64,000 nt of DNA. Origin: Pseudomonas putida W15Oct28 (GTDB lineage: Bacteria > Pseudomonadota > Gammaproteobacteria > Pseudomonadales > Pseudomonadaceae). Made by a program: the position numbers and the translations under genes. Under the pieces are notes generated by a model that was not told where the DNA came from, ran no database searches, and saw only the letters and a list, made by a program, of their open reading frames with translations. The stretch covers positions 62,001-126,000 of the forward strand of contig NZ_JENB01000019.1 in assembly GCF_000708715.2 (NCBI RefSeq). Reading direction: 5' to 3'. Shown piece after piece: positions 1-64,000 of the stretch (positions within the stretch are counted from its first letter, which is position 1; each line of letters opens with the position of its first letter).

Positions 1-581
1 CCCTCGAACACCTGGCTAAAACGCGGCACCACGTAGCCGAGCAGGAACAGCACCACGCCGCCACCTACCAGCAACAGCAGCAACGGGTAGACCGAGGCCC
101 CGACCAGCTTCTGCCGTACCAGGTCCAGGCGCTGGCGGTAGCTGATGTAGCGGGTGAGGGCGTCGCCCAGCGCACCGGTCCGTTCGCTGGACTGCACCAA
201 CGCCACATACAGCGGCGGGAATATCCGCGGTTGCTGGCCCAGGGCCTGGGACAGCGAACGGCCTTCGTACAGCTGGCGTACCAGCTCGGCCAGCACCTTG
301 CGTGTGGCAGATGCAGGGGCCTTTTCTGCCAGGCTCTCCAGTGCGTCGATCAGCGGCAGGCCGGCATTGAGCAGGGTCGACAGTTCCTGACTGAACAGCA
401 CCAGGTCGAATGCCGCTTCGCGTCGCCAAACCATGCCGCGCAAGGCGCCGCCGTTGCTGCGCAGGCTGAGTACGCGCAGGCCTTGGTCCTCGGCCTGGCG
501 GCGGGCCTGGTCAGCGTCCTCGGCGTCAATCTGCAACTGCACCACGCCCTGTCTGCCCAGGGCCTTGAGGCTGTAGCGCAT
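1..581 (-). CDS. gspF: Type II secretion inner-membrane platform protein GspF (partial, C-terminus outside window)
   Basis: This gene encodes the N-terminal 193 residues of a GspF/PilC-family protein, the polytopic inner-membrane platform that couples the GspE ATPase to pseudopilus assembly. The visible part starts MRYSLKALGRQG and contains the first T2SSF helical domain, with FSQELSTLLNAGLPLIDALE and LYEGRSLSQAL typical of the family. A membrane segment (VYPLLLLLVGGGVVLFLLGYV) lies near the window edge. The start at 581 is preceded by AAGGAG at 589-594, about 7 nt away, which overlaps the stop of gspG, so the two genes are translationally coupled. The rest of the gene lies beyond base 1. Family assignment is firm. 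Which of the Pseudomonas type II systems it belongs to cannot be told here. Confidence 0.9.
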   Translation of the reverse strand, partial: MRYSLKALGRQGVVQLQIDAEDADQARRQAEDQGLRVLSLRSNGGALRGMVWRREAAFDLVLFSQELSTLLNAGLPLIDALESLAEKAPASATRKVLAELVRQLYEGRSLSQALGQQPRIFPPLYVALVQSSERTGALGDALTRYISYRQRLDLVRQKLVGASVYPLLLLLVGGGVVLFLLGYVVPRFSQVFE

Positions 582-592
582 GGCCACTCTCC

Positions 593-1018
593 TTACTGCC
601 AGCTGGTAATTTCGGCGTTTTCCCCATCACCACCGGGCTGGCCGTCCTTGCCCATCGACAGCAGGTCGTATTCACCACCGTTTTCGCCAGGTTGCCGGTA
701 GATGTACGGGCGGCCCCACGGGTCCTGCGGCACGGCTTTTTGCAGGTACGGGCCGGTCCAGCGTGCCTCGCCATTGGGGGCGATTACCAAGGCCTGCAGG
801 CCTTGCTCGCTGTTGGGGTAGTGGCCGACTTCCAGGCGATACAAATCCAGCGCCTTGCTCAGCCCTTCTATCTGCGCCCGCGCCACCTTGGCTTCGGAGC
901 GACCGAGCTGGCTGAAGTACTTGGGCGCGACGATGCCGGCCAACAGGCCGAGCACCACCAGCACCACCAGGAGTTCGAGCAGGGTGAAGCCACGTTGCGG
1001 GTTGGTTCTGCGCTGCAT
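593..1018 (-). CDS. gspG: Type II secretion major pseudopilin GspG
   Basis: This encodes a 141-residue major pseudopilin, the subunit that polymerises into the periplasmic pseudopilus driving type II secretion. The N-terminus has the class III leader and prepilin-peptidase site G10/F11 followed by FTLLELLVVLVVLGLLAG, with Glu at mature position 5. The C-terminal part has the GspG-specific pattern NSEQGLQAL, DPWGRPYIY and DLLSMGKDGQPGGDG (calcium-site loop). An upstream in-frame extension exists, but the ATG at 1018 has GGAGGG 7 nt before it and gives the correct leader. It is the first gene seen of a minus-strand operon and is followed directly by gspF. GspG normally lies next to gspF or gspE/H, which supports the call. 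Confidence 0.95.
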   Translation of the reverse strand: MQRRTNPQRGFTLLELLVVLVVLGLLAGIVAPKYFSQLGRSEAKVARAQIEGLSKALDLYRLEVGHYPNSEQGLQALVIAPNGEARWTGPYLQKAVPQDPWGRPYIYRQPGENGGEYDLLSMGKDGQPGGDGENAEITSWQ

Positions 1019-1129
1019 GGTGAAGCCCTCCACTGCATGGGGACACGGGTTGACAGGCACCATGCAACAGCCGTGCACGTCTGCCTCGGGGCCTTGCGCC
1101 ATGCGGTACAGGAAGCGGCACAGTGCTTG

Positions 1130-1189
1130 CGTCGTGGTCATCGACCTCGGGTTTTCCGGGGCATTTCCCCCACTTCGGGGGCCACGACG
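1130..1189 (+). promoter_or_regulatory. Nested inverted repeat in the gspG/transglycosylase divergent region
   Basis: An outer 8-bp perfect inverted repeat, CGTCGTGG (1130-1137) with CCACGACG (1182-1189), encloses a small hairpin CCCCC-acttc-GGGGG (1167-1181). It lies immediately upstream of the transglycosylase start at 1204. It could be leader RNA structure or an operator. No T-run follows, so an intrinsic terminator is unlikely. Confidence 0.35.
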
Positions 1190-1203
1190 AAGAGGCAACC
1201 GTC

Positions 1204-1797
1204 ATGCGTGGACTCATCCTCGGTTTGATCTGGCTGGCGGCAGGTGCTGCCCAGGCCGATGTGTACATCTCCATCGATGCCAAGGGCGGCTACGTACTGA
1301 CCAACGTCCATCGACCCGGGCGCCACTATGAAAAGGTGATCAGCGAACAGTTGGCCCAGGCTGGCCCGGCCAATGCGCAAATGATCACTGGCCGGCCTTA
1401 CGCCGAGGTGGTCGCCACGGCAGCGCGCATCCACAACGTGCCGCCGGCGCTGCTGCATGCGCTGATCAAGGCCGAGTCCGGCTACAACCCGAAGGCCCGC
1501 TCGCGGGCGGGGGCGGTGGGGTTGATGCAGCTGATGCCGGATACCGCCCGCGAAATGGGCGTGGAAGATCGGCTGGACCCGGAGGACAACGTGCAGGGCG
1601 GGGCACGCTACATAAAGCAGATGCTCACCCTGTTCGACAACGACATCACGCTGGCCGTGGCGGCCTACAATGCGGGGCCGGATGCCGTACTGCGGCGCGG
1701 CGCTGTGCCACCGTTTGCCGAGACCCGGCGCTATGTGCCCACGGTGCTGCGCGAATATCGCAAGTTGCAGGGGTTGGCGGATGATGGTTCTTTCTAG
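1204..1797 (+). CDS. Exported lytic transglycosylase (SLT/Slt70-like catalytic domain)
   Basis: A 197-residue protein with a signal peptide (MRGLILGLIWLAAGAAQA). It has a short N-terminal DUF4124-like stretch (DVYISIDAKGGYVLTN) and a C-terminal SLT domain from about residue 75. The catalytic glutamate is E91 in ALIKAESGYNPKA, followed by the signatures GAVGLMQLMP and AVAAYNAGP. The family cleaves the MurNAc-GlcNAc bond of peptidoglycan with 1,6-anhydro ring formation. The ATG at 1204 is chosen because it gives a clean signal peptide, and AAGAGG lies just upstream. It is divergent from the type II secretion genes. Small transglycosylases often accompany secretion systems and open the wall for the apparatus, so a role with that system is plausible but inferred. 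Confidence 0.88.
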   Translation: MRGLILGLIWLAAGAAQADVYISIDAKGGYVLTNVHRPGRHYEKVISEQLAQAGPANAQMITGRPYAEVVATAARIHNVPPALLHALIKAESGYNPKARSRAGAVGLMQLMPDTAREMGVEDRLDPEDNVQGGARYIKQMLTLFDNDITLAVAAYNAGPDAVLRRGAVPPFAETRRYVPTVLREYRKLQGLADDGSF

Positions 1798-1946
1798 GTG
1801 GCCGGGGTATGGCTGCCGCTCCTGCGGTGATTGGGTGAACTAAGTGAAAAAAGCGTTACCCTTCGGCGGATGCCATCAATTTAGCACTATGGTTTCCCCA
1901 GGTCTGGGCTATAACCTTCAGAAGGTGCCCAGCTGTGGAGTCCGCC

Positions 1947-3404
1947 ATGGACATCGCCCCTCGTTCCGACGCCATAGAAGTGCCTGCCGGTAACGAGCTG
2001 GCTGCCCCACGCAAGCCGTTCAACCTGCTGCGCTGGTATGCCTGGGTCAGCCTGGCCATCATCCTTTCGGTGGCTGCCGGACTGGGGCTGATTTCCAGCC
2101 GTTTCATCATCGATGAGAGCGTTGAGCGCGATGCCTTGCTGACCGCACAGTTCATCACCTCCATCGCCGACGCCGAAGTACGCCATGTGTCGATCCCCAA
2201 CGTGCGTACCATGGGCGAGCTGCTGGACCCGCGCACCGACCGCAGCAACCTGCCGGACGTCGACCCGGATGCCCGGCGCAAGGCCCGCGGCGAGTTTCTT
2301 GACCATATCGCCCACCTGCCAGACATGCTGCTGGCCAATATCTATGCCCCGGACCGTACGGTGATCTGGTCCAGCAACCCGGCGCTGATCGGCAAGCTGA
2401 TTGATAGCGACGATGACCTGGAACGGGCTTTCGAGTACAAGATGCGGGTCTCGGCCAGCTACCACAACTTCGAACAGGCCCGCGCCGAGCAGAAGTTTGT
2501 CACCCCGCCCGAGCAGCTGTTCATCGAAAACTACATTCCGCTGTTCGATGCCGATGGCGAGCACGTCACGGCGATGGTCGAGATCTATAAAGAGCCCCAT
2601 GACCTGATCGTGCGCATCGAGCATGGCCTGATACTGATCTGGCTGGCGATCACCGTCGGCGCCGCGCTGGTCTACGTCGGCCTGTACGGCATCATGCACC
2701 GCGCTGCGCGGTTGCTGGCGGTGCAGCAGAAGCGGCTGATCAACAACGAAACCTACGTGGCACTGGGTGAGGTGTCCTCGGCGGTAGCCCACAGCCTGCG
2801 CAACCCGCTGGCCAGTATCCGCTCCAGTGCCGAGCTGGCCCAGGCGTTCGACGAAGGCCCGGCGCAGCGCAATATCAATGACATCATCAGCCAGGTCGAC
2901 CGGATGTCGCAGTGGATCCGCCAGATGCTGCAGTCGCTGCGCCCACTGAACGATGAGGCGGTGGCGGTGGACTTGCCGCTGGCCTTGCAGGAAAGCCTGC
3001 AGAGCTACGCCGTGCAGTTGGCACGTGGCGGGGTGAGCCTGGACCTGCAACCGTTACCGGCGGTACAGGTATTGGGGCATCCGGCGTTACTGCGGCAGAT
3101 TTTCAGCAGCCTGATCGCCAATGCGCTGGAATCGATGGAGCAGGGCGGGCGGTTGCGTATCGAGGTGGTGCGCCATGACCGGCGCAGCCTGACCCTTCGC
3201 CTGTCCGACAATGGCAAGGGCATGAACGAGGAACAGCAGCGCATGGCCTTCCGGCCGTTCTTTACCACCAAGCAGGGTGGCTTGGGGGTGGGGCTGGTGC
3301 TGGTGAAACGCATCATGGAACGCTTCGGCGGCACCGTCAGGCTCAGCAGCAGTGAAGGCCATGGCACGCGGGTGTCGTTGAATTTTCGTCTGGCGTCGAC
3401 TTGA
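1947..3404 (+). CDS. Membrane sensor histidine kinase, first of a tandem pair
   Basis: A 485-residue HisKA/HATPase kinase. TM1 is near residues 30-50 and TM2 near 227-249, with a periplasmic sensing region of about 175 residues between them. The H-box reads EVSSAVAHSLRNPLASIRSS with phospho-acceptor H282. The ATP-binding domain shows NALES (N-box), DNGKGM (G1), FFTTKQGGLGVGL (F/G2) and an MERFGG end typical of NtrB-like kinases. The ATG at 1947 has GGAG 6 nt before it; a GTG at 1935 in the same frame is a weaker alternative. A close paralogue starts at 3683, followed by an NtrC-type regulator, so both kinases probably feed that regulator. The signal is unknown. Confidence 0.9.
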   Translation: MDIAPRSDAIEVPAGNELAAPRKPFNLLRWYAWVSLAIILSVAAGLGLISSRFIIDESVERDALLTAQFITSIADAEVRHVSIPNVRTMGELLDPRTDRSNLPDVDPDARRKARGEFLDHIAHLPDMLLANIYAPDRTVIWSSNPALIGKLIDSDDDLERAFEYKMRVSASYHNFEQARAEQKFVTPPEQLFIENYIPLFDADGEHVTAMVEIYKEPHDLIVRIEHGLILIWLAITVGAALVYVGLYGIMHRAARLLAVQQKRLINNETYVALGEVSSAVAHSLRNPLASIRSSAELAQAFDEGPAQRNINDIISQVDRMSQWIRQMLQSLRPLNDEAVAVDLPLALQESLQSYAVQLARGGVSLDLQPLPAVQVLGHPALLRQIFSSLIANALESMEQGGRLRIEVVRHDRRSLTLRLSDNGKGMNEEQQRMAFRPFFTTKQGGLGVGLVLVKRIMERFGGTVRLSSSEGHGTRVSLNFRLAST

Positions 3405-3418
3405 TGTTTGGCGTTAAG

Positions 3419-3460
3419 AAAACTATTTAACCTATTGATATAAATAGTTTTATTGTTTTT
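3419..3460 (+). terminator. AT-rich stem-loop after the first kinase, possible terminator
   Basis: A perfect 10-bp inverted repeat, AAAACTATTT (3419-3428) with AAATAGTTTT (3442-3451), is followed by ATTGTTTTT. It starts 14 nt after the kinase stop codon. The stem is AT-only apart from one pair, so termination may be weak. It would separate the two kinase transcripts. Confidence 0.45.
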
Positions 3461-3462
3461 CT

Positions 3463-3477
3463 GGGTAAATATTACCC
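3463..3477. promoter_or_regulatory. Perfect palindrome GGGTAA-ATA-TTACCC upstream of the second kinase
   Basis: A 6-bp perfect inverted repeat with a 3-bp spacer lies in a clearly AT-rich intergenic stretch (about 3410-3560) of an otherwise GC-rich window, upstream of the second kinase at 3683. It is a candidate operator. No regulator can be assigned from the sequence. Confidence 0.3.
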
Positions 3478-5171
3478 AAATGTGGGGCCTGTTCTTCAAG
3501 TCGAATTTAACAATGCTTCTTAAGTGACTGAAAAACAAGGCTTTAGAGTTTCTTGGTGTTGGCTGGCCAAGTTCTTGCTAAGTGATCTGTGGAGCGCAAC
3601 ACGCGACAAATGGCAGCTACGGCTGCCCAGGCGGGGTGCTATCAACTGGCTGCTGATGTTGTCGGCCTTGATGCATTTCTGAATGGACGCCCTGTGCGGG
3701 AACCACGCGATGCAGATGCTGGAAAACGAAGTTCGCGACAAGGCCAGTGCGACTGCCAGCGGTCTGGCCGTGCCATTGCGTGAGTTCAACCTGCTGCGCT
3801 GGTTTTCGGTCATCAGCCTGTTGATCATCACGGCGGTGGCGGGTGGGTTGGGTTATGTGTCCACGCGCTTCGTGGTACGCGATAGCGTACAGCGTGATGC
3901 CATGCTTACCGCGCAGTTCATCCAGGCCATGGCCCAGGCCGAGGTGCGCCATTCGCAATTGCCACCGGGCACCACCATGGGCGAACTGCTCGACCCGCGC
4001 CTGGACCAACAGCACCTGCAGTTCACCCCGGCGCTGGCCGAATCCACCCGGGTCGAATTTCTCGACCATGTCGAACACCTGCCTGATACCTTGCTGGCCA
4101 ATGTCTACGCGCGTGACCGCACCATCGTCTGGTCCACCAACGTCGAGCTGATCGGCAAACGGATAGAAGCCGATGGCGATCTGGATCGCGCCTTCCGCTC
4201 GCGCAAGGCGGTGTCGGCCAGCTACCACAAGGCCGAGGATGACCGCGAAGAACAGAAGTTTCTGCGTGAGCCGCGCTACCTGTTCATCGAGAACTACATT
4301 CCGCTGTTCGACAGCCAGGGCGAACAGGTAATGGCCATGGTGGAGATCTACAAGGAGCCGCAAGACCTGATACGGCGCATCCAGCGCGGCTACGTGCTGA
4401 TCTGGGCTTCGACCTTGGTGGGCGGGGCGCTGATCTACTTCGGGCTGTTCTGGATCGTGCGCCGGGCGGCGCAGATGCTGCACCTGCAACAGGACCGGCT
4501 GGTGGCCAGTGAAACCTACGTGGCGCTGGGCGAGATGTCGTCTGCAGTGGCGCACAGCCTGCGCAACCCGCTGGCCAACATCCGTTCCAGCGCCGAACTG
4601 GCCCAGGAAATCGCCAACCCCGCAGCGCAGAAGAACATCACCGACATCATCAGCCAGGTAGACCGCATGTCGCGCTGGGTGCGCGACCTGCTGGTGTCGT
4701 TGCGCCCGCTCAGCGACGAGGCCGAGGCGGTGGACCTGGTGGCGGCCATCGAGGACACCCACCTGGCGTTCGTCCAGCAGATCGAGCGCAACGGTGTGCG
4801 CTTTCATTTCGAAGGGCCTGATGAGCAGTGGGTGGCCAGCCAGCCGCTTCAGCTCACGCAAATTCTCAACAGCCTGTTCTCCAATGCCCTGGAGGCCATG
4901 CCGGCGGGCGGCATGCTGACTGCCCAGGTCAATGTACAGGACGGCCAACGTGCCGAGTTTGTACTCACCGACACCGGCAAAGGCATGAGCCAACAGCAGG
5001 AGCGGATGGTGTTCAAGCCGTTCTTTACTACCAAACAGGGTGGCCTCGGTGTAGGCCTGGCCCTGGTCAAGCGCATCATGGAACGTTTTGGCGGCTCGGT
5101 AAGCCTGAGCAGCCGCGAAGAGGAAGGAACCCGCGTCAGCCTTACATTCAATATCGCAGCGGGAGGGGACC

Positions 5172-6599
<1,428 letters not shown>

Positions 6600-6647
6600 T
6601 TGCGGCAAGCCATCTCCCACAGGGGCGCTCCTACGGGGAGTGCGTAC

Positions 6648-6950
6648 TCAGGGGTTACCTGTGCTCGTGCCGCTATTTCCCTGTGAGCCGGTACCCTCCG
6701 AACCACTGCCACCCATCCCCGGCAAATCTCGGTTGTCATTCTGCTTCGCCGGTGGGCTTTCTGGGTCGTTACCTTGAATGCGCGGGTCGGTATCCCGCGG
6801 CATGGGTTTCTCGATCGGGTTGAGCGTGCTGTCCACGCCCGGCTGCGGCGCGTTGTTGTGCGGGTCGTCAGGGTAGGTGGGGCCGGTGCCGGCCGCGAGG
6901 GCCAGTGGCGAGGCGAGCAGGGCGATCAGCAGAATGCTTGAGCGGGGCAT
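6648..6950 (-). CDS. Small exported Pro/Gly/Asn-rich protein of unknown function
   Basis: A 100-residue protein with a signal peptide (MPRSSILLIALLASPLALA, cleavage predicted before AGTGPT). The mature part is low-complexity and hydrophilic, rich in Pro, Asp, Asn, Ser and Gly, with a GSGSEGTGSQGNSGTSTGN-like tail and no cysteine, so it is not a lipoprotein. It is probably periplasmic or surface-located and disordered. The start is well supported by AAGGAG 7 nt upstream. A strong stem-loop lies directly upstream of that Shine-Dalgarno. It lies downstream of gntP on the same strand with an 84-nt gap and could be read through from it. I recognise no family function. Confidence 0.75.
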   Translation of the reverse strand: MPRSSILLIALLASPLALAAGTGPTYPDDPHNNAPQPGVDSTLNPIEKPMPRDTDPRIQGNDPESPPAKQNDNRDLPGMGGSGSEGTGSQGNSGTSTGNP

Positions 6951-6963
6951 GGCAGGCTCCTTT

Positions 6964-7006
6964 GCTTCGGGTAGGTCTGATACTTTCCTTCGGCCCTACC
7001 CAAAGC
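6964..7006 (-). promoter_or_regulatory. Stem-loop just upstream of the small exported protein gene
   Basis: A 12-bp arm GCTTCGGGTAGG (6964-6975) pairs with CCTACCCAAAGC (6995-7006) with 11 of 12 matches and a 19-nt loop. No T-run follows on the minus strand, so it is not a classic terminator. It ends 2-3 nt before the AAGGAG of the 6950 start codon, a position suited to influencing translation or stabilising the processed 5' end of the transcript. Confidence 0.4.
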
Positions 7007-7034
7007 ATCAAGGTGCCATTACCCCGATAAACGG

Positions 7035-8387
7035 TTACACCACCTGCGCCAACAACATGATGAAGATGATGCCAACCACCGAGAGGATGGTTTCCATCAT
7101 GCTCCAGGTCTTGAACGTTTCCGCTACGGTCATGTTGAAATACTGCTTCACCAGCCAGAAGCCGGCGTCGTTCACATGCGACAGGATCAACGAGCCAGCA
7201 CCGGTGGCCAGCACCAGCAGCTCACGGTTCACACCCGGTACCAGTTCGATTACCGGTGCAACAATACCTGCACCGGTAATGGTAGCGACCGTGGCAGAGC
7301 CAGTCGCGATGCGGATCACCGCTGCCACCAGCCAGGCCAGCATGATGGGCGAAATCTCGGCCTGCACGGCCATCTGCCCGATCACGTTGCCCACGCCGGT
7401 GTCCACCAGCATCTGCTTGAAGCCGCCGCCGGCACCCACGATCAGTACGATGGCTGCCGTGGGGGCCAGGCTCTGGTCCAGCATCTTCATGATCTGCTGG
7501 CGGTTGAAGCCGCGGGCCGAACCAAAGGTGTAGAAGGCCAGCAGCAGGGCCGCGAGCAGGGCGGTAATGGGGTGGCCGATCAGGTCCATCCACTGGCGCA
7601 CGATGTGCTCGGCCGGCAGCACTACGTCGGCGAAGGTTTTCAGCAACATCAACGCCACGGGTAGCAGCACGGTGATCAGGGTGATGCTGAAGCTTGGCAG
7701 GTTGCCCTGGTCGGACTCCTTGGCGATCTGGTCCATCAGCTCCTGGGACGGGTTGCCCGGGATGTAGCGGGAAATGAAGTTACCGAACAGAGGGCCCGCG
7801 ATGATCGCAGTGGGCAGTGCGACGATCAGGCCGTAGAAGATGGTCTTGCCGATATCAGCGTGGAAAATGCCGATCGCCAGCAGTGGGCCCGGGTGTGGCG
7901 GCACCAGGCCGTGCACCACCGACAGGCCGGCCAACAGCGGAATGCCGATCTTGACCAGTGATACCCCGGAGCGCCGCGCGACGATGAATACCAGCGGAAT
8001 CAGCAGCACGAAGCCGATCTCGAAGAACAGCGGAATGCCCACCAGGAAGGCGGCGAACATCATGGCCCAATGCACGTTCTTCTTGCCGAAGGCGCGGATG
8101 AGGGTTTGCGCGATCTGGTCGGCACCCCCAGAGTCGGCCATCAGCTTGCCTAGCATGGTACCCAGGGCGAGCACGATGCCGACGAAGCCGAGCACGCCGC
8201 CAAAGCCGTCCTGGAACGACTTCATTACCTTGGCCACCGGCATGCCGGAGGTCAGGCCAAGGAAGCCGGCCGCGAGGGTGAGGGCGACGAAGGGGTGCAC
8301 TTTGAAGTGGGTGATCAGCAGGATCAGCCCGACGATGGTAACCAGCGCGTCGAGCAGCAGGAAGGTATCAGTAGCCAGTCCGAACAT
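7035..8387 (-). CDS. gntP: Gluconate:H+ symporter GntP
   Basis: A 450-residue polytopic permease of the GntP family, close to the usual family length, with about 12 hydrophobic segments. Family-typical stretches include SGGADQIAQTLIRAFGKK, IPLFFEIGFVLLIP and GLVPPHPGPLLAIGIF. The protein imports D-gluconate across the inner membrane by proton symport. It lies directly downstream of gntK on the same strand. A GntR-type palindrome lies between them at 8459-8472, suggesting its own regulated promoter. The ATG at 8387 gives a normal N-terminus (MFGLATDTFLLLDAL). Confidence 0.93.
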   Translation of the reverse strand: MFGLATDTFLLLDALVTIVGLILLITHFKVHPFVALTLAAGFLGLTSGMPVAKVMKSFQDGFGGVLGFVGIVLALGTMLGKLMADSGGADQIAQTLIRAFGKKNVHWAMMFAAFLVGIPLFFEIGFVLLIPLVFIVARRSGVSLVKIGIPLLAGLSVVHGLVPPHPGPLLAIGIFHADIGKTIFYGLIVALPTAIIAGPLFGNFISRYIPGNPSQELMDQIAKESDQGNLPSFSITLITVLLPVALMLLKTFADVVLPAEHIVRQWMDLIGHPITALLAALLLAFYTFGSARGFNRQQIMKMLDQSLAPTAAIVLIVGAGGGFKQMLVDTGVGNVIGQMAVQAEISPIMLAWLVAAVIRIATGSATVATITGAGIVAPVIELVPGVNRELLVLATGAGSLILSHVNDAGFWLVKQYFNMTVAETFKTWSMMETILSVVGIIFIMLLAQVV

Positions 8388-8458
8388 GGTTTGAAGGCCT
8401 CGATCTTATCGTTGTTTTTGGCGTAGCACTTTGGAACTTTGCCCGCGTTTGCGGGTCG

Positions 8459-8472
8459 AGGTAGCGCTGTCT
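8459..8472. promoter_or_regulatory. GntR-type operator upstream of gntP
   Basis: The sequence AGGTAGCGCTGTCT has the AGCGCT core typical of LacI-family operators at 8463-8468. Its centre is about 78 nt upstream of the gntP start. Two more copies of the same core with similar flanks precede gntK and gntR, so GntR is the likely binder. Confidence 0.65.
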
Positions 8473-8498
8473 TTGGTGAGCCGGGAAAGCCGCCAGGG

Positions 8499-9038
8499 TC
8501 AGGCGGTTTGCGCCAGCCCCTGCTCACCGCAGCGCTTTAGCCAGCGGTCTACCGCTTCGGCGAGCGCTTCGATGGGCTGGGTGGCGTCCAGCGGCAGCGT
8601 GAGTGGTTCGCCACGTGGCGATTCCAGGGCAGCGAACTGGCTGTCGATGAGGCTGGCCGGCATGAAGTGCCCGGGGCGGGCCAGTACGCGTTTTTCCGCC
8701 TCGGCGGGCGACAGTTCGAGGAACACGAACACCAGGCCGGGCATGGCTTCACGCAGGGTGTCGCGGTAGCGGCGCTTGAGTGCCGAGCAGGTGAGGATCG
8801 GGCGCTCCCCAGCCTGGGTGGTGGCCTGCAACTCCTGGCCAAGGCGCACCAGCCAACCGGCTCGGTCGCTATCGTCCAGCGGGATGCCATCGCTCATCTT
8901 GCGGATGTTTTCGGCAGGGTGGAAAGCGTCGCCTTCGATCAGGCGGCCGCCGCTTCTGGCAGCGATGGCGGCGCCGATGCAGCTTTTGCCGCAACCGGCC
9001 ACGCCCATCACCACGATGGCGGACAGGGGAGAATTCAT
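8499..9038 (-). CDS. gntK: Gluconokinase GntK
   Basis: A 179-residue kinase that phosphorylates D-gluconate to 6-phosphogluconate, which enters the Entner-Doudoroff pathway. It has a P-loop GVAGCGKS at 12-19, the gluconokinase motifs EGDAFHPAENIRKMSDGIPL and DRAGWL, and CSALKRRYRDTLR, which is diagnostic of the family. Length matches E. coli GntK. The start at 9038 has AGGAGG about 7 nt upstream. It is cotranscribed or coordinately expressed with gntP, and a GntR operator sits only 19 nt upstream of the start codon. The divergent gene is the regulator gntR. Confidence 0.95.
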   Translation of the reverse strand: MNSPLSAIVVMGVAGCGKSCIGAAIAARSGGRLIEGDAFHPAENIRKMSDGIPLDDSDRAGWLVRLGQELQATTQAGERPILTCSALKRRYRDTLREAMPGLVFVFLELSPAEAEKRVLARPGHFMPASLIDSQFAALESPRGEPLTLPLDATQPIEALAEAVDRWLKRCGEQGLAQTA

Positions 9039-9056
9039 CAGTACCTCCTGCGGGGT

Positions 9057-9072
9057 GAGATAGCGCTGTCTC
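9057..9072. promoter_or_regulatory. GntR-type operator upstream of gntK
   Basis: GAGATAGCGCTGTCTC is a 16-bp palindrome with 7 of 8 half-site matches, centred on AGCGCT. It lies 19 nt before the gntK start codon, where a bound repressor would block transcription initiation or early elongation. Confidence 0.72.
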
Positions 9073-9185
9073 GTCGCCGACGAACAGCCACCTCCCCGGT
9101 GTTATTGGTCTTGTGCTTACGCAGTATGGACGCTTGGTAGCGAGCGCGTGCTGGCTGCTGCCAAAGATTACATTGCCTGCGTCCT

Positions 9186-9200
9186 GAGACAGCGCTACCT
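9186..9200. promoter_or_regulatory. GntR-type operator upstream of gntR
   Basis: GAGACAGCGCTACCT shares the AGCGCT core and flanks of the two sites before gntK and gntP. It lies 46 nt upstream of the gntR start, consistent with autoregulation and with shared control of the divergent promoters. Confidence 0.68.
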
Positions 9201-9245
9201 TAGTGGCCGTTCCCTATCCTTGCAAGTAGTAAAATTACAACATCC

Positions 9246-10265
9246 ATGTCCCGCACCGGCTCCCGTACTACAGGTCGTCCCACCCTGGCCGAAGTTGCCA
9301 GACTTTCCGGGGTTTCCCCGATTACCGCCTCGCGCGCCCTGCGCGGGGTCAGCACGGTCGCGCCTGAACTGGTCGAAAAGGTCGTCGCTGCAGCGGCGAG
9401 CCTGGGCTACGTGGCCAACCCGGCGGCCCGCGCCCTGGCCTCGGCCCGCAGCCAGTCGGTGGTGGTGTTGATCCCGTCGTTGTCCAACCAATTGTTCATC
9501 GACACGTTGGAAGCCATTCACGAGGTCATGCGCCCGCGTGGGCTCGAAGTGCTGATCGGCAACTACCACTACGACCTTGCCGAAGAAGAGAACCTGATCC
9601 GCAATTACCTGGCCTACCAGCCCTGCGGCATGCTGTTGACCGGTTTCGAGCGCAGCGACGCGGCGCGGCAGATGCTGGCCGCCAGCGGTGTGCCGTGTGT
9701 GCACATGATGGAACTCAATGGCGAGCCAGGGGCATTGTCGGTCGGTTTTTCGCAGCAGCAGGCGGGGCGCGCCGCGGCCAGGCACTTGATCGAACGCGGG
9801 CGCAAACGCCTGGCGTTCATCGCTGCGCAGCTCGACCCACGGGTGATGCAGCGGGCCGAAGGTTTCCGCCAGGCGTTGGCCGAGGCCGGTTTGCAGGCGG
9901 CCGAGCTGGAGGTGCTGGCACCAGAGCCTTCGTCGATTGCCTTGGGCAGTGTGCTGTTCAGCCAGTTGCTGCAGCAGGCGCCGGATGTCGACGGTATCTT
10001 CTTTTGCAACGACGACCTGGCCCAGGGGGCGGTGCTGCAGGCATTGCGCCAAGGGGTGGAAGTGCCACGCCAGGTGGCCATGGTGGGGTTCAATGACTTG
10101 CCGGCGTCGGCACACATGGTGCCGCGCCTGACCTCGATTCGCACGCCCCGGGCCGCCGTTGGGCGTGGCGCAGCGCAGGCGCTGCTGGCGTTGCTCGATG
10201 GCAAGCGGGTGGCGAATACGCAGCAGGATCTGGGCTTTGAGCTGATGGTGCGCGAGAGTTCGTAA
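9246..10265 (+). CDS. gntR: LacI-family gluconate regulator GntR
   Basis: A 339-residue LacI-family repressor. The N-terminal helix-turn-helix and hinge occupy about residues 13-65 (PTLAEVARLSGVSPITASRA and a hinge helix NPAARALASARS). A periplasmic-binding-protein-like effector domain fills the rest, with GLEVLIGNYHYD and FFCNDDLAQGA typical of the gluconate subgroup. It is divergent from gntK and gntP. Three AGCGCT-centred palindromes mark the likely operon targets. The expected effector is gluconate or 6-phosphogluconate, relieving repression. The start has no strong Shine-Dalgarno, but the N-terminus aligns with family members. Confidence 0.92.
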   Translation: MSRTGSRTTGRPTLAEVARLSGVSPITASRALRGVSTVAPELVEKVVAAAASLGYVANPAARALASARSQSVVVLIPSLSNQLFIDTLEAIHEVMRPRGLEVLIGNYHYDLAEEENLIRNYLAYQPCGMLLTGFERSDAARQMLAASGVPCVHMMELNGEPGALSVGFSQQQAGRAAARHLIERGRKRLAFIAAQLDPRVMQRAEGFRQALAEAGLQAAELEVLAPEPSSIALGSVLFSQLLQQAPDVDGIFFCNDDLAQGAVLQALRQGVEVPRQVAMVGFNDLPASAHMVPRLTSIRTPRAAVGRGAAQALLALLDGKRVANTQQDLGFELMVRESS

Positions 10266-10394
10266 CGAGAGCTCGTAGCTGTGCAGGAGCGTTCTGTCAC
10301 ATCAATGTAGTAATCCTAAAGTGATAGCACTGTGCTTGCACGGCGCCAACGGCGATCTATGCTCAGGACACCGCGCATAAAGGAGCCCGGCGTC

Positions 10395-11714
10395 ATGTTC
10401 GATTTCCATCGCAAATCCGATTTGGTTGAGATCCAGCGCAGTCACCAGGCCTTGAGCAGCACGCAAGCCAAATTGGCGGCGATCAGCCGTTCGATGGCGA
10501 TGATCGAGTTCGCCCCTGATGGCACCATCCTCGATGCCAACGAGCGTTTCTGCCAGGCCATGGGCTACAGCGCCGACGAGCTGCGGGGCAAGCACCACCG
10601 GCTGTTCTGCGAGCCGGGCTATGCGAAAAGTGCCGAGTACCAGCAGCTGTGGCGTGAACTGGGCCAGGGCAAGGCCATCAGTGGTACGTTCGAACGCCTC
10701 GACAAGGCCGGCCGCGAGGTTTGGCTGGAGGCCAGCTACATGCCGGTGCTGGACGAACAGCGCCAGGTTACCAGCGTGATCAAGGTGGCAGCCGACATCA
10801 GTCAGCGGGTCGTGCAGGAGCACGAAAGCGAGAGCCTGCTCAAGGCCATCGGCCGCTCCATGGCGGTGATCGAGTTCACCCCGCAAGGCCGGGTGATCAA
10901 GGCCAACCAGAACTTCCTCGACACCATGGGCTATCGCCTGGACGAGGTAGTTGGCCGCCATCATGGGTTGTTTTGCCTGCCGCAAGAGCGCGAATCGGCC
11001 GAGTACCGTGAGTTCTGGGCCTCGCTCAACCGCGGCGAGTACCATTCGCACCGCTTCGAGCGCATCCACAAGCAGGGCCAGATGGTGTATCTGGAGGCCT
11101 CCTACAACCCGATATTCGACAGCAAGGGCCGCCTGTGCAAAGTGGTGAAGTTCGCCAGTGACATCACCCGCCAGGTCAGCACCCAGCAAACCGCCGCCGA
11201 CGCCGCCCATGCCAGCTCCATGCAGACCGATGCCTGCGCGCGCAAGGGTACCGAGGTGGTGCAGCAGACGGTGCAGGTGATCGAGCAGATATCCCAGGAG
11301 CTGAACGACGCTGCACGCAGCATCGATGCCGTGAGCAAGCAGTCGGATGTGATCGGGCAGATCGTGCTGACCATACGTGGCATTGCCGACCAGACCAACC
11401 TGTTGGCCCTGAACGCGGCCATCGAGGCGGCTCGCGCCGGTGATCACGGGCGCGGTTTTGCCGTGGTGGCCGACGAGGTCCGCAACCTGGCTGCGCGGAC
11501 CAGCAAGGCAACCTTGGAAATTGTCGATGTCGTGCGGCAGAACCACGACCTGTCACTGCTGGCCGTGGCCAGCATGCAGTCGAGTTTGACCCGCACCGGT
11601 CATGGGGTTGCGCTGGCCAATGAGGCCGGTACGGTGATCATGGAAATCCAGCAGGGTTCACGGCACGTGGTGGATGCCATCAGCCAGATCAGCTCGACGC
11701 TTCAACTGCATTGA
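10395..11714 (+). CDS. Soluble two-PAS methyl-accepting chemoreceptor, BdlA-like
   Basis: A 439-residue protein with two consecutive PAS domains (about 30-137 and 152-259) and an MCP signalling domain (about 275-439). The conserved tip includes [22 protein letters not shown]-type sequence. No transmembrane segment is present. This layout and length match BdlA of P. aeruginosa, which couples redox or c-di-GMP cues to biofilm dispersion, and similar aerotaxis-type receptors. The ATG at 10395 follows AAGGAG at about 9 nt; an upstream in-frame ATG at 10332 lacks one. The 3' end overlaps the convergent hybrid kinase gene by 26 nt. The descending arm of the signalling hairpin is short, so the protein may be a tail-shortened variant. 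Confidence 0.82.
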
Positions 11715-14700
11715 GTGCGTCGCTCAGTTCGTTCAGCAGGGCTTGCAGGCTGATTTGCAGTTGTTCACGTTGATCAACCGTTGGCAGGCCTCTCGCCTGA
11801 GCGTTCTCGATGGCTTCGCAGTCCTTGACCACGCCGCGCACCCTGATCATCTTCGCACCGCCCTTGATGCGGTGAGCCAGGGTGCGCACGGCCTCATCGG
11901 AGGCCTCTGGTGCCAGCGCGCGTAACGTGGCCAGATCTTCGCCGACGCTTATTGATAGCTGTTCCAGCAGATGCTGCGTCAGTTGCTTGTCGTCCTGGGT
12001 CAGGTGGCGCAGTTCAGCCAGGTTTAAGCCGCTACTGCGCACTGGCGGCTGTTGGGCGCTGCGGGCCTGGGGCAGGTGAGCCTTCAGCGTGCGCAGGCCG
12101 ATCGGCTTGAACAGGCATTCATCCATGCCACTGGCCAGGCAACGGTCACGCTCTTCGGCTTGGGCGTTGGCGGTCACGCCGAGGATCTGGCACGCGGGCA
12201 GACCGCGTTCGGCTTCAAGGCTGCGAATGCGACGGGCGAGTTCATGGCCGTCCATGACCGGCATGCTGCAATCGGTGATTACCAGGTCGAAGCGCGCTGC
12301 CTGCCAGCGCTCCAGGGCGATCTGGCCGTTTTCTGCCAGGGTCACGTGATGGCCCAGGGTGTGCAGTTGCCGCTCCAGCAGCATCAGGTTGGCAGGGTAG
12401 TCGTCGACCACCAGGATATTCAGCGGGCCGCTGCTGACTTGGGCTGCGGGAGTATGTTGCTGCGCAGGTGCCGGTGTTGGGCAGCCTGGCAATTGCAGGC
12501 TGACTTGCACTTTGGTGCCGACGCCTTCGACGCTTTGCAGGCTCAAGCTGCCGCCCATCAGTTCGGCAAAGGTGCGGCTGATGACCAATCCCAGGCCTGC
12601 CCCTTGGCGCGCCCGCGGGCCGTCAGCCTGGACGAAGGCGTTGAACAGCCGGGCCTGGTCAACGGGGCTGATGCCGATGCCGGTGTCGCGCACAGACATT
12701 TCGATTGGCAGGCTGCTGTGGGCATCGGCTGAAGGCATCAGCAAACTGGCCTGTACCTCGCCGCGGTCGGTGAACTTGATGGCGTTGCTGATCAGGTTGG
12801 ACAGGATCTGCTTGAGCCGCAGCGGGTCTGCCAGCACCCAGACCGGCTCGGCAGGCAGCTCTGCGTGCAGATGCAAGCCTTTGGCCCGAGCGTTGCCTTC
12901 GAAAACCCGAACAGTGGCGCGTACCAGTTCGACCAGGTTGGTGGGTACCGGTTGCAGGGTAATGTGCCCGGATTCGATGCGGGAAATGTCCAGAATATCG
13001 CCTATCAGCTCAAGCAGGCCGATGGCCGAGTCATGGGCAGTCTGCAGGGTCTGGGCGTCGCACCGCCCGCCGCGGCTGTCTTCCAGGGCTAGCTCCAGCA
13101 GGCCGATCACGGCATTCATCGGGGTGCGGATTTCATGGCTCATGGTGGCCAGGAAGGTGCTTTTGGTCTGGCTGGCCTGTTCGGCGTCGTCCTTGGCCTG
13201 GCGCAGCTGTTCGAGCAGGCCACGGCTCAAGGCCAGCTGCGCTTGCAGCGCGTGCTGGGCTTCGGTGCGCTGGTTGATCAGCTTGCGCAGGTAGCTGTTC
13301 CAGAACACCACGCCCGCCAGCAGCAGCGCCGACAAAACCAGTACCTGCAAGGCCAGGGTGCGGTAGTCGCGCCAGGGGCTGTCGCTGACCAAGGTGCTGG
13401 TCCGCCAGCGATTGACCAGCTGGTCCAGCTCTTCGGGCGGAATGCTGAGCAGCGCCTTGTCGAGGATGGCCTGTAGCTGCGGCTGGTCCGCAGCCACGGC
13501 GAAGGCGGCAATGGCCGGGTCGTCGTCCAGCACGCTGGCGATGCGCAAGCGGCCCTTGAATACATGGCTGATGTAGTAGGCGGCATTGATGTAGCTGCTA
13601 AGGGCAACGTCAGCAGCCCCGCCGGCCACGGCCTCCATGAGTCCGAGCGCGTTGTCCACTTCGATCAGCCGGGCCTGCGGATAGCGCTGTTGCAGCATCG
13701 CCCGCTGCGGCGAGCCGCGTACCAGGGCAATGCGCTGGCCATCCAGCGCCTTGGCGTGTGCGGGGTTAGTGTTGTCGCTACGGGTAACCAGTACGCGTGG
13801 GCTGACCAGGTAGGGGCGGGTATAGCGCAATTGTTTCGAGCGATCCGCCCCGTAGCCCAGTGCACCGATCATGTGTGCATCGCCGCGGGCCAGGCGCTCG
13901 ACCATCGCCTGCGCCGAATCACTTTCGACCGGCCTGAACTGCAGCCCGGTGCGCAGCGAGATCTGTTTAAGCAGTGCAAGGGTGATGCCGCTTGGGCGGT
14001 GTTCGGCGTCGTTGAACGTCAGTGGCGCCAGCGACGTGTTGACCAATACGTCGATGGTGGGGTGGGCAGCGATCCAGTCCTCTTCTTCTTTGCTCAAGGC
14101 GGTGAGGTGGCGCTGCAGCAGCAGGCTGGTGTTGCCACTGCTCCAGCGGCGCAGGATGTTCAGGCGCTCGCTTTCGGTGATGCGGGCCAGTGCCTTGTCG
14201 ACCAACCGATGCAAGCGAGGGTTGTCGCTGGCCAGGGCAAAGGCAAAAGCGCCAGGAGGGGCCTGGCAGAAGTGGTCGATTTTCAGGCTGCCCTGGTAAC
14301 TCTTGCCAATCGTGAAGTCGGTGCTGATGGCATCGCCCAGATAGGCATCGGCCTCGCCCAGATCGACGGCGGCCAGCCCGGCAAGGGTCGAACGGTACAG
14401 GCTTAATTGCGCCTTGGGGTACAGGGTGCGTACGGCGCTGGCCGGCAGGTAGTGATCGACCATGGCCAGGCGCAGGCCGGCGAGGTCGGGTGTGTTCTTC
14501 AGGCTGCTTCCCTCGCGGGTGACGATGACCGGCAGGTCGTCGGCATACGGGGTGCTCAGGTTAAGCTGGGCGTCTGCAGCCTCGAAGGCATTGGAGCTAC
14601 CCAGCAGGTCGATACTGCCCTCACGCAAAGCAGCAATGGCCTCGTGGCGGCTGTCGAATCGCCGCACCTCAACGCTTATGCCCAGCTGCTCGGCGATGAT

Positions 14701-14958
14701 GCCCGCGTAGTCTGCGCTAATCCCTTCGTAATCCTGTTGGCTGGCGTTCATTTCGAACGGCGGATAGTCAGGTCGCGAACTGCCCAGCACCAGGTGTTGG
14801 CGGCGCTGCAGCCACTCCCGGTCTTCGCTGGACAGTTGCAACGGGGCTGCGGCGCTGACTGAGCGCGCCAGCAGTTGACGAGGTTCGCTGCTGGCCAGCA
14901 GCGGGTTGGTACCGGCCAGGCCTATGGCCAGGAGCATGCACGCCAGCAGGCGCTTCAT
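11689..14958 (-). CDS. EvgS/BvgS-like hybrid sensor kinase with two Venus-flytrap domains
   Basis: A 1089-residue phosphorelay kinase. Order: signal peptide, two SBP_bac_3 periplasmic domains (about 43-285 and 300-520), one TM near 535-560, coiled coil, HisKA with H608 ([18 protein letters not shown]), HATPase, receiver with D896 ([13 protein letters not shown]), and HPt with H1029 ([10 protein letters not shown]). It has no PAS domain between TM and HisKA, as in EvgS-like rather than classical BvgS proteins. The start at 14958 gives the signal peptide [16 protein letters not shown]. It lies 13 nt downstream of a LuxR-type response regulator, its probable phospho-acceptor. The periplasmic ligand is unknown. 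The 3' end overlaps the convergent chemoreceptor gene. Confidence 0.92.
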
Positions 14959-14971
14959 GGCGGCCGAACGC

Positions 14972-15586
14972 TCAGTAGACGCTGTTGCGTTTAGCCAGGT
15001 CGACCATCTCGACCAGCGATTCGGTCTTGAGTTTTTCCATGATACGGCCTCGGTAGGTGCTGATGGTCTTGGCACTAAGGTTCATGCAGGTACCGATGTT
15101 CTTGTTGTTCTCGCCGCGTGCCAGGCGCCGCAGCACCTCCATTTCACGGTTCGACAGGCTTCCCAGTCGCACCGGTTCGCTTTCCAGCGAGTTGCTGTTC
15201 ACCGACATTTGCGGGAAGGTCGAATAGCCTTTGACCAGGGCCTTGAGGGCAAACAGCAGTGCTTCGTGGTCTTCTTCCTTGGTGACGAAAGCGCCGATGC
15301 CGGCATCCAGGCATCGCCGCACGTACAAGTCGGTGGCCTGGCCGGTCAGCACCATGATCTTGGGTACCGGCTCCAGGCATTGCAGGCGTTTTATCACTTC
15401 CATGCCATCCAGGCCGGGCAGGCCAATGTCAAGGACCACCACGTCCGGGCGCAGGTCGCGGGCTACCTGCGCCACTTCGCTGCCGTTACCCACCTCACCA
15501 ACGACATGAAAACGTTCACGCTCAAGCAGTAGGCGCAAGGACAGTCGGACAATGGGGTGGTCATCGACGATCAGCACGGTTGTCAT
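14972..15586 (-). CDS. NarL/FixJ-family response regulator, EvgA/BvgA-like
   Basis: A 204-residue two-domain regulator. The receiver (1-120) has D8/D9 and phospho-site D53 (VVLDIGLPGLDG). The C-terminal LuxR helix-turn-helix is LSNREMEVLRRLARGENNKNIG followed by MNLSAKTISTYRGRIMEKL. The ATG at 15586 has CAGGAG 8 nt upstream and begins MTTVLIVDDHP. A longer in-frame start at 15628 lacks this support. It is the first gene of an operon with the hybrid kinase at 14958. Target genes are not evident. An imperfect inverted repeat, TTGT-N11-ACAA, occurs upstream near 15733-15751. Confidence 0.92.
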   Translation of the reverse strand: MTTVLIVDDHPIVRLSLRLLLERERFHVVGEVGNGSEVAQVARDLRPDVVVLDIGLPGLDGMEVIKRLQCLEPVPKIMVLTGQATDLYVRRCLDAGIGAFVTKEEDHEALLFALKALVKGYSTFPQMSVNSNSLESEPVRLGSLSNREMEVLRRLARGENNKNIGTCMNLSAKTISTYRGRIMEKLKTESLVEMVDLAKRNSVY

Positions 15587-15808
15587 GTGGAAAACTCCTG
15601 TCGAGATGTGGTCCGCTTCCTGGATCACTCAGGAATACGTCTGCAAGTGGGTTAATCGGAAGCGCTGCAAGATACGACCAATCCCGAGGTTTGGTAATGC
15701 CGAGTATAGAAGTGTTGATAATCCGTGTAGCTGTTGTCGAAAAATCCTACAAGTAATGGGAAAGACATCACCCTATCAAAGCGGCAATGCCTAGTTTTAG
15801 GTGTGTAG

Positions 15809-16051
15809 TCAGGCGCAGGCAGCGTGCGCTTTGTTCACGCGTTGGGTGGAGGCGGGGTTATTGACCAGCGCCTGGCCGACCCGGGTTGGGCGGGCCACCA
15901 GCTGGCCGGCACAGTTAGGGCAGCGGCGCTGTAGGCGGGTGTCGGCGCAGGCGCGGCAGAAGGTGCATTCGAAGGAGCAGATCAGCGCATCAGGGCTGTC
16001 GCCCGGCAGGTCGGTATCGCAGCACTCGCAGTTGGGGCGTAATTCCAGCAT
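15809..16051 (-). CDS. DUF1272 zinc-ribbon-like protein
   Basis: An 80-residue cysteine-rich protein recognised as the DUF1272 family (MLELRPNCECCDTDLP, SFECTFCRACA, CPNCAGQL). Eight or more cysteines in CxxC-type pairs suggest zinc binding. The start at 16051 is preceded by AGGAG. It lies downstream of cobM on the same strand but with a 66-nt gap, and no cobalamin role is known for the family. Function unknown. Confidence 0.85.
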   Translation of the reverse strand: MLELRPNCECCDTDLPGDSPDALICSFECTFCRACADTRLQRRCPNCAGQLVARPTRVGQALVNNPASTQRVNKAHAACA

Positions 16052-16117
16052 GGGCGTGACTCCTGTTCGCAGGCGGGAACCTGGAGTCTGCTACGCCCGT
16101 GGCAATGCTGGCAATGC

Positions 16118-16870
16118 TCAGTCGCCAGGACGGTACAAGTGGGCGTGCCCGGCACGGTACAAGGCCGACTCGGCGAATGGCGTATCCCCTAGCACGTGGC
16201 CTACCAGGATCAGTGCCGTGCGGCGAAAATCCTTGGCCGCGACGCGTTCGACGATATCGCCAAGGGTGCCGCGCACCCAGTCCTGGTCTGGCCAGGTGGC
16301 ACGATGTACCACCGCCACCGGGCAGTGCGCACCGTAGTGCGGCAGCAGTTCTTCGACGATCCGCGACAGGTGCTTGACCCCCAGGTGAATCGCCAAGGTG
16401 CTGCCATGGCGCGCCAGGTCGCCCAGTTGCTCGCCGGGTGGCATTGGCGAACTGTCGCCATAGCGGGTGAGGATCACCGTCTGCGCTACCTGTGGCAGGG
16501 TCAGCTCGCAGCCGAGCAGGGCAGCGCTGGCCGCCGTGGCGGTGACGCCCGGGATGATCTGGTAATCGATGCCCAGCGCTTGCAGGTGGCGGATCTGCTC
16601 ACCGATGGCGCCGTACAGGCTGGGGTCGCCGCTATGTACCCGGGCCACGTCCTGGCCTTGTTCGTGCGCGCTGCGCATGGCGGCGATGATCTGTTCCAGG
16701 TGCAGCTCGGCACTGTTGATCACGGTCTCGGCCTGGTGGCCTTCGAGCACGGCAGCCGGTACCAGTGAGCCGGCATAGATGATCACCGGGCACTGGCGGA
16801 TCAGCCGTTGGCCCTTGACCGTGATCAGTTCCGGGTCGCCGGGGCCGGCACCGATGAAGTACACCGTCAT
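16118..16870 (-). CDS. cobM: Precorrin-4 C(11)-methyltransferase CobM
   Basis: A 250-residue SAM-dependent tetrapyrrole methylase. It has the N-terminal MTVYFIGAGPGDPELITVKG motif and the internal P-loop-like LYGAIGEQ and VIPGVTATAASAALLG stretches typical of CobM/CbiF. The enzyme methylates C-11 of precorrin-4 to precorrin-5 in the aerobic cobalamin pathway. The Shine-Dalgarno AAGGA precedes the ATG. It is the last corrin gene of the minus-strand block cbtB-cbtA-cobE-cobM, which lies behind a cobalamin riboswitch. Confidence 0.94.
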   Translation of the reverse strand: MTVYFIGAGPGDPELITVKGQRLIRQCPVIIYAGSLVPAAVLEGHQAETVINSAELHLEQIIAAMRSAHEQGQDVARVHSGDPSLYGAIGEQIRHLQALGIDYQIIPGVTATAASAALLGCELTLPQVAQTVILTRYGDSSPMPPGEQLGDLARHGSTLAIHLGVKHLSRIVEELLPHYGAHCPVAVVHRATWPDQDWVRGTLGDIVERVAAKDFRRTALILVGHVLGDTPFAESALYRAGHAHLYRPGD

Positions 16871-16903
16871 GGAAAGTCCTTGCAGGAAAGAGGAGCGAAT
16901 TGT

Positions 16904-17293
16904 TCAGCAGGCCAGGGCGAGGGTCGCCGGGCCCAGTACCTGGCGCGTCAGCAGCAACCGGGCAGTGCTGCCGGGCCGCTGGCTGGCCAGGGCCAGCGCC
17001 GCGCTTTCGGCCACGCCCCAGCAGCCGCTGTGGGCATGGGCTGTGGCAGAGCGATGGCTGAGCAGCGGCTCAAAGGCTTGCAGTTGCGCGCTATGGTACA
17101 GCACCAAGGGCAAGCCAAGGCGTTCGGCCAGTTGCTGCAAGCCGGCTTCGTCGGCCTTGAGGCTGATGCTGGCAATGCCGCGCAGGTCGGCAAGCGCCAG
17201 GCCCTGGCTAGCCAGGGCTTGGAGCAGCAGGGTTTGCAGGGTATCCGCCGGGCAACCCCGGCGGCAGCCAAAACCTGCGTAGAACGCCGCCAT
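16904..17293 (-). CDS. cobE: CobE/CbiG C-terminal-domain cobalamin biosynthesis protein
   Basis: A 129-residue protein of the CobE/CbiG C-terminal domain family. Characteristic are AGFGCRRGCPADTLQTLL at the N-terminus, ISLKADEAGLQQLAERLG and the tail GCWGVAESAALALA. CobE is needed in the aerobic corrin pathway; CbiG homologues open the delta-lactone in the anaerobic route. The ATG at 17293 overlaps the TGA of cbtA by one base (TGATG), indicating translational coupling. A longer start at 17323 is possible but would extend into cbtA. Confidence 0.88.
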   Translation of the reverse strand: MAAFYAGFGCRRGCPADTLQTLLLQALASQGLALADLRGIASISLKADEAGLQQLAERLGLPLVLYHSAQLQAFEPLLSHRSATAHAHSGCWGVAESAALALASQRPGSTARLLLTRQVLGPATLALAC

Positions 17294-17979
17294 CAGGCCT
17301 TGCTGGAGCGGCGGAACAGCCATGCACTGAGCAGGCCCAAGGCTACCCAGAAGGCAGCGTTGGTCAGCCAGGAGGCCACCTTGAACTGGGTTTCCAGTGC
17401 TTCGGGGGCCAGGCTTTCATGGACTTCGGGCTGTGGAGCGCCGATCACATGGGGGATTACCAGCAGCACGGCGCCCAGCGCCTTCAGCAGCCAGTGGCGG
17501 GCGAACACCAGCAAGGCCAGGCCAAGGGCGGTGGCGCTGGCCGTGCCAATCCACCAGGCCTGGCGTTGCCCCAGGTCGGCGGCGGCAGTGCCGGGCAGCT
17601 CCGGCGGCAACCCCAACGTCGGGGCCAGGCAGAACACGGCAAAACCGGCCAGGCCCCACAACGCACCGGTGCCGGCCCGCTGAGGTTCGCGCAGGCTGTA
17701 CAGGGCGGCGAGAATCAGGGCGAAGCCGACTGCGACCACCAGGTTGCCCCCGGTGGTGGACAGCACCCGCTGCCAGCCGTCTTCCGGCGACCAGGCTTCG
17801 GCACTGTGCTCATGGGCGGCCACTTCGCCACCATGCTCGTGCTGTGCGGCCGGGGCCGAGGATTCGTAGGTTTCCGCCTCAAGAATCAGCGGGGCGACCC
17901 AAAAGCTTTGCAGCAGGGTCAGCAGCAGGGCAGCAAGCAGCCCGCTGAAGCCCGCGGTACGGGCAATGCGCGTGATCAT
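17293..17979 (-). CDS. cbtA: Cobalt transporter subunit CbtA
   Basis: A 228-residue membrane protein of the CbtA family with about five or six hydrophobic segments and a His-rich loop between TM1 and TM2 (AAQHEHGGEVAAHEHSAEAW) that probably binds cobalt. CbtA with CbtB is a predicted cobalt uptake system commonly controlled by cobalamin riboswitches. It starts 9 nt after the cbtB stop and its stop overlaps the cobE start. Confidence 0.92.
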   Translation of the reverse strand: MITRIARTAGFSGLLAALLLTLLQSFWVAPLILEAETYESSAPAAQHEHGGEVAAHEHSAEAWSPEDGWQRVLSTTGGNLVVAVGFALILAALYSLREPQRAGTGALWGLAGFAVFCLAPTLGLPPELPGTAAADLGQRQAWWIGTASATALGLALLVFARHWLLKALGAVLLVIPHVIGAPQPEVHESLAPEALETQFKVASWLTNAAFWVALGLLSAWLFRRSSKA

Positions 17980-17988
17980 CTGGCGTAC

Positions 17989-18177
17989 TCAGTGGCAGGG
18001 GAAGGCGGCGCTGTGGCGTGTATCGTGGGCAGCGTTGTGCACGGCCTCGATGTGCGAAAAGCCGGCAAAGTACACCAGGCACAGGCCCAGCAGGCTGGCG
18101 CCGACGGCGATGACGACGCGCTGGCTGAGGGTGACGGGGGTGGCAAGGCTGTGTTGCTTGGTGCTGGTGACGGGCAT
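17989..18177 (-). CDS. cbtB: Cobalt transporter subunit CbtB
   Basis: A 62-residue single-pass membrane protein. One TM (VVIAVGASLLGLCLVYFAGF) is followed by a histidine-rich C-terminus (HIEAVHNAAHDTRHSAAFPCH pattern), the conserved CbtB metal-binding tail. The start at 18177 is preceded by AGAGGA. Longer in-frame starts fall in leader sequence and are rejected. First gene of the riboswitch-controlled operon. Confidence 0.9.
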   Translation of the reverse strand: MPVTSTKQHSLATPVTLSQRVVIAVGASLLGLCLVYFAGFSHIEAVHNAAHDTRHSAAFPCH

Positions 18178-18277
18178 GACGCGTTCCTCTGCTTTTTGTG
18201 GGCAACGGGCAAGCGCGGCATCCCCGATGCGTGGCCGCCCAGGGGAATGCAACAGCGCCCGCCCACCGCGGGGTGTT

Positions 18278-18505
18278 CATGAACGTCAGGCCGGTCTCCG
18301 GGCTTGCGAGGAGGAGCAGGGCTCCTGGAAAGCGTCACCTTCCCATGCCGGACTACAAGGCACAGTGGTACAGACACTTCACTCGCTTACCGTTGCGGGG
18401 GCAGCACCGGTCTTGTCCGGCCCTGCTGGAGGGCCTGCGACGCACCGGTTTCCCGTTTCACCCCCTGTGGGGGCACCTGAACGTGAGGCATAAGGAGACC
18501 ATGGG
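18278..18505 (-). ncRNA. Cobalamin (adenosylcobalamin) riboswitch
   Basis: On the minus strand the leader contains the conserved hallmarks in order: GAAACGGGAAACCGGTGCG, then GGTGCTGCCCCCGCAACGGT, then the B12-box region AAGCCCGGAGACCGGCC (about 18287-18306). This is the cobalamin riboswitch consensus. It lies about 100 nt upstream of cbtB and should repress the cobalt-uptake and cobE/cobM operon when cobalamin is plentiful. No clear intrinsic terminator follows, so translational control is likely. End points are approximate. Confidence 0.93.
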
Positions 18506-18576
18506 GCGGGCTTTGCGTCAATTGCCATATGTGGGTGTAACGGCCTTGCTCAGGGTCTGAAAGTTTGCACGATCAT

Positions 18577-18662
18577 TGTGGGAGCGGGCGTGCCCGCGAA
18601 CACGGGCGAAGCCCGTGCCATCCACCGCACAGCCTGCTTCGCGGGCATGCCCGCTCCCACAG
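18577..18662. repeat. Paired REP-like inverted repeat
   Basis: Two REP units in opposite orientation (GTGGGAGCGGGCGTGCCCGCG and its complement) flank a smaller hairpin GGGCGAAGCCC. The pair lies between the cobalamin riboswitch and the 3' end of the TonB receptor. This is the P. putida-type REP motif seen repeatedly in this window. Confidence 0.85.
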
Positions 18663-18690
18663 AGGTACCCGCTAAACCCAAAGGATGTTT

Positions 18691-21165
18691 TCAGAAGTCA
18701 TAGGCCAGCTTGGTGTACCAATAGCCGCCACCCGGGTGAAACGGCGGGTTGCCGTACGCCGCCTGATTGCCGTTGGCGTTGTACACGCCGTTCTTGTCGG
18801 GCCGCACATTGAAGATGTTGGTGCCACCCACACTGACGGTCAGGCTGTCGAACAGCAGGTAGGACAGGTCGAGGTCGGTGATCCACTTGGCGCCGAAGGT
18901 GCGGTCCTGGGCCTGGTTCTGCTGCCAGGTCTCGACCTTGCCGTAGCGGGTGGTCTGCAAGGTGCCGGTGAAGTTGCCCAGCAACCACTGGCTGCCCAGT
19001 ACCCACTTGGTTTTCGGCGAGGCTGCCACCAGGTCGCCTTCGCGGCCATGGCCGACCACGTCGATACCGGCAGCGGCCAGCGCTGCGGGCGTACCCCGGG
19101 TGCCGCGCACGGTGGTCTTGTTCCAGTTGAAGCCCAAGGTCCAGCGCACATCGCCCCAGGCACCGAACTCGCTGGTGTGGTCACCCACCAGGTCGAGGCC
19201 GCGGGTGCGGGTGTCGAAGGCGTTGGTGTAATAGTTGATCCAGGTGGTGCGTGCCAGGCCCAGGGATTCGAGGATGTCGCCAATGGCACCGGCACCGTTC
19301 TGCCGGTCGTAGAGGTTTTCGGTCAGCAGGATGCGGTCGTCGATGTCGATCAGGTAGGTGTCCAGGGTAACGCTGGTGCGGCGGGCCGGTTGCCAGGTCA
19401 GGCCAAGGCCGGCGTTGCGCGATTTCTCCGGGTCGAGCTTGTCGCCGCCGAATGCCAGCGCGGCGGCACTGCCGGGCGCCACGGTGCGGCGCAAGGCCGG
19501 CACCACATTGCCGTCGGCGTCCAGGGCGGTGCGGTTGTCGCTGACCGTGTAGCCGCTCTGGGTCAGCGATGGTGCGCGGAAACCGCTGCCCAGGGTGCCG
19601 CGTACCGCCACGGTTTCGCTCAGTTCATAGCGTGAATTGAGCTTGAAACTGGCGGTGTTGCCCGAGTCGTCGTCGTAGTGTTCGACGCGCGCGGCGGCGC
19701 CCAGGTACCAGCGCGGGCTCAGGTCCAGGCCGAGGTCGATGTAGGCGGCATAGTTGTTGCGCTTCACATCGGCCTCGTCTTCCGGGCGGATGGTCAGCGC
19801 AGCCTGGGCGCCCACGGCGGTCTGGCCGTTTGCCAGCGCATACAGCGGGTTGGGGCGCCCGTCGGCCAGGGTGGCCGGGTAGGTGTAGGGCCCGACGCTG
19901 TAGGCGATGGGGTCGCCGGCAAAGGTCCGGAAGCGCTCCCAGCGGTGCTCCAGGCCGGCCGAGACGCGGGTGGGTACCGCCAGGCCGAACAGGCCGTCGA
20001 AGGCGCGGGTGATGTCCAGGTTGTTCACCCACTGGTCGAACTGCAAGGTTGCCAGGTCATCGAACGAGGTTGGCGAGGCCGGGCCGTAGGTGGGGTTGAT
20101 GGTCAGGTCACTGGACTGCTGGTTCTTGTTGCGCCCGTAGGTGGTGGACAGGTCCCAGTCCCAGGCACCGGCGGCGCCTCGGGCGCCGAGCAGCCACTGG
20201 TAGTCGGTGTCCTTGATATTGTTGAGCGGGAAGTAGCCGTCGGGGAACAACTCGGGGATCGAGGCGTTGCTGTTGGGCAGGCGGTAGTTGTTGAAGGCCT
20301 CGAGCTTGCGCTCGGCATAGGTGGCGAACGAATACAGTTTCAGGTCGTCGCTGATGGGCAACTCGGCGTTGTAACCGAGGTTGAAGGCGCGCAGGTCAGG
20401 GTCGCCGTTCTTCACCGCCCGGTGGTCCCAGGCGGCCTGGCGGTCGTCTTCGAAGTAGGCGCGGTAATCGGGGGCGGCCTTGTCGATCCAGTTGGCGGTG
20501 CCGCGCTTGCGTGCCTCGCCCGACAGGTGCAGGAAACCGCCGTCCCCCAGGCTGAAGCCCTGGTCGCCCGCCAGCTTGATGGTTTCGCCCTGGCCGCTGT
20601 ACAGCTGGCCGTAACTGCTTTCGTAGTGGCCGCCGCTGCTGGCGCTCTTGAGGATGATGTTGATCACCCCGGCCACCGCATCCGAGCCGTACTGGGCGGC
20701 GGCACTGTCTTTCAGGACCTCGATGTGCGACACCGCACTGACCGGGATCATGTCGATATCCACGGCGTTGGCACCGCTGTTGTCGGTCGAGCCGCTGGCC
20801 GGCACGGCGCTGTTGTGGCGGCGTTTTCCATTGACCAGCACCAGGGTGTAGGCCGGGCCCAGGCTGCGGTTGCTCAGTGGCCGCACGCCAGACTGGAAGC
20901 CGGCGATGTTGGTGCCGAAGTTGAACGAGGGCAGCAGTTTGGAAATGGCCTCGGACAGCTCGGCGCGGCCGGTACGCAAAAGCTGCTCGCTGCTGATCAC
21001 GTCGATGGGCGCCGGGCTGTCGGCGACGGTGCGCTGGTTGCCGCGCAGGCCGGTGGAGATCACCGTGACGGTGTCCAGGCGTTGTTCTTCGGTGGTTGGA
21101 GCGGCGTCGGCCAGCGGGGTGAGCAGGCAGGCCAGGGGCAGGGCGAAAAGCGGTGTTCTAGACAT
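18691..21165 (-). CDS. TonB-dependent outer-membrane receptor
   Basis: An 824-residue TonB-dependent receptor. It has a signal peptide (cleavage after LADAA), a TonB-box-like region (LDTVTVIS), a plug domain (SPAPIDVISSEQL to GSDAVAGVINIILK) and a 22-strand barrel ending in an aromatic residue (YTKLAYDF). It is not a typical siderophore receptor. The second of two adjacent ATGs (21165) is chosen since GAGG lies 5 nt before it and only 2 nt before the first. It lies downstream of two flavin monooxygenase genes on the same strand, suggesting uptake of an organic sulfur or nitrogen substrate. REP units lie on both sides. Substrate assignment is inference. Confidence 0.87.
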   Translation of the reverse strand: MSRTPLFALPLACLLTPLADAAPTTEEQRLDTVTVISTGLRGNQRTVADSPAPIDVISSEQLLRTGRAELSEAISKLLPSFNFGTNIAGFQSGVRPLSNRSLGPAYTLVLVNGKRRHNSAVPASGSTDNSGANAVDIDMIPVSAVSHIEVLKDSAAAQYGSDAVAGVINIILKSASSGGHYESSYGQLYSGQGETIKLAGDQGFSLGDGGFLHLSGEARKRGTANWIDKAAPDYRAYFEDDRQAAWDHRAVKNGDPDLRAFNLGYNAELPISDDLKLYSFATYAERKLEAFNNYRLPNSNASIPELFPDGYFPLNNIKDTDYQWLLGARGAAGAWDWDLSTTYGRNKNQQSSDLTINPTYGPASPTSFDDLATLQFDQWVNNLDITRAFDGLFGLAVPTRVSAGLEHRWERFRTFAGDPIAYSVGPYTYPATLADGRPNPLYALANGQTAVGAQAALTIRPEDEADVKRNNYAAYIDLGLDLSPRWYLGAAARVEHYDDDSGNTASFKLNSRYELSETVAVRGTLGSGFRAPSLTQSGYTVSDNRTALDADGNVVPALRRTVAPGSAAALAFGGDKLDPEKSRNAGLGLTWQPARRTSVTLDTYLIDIDDRILLTENLYDRQNGAGAIGDILESLGLARTTWINYYTNAFDTRTRGLDLVGDHTSEFGAWGDVRWTLGFNWNKTTVRGTRGTPAALAAAGIDVVGHGREGDLVAASPKTKWVLGSQWLLGNFTGTLQTTRYGKVETWQQNQAQDRTFGAKWITDLDLSYLLFDSLTVSVGGTNIFNVRPDKNGVYNANGNQAAYGNPPFHPGGGYWYTKLAYDF

Positions 21166-21260
21166 CATGTCCTCGGAATACGGTGGAGCACGCAGGCGAA
21201 TAGGCGCCAGGCCCGGGCAGGGCTGGCGTGAGGGGTATGGGAAAGTGTTTTTGCCTGCAC

Positions 21261-21400
21261 CGGCCTCTTCGCGGGCAAGCCCGCTCCCACAGGAATATCA
21301 ATGCCTTCAGATTCAGGGGCATACCTGTGGCATCAGGTATGCCCGCGTTTTCAGATCCAGTGAAATACTTGTGGGAGCGGGCGAGCCCGCGAAGAGGCCC
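21261..21400. repeat. Pair of inverted REP-like units
   Basis: The unit at 21261-21292 (CTTCGCGGGCAAGCCCGCTC core) and its inverted copy at 21370-21400 lie between the TonB receptor and the SsuD-like gene. Such pairs can act as mRNA stabilisers or transcription attenuators between operon genes. Confidence 0.85.
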
Positions 21401-21417
21401 GTTAAGGCGAAGGAGAT

Positions 21418-22518
21418 TCAGGCCGTGCGAGCGCTGCGCCCAGTCTCACGCTGTTCAACCAACGCACGAATCCGCGGGATCAGGTCCTGCCCGTATTCCA
21501 CCGCATCGCGCAGCTGGTCAAAACCGCGGAACAGGAAGGTGGTCACCCCCAGTTCGTAGTACGCCAGCGCCGCCTCGGCGACTTGGTCCGCAGTCCCTAC
21601 CAACGAGGTGGAGTTACCTGCACCGCCACCCAGCGCTGCAATCTCGGTCCACAGCCGGGTGTCATGCACCTTGCGCTGGCTGGCCAGCTGCACCAGGCGT
21701 TCGGAGCCGGCGTTGCTCTTGCCAAAGTTTTTCTCGCGGCGGTTGCCCTGGCGGATGCCGATGCGCTCCTGGGCATCGGCCAGAATACGTTCGGCGCGGG
21801 CCCAGGCTTCGGCCTCGGTGCCGCCCAGGATCGGCCGCAACGACAGGCTGAAGCGGATGTGCTTCTCGCGCCCGTAGCGGGCGGCAGCCTTGCGCACCTT
21901 GGCGATGCGCTCGCGTACCTGCTCCAGCGGTTCGCCCCACATCATGTAGACGTCGGCGTGCTTGGCGGCCACTTCGACTGCAGCGTCTGACGCGCCGGAG
22001 AAGTAGATTGGCAAATGCTGCACCGGTTTGACCAAGGTCAGGTTGTCTTCGACACGGTAGTGAGTGCCCTGGTGATCGAAGGGCTCCTGGCGGGTCCAGG
22101 TGTTGCGCAGCACCTGCAGGTATTCATCGGTGCGGGCATAACGGGCATCCTTGTCGAGGAAGTCGCCATCGCGCTGCAGGTCGCCGCTGTCGCCGCCGGT
22201 GATGACATTGATCGACGCCCGGCCCCGGCTCAGCTGGTCAAGGGTGGCGAACTGGCGGGCAGCGAAAGTTGGCGCCTGGAAGCCCGGGCGGTGGGCGACC
22301 AGCAGGCCGATGCGCTCGGTAAGCGCTGCCACGTAGCTGGCCAGGATCATCGAGTCCGGCGCACTGGTGTTGACTGCCAGCAATGCTTTGTCGAAGCCGC
22401 CATATTCCTGGGCCTGGGAGAAGGCCTTGATGAACTCCAGATCAACCAGCGGGCCACGTGGCGCCTGGGATTCGCTGCTTTCCTGCGGGCCGATGAGGCC
22501 GATGAATTCGAGGCTCAT
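21418..22518 (-). CDS. SsuD/MsuD-like FMNH2-dependent monooxygenase
   Basis: A 366-residue luciferase-like (LLM) flavoprotein of the alkanesulfonate monooxygenase type. Family-typical stretches are FATLDQLSRGRASINVITGG, the YARTDEYLQVLRNTWT segment and IYFSGASDAAVEVAAKHADVY. These enzymes use reduced FMN and O2 to cleave C-S bonds, releasing sulfite. No NADPH:FMN reductase (SsuE) is adjacent in the window. The ATG at 22518 has AAGGAG 9 nt upstream. It lies 26 nt downstream of a second LLM gene, forming an operon. The exact substrate is unknown. Confidence 0.88.
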   Translation of the reverse strand: MSLEFIGLIGPQESSESQAPRGPLVDLEFIKAFSQAQEYGGFDKALLAVNTSAPDSMILASYVAALTERIGLLVAHRPGFQAPTFAARQFATLDQLSRGRASINVITGGDSGDLQRDGDFLDKDARYARTDEYLQVLRNTWTRQEPFDHQGTHYRVEDNLTLVKPVQHLPIYFSGASDAAVEVAAKHADVYMMWGEPLEQVRERIAKVRKAAARYGREKHIRFSLSLRPILGGTEAEAWARAERILADAQERIGIRQGNRREKNFGKSNAGSERLVQLASQRKVHDTRLWTEIAALGGGAGNSTSLVGTADQVAEAALAYYELGVTTFLFRGFDQLRDAVEYGQDLIPRIRALVEQRETGRSARTA

Positions 22519-22544
22519 GAAACAAACTCCTTGTCTGGGTGGGC

Positions 22545-23879
22545 TCAGGCAACCGCTGCCTGGTTGCGGCGCAGGGTGTTGCGGTTTTCTGGCACGTTGA
22601 GGCCGAAATTGTCGCGCAGGGTTTTACCGGTGTACTCACTGCGCACCAGGCCACGGGCTTGCAGCAGCGGCACCACGTGATCGGTGAAGTACTGCAGGCC
22701 GTCCGGTAGCAACGAGTTGATGATGAAACCGTCCGCAGCGTCGTTTTCGAACCAGTGCTGCAAGGCATCGGCAACCTGCTCCGGGGTGCCGACGAAGTCT
22801 CTGCGTGGGCGCGAGAAGCGCAGTGCCAGTTCACGCAGGCTCAGGCCCTCATCACGGGCCAGTTGCTTGAGCTGGTCCGAGGTGCCCTTGTGGCTGTCGT
22901 TGCCCAGGGTGCCCAGGTCGGGGAAGGGCGCGTCCAGGTCATGCTGGCTGAAGTCGTAGTCGTTGAAGGGGCGACCCAGGGCAACCAGGGCATCCTCGAT
23001 GCTCACCAGGTCGACGGCCTGCTGGTAGCGCTGCTCGACCTCCTGGGCGTTGCGGCCGACGATGGGGCGGATGCCGGGCAGGATGAACAGTTCGTCGGGG
23101 TCGCGGCCATGGCGCGTGGCACGCTGTTTGAGGTCCTGGTAATAGGCGTGGGCGTCGTCGAACGATTCCGGGCTGACAAAGATGGCGTCGGCGTTCTGCG
23201 CAGCAAAGTTGCGGCCGTCCTCGGACACCCCAGCCTGGAAGATCAGCGGCTGGCCCTGGGGCGAACGCTGGATGTTGAGCGGGCCCTTTACTTTGAAGTA
23301 CTCACCCTGGTGGCCGAGGGTGTGCAGTTTGGCCGGGTCGAAGAACTGCCCGCTTTGCTTGTCGCGGGTAAAGGCGTCGTCCTCCCACGAGTCCCACAGC
23401 CCTTTGACCACATCCACGTGCTCACGGGCAATGCGGTAACGCACGGCATGCGGCGGGTGTTCAGCCTTGCCGAAGTTGTCAGCGGTGCCGGAAAGCCAGG
23501 AGGTCACCACGTTCCAGCCTGCGCGCCCACCGCTGATCAGGTCCAGCGAGGCGAACTGGCGAGCTACCTGGAACGGCTCGGTGTAGCTGACCGTGACGGT
23601 GGCCACCAGGCCGATGTGTTCGGTGACCGCCGCCAGCGCCGAAAGGATGGTCAGCGGCTCGAAACGGTTGAGGTAGTGCGGACTGGAGCGGGCGTGGATG
23701 TGCAGGCTGTCGGCGATGAAGGCGAAGTCGAACTTTGCCGCTTCGGCCAGCTTGGCCTGCTGTTTGTAGAAGCCGAAATTGACACTGGCATCGGCCAGCG
23801 CGTGCGGGTGGCGCCATTCGCCCCAGCCGTGGCCGACGCCATGGATCATGGCGCCCAGGCGGATCTGTCGTTTGCTCAT
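22545..23879 (-). CDS. NtaA/SnaA/DszA-type FMN-dependent monooxygenase
   Basis: A 444-residue LLM flavoprotein of the NtaA/SnaA/DszA/SoxA subgroup, which oxidises nitrilotriacetate, dibenzothiophene sulfone and related compounds with FMNH2. Characteristic are GAWR-like [17 protein letters not shown]-like [29 protein letters not shown] and [24 protein letters not shown]. The ATG at 23879 ([14 protein letters not shown]) is preferred over a longer start at 23924. It is the first gene of the operon with the SsuD-like enzyme and possibly the TonB receptor. A conserved 32-bp element lies 192 nt upstream. Confidence 0.88.
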
Positions 23880-24070
23880 CGGAATACCTGTGGGTTGTGT
23901 TGCAAATGGAATGGGGACAGCCATGCGTCACCTGGCCCGTAGGCGAAGATGAAGCAGGGTTGTGGGAGAGAGAGGTGCATGCGCGCGAGGCTCCTGGCGT
24001 GGTCGAGGTGGACGGCCTCCGCCAGGAATGGGGTCGGTCTGGAGTGACCTTAGCGGGTGTGGGGTGGGGT

Positions 24071-24102
24071 TGTGAAAGGCTTTGTGGTTCTATGCTAATT
24101 AT
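24071..24102 (-). promoter_or_regulatory. 32-bp element shared with the other organosulfur operon (copy 1)
   Basis: On the minus strand this reads ATAATTAGCATAGAACC followed by ACAAAGCCTTTCACA, matching 28 of 32 positions at 32469-32500. It sits in an AT-rich stretch upstream of the LLM operon. The 432-nt gap 23880-24311 otherwise holds only a REP pair and no supported gene. It is probably a promoter with an activator site for a common regulator. A CysB/LysR-type factor is possible but unproven. Confidence 0.6.
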
Positions 24103-24175
24103 AAAATTAAAAAATAATAGACATATTTAATGATGATTACTGCGCATTTTAAATTTGGGGCTGACCTGAGATTTC

Positions 24176-24300
24176 TGGGGGCGCTTTGCGCCCCTTTCGC
24201 GACACAAGGCCGCTCCTACAGGGGGCCGCGTTGCTTTGAGGAAACGCGGTCCACTGTGGGAGCGGCCTTGCGTCGCGATGGGCTGCAAAGCAGCCCCCGA
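24176..24300. repeat. Pair of inverted REP-like units
   Basis: CGCGACACAAGGCCGCTCCTA (first unit) and an inverted GTGGGAGCGGCCTTGCGTCGCG unit face each other between the LLM operon promoter and the end of the broken ABC ATPase gene. Confidence 0.85.
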
Positions 24301-24311
24301 GGCCCTCAAGC

Positions 24312-25894
24312 TCAAGCCGCAACAGTGACCAACCGCCCGGGGACAGCGGCAATCAACTCTCGCGTGTACTCACTCGTCGGCCTGTCGAACACCTGCGCCA
24401 CCGTCCCTCGCTCCACCACCTGCCCCTGGCGCAGCACCAGCACCTGGTCGGCCATGCTCGCCACCACCGCCAGGTCATGCGACACCAGCACATAAGTCAT
24501 GCCCAGCTCCCGTTGCAGCTCATCCAGCAGTGCCAGAATCTGTGCCTGCACCGACACATCCAGCGCGCTGACCGGCTCGTCGAGCAGCAACAGTTCTGGC
24601 TGTAGTGCCAGCGCCCGGGCGATGGCCACCCGCTGGCGCTGGCCGCCAGACAGTTCGCGGGGCAGGCGGTCAAGGTAATGGGCTCCAGTGCCGCGCCTTT
24701 GAGCAGGCCAAACGACACCAGCGGCTCGACGATGCTGTCAAACACCGTGAAACGCGGGTCGAGTGCGGCGAAGGGGTTTTGCTGTACCAGTTGCATGCGT
24801 CGGCGCAAGGGGCGGAACTGGCGCCAGCCGTGGCCCGTGACATCCTGCTGGTCGAACAGCACATGGCCTTGGCTGGGCGCTTCCAGGCCCAGGGCAATGC
24901 GCAGGGCGGTGCTTTTGCCCGAACCGGATTCACCGACGATGGCCAGCGTTTGCCCCGTGTGAACCTGCAAGTCCAGGCCCTGCAACGCGACAAAGCGGTT
25001 GTCCTGGCCTTTCACCTTGGGCAACTCGAACGTTTTACCAACACCCTGCAGGCTGAGGATCGGCTTTGCGCCCGGTGCCAGTTGCCGGGGCTGGCGACGA
25101 GCGCTGAATGCCGGAGCGGCGTTGAGCAGGGCGCGGGTGTACGGGTGCTGCGGGGCTTGCACGATCTGCGCGGGTGGGCCTTGCTCTACCAGTTCGCCCT
25201 GCTTCATCACCAGCAGGCGGTCGGCGCGGTCGGTGGCCATACCCAGGTCGTGGGTGATGATCAGCAACGAGATGCCACGCTCGGCCACCAGCCGCTGCAA
25301 GTGATCGAGAATCTTGCGTTGCACCGTCACGTCCAGCGCGCTGGTAGGTTCGTCGGCGATGATCAGGCGTGGGTTGCCCGCCAGGGCGATGGCGATCAGC
25401 ACCCGCTGGCGCATGCCGCCAGACAGCTCGTGCGGGTACTGGCGGGCGCGCATGGCCGGGTTGTCCAGGCCAACCTGGGCAAGCAATTCCAGCACATCGG
25501 CATCAATGCTGCGCGAGCGGCCGCCTTGGGCCAGCACCAGCGCCTCGCCGATCTGCTGGCCGATGCGCAGGGTGGGGTTAAGGCTGACCATCGGGTCTTG
25601 CGGCACCAGGCCGACGGTACGCCCACGCAGCTGGCGCTTCTGCCGTTCGCTGGCGCGCACTACATCCAGCCCGTCGACCCACAGCTGACCGCTGTCTATG
25701 CGCGCCGTGCCCGGTAGCAGGCCGAGCAGGGCGTTGGCCAAGGTCGACTTGCCCGAGCCGGACTCGCCGACAATGGCCACGGTCTCGCCCTGGGCCAGGC
25801 TGAAGGCAAGGTGCCGGACGGCTTGCGTGGCCTGGCCGGAAGCGTGATAGCTGATGCAGAGGTCGCGTACCACAAGCAATGGCTGGTCGTTCAT
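24312..25894 (-). pseudogene. Fused two-domain peptide-type ABC ATPase, disrupted by an internal deletion/frameshift
   Basis: The reading frame starts at 25894 (MNDQPLLVVRDL) and encodes a complete first nucleotide-binding domain: Walker A GESGSGKS, signature LSGGMRQR and Walker B IIADEPTSALD. A second domain follows with GESGSGKSTALRIALG and Q-loop QQNPFAALDPRF. After KGAALEP near 24685 the frame changes. The rest ([31 protein letters not shown], to the stop at 24312) continues in another frame. Roughly 15-20 codons expected between the Q-loop and the signature are missing, so this looks like a small deletion rather than a single-base error. The start overlaps the permease stop by 4 nt (ATGA). 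The transporter is probably impaired unless another ATPase serves. Confidence 0.82.
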
Positions 25895-26781
25895 CGTGGG
25901 TGCTCCTCGAAGGTGCGGGCAAGGTGGTTGAGGCTGAAGACCACGGCGACCACGAACAGGCCGGGCAGCAGCGACACCCAGGGGGCGGTGATCAGGAAAT
26001 GCCGGCCGTTGGCAATCAGGGTGCCCCATTCGGCCGCTGGCGGTGCTGCGCCAAAACCGAGGAAACTCAGGCCGGCCGTGGCCAGGATGGCGGCGCCGAA
26101 GTCCAGCGTGGCCAGCACGGCCACCGGCCCCCAGGCATTGGGCAGCACATGCCGCAGCAAGGTGCGGCGCCAGCTGGCGCCACCCAGGCGCGCGGCCTCG
26201 ACATAGGGCAGGGTCTTGACCCGCAGCACTTCGCCGCGGGTGGTGCGGGCAAAGCCGGGGATGATGCCGACGCCGACCGCGATCGCCACCGGCACCGTGC
26301 CAAAACCGATGGCGGTGACAATGGCCAGGGCCAGCAGCAGGCCGGGCAGGGCCAGCAGCACATCGACCAGGCGCATGAGGGCGGCATCCAGGCGCCCGCC
26401 GGCAAACCCGGCGAGTACGCCCAGGCTCAACCCGCCTGCCAGGGCAATGCCAACCGCCAGCAATGCGGCCTGCACCGACAGGCTGGCGCCATACACCACG
26501 CGGGTATAGAGGTCGCGGCCCAGCTCGTCGGTGCCAAACCAGTGGACGGCGCCAGGTGCCCGTAGCTTGTCGGCGGGGGACGTGGCGTAAGGGTCGAAGC
26601 TGGTCAGCCAATGCGGCGCCAGAGCCGCCAGCAGGGCGAACAGCACCACCAGCAGCGCCAGGCTGAAGCCCGGGCGGGCTAACAAAGGGGCGAGGGTTTG
26701 GCTCAGGCGCTGCAGGCGTGTGCGGCGCTTCCAGGTGGCTGGTGGGGCGGCGGCACGCAGGGGGTGAGTATCGGCGGTCAT
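25891..26781 (-). CDS. Peptide/nickel-type ABC transporter permease, DppC-like
   Basis: A 296-residue DppC/OppC-family inner-membrane permease. It has an N-terminal OppC_N TM segment (FSLALLVVLFALLAALAPHWL), the DELGRDLYTRVVYGA motif diagnostic of the family, and a BPD_transp_1 domain with about six TMs. The EAA-type loop is EAARLGGASWRRTLLRHVLPN. It pairs with the DppB-like protein encoded 2 nt upstream and with the ATPase whose start overlaps its stop. Confidence 0.92.
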   Translation of the reverse strand: MTADTHPLRAAAPPATWKRRTRLQRLSQTLAPLLARPGFSLALLVVLFALLAALAPHWLTSFDPYATSPADKLRAPGAVHWFGTDELGRDLYTRVVYGASLSVQAALLAVGIALAGGLSLGVLAGFAGGRLDAALMRLVDVLLALPGLLLALAIVTAIGFGTVPVAIAVGVGIIPGFARTTRGEVLRVKTLPYVEAARLGGASWRRTLLRHVLPNAWGPVAVLATLDFGAAILATAGLSFLGFGAAPPAAEWGTLIANGRHFLITAPWVSLLPGLFVVAVVFSLNHLARTFEEHPR

Positions 26782-26783
26782 GG

Positions 26784-27734
26784 TCAGGTCACCTTCGTGG
26801 CGTGGGCAATGCGGGGGTCAAGGTACGGGTACAGCAGGTCGACGATCAGGTTCACCAGCACGAAGGCCGCCGCCGACACAGCAACAATCGCCAGCACCAC
26901 TGGGATGTCCTGGCGCAGCACGGCTTCCTGGGCCAGGCGGCCAACGCCATTGCGCGAGAAAATGGTCTCGACCAGCACTGCTCCGGACACCGTGTTGCCC
27001 ACCTGCAAGCCGACCAAGGTAAGGATTGGCAGGGCCGCATTGCGCAGGCCGTGCCGCGCCTGAACCTGTGCGCGGCTCAGGCCCTTGGCGAAGGCGGTGG
27101 CGATATACGGCTCCTGCCATACGCTCTGGAAGCCGCGCTGCAACACCTGCGCGTACACCGCAGCACTGGGGATGGCCAGGGTCACGGCCGGCAGCACCAG
27201 GCTGGCAAAGCCCTGGCTGCCGGTGGCCGGGAACCAGCCCAGGCCAAAGGCGAACACCTGGATCAGCAGCAGCCCCATCCAGAACACCGGTACCGAAAAG
27301 CCCAGTGAGGGCAGGCGCGACAGCGCCACTTTCAGCGGTTGCCATTGCAGGTAGGCGGTGAGGTAGGCCAGGCCGATGCCACCCAGTAACGACAGCACGA
27401 TGGCAAAGCCGGCCAGGGCCAGGGTTTGCGGCAGGCGCTCGGCCAGCAGCGCGGTCACCGGCCGGTTCAGTGACAACGACTGGCCCAGGTCGCCGTGCAC
27501 GGCCCGCCACAGCAGGTCGAAGTACTGCTCGAAAATGCCCTTGTCCAGCCCGTAGTAGGCACGGGCCTTGGCCAGGTCCTCGGGCGACAGGCCATCGGCT
27601 TCCATGCCCGATGCACTGAGCATGATCGCCAGGGTGTCACCGGGCAGCAGGTAGAGGATGAAGTAGGTGATGGTGTAGGCGCCCCACAACACCAGCAGCG
27701 CCTGGCCGATGCGGCCGATCAGGTAGCGGTTCAT
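26784..27734 (-). CDS. Peptide/nickel-type ABC transporter permease, DppB-like
   Basis: A 316-residue DppB/OppB-family permease with six TMs, starting MNRYLIGRIGQALLVLWG, with the typical LLPGDTLAIML and DLGQSLSLNRPV motifs. The EAA-like loop is FAKGLSRAQVQARHGLRNAALPILT. The ATG at 27734 overlaps the stop of the binding-protein gene by 4 nt (ATGA), so a longer start at 27824 inside that gene is rejected. Works with the DppC-like partner. Confidence 0.92.
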   Translation of the reverse strand: MNRYLIGRIGQALLVLWGAYTITYFILYLLPGDTLAIMLSASGMEADGLSPEDLAKARAYYGLDKGIFEQYFDLLWRAVHGDLGQSLSLNRPVTALLAERLPQTLALAGFAIVLSLLGGIGLAYLTAYLQWQPLKVALSRLPSLGFSVPVFWMGLLLIQVFAFGLGWFPATGSQGFASLVLPAVTLAIPSAAVYAQVLQRGFQSVWQEPYIATAFAKGLSRAQVQARHGLRNAALPILTLVGLQVGNTVSGAVLVETIFSRNGVGRLAQEAVLRQDIPVVLAIVAVSAAAFVLVNLIVDLLYPYLDPRIAHATKVT

Positions 27735-29359
27735 GGTTGCGCGACCTGGATGTCGCTGAGGAAGGCAAAGCCTTCGGCTGTCCAGCGGAAGTCCTTGACC
27801 CGTGGTGCGGTGGCGGCTTGCCACACGCGCTCGTACAGCGGGAACGCCGAGGCTTCGTCAACCAGCAGGTCTTGCAACTGGCCGTAGGCCTGGGCGCGTT
27901 GTTCGTCGCGGGTGGCGGTAATGCCGTTATCGAACAAGGTTTGCGCCTTGGCCAGGGTGTGTGGCTCGTAAGTGTTGGTGGCCAAGGTGGCACTGCTGGC
28001 AGCGCGCGGGTCGAGGATGGTCTGCAGGATGATCGGGTCGGCGCGGGTCATGTAGGTGGAGGTGAGGTCGTAGTTGCCCGAGGCGTTGCCGGCCACCCAT
28101 TCGGCACGGGTCAGCACGTTCAGCTTGAGGTCGATGCCTACCTTGCGCAGCTGGTCCTGCACCAGCACATCGCCGGCACTTTCGGCGGGGGTGAGGTTGT
28201 AGCGCAGGGTCAGGCGTTTGCCGTCCTTGTGCCGGTAGCCGTCGTCACCCTTGCTCCAGCCTGCGGCGTCCAGCAGGCGTTCGGCACCCTGTGGGTCGTA
28301 GGCCAGCTTGTCGGCCTGGGGCTTGAAGTACGGCGTGGTCACGTCATACACCCCGGTCACCACCGGGAATTCGGCGTTGTATACGGTGTGGGCGTAGCTG
28401 GTGCGGTCGATGGCCTTCTGCAGGGCCAGGCGCACCTGGCGGTCGCCCAGCAGGCGGTCGTTGCGGGTGTTGGGGTAGAGGTTGAGTGCCGGGCCTGGCA
28501 AGGAGCGGCTCTGGATGGTCGCGCCTTTTGCCTGGAACAGCTTCAGGTCAACTTCAGAAAACGGGTTGCGTGGCCAGAGGATGTCGGCCTTGCCTTGCAG
28601 GAACAGGCCGTTGCGCACGCTTTCTTCGGGGATGTAGCTGATCTCCACGCGGTCCAGGTGGGCGGCGCCGGGGTTCTTGACGTTGGCCGAGGCCCAGGCA
28701 TAGTCCGCCCGCTTGACCAGGCGCGCGCCGACTTCCGGGGTGTAGTGTTCGAGGATGAACGGGCCGGTGCCGATGATTTTGCCCAGCGAACGCTCCTGGG
28801 CGCTGAGCGCGTAGGAGGCCGGGGCGAGGATCGCCAGGTTGGTGGTGGACGTGGCCTGCAGGAAGCCGGCGTTGGGCCGTGACAGCACCAGGCGCACGGT
28901 GAACGGATCGACCACTTCGGCATGGTCGAAGCCGGCCAGGTAGGTGGCGCCGAACGTGGCAGGCAGTTGTGCCGCGAAGGCCTTGTTGCTGTCGAAGGCG
29001 TTTTTCACGGCTTGGGCGTCGAAGCGCTCGCCGTTGCTGAAGGAGACGTCCTGACGCAGGTGGAAGGTGTACTGCAGGGCGTCGTCGCTGACCTCCCAGC
29101 TGCTGGCCAGCCAAGGGATGATGCGGCCTGTGGCCGGGTCCTGGTCGGTGAGCGATTCGGCGACGTTGCGCAGCAGTACGCGGTGCTCCAGCCAGTAGAC
29201 CTGGAACGGGTCGACGCTGACCAGCGTGGTGTTGTCGCCCCAGAAGGCGATGTTCAGGGTTTTGCTGGTGGCATCTTCGCTGGCGGGGGAGCAGGCGGCG
29301 AGTGTGAAGGCCAGGGTGGCGCAGGCCAGCAGGCTTCTGGCCAGGTGGAATGGGGGCAT
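27731..29359 (-). CDS. Peptide-type ABC transporter substrate-binding lipoprotein
   Basis: A 542-residue SBP_bac_5 family solute-binding protein. The N-terminus is a lipoprotein signal with lipobox LAAC (Cys22), so it is anchored in a membrane. Family motifs are PWLASSWEVSDDALQYTFHLRQ-like and the GTGPFILEHY stretch. Such proteins bind oligopeptides, nickel, glutathione or other small organics. The surrounding oxidoreductases suggest a sulfur- or nitrogen-containing organic ligand rather than a peptide. The start at 29359 has AAGGA 8 nt upstream. It is the first transporter gene in the order SBP-permease-permease-ATPase. Confidence 0.9.
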   Translation of the reverse strand: MPPFHLARSLLACATLAFTLAACSPASEDATSKTLNIAFWGDNTTLVSVDPFQVYWLEHRVLLRNVAESLTDQDPATGRIIPWLASSWEVSDDALQYTFHLRQDVSFSNGERFDAQAVKNAFDSNKAFAAQLPATFGATYLAGFDHAEVVDPFTVRLVLSRPNAGFLQATSTTNLAILAPASYALSAQERSLGKIIGTGPFILEHYTPEVGARLVKRADYAWASANVKNPGAAHLDRVEISYIPEESVRNGLFLQGKADILWPRNPFSEVDLKLFQAKGATIQSRSLPGPALNLYPNTRNDRLLGDRQVRLALQKAIDRTSYAHTVYNAEFPVVTGVYDVTTPYFKPQADKLAYDPQGAERLLDAAGWSKGDDGYRHKDGKRLTLRYNLTPAESAGDVLVQDQLRKVGIDLKLNVLTRAEWVAGNASGNYDLTSTYMTRADPIILQTILDPRAASSATLATNTYEPHTLAKAQTLFDNGITATRDEQRAQAYGQLQDLLVDEASAFPLYERVWQAATAPRVKDFRWTAEGFAFLSDIQVAQP

Positions 29360-29398
29360 TGGGCGTTCCTTCAGTGAGGGTTGTTTTTGCCTGTTCTG

Positions 29399-29493
29399 GC
29401 CTCTTCGCGGGCAAGCCCGCTCCCACAGGTTCTGCGCAGTTTTCGGACGTTGTGGAGTCCCTGTGGGAGCGGGTTTACCCGCGAAGAGGCCGG
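29399..29493. repeat. Pair of inverted REP-like units
   Basis: CTCTTCGCGGGCAAGCCCGC and its inverted counterpart (GTGGGAGCGGGTTTACCCGCG) separate the class II aldolase gene from the ABC transporter gene within one apparent operon. Confidence 0.85.
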
Positions 29494-29513
29494 GTCAGGC
29501 CACAGAAAATTTG

Positions 29514-30308
29514 TCAGTTCTGGTAATCCAGCCCCTCCCGATCCAGTTGCCGGATCAAGGCATCCCAATGCCGCTGTATCCCTTCACCCAACCCGTCGGA
29601 AAACCGCTTGGACTGCTCATGCACCTTGGCAATCGCCGCCGGCGCAGCGTGCAGCAACTGGTCATTGCCCCCGGCCTGCGCCGCTACCTGGATGTTGCAG
29701 GCACGTTCTAGCCCGTGCAGCTCACGGAAGGCATGCTCCACGCTGATACCCCCGGTCAGCAGGCCATGGTTGCGCAGGATGAGGATGTTGCTGTCGCCCA
29801 GGTTGGCCACCAGCCGCTGCTGCTCGTCCAGGTCCAGGGCGACGCCTTCGTAGTCGTGGTAGGCCACCCGGCTGTAGTACGCCAGGGCGTGCTGCGAGAT
29901 CGGCAGCAGGCCGTCGCGCTGGGCCGACACCGCCGCGCCATCGCGCGTGTGGGTGTGCAGCACGGCCTTGAGGTCATGCCGGGCGCGGTGGATCGCGCTG
30001 TGAATCACATAACCCGCCTGGTTGATGCCCAGGCCCAGCGGGTCGTCGATGATGGTACCGTCCACGTCCACCTTCACCAGGTTGGACGCGGTGATTTCGT
30101 CGAACAGCAGGCCGAAGGCATTGATCAGAAAGTGCTCGTCAGGCCCCGGCACACGTGCCGAGAAGTGCGTGTAGATGTGGTCGGTCCAGCGGAACAGTGC
30201 GGCCAGGCGGTAGGCCGCCGCCAGTTTTACCCGCACCTCCCATTCTTCGGCGCTGACCCGTTGGCGTACGGTGTTTTCCGGGGCGGTGACGACAGACAGT
30301 GCAGTCAT
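29514..30308 (-). CDS. Class II aldolase/adducin-family protein
   Basis: A 264-residue class II aldolase/adducin-domain protein. Metal-binding histidines appear in HIYTHFSAR and VLHTHTRDGAAVS, with a further ILRNHGLLTGG motif. Members cleave or decarboxylate small hydroxy-carbonyl compounds using Zn2+ or Mn2+. The ATG at 30308 has GGAG 6 nt upstream; an upstream TTG is rejected. It lies in the operon with a 2-hydroxyacid dehydrogenase and an acyl-CoA-dehydrogenase-like enzyme, which suggests processing of the carbon skeleton after heteroatom removal. Substrate unknown. Confidence 0.85.
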   Translation of the reverse strand: MTALSVVTAPENTVRQRVSAEEWEVRVKLAAAYRLAALFRWTDHIYTHFSARVPGPDEHFLINAFGLLFDEITASNLVKVDVDGTIIDDPLGLGINQAGYVIHSAIHRARHDLKAVLHTHTRDGAAVSAQRDGLLPISQHALAYYSRVAYHDYEGVALDLDEQQRLVANLGDSNILILRNHGLLTGGISVEHAFRELHGLERACNIQVAAQAGGNDQLLHAAPAAIAKVHEQSKRFSDGLGEGIQRHWDALIRQLDREGLDYQN

Positions 30309-30332
30309 GGTGTTCTCCAAATAGGTATGGGT

Positions 30333-31277
30333 TCAGTAGCCGCGCTGGGTGTCGACCAGGTTGAGCAGCGGCGCCTGTTCGCGGTAACGGGCAAAGTTGT
30401 CGAGGAATGCCTCGAGCAGCGCGGGGTAGCCGTCCTCGGAAATCGCCGAGGTGTGCGGCGACAGGAAGACCCGTGGGTGGTGGTACAGCGGGTGGCCTGC
30501 CGGCAACGGTTCGGGGTCGGTGACATCAAGGCTGGCGCGGCCGATCAGCCCGTTGTCCAGAGCTTCGAGCAAGGCCTCTTGGTCCAGCAGCCCGCCACGG
30601 GCGATGTTGATCAGGTGCAGCCCGGGCTTGGCGTGGGCCAGCACCTGGCGGTCGATCAGGCCACGGGTGGCGGGGGTGAGCGGGGCGGCGATGACCAGGT
30701 GATCGCTGCCGGCAAACAGCTGTTGCAGGTTGTCGACGCGCTGCACGCCCGGCACCTCGGCAATGGGCTGGCCTGGGCGGTTCAGCGCCAGTACCGGCAT
30801 GCCCAGGGCGTTTGCCTTGCGTGCCAGGCTCTGGCCGATGCTGCCAAAGCCGAAGATGCCCAAGGTGCGGCCACGCACCGGGGCCAGCGGGGTCAGGCGC
30901 CAGTCGGCGTCCTTGACCCACAGGCCCGGCAGCTGTTTGGCCGCGGCAAACACCAAGGCCAGGGCGAATTCGGCCACCTGCTCGGCATTGGCGCCGCGGC
31001 CACTGGTGACCGGCGGGCCCTGAAACACCCAGCCGGGGTAGAAGTCGATGCCCGAGGACACCACCTGCACCCAGCGCAACGACCACGGCCAGCCCGCTGG
31101 CGGGTTGTCCACGCGGTTACCGCGTACATTGATCGGGCGCACGATGAACACATCGGCGGGTACGTCCAGTTGCAACTGGCCCGGGGCGATATCAATCACC
31201 TCATGGTCGGGCAGCCGATCACGCAGGTATTGGTTGGCCGGTGCGTCCAGCTGGCTGGCGATGATCGAGTGGCTCAT
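30333..31277 (-). CDS. D-2-hydroxyacid dehydrogenase (NAD(P)-binding)
   Basis: A 314-residue D-isomer-specific 2-hydroxyacid dehydrogenase. The Rossmann motif GIFGFGSIGQSLARKA is preceded by RGRTL. Catalytic Arg is in NIARGGLLDQEAL, and the Glu and His in the DVTDPEPLPAGHPLY and LSPHTS stretches. It reduces a 2-keto acid or oxidises a D-2-hydroxy acid. The ATG at 31277 overlaps the upstream stop (ATGA), showing coupling. The operon context with aldolase and flavin enzymes is unusual for this family. Substrate unknown. Confidence 0.88.
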   Translation of the reverse strand: MSHSIIASQLDAPANQYLRDRLPDHEVIDIAPGQLQLDVPADVFIVRPINVRGNRVDNPPAGWPWSLRWVQVVSSGIDFYPGWVFQGPPVTSGRGANAEQVAEFALALVFAAAKQLPGLWVKDADWRLTPLAPVRGRTLGIFGFGSIGQSLARKANALGMPVLALNRPGQPIAEVPGVQRVDNLQQLFAGSDHLVIAAPLTPATRGLIDRQVLAHAKPGLHLINIARGGLLDQEALLEALDNGLIGRASLDVTDPEPLPAGHPLYHHPRVFLSPHTSAISEDGYPALLEAFLDNFARYREQAPLLNLVDTQRGY

Positions 31278-32410
31278 GCCGCCACCTCCGCCAGGGCGGC
31301 ACGGCCGACATGGCCGAGCACAACGTCGTCCTGAGGCGTGTGGATGCGGCTGCACAGCACATCACGGTAGTGCCGCTCCAGGGGGTTGCGCCGCGACAGG
31401 CCAGGGTTGCCGGCAGCCTCGATGGCCAGTTCCACAGCCTGGATGGCGTTGCGGCTGACCAGGTGCTTGAGCTGCCCGGCGTGGCGCGGGTCGACCTGCC
31501 CGGTCACGGCCGCATTCAACAGGCTCTGGTTGGCGAACAGCAAGGTGTCGATGCGGCCGACCACGTCCTGAAAACGTGGCAGGCTGGCCAGCGGTGCACC
31601 GAGGTTGGACGGCGTGCGCTGGTTCAGGAACTGTACCAGCCAGTCACGTGCGGCCTGGGCCACCCCGTCGTACAGCGCAGGCAGCAACACCGCCATCCAC
31701 AGCAGGGCTGTGCTGTCGAGCTCGGCGCGCGGTGCGCTGGCCGGGCTGACGCTGACGGCATGATCGAGCGGGATCAGCACCTCGTCAAACTGCACTTCAT
31801 GGCTGCAGGTGGCGCGCATGCCCAGGTGGTCCCAGTCTTCGACGATACGGATGCCCGGGGTGTCCTTGTGCACCAGGAAGCCGCCCACCAGTGGGTCCTG
31901 GTCGTCGCTGCGGGCCCAGACCAGGTACCAGGTCAAGCCATGGCTGCCAGTGGAGTAGATCTTGCGCCCGGACAACCGCCAGCCTTCGGCGGTGCGCCGG
32001 GCGACGGTGGCCGGCAGGCCGCCACGGGCGGGTGTGCCCAGTTCTGGTTCGACGCGAAAGGCGTTGATCAGCGCGCCATCGGCCACCGCGTTGCGGGCCA
32101 CCTGCAGGCGCAGGTGCTCGGGCCAGCGGTCTTCGTCCTGCAGGCGGAAGTGCTGCAGGTACTGCATCACCAGGATCAGTGCGGTGGACGGGCAACCTTT
32201 GCCGACCGCGGCGATGACCTGGCGCGCACTGGCCAGGTCGGCGCCACCGCCGCCCAATGCGCGGGGCACGGTGAAACCCAGCAGGCCGTGGCGGTGCAGC
32301 AGGTCGAAGTTGTCGGCGGGGAACTGGCCGCTGCGGTCATAGCGTTCGGCGTTGGCGGCCAGGGCCTGGGTGAGTTCGACAAGCGCGCTGGCGGAAGGGG
32401 GGTGACTCAT
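31274..32410 (-). CDS. Acyl-CoA dehydrogenase-fold flavoprotein, SfnB/DszC-like
   Basis: A 378-residue ACAD-superfamily flavoprotein with N-terminal helical, middle beta and C-terminal domains (LGFTVPRALGGGGAD, RKIYSTGSHG, DHLGMRATCSHEV). The catalytic Glu base of true acyl-CoA dehydrogenases is not obvious. The closest resemblance is to the SfnB/DszC group, flavin-dependent monooxygenases or sulfur-metabolism proteins. It is the first gene of the seven-gene operon running to the ABC ATPase, and the second copy of the shared 32-bp element lies 59 nt upstream. An organosulfur or amine oxidation role is inferred. Confidence 0.82.
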   Translation of the reverse strand: MSHPPSASALVELTQALAANAERYDRSGQFPADNFDLLHRHGLLGFTVPRALGGGGADLASARQVIAAVGKGCPSTALILVMQYLQHFRLQDEDRWPEHLRLQVARNAVADGALINAFRVEPELGTPARGGLPATVARRTAEGWRLSGRKIYSTGSHGLTWYLVWARSDDQDPLVGGFLVHKDTPGIRIVEDWDHLGMRATCSHEVQFDEVLIPLDHAVSVSPASAPRAELDSTALLWMAVLLPALYDGVAQAARDWLVQFLNQRTPSNLGAPLASLPRFQDVVGRIDTLLFANQSLLNAAVTGQVDPRHAGQLKHLVSRNAIQAVELAIEAAGNPGLSRRNPLERHYRDVLCSRIHTPQDDVVLGHVGRAALAEVAA

Positions 32411-32468
32411 GGGTATTCATCCCTGGAACACGGTGGGTTTCTAAGACCGTATTCGTATGAATGACCGC

Positions 32469-32500
32469 TGTAAAAGTCTTTTTGGTTCTATGCTAATTAT
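32469..32500 (-). promoter_or_regulatory. 32-bp element shared with the LLM operon (copy 2)
   Basis: On the minus strand it reads ATAATTAGCATAGAACC followed by AAAAAGACTTTTACA, 28 of 32 identical to the copy at 24071-24102. It lies 59 nt upstream of the ACAD-like gene. The first 18 bases are identical, as expected for a promoter core or a specific binding site. Confidence 0.62.
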
Positions 32501-32566
32501 TAATTGTGAGAATTACATTTGTATTTGGTTATGCGTGTTAGTTATTTTATTGCTGGTGAATTGCTA

Positions 32567-32610
32567 GGGCTGCTACGCAGCCCAATCGCGACGCAAGGCC
32601 GCTCCCACAG
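32567..32610. repeat. Single REP-like unit
   Basis: GGGCTGCTACGCAGCCC hairpin followed by ATCGCGACGCAAGGCCGCTC, the REP motif without an inverted partner nearby. It lies between the LysR gene and the ACAD operon. Confidence 0.75.
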
Positions 32611-32674
32611 TGATCGCGCAAACCTTTAGATTTTGATCAGGACAGTTGCTCCCATAAGGGATTGCGCTATTAGC

Positions 32675-33565
32675 TCACCCGCACAGTTGCTGCCCGGCCA
32701 CCCGGCCAAACAGCTCGACCGGCTCTTGCAGGTTGCCCAGGTAGCGTGGGTGGAACAGCCACAAATCCACCTGCGGCTTGAAGTCCGTCACGTTGACCAC
32801 GTCTAGCGCATCGCGGTGTCGGCTGTTCTGCAACAAGGGTTCGGGCACCAGCCCAAGCCCCTGCCCATTGGCCACCAGCCCCAGCTGCAGCTCGGTGCCA
32901 AAGGTCTCCAGGTTGATCGACAGCCTCAGCCCCTGTTCGCTCAGGGCGCGCTGCAGCCCGGCGCGAAAGCCGCAACCATCGGGGTTGAGCACCCAGCCAC
33001 GGGTGTAGCAGTCCTTGAGCTTGAGGCTGCGTTTGCCGGTACTGCCCTTGGCCGCTACCACCCGCAGCGGCATGCGGGCGATCGACTGGCTGGCGATGCC
33101 CTCGGGGAAGATCTTGCCGGGCGGGAACAGTGCCGCCGCGGCATCCAGCTCGCCGTTTTCCATGCGTGCAATCAGGCTGCTGCCCCAGCCACTGGTGACC
33201 TGGGTGCGCAGGTCGGGGTAGGTTTCACGAATCTGTGCCAAGGCATCGAGCAGCACCACATCGCCAAGGGTTTGCGGCACGCCCAGGCGCAGGGTACCGG
33301 ACGGGGCCCCGTCGTTGGCCACCAGCTCGCGCAGCGAGTCGATCTCACGCAAGATGGCCTTGCACTGCTCGTACACCCGCAGGCCCATGGGGGTTGGTTT
33401 CAGCGGTTTGGTGTTGCGGTCGAGCAGGGTGGCGCCCAGGTCTTCCTCGAAGTTCTGCACCCGGCGGGTGATGGCCGGCTGGGTCAGTTGCAGGGCCTCG
33501 GCGGCAAGGTTGGTCGACTGGCAACGGATGACCGCCACGAAGGCGTCCATGTCATCGATTTTCAT
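32675..33565 (-). CDS. LysR-family transcriptional regulator
   Basis: A 296-residue LTTR with an N-terminal winged helix-turn-helix (FVAVIRCQSTNLAAEALQLTQPAITRRV) and a substrate-binding domain with co-inducer-site stretches (GTLRLGVPQTLGD, LVANGQGLGLVPEPLL). It lies immediately upstream of the ACAD operon on the same strand, so it is a candidate activator of the operons carrying the shared 32-bp element. It is not CysB or Cbl by sequence. No strong Shine-Dalgarno is seen before ATG 33565. Confidence 0.9.
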   Translation of the reverse strand: MKIDDMDAFVAVIRCQSTNLAAEALQLTQPAITRRVQNFEEDLGATLLDRNTKPLKPTPMGLRVYEQCKAILREIDSLRELVANDGAPSGTLRLGVPQTLGDVVLLDALAQIRETYPDLRTQVTSGWGSSLIARMENGELDAAAALFPPGKIFPEGIASQSIARMPLRVVAAKGSTGKRSLKLKDCYTRGWVLNPDGCGFRAGLQRALSEQGLRLSINLETFGTELQLGLVANGQGLGLVPEPLLQNSRHRDALDVVNVTDFKPQVDLWLFHPRYLGNLQEPVELFGRVAGQQLCG

Positions 33566-33649
33566 ATTCGGCGCTCACATATTGGGGCGGTGGGACATAC
33601 CAGAGGAGAATAATCCTCAATGGCCGGATTGTCACAGCACCTGTGCACC

Positions 33650-34696
33650 TCATGCGCTCTCGCGGGCAATCAACTCACACGCCAACAGGTTCAGCCGCTG
33701 CACTTCACCCTCACACGCCACCACACCGAGGTGCTGTAGCACGCGCAACGCCGCCATTTCACCAATTTCCCGCGAAGGCGGGCGGAGTGTGGTCAGGCTG
33801 GGCAGCAGCATGTCGGCAAAGGGGTAGTCACCAAAGCCGACAATGGCCATGTCTTGCGGCAGGCGCAAACCGGCGCGCTGGCCCGCCAGCAGGGCGCCGG
33901 CAGCCAGGTTGTCGTTGGCGAAGATGATCGCCTCGGGCCGTGGGTTGCGGCGGATCAGCGCTTCCATGGCCTGCTTCCCCGCCTCGAACGGCGCGCAGTC
34001 GGCCGAGGGCACGAACACCCACGGCTCCAGCCCGGCTTCCCGCAACGCCTCGATATAGCCATCGCGCCGCTCCAGCGCACTTAAATCGCCGGCCGCGCTG
34101 TTCTGCACGAAAGCGATGCGCCGGTGGCCCTTGTCCAGCAGGTAGCGGCAGGCCTGCATGCCCACCTGATGATGAAGGAAACCCACTTGCAAGGGCGACC
34201 GCTCAGGGCGGTAGTCCCAGATTTCCACCACGGGCACGTCTGCGTCGGCCAGCATTTTTTCGGTGGCCGGGCTGTGGAAATGGCTGGTCACCACCAACGC
34301 TGCCGGCGACCAGCCGAGAAAGGCCCGCACCGCGCTTTCTTCCTGCGCTTCGCTGAAGTAACTGGACGCCAGCAACAACTGGTAGCCATGGCGGCTGAGG
34401 GTATCGCTGAACGCCTGGATCGTCTGGGCGAAGATCGGCCCGGAGATGTTCGGTATCACCATCCCGACAATGCGCCCGCGGGCAGACGCCAGCCCCCCGG
34501 CCACCAGGTTGGGCACATAGCCCAGCGCCTGCACGGCGGCTTCGATGCGCTCGCGCAAAGGCGGCGAAACCTGGTCTGGCTGGTTGAAGTAGCGCGACAC
34601 GCTGATGGCCGAAACCTCAGCGGCCCGTGCCACCTCGGCGAGGGTGACACGGCCTGCGCCGCGGCGCTTGCGGGGGGGATCCTTGGCCTGGCTCAC
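33650..34696 (-). CDS. LacI-family transcriptional regulator
   Basis: A 348-residue LacI-family regulator similar to GntR/PtxS types. The helix-turn-helix is VTLAEVARAAEVSAISVSRY and the hinge NLVAGGLASARG. The effector domain has NDNLAAGALL and GFGDYPFADMLLP. The start is a GTG at 34696 with AGGAGG 8 nt upstream. AGCGCT palindromes lie at 34726-34738 and 34827-34840 in the divergent region shared with the TonB receptor operon, so it likely controls that operon and itself. A sugar-type regulator over an organosulfur-like operon is uncommon. Confidence 0.9.
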   Translation of the reverse strand: MSQAKDPPRKRRGAGRVTLAEVARAAEVSAISVSRYFNQPDQVSPPLRERIEAAVQALGYVPNLVAGGLASARGRIVGMVIPNISGPIFAQTIQAFSDTLSRHGYQLLLASSYFSEAQEESAVRAFLGWSPAALVVTSHFHSPATEKMLADADVPVVEIWDYRPERSPLQVGFLHHQVGMQACRYLLDKGHRRIAFVQNSAAGDLSALERRDGYIEALREAGLEPWVFVPSADCAPFEAGKQAMEALIRRNPRPEAIIFANDNLAAGALLAGQRAGLRLPQDMAIVGFGDYPFADMLLPSLTTLRPPSREIGEMAALRVLQHLGVVACEGEVQRLNLLACELIARESA

Positions 34697-34725
34697 CGGG
34701 CTGCCTCCTGGGGAAATGGCGCGAT

Positions 34726-34738
34726 GGTAGCGCTAACG
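34726..34738. promoter_or_regulatory. LacI-type operator next to the regulator start
   Basis: GGTAGCGCTAACG is a half-conserved copy of the perfect palindrome 100 bp away, centred on AGCGCT. It lies 30 nt upstream of the LacI-family GTG start, suggesting autoregulation. Confidence 0.6.
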
Positions 34739-34826
34739 GAACGGCGCTTGGCAAATAGCTTTATTGCATATCAATCTGACTTTTAAGTATTTGACGTGCT
34801 AAGCGAAGCCCTCCGATACTTGCTCA

Positions 34827-34840
34827 TGTTAGCGCTAACA
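34827..34840. promoter_or_regulatory. Perfect 14-bp LacI-type operator TGTTAGCGCTAACA
   Basis: The palindrome is perfect over 14 bp with the LacI-family central CG. It lies 118 nt upstream of the TonB receptor start, in the promoter region divergent from the LacI gene. The linked regulator is the obvious binder. Confidence 0.8.
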
Positions 34841-34957
34841 AGCGCAGCTGTTGGCAAGCGCCTGCCACTCGCACGAGCGAGACCAGACAACCGCAGCAAC
34901 TTCGTGTCGGCCCCGTCAGAAGGGGGCCTGGTCTGGTTTCCCGAGGCAGTGAGCACC

Positions 34958-37174
34958 ATGCAGAAAAGCCGTACAGCATTCCCCGCTACGCAACGTCGGC
35001 CGCTGGCCGCAGCCATCCTGCTGGCCGCTTTTGGCCAAGGCGCCCAGGCCGCCGAGCCGGCCGAAGCAGCGGCTCCGCAGGCCACTGCATTGGGCGCCGT
35101 CACCGTGACCGCCACGCGCCGCGAAGCCACGCTGCAGGAAGTGCCGGTGGCAGTGTCGGTTATCGATGGCGAACAGCTGGAGCGAGACAACCGCAACAAC
35201 GTTGCCAGCATCGTCCAGCAGGTGCCTGCCCTCAATTACCGCGCTGGCGCCTCGAACAAGGACACCTCGCTGTTCATCCGTGGTGTGGGCACCATTTCGA
35301 CCTCGCCCGGCGTCGAGCCAACCGTGGCAACGGTGGTCGATGGCGTGGTGTTCGGACGCCCGGGCCAGTCGACCCTCGACCTGCTCGACCTTGAACGCAT
35401 CGAGGTACTGCGCGGGCCGCAGGGCACGCTGTTTGGCAAGAACGCCTCGGCTGGTGTACTGAACGTGGTCAGCAAGGCCATCCCCGAACAGACCCAGGGC
35501 TATGTGGACTATTCGCACTTTGGTGGTGGCGACGAAAACCGACTGCGCTTTGGTATTGGCGGGCGCCTGAGCGAGCAACTGAAGGGGTCGTTGAGCACCT
35601 TGTGGGGCGACTACGACGGCAATGTCGAGAACGTTGCCAATGGCCACGACGTCAATGGCTACGAACGCAAAGGCGCCCGCGGCAAACTGGAGTTCGAACC
35701 CAACGAAGCCCTGCGCCTGACCCTGATTGCCGATTACATGAAGGGTGAGGACACCTTGCCCAGCGGCGTGATCACCAGCGCCAGCGCCGCATTCGCCAAC
35801 CAGCTGCGCCCGGTGGCGCCAAGCGCTCACAACCGCGACATCAACAGCGACTTCAAGACCCACGTCGAGGACGAGAACCAGGGGCTTTCGGCGCAGCTGG
35901 ACTGGCAGCTGGGCGACTACACCCTGACGTCGATCAGCGCCTGGCGGGGCTGGGACAATACCCAGTACCAGGACGGCGACCGCCGCGCCTTGCTGCCGGT
36001 GACGGCGTCCCATGACAAGGGCACGGTGGACTATGACCAGTACAGCCAGGAGTTTCGCCTGACGTCGCCCAAAGGGCAGTTCAACGAATACGTGCTCGGC
36101 GCCTTCTACATGCATGGCACGTCCAACGAGACCTACCAGCGGCTGTCGGTCAATGGCGGCGTGGCCAACACTGGCCGCGCCGACTATTCCACCACCAACG
36201 ACAGTGTCGCGCTGTTCGGTGAGAACACCTTCAACTTCACCGACGACTTCCGTGCCATTTTCGGCCTGCGCTGGACCCACGACGACCTTGAGTACGACCA
36301 TCGTCGCGTCTCCAGCTCGGCCACCGCAGTGACCGGTATCCAGCCCTCGACCGCGAGTTCCGGCTCGGTGGACGAGGACGGCTGGAGCGGGCGGACCGGC
36401 TTGCAATACGACTTCAACGACAACCTGACCGGCTACGTCACCTACTCGCGCGGCTATAAAGGGCCAGCCTACAACGTGTTCTTCAACATGCAGCCGCGCG
36501 ACACCGGGGCGCTCAAGCCCGAAACCTCGGATGCCTACGAAATCGGCTTGAAAAGCACGGCGCTGGACAATCGCCTGACCGCCAACCTGGCCGTATTCCA
36601 CACCGACTACGACAACTACCAGGCCAACTTCTTCGACACCGTGGCCAACCAGGTGGTGACCCGCCTGGTCAACGCCGGCAAGGTCAAGACCCAGGGTGTG
36701 GAGCTGGATGCCAGCTTCCAGGCCACCTCGCGCCTGAAGCTGTCGACAGCCGTGGCCTACACCAAGGCCCGCGTCGACCACTTCAACTGCCCGGCGGGCG
36801 CGGCGGCCAACTGCAACATCGACGGCGGCCGCCTGCCGTTCACGCCCGACTGGAAGACCTACCTGCGCGCCGATTACGTGATCCCGCTGGACAACGGCCT
36901 GGATGTGGAGCTGAGCAGCGATTACAGCTGGCAGGACGCCGTGCAGTTCAGCCTCGACCAGAACCCGGACACCGTGCAGGGCGCGTATGGCATCTGGAAT
37001 GCCAGCATTGCCCTGGCCGACTACAACGACGGCTGGCGCGTGGCCCTGCTGGGCAAGAACCTGGGCGACAAATCGTACGCGCAGATGCTGGCCAGCGGCG
37101 GCGACTACATCTACCGCTCGGTACCGCGGGATGACGGGCGCTACTTCGGCGTGCAGCTGCGCAAAGATTTCTGA
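34958..37174 (+). CDS. TonB-dependent outer-membrane receptor
   Basis: A 738-residue receptor with a signal peptide (cleavage near QGAQA/AEP), TonB-box-like ALGAVTVTATR, plug domain (VPVAVSVIDGEQL, VLRGPQGTLFGKNASAGVLNVVSK) and a barrel ending in LRKDF. The plug resembles the sphingomonad/FyuA-type group that takes up organic nutrients rather than siderophores alone. ATG 34958 gives the signal peptide; the frame is open upstream to 34796 without one. It starts a plus-strand operon with a DszA-type monooxygenase, an aldo/keto reductase and an SsuA-like binding protein, under a LacI-type operator. Confidence 0.88.
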   Translation: MQKSRTAFPATQRRPLAAAILLAAFGQGAQAAEPAEAAAPQATALGAVTVTATRREATLQEVPVAVSVIDGEQLERDNRNNVASIVQQVPALNYRAGASNKDTSLFIRGVGTISTSPGVEPTVATVVDGVVFGRPGQSTLDLLDLERIEVLRGPQGTLFGKNASAGVLNVVSKAIPEQTQGYVDYSHFGGGDENRLRFGIGGRLSEQLKGSLSTLWGDYDGNVENVANGHDVNGYERKGARGKLEFEPNEALRLTLIADYMKGEDTLPSGVITSASAAFANQLRPVAPSAHNRDINSDFKTHVEDENQGLSAQLDWQLGDYTLTSISAWRGWDNTQYQDGDRRALLPVTASHDKGTVDYDQYSQEFRLTSPKGQFNEYVLGAFYMHGTSNETYQRLSVNGGVANTGRADYSTTNDSVALFGENTFNFTDDFRAIFGLRWTHDDLEYDHRRVSSSATAVTGIQPSTASSGSVDEDGWSGRTGLQYDFNDNLTGYVTYSRGYKGPAYNVFFNMQPRDTGALKPETSDAYEIGLKSTALDNRLTANLAVFHTDYDNYQANFFDTVANQVVTRLVNAGKVKTQGVELDASFQATSRLKLSTAVAYTKARVDHFNCPAGAAANCNIDGGRLPFTPDWKTYLRADYVIPLDNGLDVELSSDYSWQDAVQFSLDQNPDTVQGAYGIWNASIALADYNDGWRVALLGKNLGDKSYAQMLASGGDYIYRSVPRDDGRYFGVQLRKDF

Positions 37175-37189
37175 CGCGCCACCGCTTTT

Positions 37190-37309
37190 TGTGGGAGCGG
37201 CCTTGCGTCGCGAAAGGGCTGCATAGCAGCCCCAGAGTTTCAGCGCCGCTGCAAATATTGCTGGGGCCGCTTTGCGACCCTTTCGCGACACAAGGCCGCT
37301 CCCACAGGG
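37190..37309. repeat. Pair of inverted REP-like units
   Basis: GTGGGAGCGGCCTTGCGTCGCG and its inverted counterpart flank GGGCTGCATAGCAGCCC-type hairpins between the TonB receptor and the LLM gene of the same operon. Confidence 0.85.
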
Positions 37310-37339
37310 ATCGCGGTCTTTTCGGACAAGGAGAACAAC

Positions 37340-38674
37340 ATGCCCCGCCAAATGAATCTGGGCGCCTTCCTCATGGCCACCGGTCACCACGTGGCCGCCT
37401 GGCGCCACCCGGACGTGCCGGCGGACCCGCTGGATTTCGCCACCTACAAGCGCACCGCACAAATCGCTGAAGCCGCGTGCTTCGATGCCTTGTTCGTCGC
37501 CGACAGCGTCGCCGCGCCCAGCGACCCGCTGGCCAGCCACAGTGCCCGCTCGGTGTACTTCGAGCCGCTGACCCTATTGTCGGCGCTGAGTGCGGTCACC
37601 GACCGCATCGGCCTGATCGCCACAGCCACCACCAGTTACAACGAGCCGTACCATGTAGCACGCAAGTTCGCCTCGCTGGACCACCTGTCCGCAGGGCGTG
37701 CCGGCTGGAACCTGGTCACCTCCGACGCTGCCGCCGAGGCCGGTAACTTTGGCCGCCAGGCACACATCCCGCATGCCGAGCGCTATGCCCGCGCCCGTGA
37801 ATTCCAGCAGGTGGTGCAGGGGCTGTGGGACAGCTGGGCCGATGACGCGTTCGAACGCGACAAGGCCAGTGGCCTGTTCCACCACCCGCAGGCCGTGCGT
37901 GCCCTCGATCATGTGGGCGAGCACTTTCGGGTCAAAGGCCCGCTCAATGTGGCTCGCTCGCCCCAGGGACGACCGGTGCTGGTGCAGGCCGGCTCGTCCG
38001 AAACCGGCCGCGAGCTGGCCGCACAAAGTGCCGAGGTGGTGTTCACCGCCCAGCCGAGTCTGGCCCGCGCACAGGCTTTTTATGCCGACCTCAAGGGTCG
38101 CCTGGCCCGCCATGGGCGAGATGAGCATGCGCTGAAGATCATGCCCGGCGTGTTTGTGGTGGTGGGCCAAAGCCAGGCGCAGGCCGAGGACAAGTACGAA
38201 CAGTTCCAGGGGCTGGTCGACCCGCGTGTCGGGGTTGGCTTGCTCGGGCGCATGCTCGGCAACTTCGACCTTTCCGGCTACCCGCTGGACGGCCCGCTGC
38301 CCGAGTTGCCGCCCACCGAGGATGGCCAACGCAGCCGCCAGCAACTGTTGACCGAACTGGCCGGCAACGAACAGCTGACCCTGGCCCAGCTGGGCCGGCG
38401 CATCGCCGGTGGGCGAGGGCACTACAGCCTGGTCGGCACCCCGACGCAGATCGCCGATGAGCTGCAAGCCTGGTTCGAAGGCGGCGGTGCCGATGGTTTC
38501 AACGTGCTGGTGCCGCACCTGCCCCTGGGCCTGGAAGACTTCGCCCTGCACGTGGTGCCGGAGTTGCAGCGCCGCGGGCTGTTCCGCCGTCAGTACCAGG
38601 GCCACACCCTGCGCGAACACCTGGGCCTGCAGCGCCCAGCCAACCCCTACTTTGCCGAACGAGGCCAACCATGA
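37340..38674 (+). CDS. NtaA/SnaA/DszA-type FMN-dependent monooxygenase
   Basis: A 444-residue LLM flavoprotein of the same subgroup as the one at 22545, with FLMATGHHVAAWRHP, CFDALFVADSVA, LDHLSAGRAGWNLVTS and FRVKGPLNVARSPQGRPVLVQAG. It should use FMNH2 and O2 to oxidise a C-S or C-N bond. The ATG follows AAGGAGA at 6 nt. Its stop overlaps the next start by 4 nt. It forms an operon with the TonB receptor, AKR and SsuA-like genes. Confidence 0.88.
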   Translation: MPRQMNLGAFLMATGHHVAAWRHPDVPADPLDFATYKRTAQIAEAACFDALFVADSVAAPSDPLASHSARSVYFEPLTLLSALSAVTDRIGLIATATTSYNEPYHVARKFASLDHLSAGRAGWNLVTSDAAAEAGNFGRQAHIPHAERYARAREFQQVVQGLWDSWADDAFERDKASGLFHHPQAVRALDHVGEHFRVKGPLNVARSPQGRPVLVQAGSSETGRELAAQSAEVVFTAQPSLARAQAFYADLKGRLARHGRDEHALKIMPGVFVVVGQSQAQAEDKYEQFQGLVDPRVGVGLLGRMLGNFDLSGYPLDGPLPELPPTEDGQRSRQQLLTELAGNEQLTLAQLGRRIAGGRGHYSLVGTPTQIADELQAWFEGGGADGFNVLVPHLPLGLEDFALHVVPELQRRGLFRRQYQGHTLREHLGLQRPANPYFAERGQP

Positions 38675-39714
38675 GCTACACCGCCAACCCCGAGCGCTAT
38701 GCGCGCATGCCTTACCGCCGCGTCGGCCGCAGCGGCCTGGTGCTGCCGGCCCTGTCCCTGGGCCTGTGGCACAACTTTGGTGATGCCACGCCCATCACCA
38801 CCCAGCGCGCCTTGCTGCACACGGCGTTCGATGCCGGTATCAACCATTTCGACCTGGCCAACAACTACGGCCCGCCCTACGGCAGTGCCGAGACCAACTT
38901 CGGCCGGCTGCTGCGCGAGGACCTGCGCAGCTACCGTGACGAGCTGATCATTTCCAGCAAGGCCGGCTGGGACATGTGGCCGGGCCCGTACGGGCAGGGG
39001 GGCAGCTCGCGCAAGTACCTGATCGCCAGCCTGGACCAGAGCCTGGCACGCCTGGGCCTGGATTACGTCGACATCTTCTATTCGCACCGCTTCGATGCCG
39101 ACACCCCGCTGGAAGAAACGGCCATCGCATTGGCCGACATCGTGCGCCAGGGCAAGGCGCTGTACATCGGTATCTCGTCCTATTCGGCCGGCAAGACCGC
39201 GGAAATCGCGGCGTTGCTTCATGCGTTGAAGGTACCGCTGCTGATCCACCAGCCGTCGTACAACCTCTTCAACCGCTGGATCGAACGGGACCTGCTCGAC
39301 ACCACCGATGCCTTGGGCGCGGGGGTGATCGTGTTCACTGCGCTGGCCCAGGGCCTGCTCAGCGACAAATACCTGAATGGCATTCCGGCAGACGCCCGGG
39401 TGAACCGTGCGGGTGGCGGCTCGCTGCTGCCCCAGCATTTGTCGGAAGCCAACATCGCCCGTGCACGCGCCCTGAATGAGATTGCCCGTGAGCGTGGCCA
39501 GAGCCTGGCCCAACTGGCCCTGGCCTGGACCCTGCGCGACCCACGGGTGAGCTCCGCACTGATCGGTGCCAGCCGGCCCGAGCAGATCACCGAGAACGTG
39601 GCGGCGCTCGACAACCTGACCTTCACCGCCGAAGAGCTGGCCGCCATCGACCAGTACGCAGTAGAAGGCGGGATCAACCTGTGGGAAAAACCATCGACCG
39701 ACTGGAAGGAGTGA
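38671..39714 (+). CDS. Aldo/keto reductase, YghZ-like
   Basis: A 347-residue NADPH-dependent aldo/keto reductase resembling L-glyceraldehyde 3-phosphate reductase (YghZ). The catalytic tetrad motifs are present: FDLANNYGPPYGSAE (Asp, Tyr), IISSKAG (Lys) and YVDIFYSHRFD (His). Family-typical SYNLFNRWIERDLL follows. The start overlaps the monooxygenase stop (ATGA). In this operon it might reduce an aldehyde released by the monooxygenase; that is inference. Confidence 0.9.
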   Translation: MSYTANPERYARMPYRRVGRSGLVLPALSLGLWHNFGDATPITTQRALLHTAFDAGINHFDLANNYGPPYGSAETNFGRLLREDLRSYRDELIISSKAGWDMWPGPYGQGGSSRKYLIASLDQSLARLGLDYVDIFYSHRFDADTPLEETAIALADIVRQGKALYIGISSYSAGKTAEIAALLHALKVPLLIHQPSYNLFNRWIERDLLDTTDALGAGVIVFTALAQGLLSDKYLNGIPADARVNRAGGGSLLPQHLSEANIARARALNEIARERGQSLAQLALAWTLRDPRVSSALIGASRPEQITENVAALDNLTFTAEELAAIDQYAVEGGINLWEKPSTDWKE

Positions 39715-39717
39715 CCC

Positions 39718-40647
39718 ATGCGCTTGCTACGCCTTGCCATGCTGCTGTTGCTGGCCCTGGCCGGCGCGGCCCAGGCCGCAGACCCGGCTACCTTGCGTAT
39801 CGGCTACCAGAAGGGCTCGATCAGCCTGGTGCTGGCCAAGCAGCATCAACTGCTGGAGCAACGCTTTGCCAACACCCGCGTGCAATGGATCGAGTTCCCC
39901 GCCGGCCCGCAGATGCTTGAAGCGTTGAACATCGGCAGCCTCGACATTGGCTCGACCGGTGATATCCCGCCGATCTTTGCCCAGGCCGCTGGCGCCGACC
40001 TGCTGTACATCGGTGCCGAGCCGCCCAAGCCCCAGGCCGAAGTGATTTTGGTGCCGAAAGACAGCCCGATCAGCGCAGTGGGTGAACTCAAGGGCAAGCG
40101 CATTGCACTGCAGAAGGGGTCGAGCGCGCACAACCTGCTGTTGCGTGCCTTGGCCAAGGCCGGGCTAAGCATTCGCGATGTTCAGCCGGTGTACCTGGCA
40201 CCTGCCGATGCCCGGGCAGCGTTCGAGCGGGGCAGCGTGGATGCCTGGGCAATCTGGGACCCGTTCTACTCGGCCATCGACCTGGAGGGCAAGGCGCGGC
40301 TGTTGGTCGACGGCCAAGGGTTGGGGCTGATCGGGCCGTTCATGCTGGGCTCGCGCACCTATGTAGAAGCCCATGGCGCTTTTGTCGGGCAATTGCTGGA
40401 TGAAATCAGCCGCGCCGAAGCGCTTACCCGCAGCGACGAGGCCGGGAGCATCCGCTTGCTGGCGCAGTTCATGGGCTTGCCAGAAGAAGTGGTACAGCGC
40501 AGCTTCAGCCACCGCCCGGCGTCACCGGTGCTGCCGGTGAGTGATGAGATCGTGGCGGCGCAGCAGCGTACGGCGCAGCTGTTCTTCGACAACAAGGTAC
40601 TGCCCAAGCAGGTCGACATAGCCGGGGCCGTATGGAGGCGGGAGTAA
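39718..40647 (+). CDS. SsuA-like aliphatic sulfonate binding protein (no linked permease or ATPase)
   Basis: A 309-residue periplasmic binding protein of the SsuA/NMT1 family with a signal peptide (MRLLRLAMLLLLALAGAAQA). Family motifs are RIGYQKGSISLVLAKQ, EFPAGPQMLEALNIGSLDIGSTGDIPPIFAQAAG and VDAWAIWDPFYSAID. It should bind a sulfonate, taurine-like or related compound. It begins 3 nt after the AKR stop. No SsuB or SsuC gene is linked here, so it must use a transporter encoded elsewhere or act as a sensor. A REP pair follows. Confidence 0.88.
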   Translation: MRLLRLAMLLLLALAGAAQAADPATLRIGYQKGSISLVLAKQHQLLEQRFANTRVQWIEFPAGPQMLEALNIGSLDIGSTGDIPPIFAQAAGADLLYIGAEPPKPQAEVILVPKDSPISAVGELKGKRIALQKGSSAHNLLLRALAKAGLSIRDVQPVYLAPADARAAFERGSVDAWAIWDPFYSAIDLEGKARLLVDGQGLGLIGPFMLGSRTYVEAHGAFVGQLLDEISRAEALTRSDEAGSIRLLAQFMGLPEEVVQRSFSHRPASPVLPVSDEIVAAQQRTAQLFFDNKVLPKQVDIAGAVWRRE

Positions 40648-40674
40648 CCTGACCTCTCTGGCCGGCATCGGCCC

Positions 40675-40793
40675 TTGTAGGAGCGGCCTTGCGTCGCGAT
40701 CGGGCTGCGAAGCAGCCCCAACTATTTGTGCATTTGCGCAGAAACATAGGGCCGCTTCGCAGCCCGATCGCGACGCAAGGCCGCTCCTACAAA
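40675..40793. repeat. Long inverted repeat of two REP-like units
   Basis: GTAGGAGCGGCCTTGCGTCGCG plus GGGCTGCGAAGCAGCCC, and the inverted copy at about 40750-40793, form an extended palindrome between two convergent genes. It may terminate both. Confidence 0.85.
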
Positions 40794-40812
40794 TGACCGC
40801 GTAACCCAGCGA

Positions 40813-41292
40813 TCAACCGCGGGCGAATGCCGCCAGCTTCTCGCCATCCAGCCGGTAGCGCACCCACTCATCCTGCGGCTCGGCCCCCAGCTTCTGATAG
40901 AAGCCGATCGCCGGCTCGTTCCAGTCCAGCACGCTCCATTCCAGACGCCCGCAGTTGTTCGCTACCGCCTCGCGGGCAATGTGCCGCAGCAATTGCCGGC
41001 CAGCGCCGTCGCCACGTTGTTCAGGTGTGACGTACAGGTCTTCCAGGTAAATACCGTTGCGCCCGAGCCAGGTCGAGTAGCTGTAGAAGTACACGGCAAA
41101 ACCGACTGCCCGGCCATCGCGTTCGCACATCAGGCTACGCACGGTGCTGCCCTCGTCGAACAGGCTGTGCTCGATGTCGGCCAGGGTGGCGACCACCTCG
41201 TGGCGGGCACGTTCGTACTCGGCCAGCTCGGTGATAAAGGCCAGGATCTGCTCGGCATCGGTGCGAACGGCTGGGCGAATGGTGAGGCTCAT
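40813..41292 (-). CDS. GNAT-family N-acetyltransferase
   Basis: A 159-residue acetyltransferase of the GNAT fold with the acetyl-CoA loop EQRGDGAGRQLLRHIA and the downstream WSVLDWNEPAIGFYQKLGAEPQ pattern, which resembles diamine or thialysine acetyltransferases (SSAT2-like, YDLEDLYV motif: LYVTPEQRGDG). It acetylates an amine substrate that cannot be deduced. AAGGAAG precedes the ATG. Monocistronic and divergent from the LysE-type gene. Confidence 0.88.
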   Translation of the reverse strand: MSLTIRPAVRTDAEQILAFITELAEYERARHEVVATLADIEHSLFDEGSTVRSLMCERDGRAVGFAVYFYSYSTWLGRNGIYLEDLYVTPEQRGDGAGRQLLRHIAREAVANNCGRLEWSVLDWNEPAIGFYQKLGAEPQDEWVRYRLDGEKLAAFARG

Positions 41293-41332
41293 GGTGACGG
41301 CTTCCTTGATCCGGGTTAGCGGTACAGTGATT

Positions 41333-41364
41333 TGTATCCGAATAATTTAATACAACTGTATCGG
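41333..41364. promoter_or_regulatory. Direct repeat TGTATC boxes upstream of the LysE-type gene
   Basis: TGTATCCG (41333-41340) and TGTATCGG (41357-41364) are direct repeats 24 bp apart in the divergent promoter region. Direct ACTGTATC-like boxes are known for MocR-type regulators, which often control LysE exporters, but no such regulator gene is adjacent. Confidence 0.3.
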
Positions 41365-41416
41365 TCGCAGGAGAGGGCGACTCCGTTAGTGTGACAGCAC
41401 CTATAAAGAAAGTGGA

Positions 41417-42046
41417 ATGCCCGCCATGCTTGCCTCTGCCGACCTGCTGACCGCTTTCGTGCTGTTTGCCTTCGTGTCCTCTATCACCCCCGGCCCCAAC
41501 AACACCATGTTGCTGGCCTCGGGGGTGAATTTCGGCGTGCGTCGCTCCATCCCCCACGCCCTGGGCATCAGTGTCGGTTTCATGGTCATGGTGCTGGCCG
41601 TCGGCCTGGGCCTGGGTGAGGTGTTCAAGGCCTGGCCGCCGCTGTACACGGTCCTGCGCTACACCGGCGCCGCCTACCTGCTGTACCTGGCCTGGAAGAT
41701 CGCCACGGCCGGGCCGGTCGGCACAGCCTCGTCCAGCGCCCGTAAACCGCTGGGGTTCTGGGGGGCGGCAGCGTTCCAGTGGGTCAACCCCAAGGCCTGG
41801 GTGATGGCGGTGGGTGCGATTACCACCTACACACCGGCACAAGGCTATGTGACCAACGTGATCGTCATCGCCGCCTTGTTCGCCTTGGTCAACCTGCCCA
41901 GTGTCGGTGTGTGGGTCATGTTTGGCAGCGCCCTGCGCAACGTATTGCAGAACCCGCGGTGGCTGATGCTGTTCAATGTCCTGATGGCCTTGTTACTGGT
42001 GATTTCCCTCTACCCGCTGCTGTTTGTAGAATCGGCGTTTTCCTAG
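41417..42046 (+). CDS. LysE/RhtB-family amino acid exporter
   Basis: A 209-residue polytopic protein of the LysE/RhtB family with the signature SSITPGPNNTMLLASGVNFG near the N-terminus and about five or six TM segments (for example LLTAFVLFAFVS and the VIVIAALFALVNLPSVGVWV stretch). It exports an amino acid or related metabolite. The start may be 41417 or 41426. It is followed after 21 nt by a hydrolase gene, probably in the same transcript. Confidence 0.9.
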   Translation: MPAMLASADLLTAFVLFAFVSSITPGPNNTMLLASGVNFGVRRSIPHALGISVGFMVMVLAVGLGLGEVFKAWPPLYTVLRYTGAAYLLYLAWKIATAGPVGTASSSARKPLGFWGAAAFQWVNPKAWVMAVGAITTYTPAQGYVTNVIVIAALFALVNLPSVGVWVMFGSALRNVLQNPRWLMLFNVLMALLLVISLYPLLFVESAFS

Positions 42047-42067
42047 CCCCGCGAGTACAGCAAGCCG

Positions 42068-42940
42068 ATGGAGTTGATCCCCTGGTCCCATGAATGCGCC
42101 GAAGGTTTCACCCTGCGGGGTTGGCGAACCCCGGCCAGTGGCAAGCCGTTGCTGCATTTTTTGCACGGCAACGGTTTCTGTTGCCTGGCCTACCAACCGT
42201 TGCTGATGCGCCTGGGCGAACATTTCGACCTGTGGCTTTGCGACGTTCAGGGGCATGGCGACAGTGACCATGGTGGGGTGTTTCGGGGGTGGAATCGCAC
42301 GGCCGAGTTGGCAGTGGAAGCCTTTCAGGCCGGGCGTGGGGAGTACGGCGATGTGCCGCGGTTTGCCGTGGGGCACAGCTTTGGCGGCGTGCTGACGGGC
42401 CTGATCCTGGCCGCAGAACCTGAGCTGTTCGAGCGTGCGGTGTTGCTTGACCCCGTGTTGTTCAGCCGCCGCATGCTGGGTGTGATGGGCGCGGCAGCAC
42501 TGGTTGGCCTGCACCAGCGCCATGCTCTGGCGCGCAAGGCCGCCAGCCGCCGCAGCCACTGGCCTGATCGCGAGGCCGCGCTGGCCTCGCTGCAAGGGCG
42601 GGGCATTTTCAAGGGCTGGACCGATGCGGCGCTGCAGGCCTATGTCGAACACGCCATCGGCGATTGTGGTGATGCAGTGGTGCTCAAGTGCCGGCCCAGC
42701 CGGGAAGTGGAAATCTTCAGTTCATTCCCTAAGCGCATGTGGGCGCGCCTTGCAGCGATCAGCACGCCAACACGGATCCTGTATGGCGAGCGGACTTATC
42801 CCTTCGTGCCACATTCGGTGAACCGCCTGGCCACGCTCAACCGGCATGTGACCGCCCGGCAAGTTGCCGGTGGGCACTGTTTCATGCAGGAAGACCCGGC
42901 CATGGCGGCCGAGCAGGTGCTCGCTTTCTTGCAGGGCTGA
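42068..42940 (+). CDS. Alpha/beta hydrolase
   Basis: A 290-residue alpha/beta-hydrolase. The nucleophile elbow is GHSFGG with Ser104, the oxyanion region FLHGNGF and the late catalytic His in GGHCFMQEDP. Substrate unknown. It lies 21 nt after the LysE-type gene on the same strand. No strong Shine-Dalgarno is seen. Confidence 0.88.
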   Translation: MELIPWSHECAEGFTLRGWRTPASGKPLLHFLHGNGFCCLAYQPLLMRLGEHFDLWLCDVQGHGDSDHGGVFRGWNRTAELAVEAFQAGRGEYGDVPRFAVGHSFGGVLTGLILAAEPELFERAVLLDPVLFSRRMLGVMGAAALVGLHQRHALARKAASRRSHWPDREAALASLQGRGIFKGWTDAALQAYVEHAIGDCGDAVVLKCRPSREVEIFSSFPKRMWARLAAISTPTRILYGERTYPFVPHSVNRLATLNRHVTARQVAGGHCFMQEDPAMAAEQVLAFLQG

Positions 42941-43036
42941 CTGTTCCACAGGTGGAACGATGTATGCCATATCAGCCGTCTACCGCCTGATTGGTATCAT
43001 TGATAAGGTTATCCCAGCCAAGAGAGGAGCCTTCTC

Positions 43037-43924
43037 ATGAAAAACATTCTGGGTATCCACCGCAGCCCACACGCCCATTGGGTAGGTGATGGTTTTCCCG
43101 TGCGCAGCCTGTTCACCTACGACAACCTGGCCAGCCGGATCAGCCCGTTCTTGCTGCTGGACTACGCCGGCCCCCATGACTTCACCCCGACCACTGCGCG
43201 GCGCGGCGTTGGCCAGCACCCGCACCGCGGTTTCGAGACCGTGACCATCGTCTACCAGGGCGAGCTGGAGCACCGTGACTCCACGGGTGCTGGCGGCCTG
43301 ATCGGGCCGGGTGATGTGCAGTGGATGACCGCCGCCAACGGCATCATCCATGAAGAATTCCATTCCCCGGCCTTCGCCCGTAGTGGCGGTACGCTGGAAA
43401 TGGTCCAGCTGTGGGTCAACTTGCCAGCGCGTGACAAGCGCGCAGCGGCCGGTTACCAGACGCTGCTGGCCAGCGACATCCCGGTGGTGGCGCTGGACGC
43501 AGACGCCGGTAGCTTGCGGGTGATTGCCGGTGACTACCGTGCACACCAGGGGCCTGCCCGAACCTTTACCACCATGGATGTGTGGGACCTGCGGCTGAAT
43601 ACCGGCGCGGCCTTGCAGCTGCCAGTTGCTGCCGGTCGAAACGCCGCGCTGGTGGTGCTGCGCGGTAACGTGCGAATCAACGGCGAGCGCGAAGCGGGGC
43701 CGTCCAGCCTGGTACTGCTGGACCGGGAGGGTGAGGATGTCACCGTCGAGGCGCTGGAAGGTGCCAGTGTGCTGTTGCTCAGCGGCGAGCCCATCGATGA
43801 GCCGATTGTCGGCTATGGCCCGTTTGTGATGAACAGCCAGGCGGAGATTGCCGAGTCGTTCGACGATTTCCATGCCGGGCGGTTTGGGCAGATGCAAGAT
43901 GAGCGGGAAGGGGCTCAGCACTGA
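43037..43924 (+). CDS. Pirin-family protein
   Basis: A 295-residue bicupin pirin. The metal-binding residues are H61, H63 and H105 with E107 (GQHPHRGFETVT, GIIHEE). The C-terminal pirin domain (DVWDLRLNTGAAL, LLLSGEPIDEPIV) is complete. Pirins are redox-sensitive iron proteins; some show quercetinase activity. The ATG follows AGAGGAG at 7 nt. Probably monocistronic, followed by a REP pair. Confidence 0.93.
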   Translation: MKNILGIHRSPHAHWVGDGFPVRSLFTYDNLASRISPFLLLDYAGPHDFTPTTARRGVGQHPHRGFETVTIVYQGELEHRDSTGAGGLIGPGDVQWMTAANGIIHEEFHSPAFARSGGTLEMVQLWVNLPARDKRAAAGYQTLLASDIPVVALDADAGSLRVIAGDYRAHQGPARTFTTMDVWDLRLNTGAALQLPVAAGRNAALVVLRGNVRINGEREAGPSSLVLLDREGEDVTVEALEGASVLLLSGEPIDEPIVGYGPFVMNSQAEIAESFDDFHAGRFGQMQDEREGAQH

Positions 43925-43940
43925 GTCTTGCCTGAAAAGC

Positions 43941-44062
43941 TGGGGCTGCTTCGCAGCCCATCGCGACACAAGGCCGCTCCCACAGGTTCAGCATGAGCCC
44001 GTAGCTGGCGCTGTGCCTGTGGGAGCGGCCTTGCGTCGCGATAGGGGTGCGAAGCACCCCCG
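43941..44062. repeat. Pair of inverted REP-like units
   Basis: GGGGCTGCTTCGCAGCCC with CGCGACACAAGGCCGCTCC, and the inverted GTGGGAGCGGCCTTGCGTCG unit, fill the gap between the pirin and glycosylase genes. Confidence 0.85.
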
Positions 44063-44110
44063 GCATTCTTGAACATGGATTGGCCCCCAGGGTTTTGGCA
44101 TGATCAGCCC

Positions 44111-45037
44111 ATGCCCAAGCCCACACTCCAGCACGCCGTGCGCCGATCATTGCCCACCCCCGGCCAACACACCCTGTGGCTGCGCTACCGTGCCCCTTAT
44201 CACTGGCCCTCGACCCTGGGCTTCCTGACCGCCCGCTGCATCCCCGGTATTGAGACCTGCCTCGACGGCACTTATCGCCGCACCCTGGTCGTTGCCGGCC
44301 ACCAAGCTGTCCTGCACGCCACCCCCTTGCGCAACCAGTTGCGCGTTCACCTCCAAGGCGTTCCCTCAACTGCATTGCCCGGCCTGATCGCCAGGCTGAG
44401 GCGCTTCTTCGACCTCGACGCCGACCCTGCGCGCATCGCGGCCGAGTTATCCCGCGACCCCTTGATGGCCCGTTTGGCCCACGAGCGCCCAGGCCTGCGT
44501 GTGCCTCAAGGCTGGGACGCCTGTGAACAAGCCATGCGTACCGTGCTGGGCCAGCAAATCAGCGTGGCCGGCGCCATGACCCTGGCGGGCCGGCTGGTGC
44601 AACGTCACGGTGCAGCGCTGCGTCTGCCGGTAGCGGGCCTGAGCCATGTGTTCCCGGCTTTGCCGGCATTGGCAAATGCACAGTTCGAAAACATGGGCAT
44701 GCCGCGAGCGCGCGCCACCACCCTCGGTACCTTGGCCAATGCCCTGCTGGCTGAACCCGGTTTGCTGCGTCGCGGCCAAGCACTGGATGAGCTACTGCGC
44801 AACCTGTGCCGTCTAAAAGGCATCGGGCCGTGGAGTGCGCACTACCTGGCGCTGCGCCAGGCCGGCGCTGCTGATGCCTTGCCGTTGGGCGATGTAGCCC
44901 TGATCAAGGCATTGCGCTTGCTTGAGGGCGATGACGCGAAACTGGCCGAGCGGGCGCTGGCCTGGCGACCGTGGCGGGCCTATGCGGCGCAGCACCTGTG
45001 GGCATCGCTGGGGCCGGCAGGGACCGCTCGTCGTTAA
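44111..45037 (+). CDS. AlkA-type DNA-3-methyladenine glycosylase
   Basis: A 308-residue protein with an AlkA N-terminal domain (RYRAPYHWPSTLGFLTARCIPGIE) and an HhH-GPD DNA glycosylase domain. It has QQISVAGA, the helix-hairpin-helix LCRLKGIGPWSAHYLALR and the catalytic Asp in PLGDVALIKAL. It removes alkylated bases in base-excision repair. ATG 44111 is chosen by alignment to family N-termini; ATG 44075 and TTG 44069 upstream lack a Shine-Dalgarno too. No Ada domain is fused. Confidence 0.88.
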   Translation: MPKPTLQHAVRRSLPTPGQHTLWLRYRAPYHWPSTLGFLTARCIPGIETCLDGTYRRTLVVAGHQAVLHATPLRNQLRVHLQGVPSTALPGLIARLRRFFDLDADPARIAAELSRDPLMARLAHERPGLRVPQGWDACEQAMRTVLGQQISVAGAMTLAGRLVQRHGAALRLPVAGLSHVFPALPALANAQFENMGMPRARATTLGTLANALLAEPGLLRRGQALDELLRNLCRLKGIGPWSAHYLALRQAGAADALPLGDVALIKALRLLEGDDAKLAERALAWRPWRAYAAQHLWASLGPAGTARR

Positions 45038-45223
45038 GTCGGCCATTGCAATCGAACACTCGGCCCATCCCCGCGATCTTCCACTAAGGTGCTAGAGGAT
45101 TCCCCGCATCATCATTGCCCCGGCGCATGGACGCCTGCCTTGGCATGCGCAATATCAATTGGCGCCCCGCCCGATAAAGGCGTACTCACACACAACAGGC
45201 CATCGCACAGAGAGGGTCGTACC

Positions 45224-45484
45224 ATGTCGTTGATAGGAGTTTCGATGCTGGAAATGCGGCAGATGATCGAGCAGGCCTGCTTGCCTGATCGCTGTGAAGT
45301 CAGCTGCCTGGATGGCGCCAACCTGACCATCCGCCTGGGTCAGGGTCAGAGTCTCGACGAGGGCGTGACCCTGAACGGGGTCCCGCTGCAAAGCCTTAAT
45401 AGCTGCCGTGATCTGGTCCACCTGGTGGGGCAGCTGCACGCGCTGCGTGACAGCCGCCCGGCGCGATTCAGGTCGATGGCCTGA
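45224..45484 (+). CDS. DUF1652 protein
   Basis: An 86-residue protein of the DUF1652 family, common in Pseudomonas (LEMRQMIEQACLPDRCEVSCLDGANLTIRLG and LVGQLHALRD). The start at 45224 has AGAGGG 8 nt upstream; the longer frame from 45089 is rejected. Function unknown. Confidence 0.8.
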   Translation: MSLIGVSMLEMRQMIEQACLPDRCEVSCLDGANLTIRLGQGQSLDEGVTLNGVPLQSLNSCRDLVHLVGQLHALRDSRPARFRSMA

Positions 45485-45504
45485 GTGCGCCCGTCGTGCC
45501 CCGG

Positions 45505-46119
45505 TCAGCCCAGGCTGGCCGGGCGCACGTATTCCGGCATCAAGCCGTCGGACCAGAACAGGATCATCGCCACCAGGATGGTCACCAGCAGCAATAGCCC
45601 CACACCCCAGACGCATGTTGCAAATAGCATCGCCTGTTCCTTCTTAAGCCGCAGGAATGTCTGTAACCCGCCATATAGCAACACGCTGGCGTAAGCAGAG
45701 GCAGCCATCAGCGCGAAGAACGCCAGCCAGCGAACCGGCACCAGCCCGACCACTCCGGCAAAGAACCACGGGGTGGCGCAGTAGGCGGCAAAACCAATGC
45801 ACTGGTTGAGGCTGGGCTGCGCATCGAACCCTCGCGACATCCAGCGGATCATCACCCCCATCAGCATCACGCCCACGACGGTAGTGGCATACAGCAGCCC
45901 TGACAGTTGCGCGGCGCTACCCATACTCAGGCGTACCCGCTCCTCGGCTGCCAGGCTCCAGCCGAAGGTGGTAGTACCAACGAACAGGCACACGGCGGGT
46001 ATCAGCGCCAGGGCCAGCAGGCGTGGCAGGTATTGCTGTGGGTGGTCCTCTTCGGCCCGGCGGATATCCAGCCAGGCGTCGGCGGGGTGGGTGAAGAGCT
46101 TGAGTAACGGACTGTTCAT
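45505..46119 (-). CDS. Yip1-family inner-membrane protein
   Basis: A 204-residue protein of the Yip1/DUF1282 family with five hydrophobic segments (LLALALIPAVCLFVGTTTF, LSGLLYATTVVGVMLMGVMI, FFAGVVGLVPVRWLAFFALM, and two more). GGAG precedes the ATG. Convergent with the DUF1652 gene. Function in bacteria unknown. Confidence 0.85.
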   Translation of the reverse strand: MNSPLLKLFTHPADAWLDIRRAEEDHPQQYLPRLLALALIPAVCLFVGTTTFGWSLAAEERVRLSMGSAAQLSGLLYATTVVGVMLMGVMIRWMSRGFDAQPSLNQCIGFAAYCATPWFFAGVVGLVPVRWLAFFALMAASAYASVLLYGGLQTFLRLKKEQAMLFATCVWGVGLLLLVTILVAMILFWSDGLMPEYVRPASLG

Positions 46120-46205
46120 GGCGTTCTCCAGCAGGCATGAGCCCTTTTGCTATGGAGACACGCCGCGCCCGGCCGGTTCAGCTGGGTTGGCCGCCGTTGA
46201 TCGGC

Positions 46206-46493
46206 TTATTGCAGTTCCAGCAGCAGATTCAGGCCACCATCGCCGCACTTGCCCTTGTCGCGCACCACGCCATGGTAACTACGCCCATCCCAGACAAAGG
46301 CCACGCTGTGAGCACGGTCGACCTTGTCAGGCAGCGGCGGGCAAATGTGCAGGCGCAGCCCCGGGCGGCCTTGCAGGTTGAGGGCGGCGAGCTGGCATTG
46401 GCATTCCACGCTCTGCGCCACCGGGCCGAACAGGGTGTCGCGTACGTAATCAAGTTGCAGCGAGGCATTGGGGGCGCGGCCAGGCATCTTCAT
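46206..46493 (-). CDS. Conserved hypothetical protein
   Basis: About 95 residues (start uncertain: ATGs at 46577, 46493 and 46487). It contains LDYVRDTLFGPVAQSVECQC and ends GKCGDGGLNLLLELQ. No signal peptide is clear and no family is recognised. The frame is open to 46577, and coding-like composition supports a gene, but the neighbours are unrelated. Confidence 0.5.
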   Translation of the reverse strand: MKMPGRAPNASLQLDYVRDTLFGPVAQSVECQCQLAALNLQGRPGLRLHICPPLPDKVDRAHSVAFVWDGRSYHGVVRDKGKCGDGGLNLLLELQ

Positions 46494-46661
46494 CGGTACG
46501 GGGCTCCATCGCAACGGCTTGAAGGGCAGGGCGGGTTCGGCATGGCAGGCTCCAGGCAAAGGAAGGCGGCTTATCATTTGAAGCTTGCCTGGCCAAGATG
46601 TTCAACGTGTTTCATGTGCATTCATCTTGTTTTGCGCCGGGTGGCAGACCACAGGCCCTGT

Positions 46662-47309
46662 TCAGGCGCCCGCCTTGCGCAAGGTGAGGTTGATCCGCCG
46701 CTCGCCCAGGCGCGGATGCACGGCGGGTTTGATGGGCAGTACGCCGTGAAAACGCAATCGGTCCTCACCGCCCCAGACCAGTACATCGCCGTGGCTCAGC
46801 GGGATGCGTCGGGGCTTGTCGGCGCGCTGCAGGCCACCGAACAGGAACACCGCCGGCAAACCCAATGACACCGACACGATCGGCTGGCCGAAGTCCTGCT
46901 CGTCACGGTCCTGGTGCAGGCTCAGGCGAGTGCCTGGCAAATAGTGGTTGACCAGGCAGGCATCCGGTACGAAACCCTCGAAACCTGCCAGGGCTGCGGC
47001 GCGGGCGGCGAGGGCGAGCAAAACCGGGGGCAGGGCGGGCCAAGGCTTGCCGCTAAGCGGGTCGCTGGGGCTGTAGCGGTAACCGTGTTCGTCACTCACC
47101 CAGCCCAGCGTGCCGCAGTTGGTCAGGCCTACTGCCATGCGCAGGCCACCCGGCGTGTGCATGTGCCGAAAGGGCGCTGCACGCAGGACCGGGCGCAGGG
47201 CATCGAGCAGCGCCTCGGTTTCGGCCAGGGCGAAGCCAGGCAGCAGCACGGTGTGGCTGGCCAGGCGTTGCGGCTGAGGGCCGAACAGGTCGAGGTCGGA
47301 CTGGATCAT
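46662..47309 (-). CDS. AlkB-like 2-oxoglutarate/Fe(II) DNA repair dioxygenase
   Basis: A 215-residue AlkB-family enzyme. The HxD...H iron site is LHQDRDEQDF and RLRFHGV, and the 2-oxoglutarate arginines lie in RRINLTLR. It oxidatively demethylates 1-methyladenine and 3-methylcytosine. The N-terminus MIQSDLDLFG is typical; an ATG 12 nt upstream is also possible. It lies about 1.6 kb from the AlkA-like glycosylase, but not in one operon. Confidence 0.9.
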   Translation of the reverse strand: MIQSDLDLFGPQPQRLASHTVLLPGFALAETEALLDALRPVLRAAPFRHMHTPGGLRMAVGLTNCGTLGWVSDEHGYRYSPSDPLSGKPWPALPPVLLALAARAAALAGFEGFVPDACLVNHYLPGTRLSLHQDRDEQDFGQPIVSVSLGLPAVFLFGGLQRADKPRRIPLSHGDVLVWGGEDRLRFHGVLPIKPAVHPRLGERRINLTLRKAGA

Positions 47310-47346
47310 GGCACTGCACATGTTCGAGGGATTAGACAGTGTATCC

Positions 47347-47442
47347 CTGTAGGAGCAGCCTTGTGCTGCGATGAGGCCGGTATGCCTCACAATGATGTGT
47401 CGGTGCTGCAGGCCCTTTCGCAGCACAAGGCTGCTCCTACAG
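47347..47442. repeat. Pair of inverted REP-like units (variant)
   Basis: GTAGGAGCAGCCTTGTGCTGCG and its inverted copy (CGCAGCACAAGGCTGCTCCTA) use an AGCAGCC variant of the arm. They lie between alkB and the curli operon terminator. Confidence 0.82.
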
Positions 47443-47489
47443 GCATTGCATATACCGGGCAGAATGAAAAGTTGCACAGGGTGGGAGCG

Positions 47490-47530
47490 AAAAAGGAACC
47501 GCGGCACCAGGGAGAGGAGCACCGCGGTTC
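47490..47530 (-). terminator. Intrinsic terminator of the curli operon
   Basis: On the minus strand, GAACCGCGG pairs with CCGCGGTTC (9 bp perfect; 47496-47504 with 47522-47530), followed by CTTTTTC. It starts 14 nt after the csgA stop. Confidence 0.85.
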
Positions 47531-47543
47531 AAGGGGGAACGGT

Positions 47544-48989
47544 TTACTTCTGGGTCACAGTGGCCAGGTTCGTGCTGCCCAGCTGGGTAATGGTGGCGGT
47601 TTGGGCGATACCGCTCTGGTCGACGAACGCCTTGTTGCCCTGGCCTCCCTGGGTCACGTAGGCGACGTTGATGCTGTCAGTCTGTTTGATGGTGGCTTCG
47701 TTGCCGCTACCGTACAGCTGGTTGGTGTAGCTCTGGTTGCTGTAGCCGGACTGGTCCAGGGTGATGGAGTTGCCGGTGCCCTGGCTGCTGCCGTAGGCAT
47801 AGTTGTCGGTACCGCGCTGGTCGGCGATCAGGATGTTGTCGGTGCCGTTCTGCTCGAAATACAGCTCGTTGTTGACGTCGTCCTGCTTGGTCTGCATCTG
47901 GTTGCCTTTACCCGTCTGGCTAAGCGTGGCCACTTGGTCAGCGCCTTTCTGGGTCAGGTTGACGCCGTTGCCATTGCCGTTCTGGTTGATGGTGGCGTTC
48001 TGGTTGGTGCCGAACTGGCCACCCATCTTGGCGCCTTTCCAGTTGCTGGCAGTGATGCTGTTGCCATTGCCTTTGGTGTTGATGGTCAGGTTCAGGTTTT
48101 CACCATTCTGATAGGTGAAAAACAGGTTGTTGTTGCCCGTCTGGGTGATGGTGGCGGTCGCGTTGCTGGTATCGAACTGGTCTGACCAACTGGCGTTGGC
48201 ATTGCCTTGCTGCGAAAGGCTGACCTTGTTGCCGGCGCCGAAGCTCTGGTCGATATAGCCTTCGTTCGACTGGCCGCTCTGGACCACGGAGGCCTGGCTG
48301 CCGACCTGGGTGTCCTGCCACACTTCCACCGAGTTGCCGCCACCGTACTGGCCAATGCCAATGGTGCCACCGGTACCCTCGCGCTGGTCGCCGTAGGCCC
48401 AGTTGTCGTGGCCATCCTGGTAGACCTGGATGTCGCCATCGAGGTGGTTCAAGTGCTCGGCGGCGGCGTAGTTGTCCTGGCCGGTCTGGTTCACGGTACT
48501 GCGGTTGTTGGTGCCACCGAAGGTCTGCTCGATGAAGGCCTCGTTGCGCTGGCCGGATTGCCAGGTGGTGGCTTTGCTGCCTTCCTGGGTGTCCTGCCAC
48601 ACGGTGGATTTGTTGCCGACGCCTTGCTGGGTTTGCAGCGATTCGTTGTTCTGCCCTACAGACTGGCTGGCGAAGGCATCGTTATAGCTGCCCCCGGCAC
48701 GCTGGGTGATCTTGCTGCCGTTCTCGAACAGTTGCTCGGCGTAGCCGGCGTTGTACTGGCCGGTGGCACTTTGCTGGATTTCGCTGGTGCTTTCGGTTTG
48801 CACCGCCATATGGTTGTGGCCCTTGCCCGTCTGGTTCTGGGTGGCCGAGGCGAAGGATGCCTGGGTCTGGGAGACTTCGGCGATGTTTTCCTTGCCGTCC
48901 TGGGTCTGGGACGAGGTGCTGTCAGCAGCCATGGCCTGACCTGCGAGGGCCAGGACGATAGCGGCACTTAAGGGAGCGAGCTTGTACAT
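47544..48989 (-). CDS. csgA: Long CsgA-type curli subunit with about twenty curlin repeats
   Basis: A 481-residue exported amyloid subunit, about three times the length of E. coli CsgA. A signal peptide (MYKLAPLSAAIVLALAGQAMA) precedes a Gln/Asn/Gly-rich region of roughly twenty curlin-like repeats of about 22 residues. Typical examples are ATITQTGNNN, VNLTQKGADQ and SITLDQSGYSN. Many repeats pair as QxGxxN with Asn/Gln ladders. GGAGG precedes the ATG at 48989; the frame runs on upstream to 49040. The terminator lies 14 nt after its stop. It should polymerise into extracellular fibres templated by the CsgB gene product 17 nt upstream. Confidence 0.9.
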   Translation of the reverse strand: MYKLAPLSAAIVLALAGQAMAADSTSSQTQDGKENIAEVSQTQASFASATQNQTGKGHNHMAVQTESTSEIQQSATGQYNAGYAEQLFENGSKITQRAGGSYNDAFASQSVGQNNESLQTQQGVGNKSTVWQDTQEGSKATTWQSGQRNEAFIEQTFGGTNNRSTVNQTGQDNYAAAEHLNHLDGDIQVYQDGHDNWAYGDQREGTGGTIGIGQYGGGNSVEVWQDTQVGSQASVVQSGQSNEGYIDQSFGAGNKVSLSQQGNANASWSDQFDTSNATATITQTGNNNLFFTYQNGENLNLTINTKGNGNSITASNWKGAKMGGQFGTNQNATINQNGNGNGVNLTQKGADQVATLSQTGKGNQMQTKQDDVNNELYFEQNGTDNILIADQRGTDNYAYGSSQGTGNSITLDQSGYSNQSYTNQLYGSGNEATIKQTDSINVAYVTQGGQGNKAFVDQSGIAQTATITQLGSTNLATVTQK

Positions 48990-49005
48990 GGTGGTGCCTC
49001 CAGGT

Positions 49006-49479
49006 CTATCGATATTGGGTGATCTGAACATGCTGGCCATTGCCGGTCTGGGTCACGGAGCTGTTGAGGCCCGAGCCGGACTGCACGATGCTGGCGCTGT
49101 TGTCGTTGCCGATCTGCTCGATGGCTGCGCTGTTGCTGCTGCCGCTCTGGCGAATCGACGCGCTGTTGCCATTTCCCTGTTGGCTGATGCTGGCCATCAG
49201 GTCACTGCCTTCCTGCAAGATGTACGCTTCCTGCGCACCGCCAGACTGGACGATGCGGCCCAGCAGGGCCTGACCGTTCTGGTCGAGGGCGGCGCGGTTG
49301 CCCGACCCCTGCTGCTCGATCACCGCGGCCTGGCCGGCACCGACCGGTAGCAGGCGGATGATCACCGGTTCGCCGAGGTCGTTGCCGGGCGCGAGGTCGG
49401 CATTGTCCATCAGGTCGTCGGCCCAGCTGGCCTGGCCCGCCAGGGCCAGGCTGAGTAGCAGTGGATACAGGCGCTTCAT
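49006..49479 (-). CDS. csgB: CsgB-type curli nucleator
   Basis: A 157-residue exported protein with a signal peptide (MKRLYPLLLSLALAGQASWA) and about five curlin repeats (AAVIEQQGSGNRAALDQNG, MASISQQGNGNSASIRQSG and so on). It is close to E. coli CsgB in length, and ends NGQHVQITQYR, a CsgB-like basic and polar tail. It should nucleate CsgA polymerisation at the cell surface. It precedes csgA by 17 nt and follows the large Ig-like protein gene by 15 nt. Confidence 0.88.
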   Translation of the reverse strand: MKRLYPLLLSLALAGQASWADDLMDNADLAPGNDLGEPVIIRLLPVGAGQAAVIEQQGSGNRAALDQNGQALLGRIVQSGGAQEAYILQEGSDLMASISQQGNGNSASIRQSGSSNSAAIEQIGNDNSASIVQSGSGLNSSVTQTGNGQHVQITQYR

Positions 49480-49494
49480 GGTGTTACCCCGTCT

Positions 49495-51726
49495 TTACTG
49501 CACAACCACGTTGACGGTACGGGTAGTCCCCGGGCTGGTGGTAATGGTTGCCGTCGGCGCGGCGGTCGGGATGATCGTGGTGCTGTTGCTTACTGCGAGG
49601 CGCCAGCGGCCGTTCACCGGTACGGTGGCGGTGCCCAGTGTCTGCACCCCGGTGGTGGTGGTAACCCGGACGGTGACAACGTTGCCCGTGGTTACCGACG
49701 AGGTACCGCTGATGTCCCAGTTGTAACGGTTGTTGGAGCGTGCCGTGACGGTGGCTGCCGTAACCGCGAAGGTTTCGGCGGCGGGCCGTGGCGACACGTT
49801 GACGGTGACCGTACCCGGGGTAGACAGCGCCCCCAGCGAGTCACGTGCCTGGTAGGTGAAAGTGGTGGTGAACGCCGCCGTTACCGTGGCCGGTGGGGTA
49901 TAGGTCACGGTGGCGCCGTCGGTGCTGACCGCGCCCCGGCCGGCAGCCGGTTGGCCGACGGCAGCAACGGCCAGCGGCACGTTGCCTTCCGGATCGGTGT
50001 CGTTGGCCAGCACGTTGATGGTCAATGGCACGCCCAGGGTGGCGACGGTTTCCGGGTTGGCGACCGGTGGCCGGTTAGGCGCCACGTTGATGGTGACCGT
50101 GGCCGGTTCCGACTTCAGGCCCTTGGCGTCCACCGCCCGGTAGCTGAAGGTGGCCACCAACGGTTGCGTAGCGCCGACTGGCGGGGTGTAGGTGACCGAG
50201 GTGGTACCGTTGAGCACCACACCGCCCAGGCCGGTACCCGGTTGGGTGAGGTCACTGAGGGTCAGCGGCACGTTGCCGTCCGGGTCACTGTCGTTTTGCA
50301 GCAGGTTGAGGGTGATTGGCACACCCACACTGGTGCTGCCGACATCGGCCTGGGCCAGCGGTGGCTGGTTGGCCGCCTCGACAGGTGCGTTGCCGACCAC
50401 CAGGACCGGTTCCACGTCAGTACCACCATGGGCAGACTTGACCGTGACGGTGGCCGGCGGTTGCGCCACGTCGTTGACCGTGATGCTTTGCAGCGTGCCC
50501 GCTTTGGACATGCGGCCGTAGCCTTGGGCGAGCATGTCGGGGATAGCCACCTCGTCACTGGACCTTGCCTCGATCAGCAGGCGCTTGTTGGCCCAGTCGT
50601 AGCGCGCGGTGCTGACCTTGACCACGTCGGTCAGCTTGCTCGACAGCGCGGTCGGCTGGGTGCCGCCGGCACTGTTGCTGGCCGTGACCACCACTACCGC
50701 AGGTGGCGCTGTCTGGCCAAGCTGTTGGTGGAAGAACAGGCCGTTGTTGTCTGCCGTCAGGTTGAACTGGCAGGGCGAAGGGGGCGTGCCGATCAGTGCC
50801 AGGCCGTTGCGCATGCACAGGCTGGCCTCTTTCGGCGCCTTGGCGAACACTTCCACGCGGGTGCCGCTGCCGTTGCGCGAGTAGGTGGCGCGCTCCAGGG
50901 TGACCGGGGTTTGTGCGCGCTGGTCGAGTACCTTGCCCGAAACCGTGAACAGCGCGGTCTCGATGCGCCCGGGCGGGCCGTCGATGCGGATGAAGTTGGT
51001 GTTGAACGGGCTGCCGACCACGGCCTCCAGGCGGTTCGGGTCACCAATGAAGGTTTCGCTGGCGCCGGTATCCGGGTTGACCTCGACATACGGCCCACCC
51101 ACCCCACGCAGCCATGGCCCGAGCGCGCCGTTGAGCGCGCCCCGGAAGTTGCCGGGTGCGCCGATGCCGATGTCGCGGGTGATGTTGATCGCCCGCCGGC
51201 CGGGCGTGGTGACGTTGACCGTCTCGACGCCGAAGGGGTGGGTGATGGTGTAGACACCCGCCCGCGGGACCGACACGCGAAGCCGGATGCGGGCGAAGCT
51301 CTGCTGGTCGCCGTCTACCGGGTTTTCGGCGGCAAAAGCCGCTTCCAGGCCAGCGACGTAGGCATCCAGTTCATAGCCGCTGTTACCGACGGCAGGGATG
51401 GTGGCTTCGGCCAGGAACCAGAACATTTCTGGCGGCCAGTTGTCGGGGAACACCAGCGGCAGGGCGTCGTCGTAGATGCCGGGTTCCGGCAGCAAGGTGC
51501 ACATGTAGGACGGTGCGGCCGGGGTGCCGGGCACCCGGGTACTGGTGGCACGTGACTGGCACAGCTCCAGGGACTGGTTGAGGCCGTCCTTGTACCACAT
51601 CGGGTAGCCGCCAGTGGCGAAGGTGTAGGGCCCCGGGTCGACATCAGACAACGCGGCAAAGGCGGCGCTGGTAACGGTGAGGGAAAAACCGGCGGCGAAC
51701 AGCGCACGGCGCGACCAAGTGTTCAT
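49495..51726 (-). CDS. Large exported protein of the curli operon with two cadherin/Ig-like repeats
   Basis: A 743-residue protein with a signal peptide (cleavage after AAFA). The N-terminal about 430 residues are clearly related to the whole of the neighbouring 51759 product (DPGPYTFATGGYPMWYKDG; YMCTLLPEPG; VFPDNWPPEMFWF; RRAINITRDIGIG; GSPFNTNFIRIDGP). Two tandem Big_9/cadherin-like repeats follow (NQPPLAQADVG and RPPVANPETVA starts, each with NDxDPxGNVPL), then a C-terminal beta-rich domain. AAGGAGG precedes ATG 51726. It lies between its paralogue and csgB in one operon. I do not recognise the N-terminal domain. A surface adhesin or curli-anchoring role is inferred. Confidence 0.85.
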   Translation of the reverse strand: MNTWSRRALFAAGFSLTVTSAAFAALSDVDPGPYTFATGGYPMWYKDGLNQSLELCQSRATSTRVPGTPAAPSYMCTLLPEPGIYDDALPLVFPDNWPPEMFWFLAEATIPAVGNSGYELDAYVAGLEAAFAAENPVDGDQQSFARIRLRVSVPRAGVYTITHPFGVETVNVTTPGRRAINITRDIGIGAPGNFRGALNGALGPWLRGVGGPYVEVNPDTGASETFIGDPNRLEAVVGSPFNTNFIRIDGPPGRIETALFTVSGKVLDQRAQTPVTLERATYSRNGSGTRVEVFAKAPKEASLCMRNGLALIGTPPSPCQFNLTADNNGLFFHQQLGQTAPPAVVVVTASNSAGGTQPTALSSKLTDVVKVSTARYDWANKRLLIEARSSDEVAIPDMLAQGYGRMSKAGTLQSITVNDVAQPPATVTVKSAHGGTDVEPVLVVGNAPVEAANQPPLAQADVGSTSVGVPITLNLLQNDSDPDGNVPLTLSDLTQPGTGLGGVVLNGTTSVTYTPPVGATQPLVATFSYRAVDAKGLKSEPATVTINVAPNRPPVANPETVATLGVPLTINVLANDTDPEGNVPLAVAAVGQPAAGRGAVSTDGATVTYTPPATVTAAFTTTFTYQARDSLGALSTPGTVTVNVSPRPAAETFAVTAATVTARSNNRYNWDISGTSSVTTGNVVTVRVTTTTGVQTLGTATVPVNGRWRLAVSNSTTIIPTAAPTATITTSPGTTRTVNVVVQ

Positions 51727-51758
51727 GCGGCCTCCTTGAAGGCTGAGCCTTTGTCTGT

Positions 51759-53087
51759 TCATGGCACCAGCACCACGTCTTCGCTGTCGCTACCCCCATT
51801 GGCGCTGGTGACCTGCACCTTGGCCGGCGGGATGGGCGACAGGGTCATGCTGAGCGTCTTCACGGCGCCGGTGCCGCCAAGGTTGCCGATCAACGTGCCG
51901 TTGCCGGTATGTGCGGTAAGCACGGGCGGGGTGGTTTCGTCGCTGGTGCTGGCCACCAGGGTCAGCTCGCCGGTGGACAGGCGGTACTGGGCCTGGGTGA
52001 TGGTGACCAGGTCAGTCAGTGGCACGTTGCGGGTGGTCAGGCTGCTGGTCGGGATGGCCACGCTGTTGTCGGCGGTCAGTGTCACGATGGTACCGGCCGC
52101 CGGGTTGAGGGCCGACTGGGCGTACCAGGCGCCGGTGGCGTTGGCCTCGGTCAGTTTCAGGTTGGGCGTCTGGCTGGTCAGGGTGACGCTGGCCGGTGGC
52201 GGCGGGGCCATCACGAAGATGTCTTGCTGGGCGCGCAGGTCGCCGTTCTCGGTGTGCCGTGAGTAGGTGCTGCGCTGTGGCATCAGCGGGGTAGGCAGGG
52301 CAACGGTCGAGAGCTTGCCCGAGATTGCGAACAGCTCGGTGCGCAGGTCGATGCCACCCGGGCCTTCGATGCGCACGAAGTTGGTATTGAACGGGCTGCC
52401 GGTTACCCGTTCGTCCAGGTTGGGGTCACCGACGAAGCGCTCGTTGCCTTCGGTGTAGGGGCCGTTGACACTGCGCAGGAACGGCCCGACATCGCCCTTC
52501 AGCGCGCCGGTGAAGTCGCCTGCCCCGGCAATGCCGATGTCGCGGGTCATGTTGATCGCCCTACGCCCTGCGGCGGGGACATCGAACACTTCCACGCCAT
52601 AGGGGTGGGTGACCACGTAGGTGCCCGCGGTGGGTACATCGACCCGGATACGCACCCGGGCGAAGCTGACCTGGTCACCCTCGACCGGTTCTTCGGCGGC
52701 GAATGCTGCTTCGATCGCCGTGCCGTAACTGAGGTTGATGCCACGGGCGGCGTCGACGATGGCGGCGTCGGCGGTGAACCAGAACGCTTCGTCAGGGAAG
52801 TTGGTGGGGAAGACGATGGGTTGGGTATCGTCGAACACACCGGGCGTGGGCAGCAGCGTGCACATGTACGACGGTGCGCCGGGCGCGCCGGCAACCCTGG
52901 AGCTGACCGCCTTGGTCAGGCACAGGTCGAGGGTACGACCGTGACTGTCCTGGTACCAGGCGGGGAAGCCGCCGTTGGCGGGGACGTAGGCGCCTGGATC
53001 GACAGCATTCAAGGCAGCCTGCGCCGGGAGCTGGAGCATGCCGGCGAAAATCGCCACTGCCAGCGGGTGGGGTATCGGTCGGTGCAT
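51759..53087 (-). CDS. Exported protein of the curli operon, paralogue of the larger neighbour's N-terminal half
   Basis: A 442-residue exported protein (signal peptide MHRPIPHPLAVAIFAGMLQLPAQA). It is collinear with the first part of the 743-residue neighbour: DPGAYVPANGGFPAWYQDS, YMCTLLPTPGVFDD, VFPTNFPDEAFWF, RRAINMTRDIGIAGAGDF and GSPFNTNFVRIEGP are all shared. It lacks the Ig-like repeats. Paired cysteines (LDLCL and YMCTLLP) suggest a disulfide. It is first in the operon, with GGAGGA before ATG 53087. Domain family not recognised; the tandem arrangement with curli subunits suggests a role in fibre assembly or attachment. Confidence 0.82.
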   Translation of the reverse strand: MHRPIPHPLAVAIFAGMLQLPAQAALNAVDPGAYVPANGGFPAWYQDSHGRTLDLCLTKAVSSRVAGAPGAPSYMCTLLPTPGVFDDTQPIVFPTNFPDEAFWFTADAAIVDAARGINLSYGTAIEAAFAAEEPVEGDQVSFARVRIRVDVPTAGTYVVTHPYGVEVFDVPAAGRRAINMTRDIGIAGAGDFTGALKGDVGPFLRSVNGPYTEGNERFVGDPNLDERVTGSPFNTNFVRIEGPGGIDLRTELFAISGKLSTVALPTPLMPQRSTYSRHTENGDLRAQQDIFVMAPPPPASVTLTSQTPNLKLTEANATGAWYAQSALNPAAGTIVTLTADNSVAIPTSSLTTRNVPLTDLVTITQAQYRLSTGELTLVASTSDETTPPVLTAHTGNGTLIGNLGGTGAVKTLSMTLSPIPPAKVQVTSANGGSDSEDVVLVP

Positions 53088-53354
53088 GAGTCAATTCCTC
53101 CTGCAAACGGGCCCATGGACTTGGGGCGTCTGGGAGAAGATCGGCAAGAGCTGTGCCAAAATTTGAAAATTGCGCTGCAGGCCTTGTGGCGCAGGGGGTA
53201 CAGGTTTTCAGTGGGGGATTGTGCGAGCGGCTGACGGTGGGCAGCGTTGCCCCAAGGTTGGGGATTGGGGGCAGTAATTCCAACCCGGTTTTCGAAGCCA
53301 ATGCGGTTTTTGCTACATTGCACCGGCGTTCCCACCTTCCAGCTGAGCCAAGCT

Positions 53355-54266
53355 ATGCAACCCCTCGACCACCTCTCCCTGAACCTGTTCATTGTCGTCT
53401 GCGAAGAAGGCACTATCGCCCGCGCCGGTGAGCGCGCGTTCATGGCGCCGTCCGCGGTCAGCAAACGTGTTTCGGACATCGAGGCGCGTTTTGGCACCGC
53501 TTTGCTAAAACGCAGCAAGCGCGGCGTGGAACCGACCCCGGCAGGGCTGGCCCTGTTGCGCCATGCCCGGGACATGACCCGCGCCATGGAGCGCCTGGAC
53601 AGCGAGCTGAGCGAATACGCAGAGGGCGCGCGCGGCCATGTGCGGGTGCTGGCCAATGTGTCGTCGATCATGGAGTTCCTGCCTGAAGAGCTGTCGGCGT
53701 TCATGCTGGAAAACCCGCTGATCCAAGCCGATATCGAAGAACGCTTCAGCACCGACGTGGTCCGCGGTGTGGCCGAGGGCAGCGCCGATCTGGGCATTTG
53801 CCGAAAATCCATGGCAGTGGGTGACCTGGAGTTCGTGCCGTACCGCCAGGACCACCTGGCCGTAGTCGTCGCTGCTGACCATCCATTGGCCGGCCGCAGC
53901 CAGATTGCCTTCGAGGAAACCCTGGGCTACGACCATCTGGGCCTCTCGGCCTTTGCCACGCTGAACGCCTTCATGCGTAAAAGCGCCGAACAGGCAGGCA
54001 AGGAGCTGCGTTTTCGTTCGTACGTGTCGTCGTTCGACGCGGCATACCGCCTGGTACAGTTTGGCCTTGGCCTGGCGGTATTCCCGCAAGAGGCCGTGGC
54101 CCGCTATGCGGCGTTGTTCGACCTGCGAGTCATCCCGCTGACGGACGACTGGGCGCTTGGCGAATTCGTCATCTGCATGCGCGACCGGCACACGCTGTCG
54201 CTGTCGGCACGGCGCCTGCTTGACCACCTGCTGCTGCGTGCACCAGCCTGGCAGGTAGTCGGCTGA
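53355..54266 (+). CDS. LysR-family transcriptional regulator
   Basis: A 303-residue LTTR (LNLFIVVCEEGTIARAGERAF; PSAVSKRVSDIEARFGTALLKR) with a substrate-binding domain (HVRVLANVSSIMEFLP, LGLAVFPQEAVARY). It is divergent from the curli operon (267-nt gap) and lies upstream of the HMG-CoA-lyase operon, so either could be its target. The ATG at 53355 is chosen by family N-terminus; the frame is open to 53247. Confidence 0.9.
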   Translation: MQPLDHLSLNLFIVVCEEGTIARAGERAFMAPSAVSKRVSDIEARFGTALLKRSKRGVEPTPAGLALLRHARDMTRAMERLDSELSEYAEGARGHVRVLANVSSIMEFLPEELSAFMLENPLIQADIEERFSTDVVRGVAEGSADLGICRKSMAVGDLEFVPYRQDHLAVVVAADHPLAGRSQIAFEETLGYDHLGLSAFATLNAFMRKSAEQAGKELRFRSYVSSFDAAYRLVQFGLGLAVFPQEAVARYAALFDLRVIPLTDDWALGEFVICMRDRHTLSLSARRLLDHLLLRAPAWQVVG

Positions 54267-54364
54267 TCCATCGTGGCTGACGATGGATCAGCCCGTGAAT
54301 CACGTCTTTTCTGCCTGTCACCCAACTCTTAGTCTGGCGCAACGCTTCAGACAGAGAGACCGTG

Positions 54365-55294
54365 ATGACAACAATAACAATCAACGAAGTCGGCATGCGC
54401 GATGGCCTGCAAAGCCTTCAGACGACCATGCCAACGGCCGCCAAACGCCGCTGGATCGACGCCGCCTATGGCGCCGGCGTGCGCCACATGGAAGTCGCCT
54501 CTTTCGTACCGGCACGCTTGCTGCCGCAAATGGCCGATGCCCGCGAAGTGGTGGCCCACGCCCTCACATACCCGGGCCTGCAGGTGACGGTGTTGGCCCC
54601 CAACCTGCGCGGGGCAAGGGACGCACTTGAGTCTGGCGCCCATCGCATCGTCGCCCCGGTATCGGTCAGCATGGCGCACAGCCTGGCCAACGTGCGCCGC
54701 ACGCCCATGGAAATGGTCGAGGAACTGGGGCGCATGTGCCAATTGCGTACTGAAATGGGCCTGCATGAGGTGCAGGTCATTGCCGGCATGTCTGTGGCCT
54801 TTGGCTGCACGCGCCAGGGCGAGGTACCGTTGGCCGACCTTTGCGCACTGACCCGCCAGGTGATCGAAGCCGGTTGCGACCTTGTCTCGCTGGGTGACAC
54901 CACCGGCTATGCCAACCCGGGCCAGGTGGCGACGGTGCTCCATGCTGTGCGGGCGATTGCCGGCGACCGCCTCAAGGCCGCGCACTTCCATGACACCCGT
55001 GGCCTGGCCCTGGCCAACAGCCTGGTCGCGGTGCAGCAGGGTATTCGCGAGCTGGACGCCTCCCTGGCCGGCCTGGGGGGCTGCCCGTTCGCTCCGGGCG
55101 CGTCTGGCAATACCGTCACCGAAGACCTGGTGTTCATGCTGCAGAGCATGGGCTACGACACCGGTATCAACCTGCCTGCACTGATCGCGTCGCGCCAGGT
55201 GCTGAGCGAGGCGCTGCCGGGCGAGCCCCTTTACGGCTGCATCGCCCGCGCCGGGCTACCGCTGAACTTCGCTGACACTGCCGGCCACGCCTGA
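54365..55294 (+). CDS. HMG-CoA lyase-family enzyme
   Basis: A 309-residue TIM-barrel lyase of the hydroxymethylglutaryl-CoA lyase family. It has NEVGMRDGLQ (catalytic Arg and Asp), HFHDTRGLALAN (metal-ligand His), and the mobile active-site loop AGLGGCPFAPGASGN with catalytic Cys. HMG-CoA lyase makes acetoacetate and acetyl-CoA; related enzymes cleave other 3-hydroxyacyl-CoA substrates. ATG 54365 follows AGAGAG. A CoA-transferase gene follows after 24 nt, so the acyl-CoA substrate is probably made by that enzyme. Confidence 0.85.
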   Translation: MTTITINEVGMRDGLQSLQTTMPTAAKRRWIDAAYGAGVRHMEVASFVPARLLPQMADAREVVAHALTYPGLQVTVLAPNLRGARDALESGAHRIVAPVSVSMAHSLANVRRTPMEMVEELGRMCQLRTEMGLHEVQVIAGMSVAFGCTRQGEVPLADLCALTRQVIEAGCDLVSLGDTTGYANPGQVATVLHAVRAIAGDRLKAAHFHDTRGLALANSLVAVQQGIRELDASLAGLGGCPFAPGASGNTVTEDLVFMLQSMGYDTGINLPALIASRQVLSEALPGEPLYGCIARAGLPLNFADTAGHA

Positions 55295-55318
55295 CCCGCC
55301 TGAACGAGGAATACCACG

Positions 55319-56509
55319 ATGTCCAGACTTCCCTTGGACGGCATCCGTGTCGTCGAAATTTCGCACATGGTCATGGGCCCGACCTGCGGCATGATCCTCG
55401 GTGACCTTGGCGCCGAAGTGATCAAGATCGAGCCCGTGCGCGGCGACGGCACGCGCCGGCTGCTGGGCGCGGGGGCGGGCTTCTTCCGCACCTTCAACCG
55501 CAACAAGCAGTGCATCGCCGTGGATGTTGAAACGGCCGAGGGCCGCGAGGCCGTGCTGCAACTGATCGATACGGCCGACGTGTTCATCGAAAACTTCAAA
55601 CCCGGGCGCATGCACAAGCTGGGCCTGGACTACGCCGCGCTCCGCCAGCGCAACCCACGGCTGATCTATGCCTCGCACAAGGGCTTTCTCAGCGGGCCCT
55701 ATGACAACCGCCTGGCGCTGGACGAGGTGGTGCAGATGATGGCCGGCCTGGCCTACATGACCGGGCCGGTGGGCCGCCCGTTGCGCGCCGGCAGCTCGGT
55801 GAACGACATCATGGGCGGCATGTTCGGCGCCATTGGCGTACTGGCGGCGCTCAACGACCGCCACACCACCGGCAGCGGCCGCGAGGTGCAAAGTGCCCTG
55901 TACGAGAACTGCGTGTTGCTGGCCGCCCAGCACATGCAGCAGTACGTGGTCACCGGCGAGGCTGCAGCGCCGATGCCTAACCGCATCAGTGCCTGGGCCA
56001 TCTATGACGTGTTCACTTTTGCCGGTGGCGAGCAGATGTTCGTCGCCGCCACCGGTGAAGGGCAATGGCACGCGCTGTGTCAGGTACTGGGGCAGACTGC
56101 CTTGCTCGATGACCCGACACTGGCCAGCAACAACGACCGTGTGTTGCAACGGCCACGGCTGCTGGCGCACCTGGCCGAGGTGTTCGCGCCACGGGATGCG
56201 GGGCAACTGGCACTGCAACTGGAGGCCAACGGCATTCCCTTTGCGCCGATCCGCCGGCCGGAAGAGCTGTTCGACGACCCCCACCTGCAGCAGAGCGGTG
56301 GTATGGCCAACCTGCAACTGGAAGACGGCAGCCACACACCCATGCCGTTGCTGCCGCTGTCACTGGACGGGCAGCGCCTACAGCCGCGCCGTGCGATAGC
56401 GCGGATTGGCGAGCACACCCGCCAGGTGATGCGCGAGCTGGGTTACAGCGATGAACACATTGCCGAGCTGTGCGCAGCCGGCGTGCTGAAAACCGACGAC
56501 GCAGCTTGA
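55319..56509 (+). CDS. Class III (CaiB/BaiF-family) CoA-transferase
   Basis: A 396-residue family III CoA-transferase. The catalytic Asp is D163 in SVNDIMGGMFGAIGVLAAL. Other family motifs are RVVEISHMVMGPTCG, LGAEVIKIEP and FIENFKPG. It transfers CoA between carboxylic acids, here probably activating a branched hydroxydicarboxylate for the upstream HMG-CoA-lyase-like enzyme. It lies 24 nt after that gene, and the gamma carbonic anhydrase gene follows after 12 nt. Confidence 0.92.
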   Translation: MSRLPLDGIRVVEISHMVMGPTCGMILGDLGAEVIKIEPVRGDGTRRLLGAGAGFFRTFNRNKQCIAVDVETAEGREAVLQLIDTADVFIENFKPGRMHKLGLDYAALRQRNPRLIYASHKGFLSGPYDNRLALDEVVQMMAGLAYMTGPVGRPLRAGSSVNDIMGGMFGAIGVLAALNDRHTTGSGREVQSALYENCVLLAAQHMQQYVVTGEAAAPMPNRISAWAIYDVFTFAGGEQMFVAATGEGQWHALCQVLGQTALLDDPTLASNNDRVLQRPRLLAHLAEVFAPRDAGQLALQLEANGIPFAPIRRPEELFDDPHLQQSGGMANLQLEDGSHTPMPLLPLSLDGQRLQPRRAIARIGEHTRQVMRELGYSDEHIAELCAAGVLKTDDAA

Positions 56510-56521
56510 GGAGGGTTTGAG

Positions 56522-57046
56522 ATGGCGATTTACCAATACGACACCCTTGCGCCCAACCTGCACCCGGAAGCGTACGTGGCAGAGGATGCCACCGTGATCG
56601 GCGACGTAACCCTCGAACAAGGCGTCAGCGTATGGCCGCAGGCCGTGCTACGGGGCGACAACGAACCGATCCGTATCGGCCAGCACAGCAATGTGCAGGA
56701 AGGCGCAGTGCTGCATGCCGACCCGGGATTTGCGTTGACCGTGGGGCAGGGCGTCACCATCGGCCACCAGGCCATGCTGCACGGCTGCACCATCGGTGAT
56801 GGCGCCCTGATCGGCATCCAGGCCGTGGTGCTCAATGGCGCGGTCATCGGCAACAACTGCCTGGTCGGGGCTGGCGCCATCGTCACCGAGGGCAAGGTGT
56901 TCCCCGATAACTCGCTGATCCTGGGTGCGCCTGCCAAGGTGGTGCGCGAACTGACGGCCGAAGCCATCGCCAGCATGCAGCGCAACGCCACCGAGTACGT
57001 CGCAAAAGGCCAGAGCTTCAAGGAAAAACTGATCCGTATCTGCTGA
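56522..57046 (+). CDS. Gamma carbonic anhydrase-family (left-handed beta-helix) protein
   Basis: A 174-residue hexapeptide-repeat protein with three zinc-ligand histidines (H65, H82, H87; LHADPGF and IGHQAMLHG). It is of the bacterial YrdA/PaaY type, some of which act as carbonic anhydrase or as thioesterases on CoA esters. Because it is embedded with a CoA-transferase, a PaaY-like thioesterase or detoxifying role is as likely as CO2 hydration. GGAGG precedes the ATG. Confidence 0.88.
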   Translation: MAIYQYDTLAPNLHPEAYVAEDATVIGDVTLEQGVSVWPQAVLRGDNEPIRIGQHSNVQEGAVLHADPGFALTVGQGVTIGHQAMLHGCTIGDGALIGIQAVVLNGAVIGNNCLVGAGAIVTEGKVFPDNSLILGAPAKVVRELTAEAIASMQRNATEYVAKGQSFKEKLIRIC

Positions 57047-57112
57047 AAACCTGCTGGCGACGCCCATGAAGGCGTCGCTGCTCTCCAATAATTACAAGAA
57101 TGGAGATCCACC

Positions 57113-58429
57113 ATGGTTGCCATGACCGGCGAACTGGCGCGTGAGCGCAACGACAGCCACATCAATGAACTGCTGCTGTACCGCCGCGTGGCCTGGCGCA
57201 TCATGCCGCTGGCCATCATCTGCTTCCTGTTCTCGTACTTCGACCGCATCAACATCAGTTTCGCCAAGGCGCAGATGCAGCAGGAACTGGGCCTCAGCGA
57301 CGCCGCCTACGGCCTGGCCGCGAGCATGTTCTTCGTGGGGTATGTGCTGTTCGAAGTGCCCAGCAGCCTGGGCCTGAAGCGCTATGGGGCGCCGGCCTGG
57401 ATCTGCCGGATCATGGTGTCGTGGGGCCTGGCGACGGCGGCGCTGGTGTTTGCCTATACCCAGTACACCCTGTACTTCCTGCGCTTTCTGATCGGTGTGA
57501 TGGAGGCCGGTTTCGGCCCGGCGATCCTGTTCTACCTGGCATGCTGGTTCCCGCGCAAACACTTGGCGAAGATGAATGGCCTGTGGTTTCTGGCCGTACC
57601 GCTGGCCGGTGCGGTGGGTGGCCCGGCAGCAGGCGTCTTGCTGGGGACCATGGATGGCGTGCTGGGCCTCGCCGGTTGGCACTGGTTGTTCCTGATGTCC
57701 GGCTTGCCCTGCGTGGTGCTGGGCTTGCTGGTGCTGTGGAAGCTGGACCGCGACATCGAAGCGGCAAAATGGCTGAGCCGTGAGGAGAAGGACCTGCTGG
57801 CGGAAAACCTGGCCCAGGACAAACGCGCTGCAAAACCGATCCTCGGCTCGATCTGGCGGGTGTTGCTGACCCGCGAAGTGGCGATCATGGCGTTCATCTA
57901 CTACGTGATCAAGACCGCGTCCTATGGCCTTAACTTCTGGATGCCGCACCTGATCAAGTCATCGGGCGTGCAGGACATGCTCTGGGTCGGTGTGCTGTCG
58001 GCATTGCCGTACGCGGTGGCCTGCATCGGTATGGTGTGGCTGACCCGTCGCTCCGACCGTACTGGCGAGCGCAAACGCTACCTGGTGTATTGCCTGCTTG
58101 CGGCGGCTGTCGGCTACCTGCTGGCGTGCCTGTATTCCGACTCGTCGCTGGCGATGATGGCCGCGCTGGTGCTGGCCACTGCAGGTACTTTCATCGCCAT
58201 CCCGATCTTCTGGACCATTCCACAGTCGACCTTCTCGGGCCTGGCAATTGCCACAGGTACTGCGGCGATCAACTCGGTCGGGCAGCTAAGTGGCATCGTC
58301 GCACCGGTGATGGTGGGCAAGATCAATGACCTCACCGGCAGCAACTCCATGGGCATGCTGTCCATCGCCCCGCTGATCATGATCGCCTGCCTGGTGGTGA
58401 TGCGCTACGTGCGCAACCCTCGAAGCTGA
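57113..58429 (+). CDS. MFS transporter, anion:cation symporter (ACS) type
   Basis: A 438-residue 12-TM MFS protein of the ACS family (phthalate, hydroxyphenylacetate and tartrate transporters). It has FDRINISFAKAQMQQELGLSD and the FVGYVLFEVPSSLGLKRYGA segment. It should import the anionic substrate of the upstream CoA enzymes. ATG 57113 follows GGAG at about 6 nt. Confidence 0.9.
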   Translation: MVAMTGELARERNDSHINELLLYRRVAWRIMPLAIICFLFSYFDRINISFAKAQMQQELGLSDAAYGLAASMFFVGYVLFEVPSSLGLKRYGAPAWICRIMVSWGLATAALVFAYTQYTLYFLRFLIGVMEAGFGPAILFYLACWFPRKHLAKMNGLWFLAVPLAGAVGGPAAGVLLGTMDGVLGLAGWHWLFLMSGLPCVVLGLLVLWKLDRDIEAAKWLSREEKDLLAENLAQDKRAAKPILGSIWRVLLTREVAIMAFIYYVIKTASYGLNFWMPHLIKSSGVQDMLWVGVLSALPYAVACIGMVWLTRRSDRTGERKRYLVYCLLAAAVGYLLACLYSDSSLAMMAALVLATAGTFIAIPIFWTIPQSTFSGLAIATGTAAINSVGQLSGIVAPVMVGKINDLTGSNSMGMLSIAPLIMIACLVVMRYVRNPRS

Positions 58430-58472
58430 TTGGCGCTGAGTCTTCAAACAACAACAAGAACAAGGCACACCC

Positions 58473-59753
58473 ATGATCATTATTTCCCGGCGAGCATCGC
58501 TGATGCTCGGGGCGCTTTGCTGCGCCTGTCACAACGCGCAGGCCGGCTTCATCGATGACGCCAGCGGCAGCCTGGAACTGCGCAATTTCTATTTCGACCG
58601 CGACTTTCACGGTGACAGCGCCACGCAATCGCGGCGCGGTGAATGGGCCCAGGGCTTCATGCTGCGCCTGCAGTCTGGCTACACCGACGGCGTGGTCGGC
58701 TTTGGCCTGGATGCAGCCGGCATGCTGGGGCTCAAGCTGGATTCCTCGCCCGACCGCAGCGGCACCGGCCTGCTGCCACGTGGCAGCGACAAACGCGCCG
58801 CGGATGACTACGCCAAGGCCGTGGCCACCTTCAAGGCCAGGCTGGCGCAGAGCGAATTGAAGGTCGGCGGCCTGAGCCCGCAACTGCCATTGCTGGCCTC
58901 CAACAACAGCCGCTTGTTCCCCCAGTGGTTCAACGGTGCGCAACTGGTGAGCAAGGACCTGGACCGGTTCACGTTCACCTTGCTGCAGGTGGATGCCACC
59001 AAGTTGCGCGACTCCACCGACTATGAGGACCTGACCGCCATGGCGCAGCAAGGGGCCTATTCGGCGACGGTAACCAGCGACCGGCTGTACTACGGCGGTG
59101 TCGATTACCAGCCGCTGAACAACCTGACCCTCAGCCTTCACACCAGCACGCTCGAAGACCTGTTCCTGCGTGATTTTGCCGGGCTCAAGTTCAAGACCCG
59201 CCTGGGGCCCGGGGATGTATTCACCGAGTGGCGCTGGTTCAGCGCTCGCGAGCAGGGCCGGGCACTGCTGGGCAACGTCGACAACCAGACCCTCAGTACC
59301 AACTTCGGGTACAGCGTTCAGGGCCACACGTTCAGTGGTGGCTATCAGAAAGTGCGTGGCGATACGGCATATGCCTACGTGGGTGGCACCGATACCTACC
59401 TGTTCAGCGAACAGCAGGTCAGCACATTTGCCCTGGCCAACGAACGGGCGTGGATGCTGCGCTATGACTACAACTTTGCTGCGTTGGGGATCCCGGGGCT
59501 CACGTTCAATGTGCGCTATGTGAAGGGCGACCAGGTGGAGCCACAGCGCATCGCCAGCGCCAAGGGCAGGGCGCTGGCGGCTGGCGACGGAGAAGGGCGG
59601 GAATGGGAGCGGACCACGGATATCACCTACGTGGTGCAGTCGGGGGCGCTCAGGAACGTGTCGCTGCGTTGGCGCAATGCGAGCATGCGTTCGAATTTTG
59701 CCGATGCAGCGGATGAGAACCGGGTGATTGTGGGGTATACGGTCGAATTCTGA
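58473..59753 (+). CDS. OprD-family outer-membrane porin
   Basis: A 426-residue OprD/OccD-type porin with a signal peptide (ending HNAQA) and the family's GFIDDASGSLELRNFYFDRD start and YVVQSGALRNVSLRWRN stretch before the final strand VIVGYTVEF. Such porins admit small carboxylates and amino acids. It is downstream of the MFS transporter with a 43-nt gap, completing outer- and inner-membrane uptake for the presumed dicarboxylate. Confidence 0.92.
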   Translation: MIIISRRASLMLGALCCACHNAQAGFIDDASGSLELRNFYFDRDFHGDSATQSRRGEWAQGFMLRLQSGYTDGVVGFGLDAAGMLGLKLDSSPDRSGTGLLPRGSDKRAADDYAKAVATFKARLAQSELKVGGLSPQLPLLASNNSRLFPQWFNGAQLVSKDLDRFTFTLLQVDATKLRDSTDYEDLTAMAQQGAYSATVTSDRLYYGGVDYQPLNNLTLSLHTSTLEDLFLRDFAGLKFKTRLGPGDVFTEWRWFSAREQGRALLGNVDNQTLSTNFGYSVQGHTFSGGYQKVRGDTAYAYVGGTDTYLFSEQQVSTFALANERAWMLRYDYNFAALGIPGLTFNVRYVKGDQVEPQRIASAKGRALAAGDGEGREWERTTDITYVVQSGALRNVSLRWRNASMRSNFADAADENRVIVGYTVEF

Positions 59754-59765
59754 GCTCAGACACAG

Positions 59766-60914
59766 TCATTCTGTGGGTGCAGCCGGTTTCTCTTGCGATC
59801 TGGATCTGCGCGGTTTGCGTGGTTTTTTCTCAGGCCGCTTGCCGGGTTTGAGATGCCAGCGATCGCCGTTGGCGAGCAGGCGTTCCTGGATTGCAGGTGG
59901 GTAGTCGCCAAGAGTGGTTACGGGCGGCACGGGTTTGCCCGGCATACCGGCCTCGCGGATTACTTTCGGCCAGCGCGGTCGCCAGCACAGCAACAGGCTG
60001 AGCCAGTGCCCGGTGCCGACGATGACGAAGGCGGGCCAGACCATCAGCAGGATGACTTTGAACAGCCAGCTGCTTTTGCGGAAGAAACGACCAAAGCCTT
60101 CGAACTGGGCGCTGAAGGCCTGGATGGGTGAGGGCAACTGTGTGCTCAGGCCGGGGCGGGGGACGGCGTGTGGGCCTTCTTCCATGTAGCGGCGAATGAA
60201 CTCCCACTCGTCACGCAGTTCGCTGCCGCCTTGGCCTTGTTTGCCGAGTAGGGCCATTTCCATATGGGGGAGGCCGGTGCGGCTGGGGTGCCAGACCAGG
60301 CCTAGACGCATGCCCACGCTGAGTGAGTCATCTTCTGGGGCGATGGCTGTGCTTCCGGTTGTTTTCCATGGGAAAGTGACGATGCCGCCGCAGTACTTCG
60401 GTCGATGTAGGTGGACTTGTTGAGTTACGCGATTGAAGCGAATGAGAAGGTGACGACTAGTAAGCATTTCCAACCGCGTGAACCGAAGACCGTATTTGAG
60501 ATAAAAATAAACGATAGCGCCGTCCATGACAGCCATTAGCATCATTATGATGATGTCGATAACAGCAGGATCTCTACCGGTGAAAAGGTAAAGATAGATT
60601 GATCCCAGGGTTATTGTAACGCCGCTATATAGGATTGGCCCTAATCCTCCCAACGTCATGATTGTAATCAAGCCGCGTTTTTCCTCTGAGCCGCCGCAAC
60701 GCATCTCCAGGTAAGTCTCATTGAAGGAGTAAACAGGACTGCGTGCGCGAGGGTTTTCGCTAACCTTCCGAAAATGGACTTCCTCTTCCAAGTCACCTTC
60801 ATAAAAGTCCCGCATTACGCGTTTTTCTGCTGGCGTCATATCCGCTACGTACGCCTTGCGCGCAGTTTCAGACTCGATTGCCATCTGCCAGAAACCCCAT
60901 TCGACCAGATACAC
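59766..60914 (-). CDS. DUF6708-like membrane protein, probable effector-immunity partner
   Basis: A 382-residue protein with N-terminal soluble sequence, two TMs near residues 85-145 (GPILYSGVTITLGSIYLYLF and IDIIIMMLMAVMDGAIVYFY), a cytoplasmic domain with HLLIRFNRVTQQVHLHRP and TFPWKTTGS, and a further TM (FKVILLMVWPAFVIVGTGHWL) before a basic tail (RPEKKPRKPRRSR). It resembles DUF6708 proteins found with VasX-type toxins. The start is GTG 60914 overlapping the preceding effector stop (TAGTG); ATG 60881 is an alternative. Immunity function is inferred from position. Confidence 0.72.
   Translation of the reverse strand: MYLVEWGFWQMAIESETARKAYVADMTPAEKRVMRDFYEGDLEEEVHFRKVSENPRARSPVYSFNETYLEMRCGGSEEKRGLITIMTLGGLGPILYSGVTITLGSIYLYLFTGRDPAVIDIIIMMLMAVMDGAIVYFYLKYGLRFTRLEMLTSRHLLIRFNRVTQQVHLHRPKYCGGIVTFPWKTTGSTAIAPEDDSLSVGMRLGLVWHPSRTGLPHMEMALLGKQGQGGSELRDEWEFIRRYMEEGPHAVPRPGLSTQLPSPIQAFSAQFEGFGRFFRKSSWLFKVILLMVWPAFVIVGTGHWLSLLLCWRPRWPKVIREAGMPGKPVPPVTTLGDYPPAIQERLLANGDRWHLKPGKRPEKKPRKPRRSRSQEKPAAPTE
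60397..60443. repeat. 47-bp exact repeat (copy 1) within the DUF6708-like gene
   Basis: Identical to 63146-63192. It encodes the LLIRFNRVTQQVHLHRP region. In the other copy the homology between the two genes stops precisely at its end, so it is a likely recombination site. Confidence 0.85.
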
Positions 60915-62350
60915 TATAAGACCTCGCTGAAAGCCGAATGAAGCTCCTTCAATTCTTCGTGTTCTTCATAAGGCTTAGCCGTTTTTCCGATTCGGAAACA
61001 GCATCGCCTACACCACTTCTCCAATGAGTCATCTTCAAGTAGGTAAATTGCTATCGTCAGGACGAGACCTATCCAAAAAGCGCCGACCACCAAGCGTGCA
61101 AGCAGAAGGCGCGCAGCTTGGGTTCCCAGTTTTTTTGCAAGCTCACCCATAGAGGATGCCAACATTCTTGCAAATTTAGTTTTGGCGCTATGGGATAGGT
61201 AATCAAAAAAAGGCTTTGCGATAGCAATTGCTGTTCCGCTCTCAGCCAAAGCAAGAGCTATTGTCGCGGCGCCTCGAGCTCTGTACGCGGCAGCCAGCCT
61301 TATGTTTCGTACGCTTGATTCTTTGTTTTGGGCTTCCCGGATATGTTTATCGGCATCCGCGAAATCCCACCACGCCAATACCAACCCTCCAGCACCGGCC
61401 AATCCAGCCCCCCAAAGCTTCAACCTCCCCAAAGTCGCCGCAGCACCTCTGCCAGTCACACTTCTAGCGCCGTATCGTGTCACCACTTGGTCCACATAGC
61501 TGGCTCCAACTTCGAAGCCCGCCGCTGCCGTGGTCATCGCGGCCGCCAGAAGTTCGGTCTTCACTCTGGCATCACTGTCGGGCAGTTCGCGGGCCTTGAA
61601 CGCCATCAGCATGCCCTCCAGTAAACACACCAGCCCAGAGACGCGCACTTTGTAGAAGTCGCTGTTGTTGGCCTGCATCAGCTTTTCAGCCCAGGCTTGA
61701 TCCAGATAACGTGCAATCTGGCCACCGCTGCGTTGTGGGTCAATGGGTTGCCCGCTACGCGCAGCGTCGCTCAGACGAATGTCGACCGCCGTCCCATGCA
61801 CCGACGCAAACAACGTTAAGCGCAGACCATGGTGCAGTGCTCGGTCTGCACTGTTGGGGGCGCCGGTACGCAGTACCTGTCGCCCTAGCGCCACGTACCA
61901 CGCATGCAGGCCGATGCTGGCGGTGTTGTTGCTCTTCTGCAATTCCTCGTACAGCGAGTTGATACGCCCGAAAGCATTCGCGGCGATGTGTGCCTGCCGG
62001 GCGAGCGATTCGCGCAGTACGAACGACGACTCTGCCGGTGGTTCGGCCTTGGCCGCTTCCAGTAGCACCGCAAGCTCCTCCCGGATGTCGTCCTGGTTGT
62101 AGCTGATGCCGCGTATTGCCAGGTTTGCCCGGTCGGCCACGTCGCTGCGCCACCAGTGGTCCAGCACCTTCGTGCCCCATTCACTCAACTCCATGCCGAT
62201 CACGCACTGGCCAGTCTGCTCGGCAAAGGCCAGGCCGTTGATGAGGTCGGCGTTGTCGTAACGGTCCAGCGCTTGCAGCAAACGTTCGCTGATCACCCAG
62301 CGGGCATGGTCCTTGGCGCGGTCTTCTGCGGCTTGCTGGGCTTGTTGCAT
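60914..62350 (-). pseudogene. C-terminal part of a VasX/BTH_I2691-like toxin, separated from its N-terminus by a frameshift
   Basis: The open frame encodes 478 residues beginning AMQQAQQAAEDRAKDHARW. It contains helical regions, a membrane-active part with LWGAGLAGAGGLVLAWWDF and LVVGAFWIGLVLTIAIYLL, and ends HSAFSEVL. It is the C-terminal half of large VasX-type effectors, which form pores in target-cell membranes. In the frame upstream (codons EQA just before the ATG) the coding continues from 62353 into the region of the chimeric gene, consistent with a one-base deletion in a C-run. The stop overlaps the next start (TAGTG). Without that deletion the product would be continuous with the upstream gene. 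Confidence 0.75.
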
Positions 62351-63657
62351 GGCTTGCTCTGGCGGTCGACCAGGTGGCCGTATTTCTGGTCGAACTTCTT
62401 GCTGAACTCGCCGGCCTCCTGACGGGCCTGCACCTTGGCCCGGACGTCGCGCTCGAACTGCGCCAGGTGAGGCTTCATGCGCTCGTCGTGCGCATCGGCC
62501 TGCTGCCTGGCCCGTTCGGAAAACGCATAGATTTCCGCATGCACGTAGGGTTGGTTGCGTATGTTTTCAGCCATGACTTCGCGCTTGATGATCTGCTCGG
62601 CCATCATCTGCGGGTAGAGCTTTTCGATCTCCAGGAACGACTGCGCGACCAGCAGCTTGCGCTCGTTGTCCACGCCGGGTTCCACGGTGCGCTCCAGCCA
62701 TTTGGTCTTCACATCATCGACAGCGGCATTGCGCCAGGCGTTGAGCTCCTGGGTGATACCGATGGCGTCTTCGATCACGATGGCCGCGCCACGGGGTTTG
62801 CTCTGGTTCACCAGCGGCGCCAGCGCTTGCCGTGAGGCGTGCGGCGAGACGATCTGGTCATTGTTGAACGGCTGCAGGTCCAGCAGCGCCTGCAGGTCTG
62901 CATCGTTCTGGGCCTTGAAGTCGGCGACCCAGCCCAGTTGATCGTGCTTGATCACATGGGGCTGTGGCGGAGCATCGGAAGGCTGGATGAAGCGGGCGAT
63001 ATCGATCGCGGGCAGGCTGTTGCGGTACTCATCTTCGAGCAGACGATAGTTGTCGAGCATGTGCGGGGTGAGCGGGGAGGGACTGAACAGCGGGCGCAGC
63101 TCCTGGATATCGTCGAGGTCGTAGAGGGTGATGGTCCAGCCGAATTTCGGTCGATGTAGGTGGACTTGTTGAGTTACGCGATTGAAGCGAATAAGGAGAT
63201 GACGACTAGTCAGCATTTCTAATCGGGTTAGGTGAATTCCATACTTTGAATAAAGATACAGTAACGTCGAGGTGACCGAGAGCATTATAAGTGTCGTGAG
63301 AATCGTGATTACGGAACGCCCCTCGGGGTCAGTGATATCCATCCATATAAACCCAGTGGTGATGTAAAGTCCAACAGCAACGGCCGGGGCGATGGCGCCG
63401 AGCGTTGCGAGCGTAATAAGACCGCGCTTTTCTTCCGAGCCACCACAGCGAATGTCTAAGAAGATGTCGTTAAAAGCGAATACAGGGCCTCTTGCGCGTG
63501 GGTTTTCACTAACGGATTGAAAGTGCATTTCTTCAGCCAGTTCGCTCTCATACAAATCCTGACGTTTTTCTTTCGGTGTCAGCTCTGCTTCATAGGCTTT
63601 TCGCGCGGCCTCGGATTCAGTAGCCATTTGCCAAAAACCCCATTCGATCAGATACAT
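62293..63657 (-). pseudogene. Chimera of DUF6708-like N-terminus and VasX-like effector middle region, frameshifted at its end
   Basis: Residues 1 to about 170 are a DUF6708-like module (MYLIEWGFWQMATESE, CGGSEEKRGLI, two TMs), paralogous to the protein at 59766. Directly after the shared HLHRPK, the sequence becomes FGWTITLYDLDDIQELRPLF and continues with effector-type sequence (IVIEDAIGITQELNAWRN), as in the middle of VasX/BTH_I2691 toxins. The 3' end runs out of frame after LVDRQ (near 62362). The start overlaps the stop of the preceding effector copy (TAATG). I read it as a recombination product, probably not a functional gene. Confidence 0.72.
63146..63192. repeat. 47-bp exact repeat (copy 2) at the chimera junction
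   Basis: Identical to 60397-60443. The downstream (minus-strand) end of the repeat is the point where the DUF6708-like sequence switches to effector sequence. Confidence 0.85.
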
Positions 63658-64000
63658 TACAATACCTCGCTGAATGCTGAATACAGGGTCTTCAGTTCTT
63701 CTTGTTCTTCAAAAGTTTTTGAATTTCTTGCAAGACGGAAGCTGCTGCGCTTGCACCACTTCTCCAAAGCATCGTCTTCAAAAATGTAAATTATCACTGT
63801 CAGGACCAGGCCAATCCAGAAAGCGCCAAGAACGAGCCGGGCAAGTAATAACCGAGCGGCTTGCGTTCCAAGCTTTTTTGCAAGTTCTGCCAAGGACGTG
63901 GATAGCATCCTAGCCAGCTTGGTTTTGGCATTTTGAGAGAGGTAGTCGAAGAAAGGTTTTGCAATAGCTATGGCCGTTCCTAATTCGGCCAGTGATAGGG
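63657..64000 (-). CDS. C-terminus of another VasX-like effector copy (continues beyond the window)
   Basis: The frame is open to base 64000. The 114 visible residues include ALAE-like GTAIAIAKPFFDYLSQNAKTKLARML, the TM stretch LVLGAFWIGLVLTVIIYIF and the end LYSAFSEVL. They are clearly paralogous to the last part of the product ending at 60914 (SAFSEVL), with changes mainly in the cytoplasmic tail. Stop TAA overlaps the next ATG (TAATG). It is a second effector copy upstream of the chimeric gene. Confidence 0.85.
   Translation of the reverse strand, partial: LSLAELGTAIAIAKPFFDYLSQNAKTKLARMLSTSLAELAKKLGTQAARLLLARLVLGAFWIGLVLTVIIYIFEDDALEKWCKRSSFRLARNSKTFEEQEELKTLYSAFSEVL

Follow-up and report, generated by a model that had tools for sequence, protein, structure and literature searches.

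How bacteria deposit manganese oxide outside the cell, and why they do so, has long been an open question. The closest described systems to the locus presented here are the curli (type VIII) system of E. coli, i.e., csgBAC-csgDEFG, and the manganese-oxidation system of Pseudomonas putida GB-1, i.e., the mnxG operon, mcoA and the regulatory genes mnxS1, mnxS2 and mnxR. Pseudopilin genes beside csgEFG homologues, together with a separate GspG/GspF pair, were reportedly described by de Vrind et al. in 2003 as the Xcm pathway for a manganese-oxidising factor. In GB-1, the promoters of mnxG and mcoA are manganese-induced and predicted to be of the IHF/sigma-54 type (accessible text of PMC11930936), and Pseudomonas sp. 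MS-1 does not oxidise manganese when rpoN is disrupted by Tn5 (rpoN::Tn5; accessible text of PMC11409713).

We analysed a stretch of 64,000 nucleotides of P. putida W15Oct28 (the window), whose relevant features are listed in Table 1. The first-pass annotation had proposed four same-strand genes of curli type, two of them coding for exported paralogues with an unassigned domain of about 430 residues, and a strong terminator after csgA. This layout is confirmed: P1, P2, CsgB and CsgA form a four-gene operon (47544-53087, minus strand) with the proposed intergenic gaps of 32, 15 and 16 nt, given the starts 53087, 51726, 49479 and 48989, respectively. For P2 and CsgA, these starts are internal to the longest ORFs and were selected by us from the upstream sequences. 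Pfam model PF07012 matches both curlins, and CsgA holds 14 strict curlin motifs by motif count. The predicted terminator is made up of a stem of 13 bp (-21.5 kcal/mol, z -4.48) and a subsequent CUUUUU. It escaped a consensus terminator scan, probably owing to its 9-nt loop, as that scan allows no more than 8. The two Ig/cadherin-like repeats that had been noticed in one protein are found in P2 (Big_9/cadherin-like).

Table 1. Features of the window (positions in the window; P1 and P2 are the two exported proteins of the operon)
Feature	Position	Strand	Details
GspF-type inner-membrane platform protein	1..587	-	cut by window edge; 398 aa in genome
GspG-type major pseudopilin, GspF partner	593..1024	-	T2SSG 1e-42
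Sensor kinase, MnxS1 layout	1935..3404	+	HisKA + HATPase_c; orthologues beside P1 in other species
Sensor kinase, MnxS2 layout	3683..5203	+	domain order and layout
Response regulator, MnxR layout	5172..6599	+	sigma-54 activation domain + Fis-type HTH
Intrinsic terminator 3' of csgA	47496..47530	-	predicted by folding analysis
CsgA-type major curlin	47544..48989	-	481 aa; PF07012 2.5e-32; start is Met18 of longest ORF
CsgB-type minor curlin	49006..49479	-	157 aa; PF07012 1.1e-24; sub-cut-off match to NCBIfam CsgB model
P2	49495..51726	-	exported P1 paralogue; two Big_9/cadherin-like repeats; C-terminal beta domain; start is Met13 of longest ORF
P1	51759..53087	-	exported; 442 aa; all-beta domain; no Pfam/NCBIfam match; AlphaFold2 pLDDT 80.4; in 80/80 loci (best 80 of 222 relatives)
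Sigma-54 (-24/-12) promoter site	53144..53158	-	71 nt before P1
Palindrome CCCCAACCTTGGGG, likely activator (enhancer) site	53250..53263	-	predicted from pattern

The common domain of P1 and P2 shows 44% identity over 450 columns. Profile searches leave it as unassigned as it had been described, i.e., P1 matches no Pfam or NCBIfam family at E <= 1 and the common part of P2 is likewise unmatched. Against PDB sequences, P1 has no convincing match (best E 0.45). Fold searches with both proteins give partial matches only, mainly of Ig/FN3/adhesin type; for P1 these lie mostly within residues 263-442 and are of Ig/FN3 type with Z reaching 8.6, while structure matches of the full-length model hardly touch the N-terminal part, up to about residue 260. 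In P2, the N-terminal domain is modelled poorly (mean pLDDT 66). A P1 profile matched our own genome alone among 398 Pseudomonadota genomes, where at most four candidates were scored per genome such that weak relatives may escape. Plasmid searches with P1 yielded three records (Skermanella, Indioceanicola, Arthrobacter), and two P1 relatives used as queries added a single one, a cadherin-repeat match in Shinella. The P1-like genes of Skermanella and Arthrobacter adjoin multicopper oxidase genes, and no curlin was detected within the 16.6-24.9 kb examined around the three distant loci. For the Indioceanicola relative, a multicopper-oxidase signature is absent from 24.9 kb, although the same signature also missed annotated oxidases in locus L097.

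Within Pseudomonas, the pair was expected to belong with the curlins. We find P1-P2-CsgB-CsgA in this order on a single strand in all 80 loci of the conservation set (the best 80 of 222 relatives of P1, all Pseudomonas), i.e., the pair is not lacking from the csgAB loci of relatives. Two genomes (G021, G163) carry P1-P2 without adjacent curlins, and a third (G167) has a second P1-P2 pair, divergent from a second MnxG, with no curlins there. Because these three have the pair without curlins alongside, P1-P2 is not simply a curli part. P1 and P2 as general curli components were also rejected, since seven genomes with only a weaker-scoring CsgE type have no P1.

The first-pass annotation had further reported no csgE/F/G and inferred that the secretion genes are absent. 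This is true of the window but not of the genome, in which each of the three has one match, all on contig C6; their loss from the organism is hence rejected. The manganese-oxidation link of the operon is not visible from the window alone. On C6, csgEFG end a gene string that starts with mnxG, coding for the Mn(II) oxidase, and passes through a type II-secretion-like gene set. From mnxG to csgG, 19 genes lie on the same strand, and 16 of the 18 junctions overlap or leave no more than 34 nt between genes, with gaps of 61 and 249 nt at the remaining two. The oxidase itself matches the NCBIfam equivalog NF041487 with 3889.8 bits (cut-off 3100), and its six-gene operon codes for MnxG, a beta-propeller, two SCO proteins, a cytochrome c/binding protein and a SurA-type protein, in agreement with the order printed in PMC11409713. 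The type II-like set includes secretin, ATPase, PilN/PilO-type assembly proteins and pseudopilins, with one of the three pseudopilin-like proteins lacking a Pfam match. No GspF platform protein (PF00482) is matched on C6, while the genome holds eight matches on contigs C4, C8, C19 and C38. One of them belongs to the GspG-GspF pair on C19 at the window edge, and homologues of this pair lie upstream of mnxG in G128, a species with the whole system in one island. The window-edge GspF is, judged by gene content and neighbourhood, a candidate for a component that the secretion machine linked to csgEFG is missing.

We also related the presence of P1 to that of MnxG in 199 Pseudomonas genomes. P1 is found in 61 and MnxG in 59 of them, i.e., both in 59, P1 only in two (G021, G163), MnxG only in none and neither in 138 (respective Fisher values ignore phylogeny). 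MnxG and the CsgE type of our own genome coincide completely (both in 59, neither in 140, no genome with only one), where the two CsgE types were split by score after the fact and the CsgE of G137 is a fragment match. The seven genomes with only the weaker-scoring type have no MnxG either. Where P1 and MnxG are on one contig (42 genomes), they are within 40 kb in 36 and 107-604 kb apart in six; in 17 genomes they are on different contigs. On these genome comparisons, linkage alone is an incomplete account of the co-occurrence, because of the six distant and the 17 split cases. For the second MnxG of G087 and G151, no P1 was found within the 20 and 12 kb examined, respectively. The P1 operon adjoins regulator genes plus a further multicopper oxidase gene in many species. 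The kinase-kinase-sigma-54-regulator trio of our window, which resembles mnxS1-mnxS2-mnxR in domain order and layout only, has orthologues flanking P1 in other species.

Promoter comparison points in the same direction. A first sigma-54 pattern was found in 40/77 P1 loci, two of them at odd distances; relaxed once the loci without a match had been seen, it covers 76/79 (missing in L078, L082, L084) as well as 40/40 mnxG upstream regions (40 of the 62 MnxG matches). The palindrome of the P1 operon, C4-N6-G4, resembles that of mnxG; it was spotted by eye and tested afterwards, i.e., both patterns were shaped on data already seen. The form CCCCAA-N1-4-TGGG occurs in 70/75 P1 loci versus 13/40 mnxG upstream regions, and the looser C4-N5/6-G4, placed 60-140 nt above the sigma-54 site, in 61/72 and 29/40, respectively, compared to less than 1% of shuffled stretches. 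Short upstream sequence removed 3/80 loci for the first sigma-54 pattern, 1/80 for the relaxed one and 5/80 for both palindrome tests, with the looser count also omitting the three loci without a sigma-54 site. Joint occurrences of both elements are restricted to exactly two sites in our own 6.3-Mb genome, namely the P1 and the mnxG operons. Over the 199 genomes, 88 joint matches were obtained (41 at P1; 37 at mnxG, with one G089 site counted twice; 10 elsewhere). No joint match is present at P1 in 20 of the 61 P1 genomes, G042 and G174 have none anywhere, and the promoter elements are missing from the additional P1-P2/MnxG pair in G167. A consensus scan found no sigma-70-type promoter for the operon, and no sigma-54 site was found upstream of the response-regulator gene heading the secretion genes. 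We consider it very likely from these patterns that the operon and mnxG are under common regulation.

Taken as a whole, we are close to certain that the operon belongs to the manganese-oxidation system, because of its near-perfect co-occurrence with mnxG and the CsgE-bearing string, the common rare promoter and the neighbouring regulator and multicopper oxidase genes. The narrower reading, that it forms the surface-scaffold arm of the MnxG-type system of Pseudomonas, appears probable rather than assured.

Very improbable, in our view, is that the operon codes for ordinary biofilm curli plus an adhesive accessory pair, with the manganese link due to hitch-hiking of neighbouring genes. The 36 of 42 close pairs would fit such a scenario, but not the six genomes that keep P1 and MnxG far apart, the promoter type that occurs nowhere else in our own genome, or the lack of P1 in the seven genomes whose sole CsgE is of the other type. 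Two further readings accept the manganese link, and we hold either of them to be unlikely. P1 and P2 might serve the MnxG oxidase as accessory subunits or chaperones, much like MnxE and MnxF, the small partner proteins of the Bacillus manganese oxidase, with the curli fibre merely a co-transcribed biofilm matrix. This is in line with the divergent, curlin-free arrangement beside the second MnxG in G167 and with two of three distant P1-like genes adjoining multicopper oxidase genes. However, csgB-csgA directly follow P1-P2 in each of the best 80 of the 222 relatives and our own CsgE type is present in exactly the MnxG genomes; therefore, the fibre tracks the oxidase, too.

The operon could also provide a matrix that embeds cells in, or shields them from, the manganese oxide crust, being co-regulated but not needed for enzyme placement. 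In G049, P1, P2 and CsgA appear disrupted alongside a seemingly intact MnxG, secretion gene set and CsgEFG; therefore, the operon can be lost while the oxidase stays. Such tolerance suits a matrix role, as do the common promoter and the adhesin-type Ig/cadherin repeats of P2, whereas the distant P1-like genes beside multicopper oxidases, where curlin was not found, do not.

Along the preferred scaffold reading, manganese(II) and stationary phase would switch on mnxG and the P1-P2-csgBA operon together via the MnxS/MnxR pathway. CsgB and CsgA would exit the cell unfolded via CsgG and form the amyloid fibre. P1 and P2 are expected to be folded, probably disulphide-bearing, and therefore too bulky for CsgG, such that the type II-like machine encoded beside csgEFG would carry them over the outer membrane. 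Such an export route is plausible, though we lean slightly against it, and we hold a similar, somewhat reserved view of the fibre as a scaffold for mineral or enzyme. On the surface, P1 and P2 would hold MnxG and/or the growing manganese oxide on the fibre. We infer these roles of P1 and P2; an anchoring or presenting function on the fibre is a guess. The findings suggest that the curli fibre belongs to the machinery that makes the mineral. Only tentatively do we extend this to biomineralisation curli, i.e., a manganese-responsive regulon making oxidase, secretion machine and an amyloid on which P1/P2 tie the oxidase or nascent oxide, so that mineral may grow on a cell-made template; equally tentative is the proposal that P1 and P2 would be a new protein family in this role. 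If true, a well-studied oxidase would gain its missing surface components in the form of a curlin fibre plus two novel exported proteins, curli would serve a purpose beyond ordinary biofilm adhesion, the position of csgEFG after mnxG and the secretion machine would be explained, and the two-element promoter could be used to find the regulon.

In the manganese-oxidation literature, 'curli' occurs zero times in the main texts of PMC11409713, PMC8218464 and PMC9765421, as does 'csg' in those of PMC8218464, PMC9765421 and PMC11930936. Within the mainly open-access literature searched, only PMC3056050 has both curli and mnxG, not joined in its accessible text; searches for xcmX returned unrelated papers alone.

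The system shares with the GB-1 manganese system the MnxG equivalog and the gene order of the six-gene mnxG operon, and its kinase-kinase-sigma-54-regulator trio fits in domain order and layout. We found no mention of the curlin operon in the accessible texts of the manganese-oxidation papers searched. With E. coli curli, it shares the curlin repeats of CsgA and CsgB and one CsgE, CsgF and CsgG each. It differs in that P1 and P2 precede csgB, that the operon has a sigma-54/palindrome promoter in common with mnxG and that csgEFG lie behind mnxG and secretin/pseudopilin genes. Its CsgA is about three times as long as that of E. coli. As in the Xcm pathway, pseudopilin genes lie near csgEFG with the GspG/GspF pair apart; the description of that pathway by de Vrind et al. 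is said not to have covered P1/P2, the csgBA operon with its promoter, or any joint occurrence with mnxG.

P1 is found in 61 genomes of a fixed 199-genome Pseudomonas set, the multicopper Mn(II) oxidase MnxG in 59 and CsgE in 66. P1 is present in all 59 MnxG genomes, it occurs without MnxG only in G021 and G163, and 138 genomes have neither (Fisher 8.7e-49, a kind of value that overstates independent evidence since the species are related). When CsgE matches are divided by score into two types, the type of the W15Oct28 genome is found in 59 genomes, which are exactly the MnxG genomes (G137 being counted on a fragment match). The 7 genomes with only the weaker-scoring type encode neither P1 nor MnxG. 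Of the 59 genomes with both, 42 have P1 and MnxG on one contig, within 40 kb in 36 and 107-604 kb apart in 6, and 17, W15Oct28 among them, have them on separate contigs. That the pair is kept over such distances or on separate contigs counts against plain hitch-hiking.

The absence of csgE/F/G noted in the first-pass annotation holds for the window but not for the genome: CsgG, CsgE and CsgF have one match each, all on contig C6 outside the window. The genes are the last three of 19 mostly overlapping same-strand genes starting at mnxG. The first protein is MnxG by the NCBIfam equivalog model, the first six genes agree with the P. putida GB-1 mnxG operon as tabulated in PMC11409713, and the N-methylation motif is matched in 2/3 pseudopilin-like proteins. 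Genome searches place curlin repeats only in csgA and csgB of the window operon and the P1 domain only in P1 and P2.

Coordinates and gene content of the features discussed (window features in window positions).
Feature	Location	Positions	Strand or content
P1	window	53087-51759	minus
P2	window	51726-49495	minus
CsgB	window	49479-49006	minus
CsgA	window	48989-47544	minus
LysR-type regulator gene	window	53247-54266	divergent from P1
Kinase-kinase-sigma-54-regulator trio	window	1935-6599	
mnxG string, genes 1-6	C6		MnxG, beta-propeller, SCO, SCO, cytochrome c/binding protein, SurA-type isomerase
mnxG string, genes 7-10	C6		response regulator, GspE-type ATPase, unassigned protein in PilM/GspL place, PilN
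mnxG string, genes 11-13	C6		PilO, small protein in PilP/GspC place, secretin
mnxG string, genes 14-19	C6		three pseudopilin-like proteins, CsgE, CsgF, CsgG
Island, left part	G128		multicopper oxidase gene (mcoA-like), mnxS1; P1 P2 csgB csgA (rightward)
Island, middle	G128		csgG csgF csgE pseudopilins secretin PilP-O-N-M GspE regulator (leftward)
Island, right part	G128		PPIase PBP SCO SCO propeller mnxG (leftward); GspG GspF
Joint pattern downstream of mnxG	G190 C1	3071889-3071991	
Joint pattern downstream of mnxG	G127 C54	15501-15603	
Joint pattern downstream of mnxG	G025 C16	119539-119641	
Second P1-P2 pair and MnxG	G167 C113:1-19999 (L100)	127-10418	divergent
Second MnxG locus	G087 (L101)	C4:268001-288000	
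P1, P2, CsgA in pieces	G049 (L109)	7386-13212	
Extra csgE-F-G-B-A set	G042 (L105)	C24:27001-46000	
Extra csgE-F-G-B-A set	G060 (L106)	C4:808001-826000	
Metal-handling region	Arthrobacter sp. FW305-BF8 plasmid (L120)	1-50000	

The operon itself is as first annotated: four genes on one strand, separated by 32, 15 and 16 nt and closed by a strong terminator. The domain common to P1 and P2 (44% identity) likewise stays unrecognised, with no P1 match in Pfam or NCBIfam at E <= 1, and the two Ig/cadherin-like repeats noted in one protein are the Big_9/cadherin-like repeats of P2. CsgA and CsgB are clear PF07012 proteins. Cysteines 56 and 76 (P1 numbering) are invariant across 35 aligned P1 and P2 domains, also after adding three distant relatives, which suggests a disulphide. 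The AlphaFold2 model of P1 is all-beta (pLDDT 80.4, pTM 0.71), its structure matches falling mostly on residues 263-442 (Ig/FN3-type), and the C-terminal half of P2 resembles repeat domains of adhesins, in most cases across one domain only (Z 10-11).

The curlin operon and mnxG share promoter elements. A sigma-54 site lies 71 nt upstream of P1 and the palindrome CCCCAACCTTGGGG another 105 nt upstream. The site is kept in 76/79 P1 loci (expected 0.005 per search interval) and in 40/40 fetched mnxG upstreams. The C4-N5/6-G4 palindrome is found in 61/72 P1 and 29/40 mnxG upstreams (shuffled stretches <1%). The stricter CCCCAA-N-TGGG matches 70/75 P1 but only 13/40 mnxG upstreams. In the 6.3-Mb W15Oct28 genome, the joint pattern has exactly two sites, before mnxG and before P1, and its reversed version none. 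The 199 genomes hold 88 matches, i.e., 41 before P1, 37 before mnxG (one G089 site counted twice) and 10 elsewhere, 3 of them near mnxG. It is present in 59/61 P1 genomes vs 3/138 others and in 0/7 genomes with only the other CsgE type; being derived from these promoters, it tests exclusiveness and is no independent discovery. PMC11930936 gives the mnxG and mcoA promoters as predicted IHF/sigma-54 and Mn-induced in stationary phase, and in Pseudomonas sp. MS-1, Mn oxidation is absent from an rpoN mutant (PMC11409713). MnxR, the sigma-54-type response regulator, may bind the palindrome.

In three genomes, the joint pattern follows the mnxG match by ~1.4-1.6 kb, on its strand, which may reflect an inner promoter or a different gene order. 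The palindrome upstream of P1 falls within the first codons of the LysR gene's longest ORF, such that its true start is probably further in.

Among the best 80 of 222 P1 relatives, the order P1-P2-CsgB-CsgA is kept in 80/80 loci, the flank retrieved shows csgG on the other strand in 25, and 37 have an orthologue of the sensor kinase MnxS1 (>600 bits) in the P1-adjacent upstream flank; 16 further loci with only a distant sigma-54 regulator (164-179 bits) were left out of this count. A multicopper oxidase gene is also present in 29/37 such flanks, usually followed by SCO, MnxS2 and MnxR genes. The names mnxS1/S2/R are given by layout and domains, and xcmS/xcmT1 are provisional names. G128 combines the P1 operon, the csg secretion genes and mnxG in one island. 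The window has a regulator trio of its own and, at its left edge, a GspG-GspF pair.

Some genomes separate the parts. In G167, a second P1-P2 pair stands divergent from a second MnxG and the 20 kb fetched there contain no curlin, thus P1-P2 can accompany the oxidase without the fibre; no sigma-54/palindrome promoter was found at this pair. The second MnxG of G087, with a beta-propeller gene, again adjoins curli genes, i.e., it is divergent from other-type csg genes, with no P1 at the fetched locus. G021 and G163 keep P1-P2 with no adjoining curlin genes, and neither genome gives a match to CsgE or MnxG. In G049, P1, P2 and CsgA are split into pieces over several frames and MnxG, secretion genes and CsgEFG look intact, which shows that mnxG can persist when the scaffold genes do not. 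The patterns of these last three genomes look like decay. G042 and G060 carry extra csg sets with a mid-scoring CsgE (about 150 bits to that of W15Oct28); the 18-19 kb fetched at these loci contain no MnxG.

Outside Pseudomonas, the P1 domain looks rare: it is found in 1/398 Pseudomonadota genomes, namely W15Oct28. Three plasmid relatives (31-39% identity) come from Skermanella, Arthrobacter and Indioceanicola. The first lies directly behind multicopper oxidase and SCO genes, the second is flanked by multicopper oxidase genes, with an Nramp transporter and a metal-dependent regulator close by, in a region that also has P-type ATPase and arsenate genes; no oxidase signature was found within 24.9 kb of the third. 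With two of three relatives (n=3, no random control), this fits a P1-multicopper oxidase partnership that would predate the curli link.

Co-occurrence, common promoter and island tie the curlin operon to mnxG. We infer that Mn(II) induces both in common. CsgA and CsgB would be exported through CsgG. P1/P2, as folded proteins that probably contain a disulphide, would leave by the type II-like machine, and they may join oxidase or oxide to the curlin fibre. GB-1 reportedly depends on a Gsp-related pathway to secrete its Mn-oxidising factor, and the pseudopilin genes of that pathway reportedly adjoin csgEFG homologues.

P1/P2, the link of curlin operon and mnxG, and the common promoter were not found in the mostly open-access literature searched. 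Already known are mnxG/mcoA/mnxSR, the P. putida curli clusters, two in number (PMC3056050), the way curli genes are organised in Pseudomonadales (PMC3521004) and the Xcm pathway, whose GB-1/KT2440 cluster, used as bait, identified the second type II system of WCS358 (PMC4509608). Apparently new is a curlin operon tied to mnxG, with a protein domain outside Pfam and NCBIfam.
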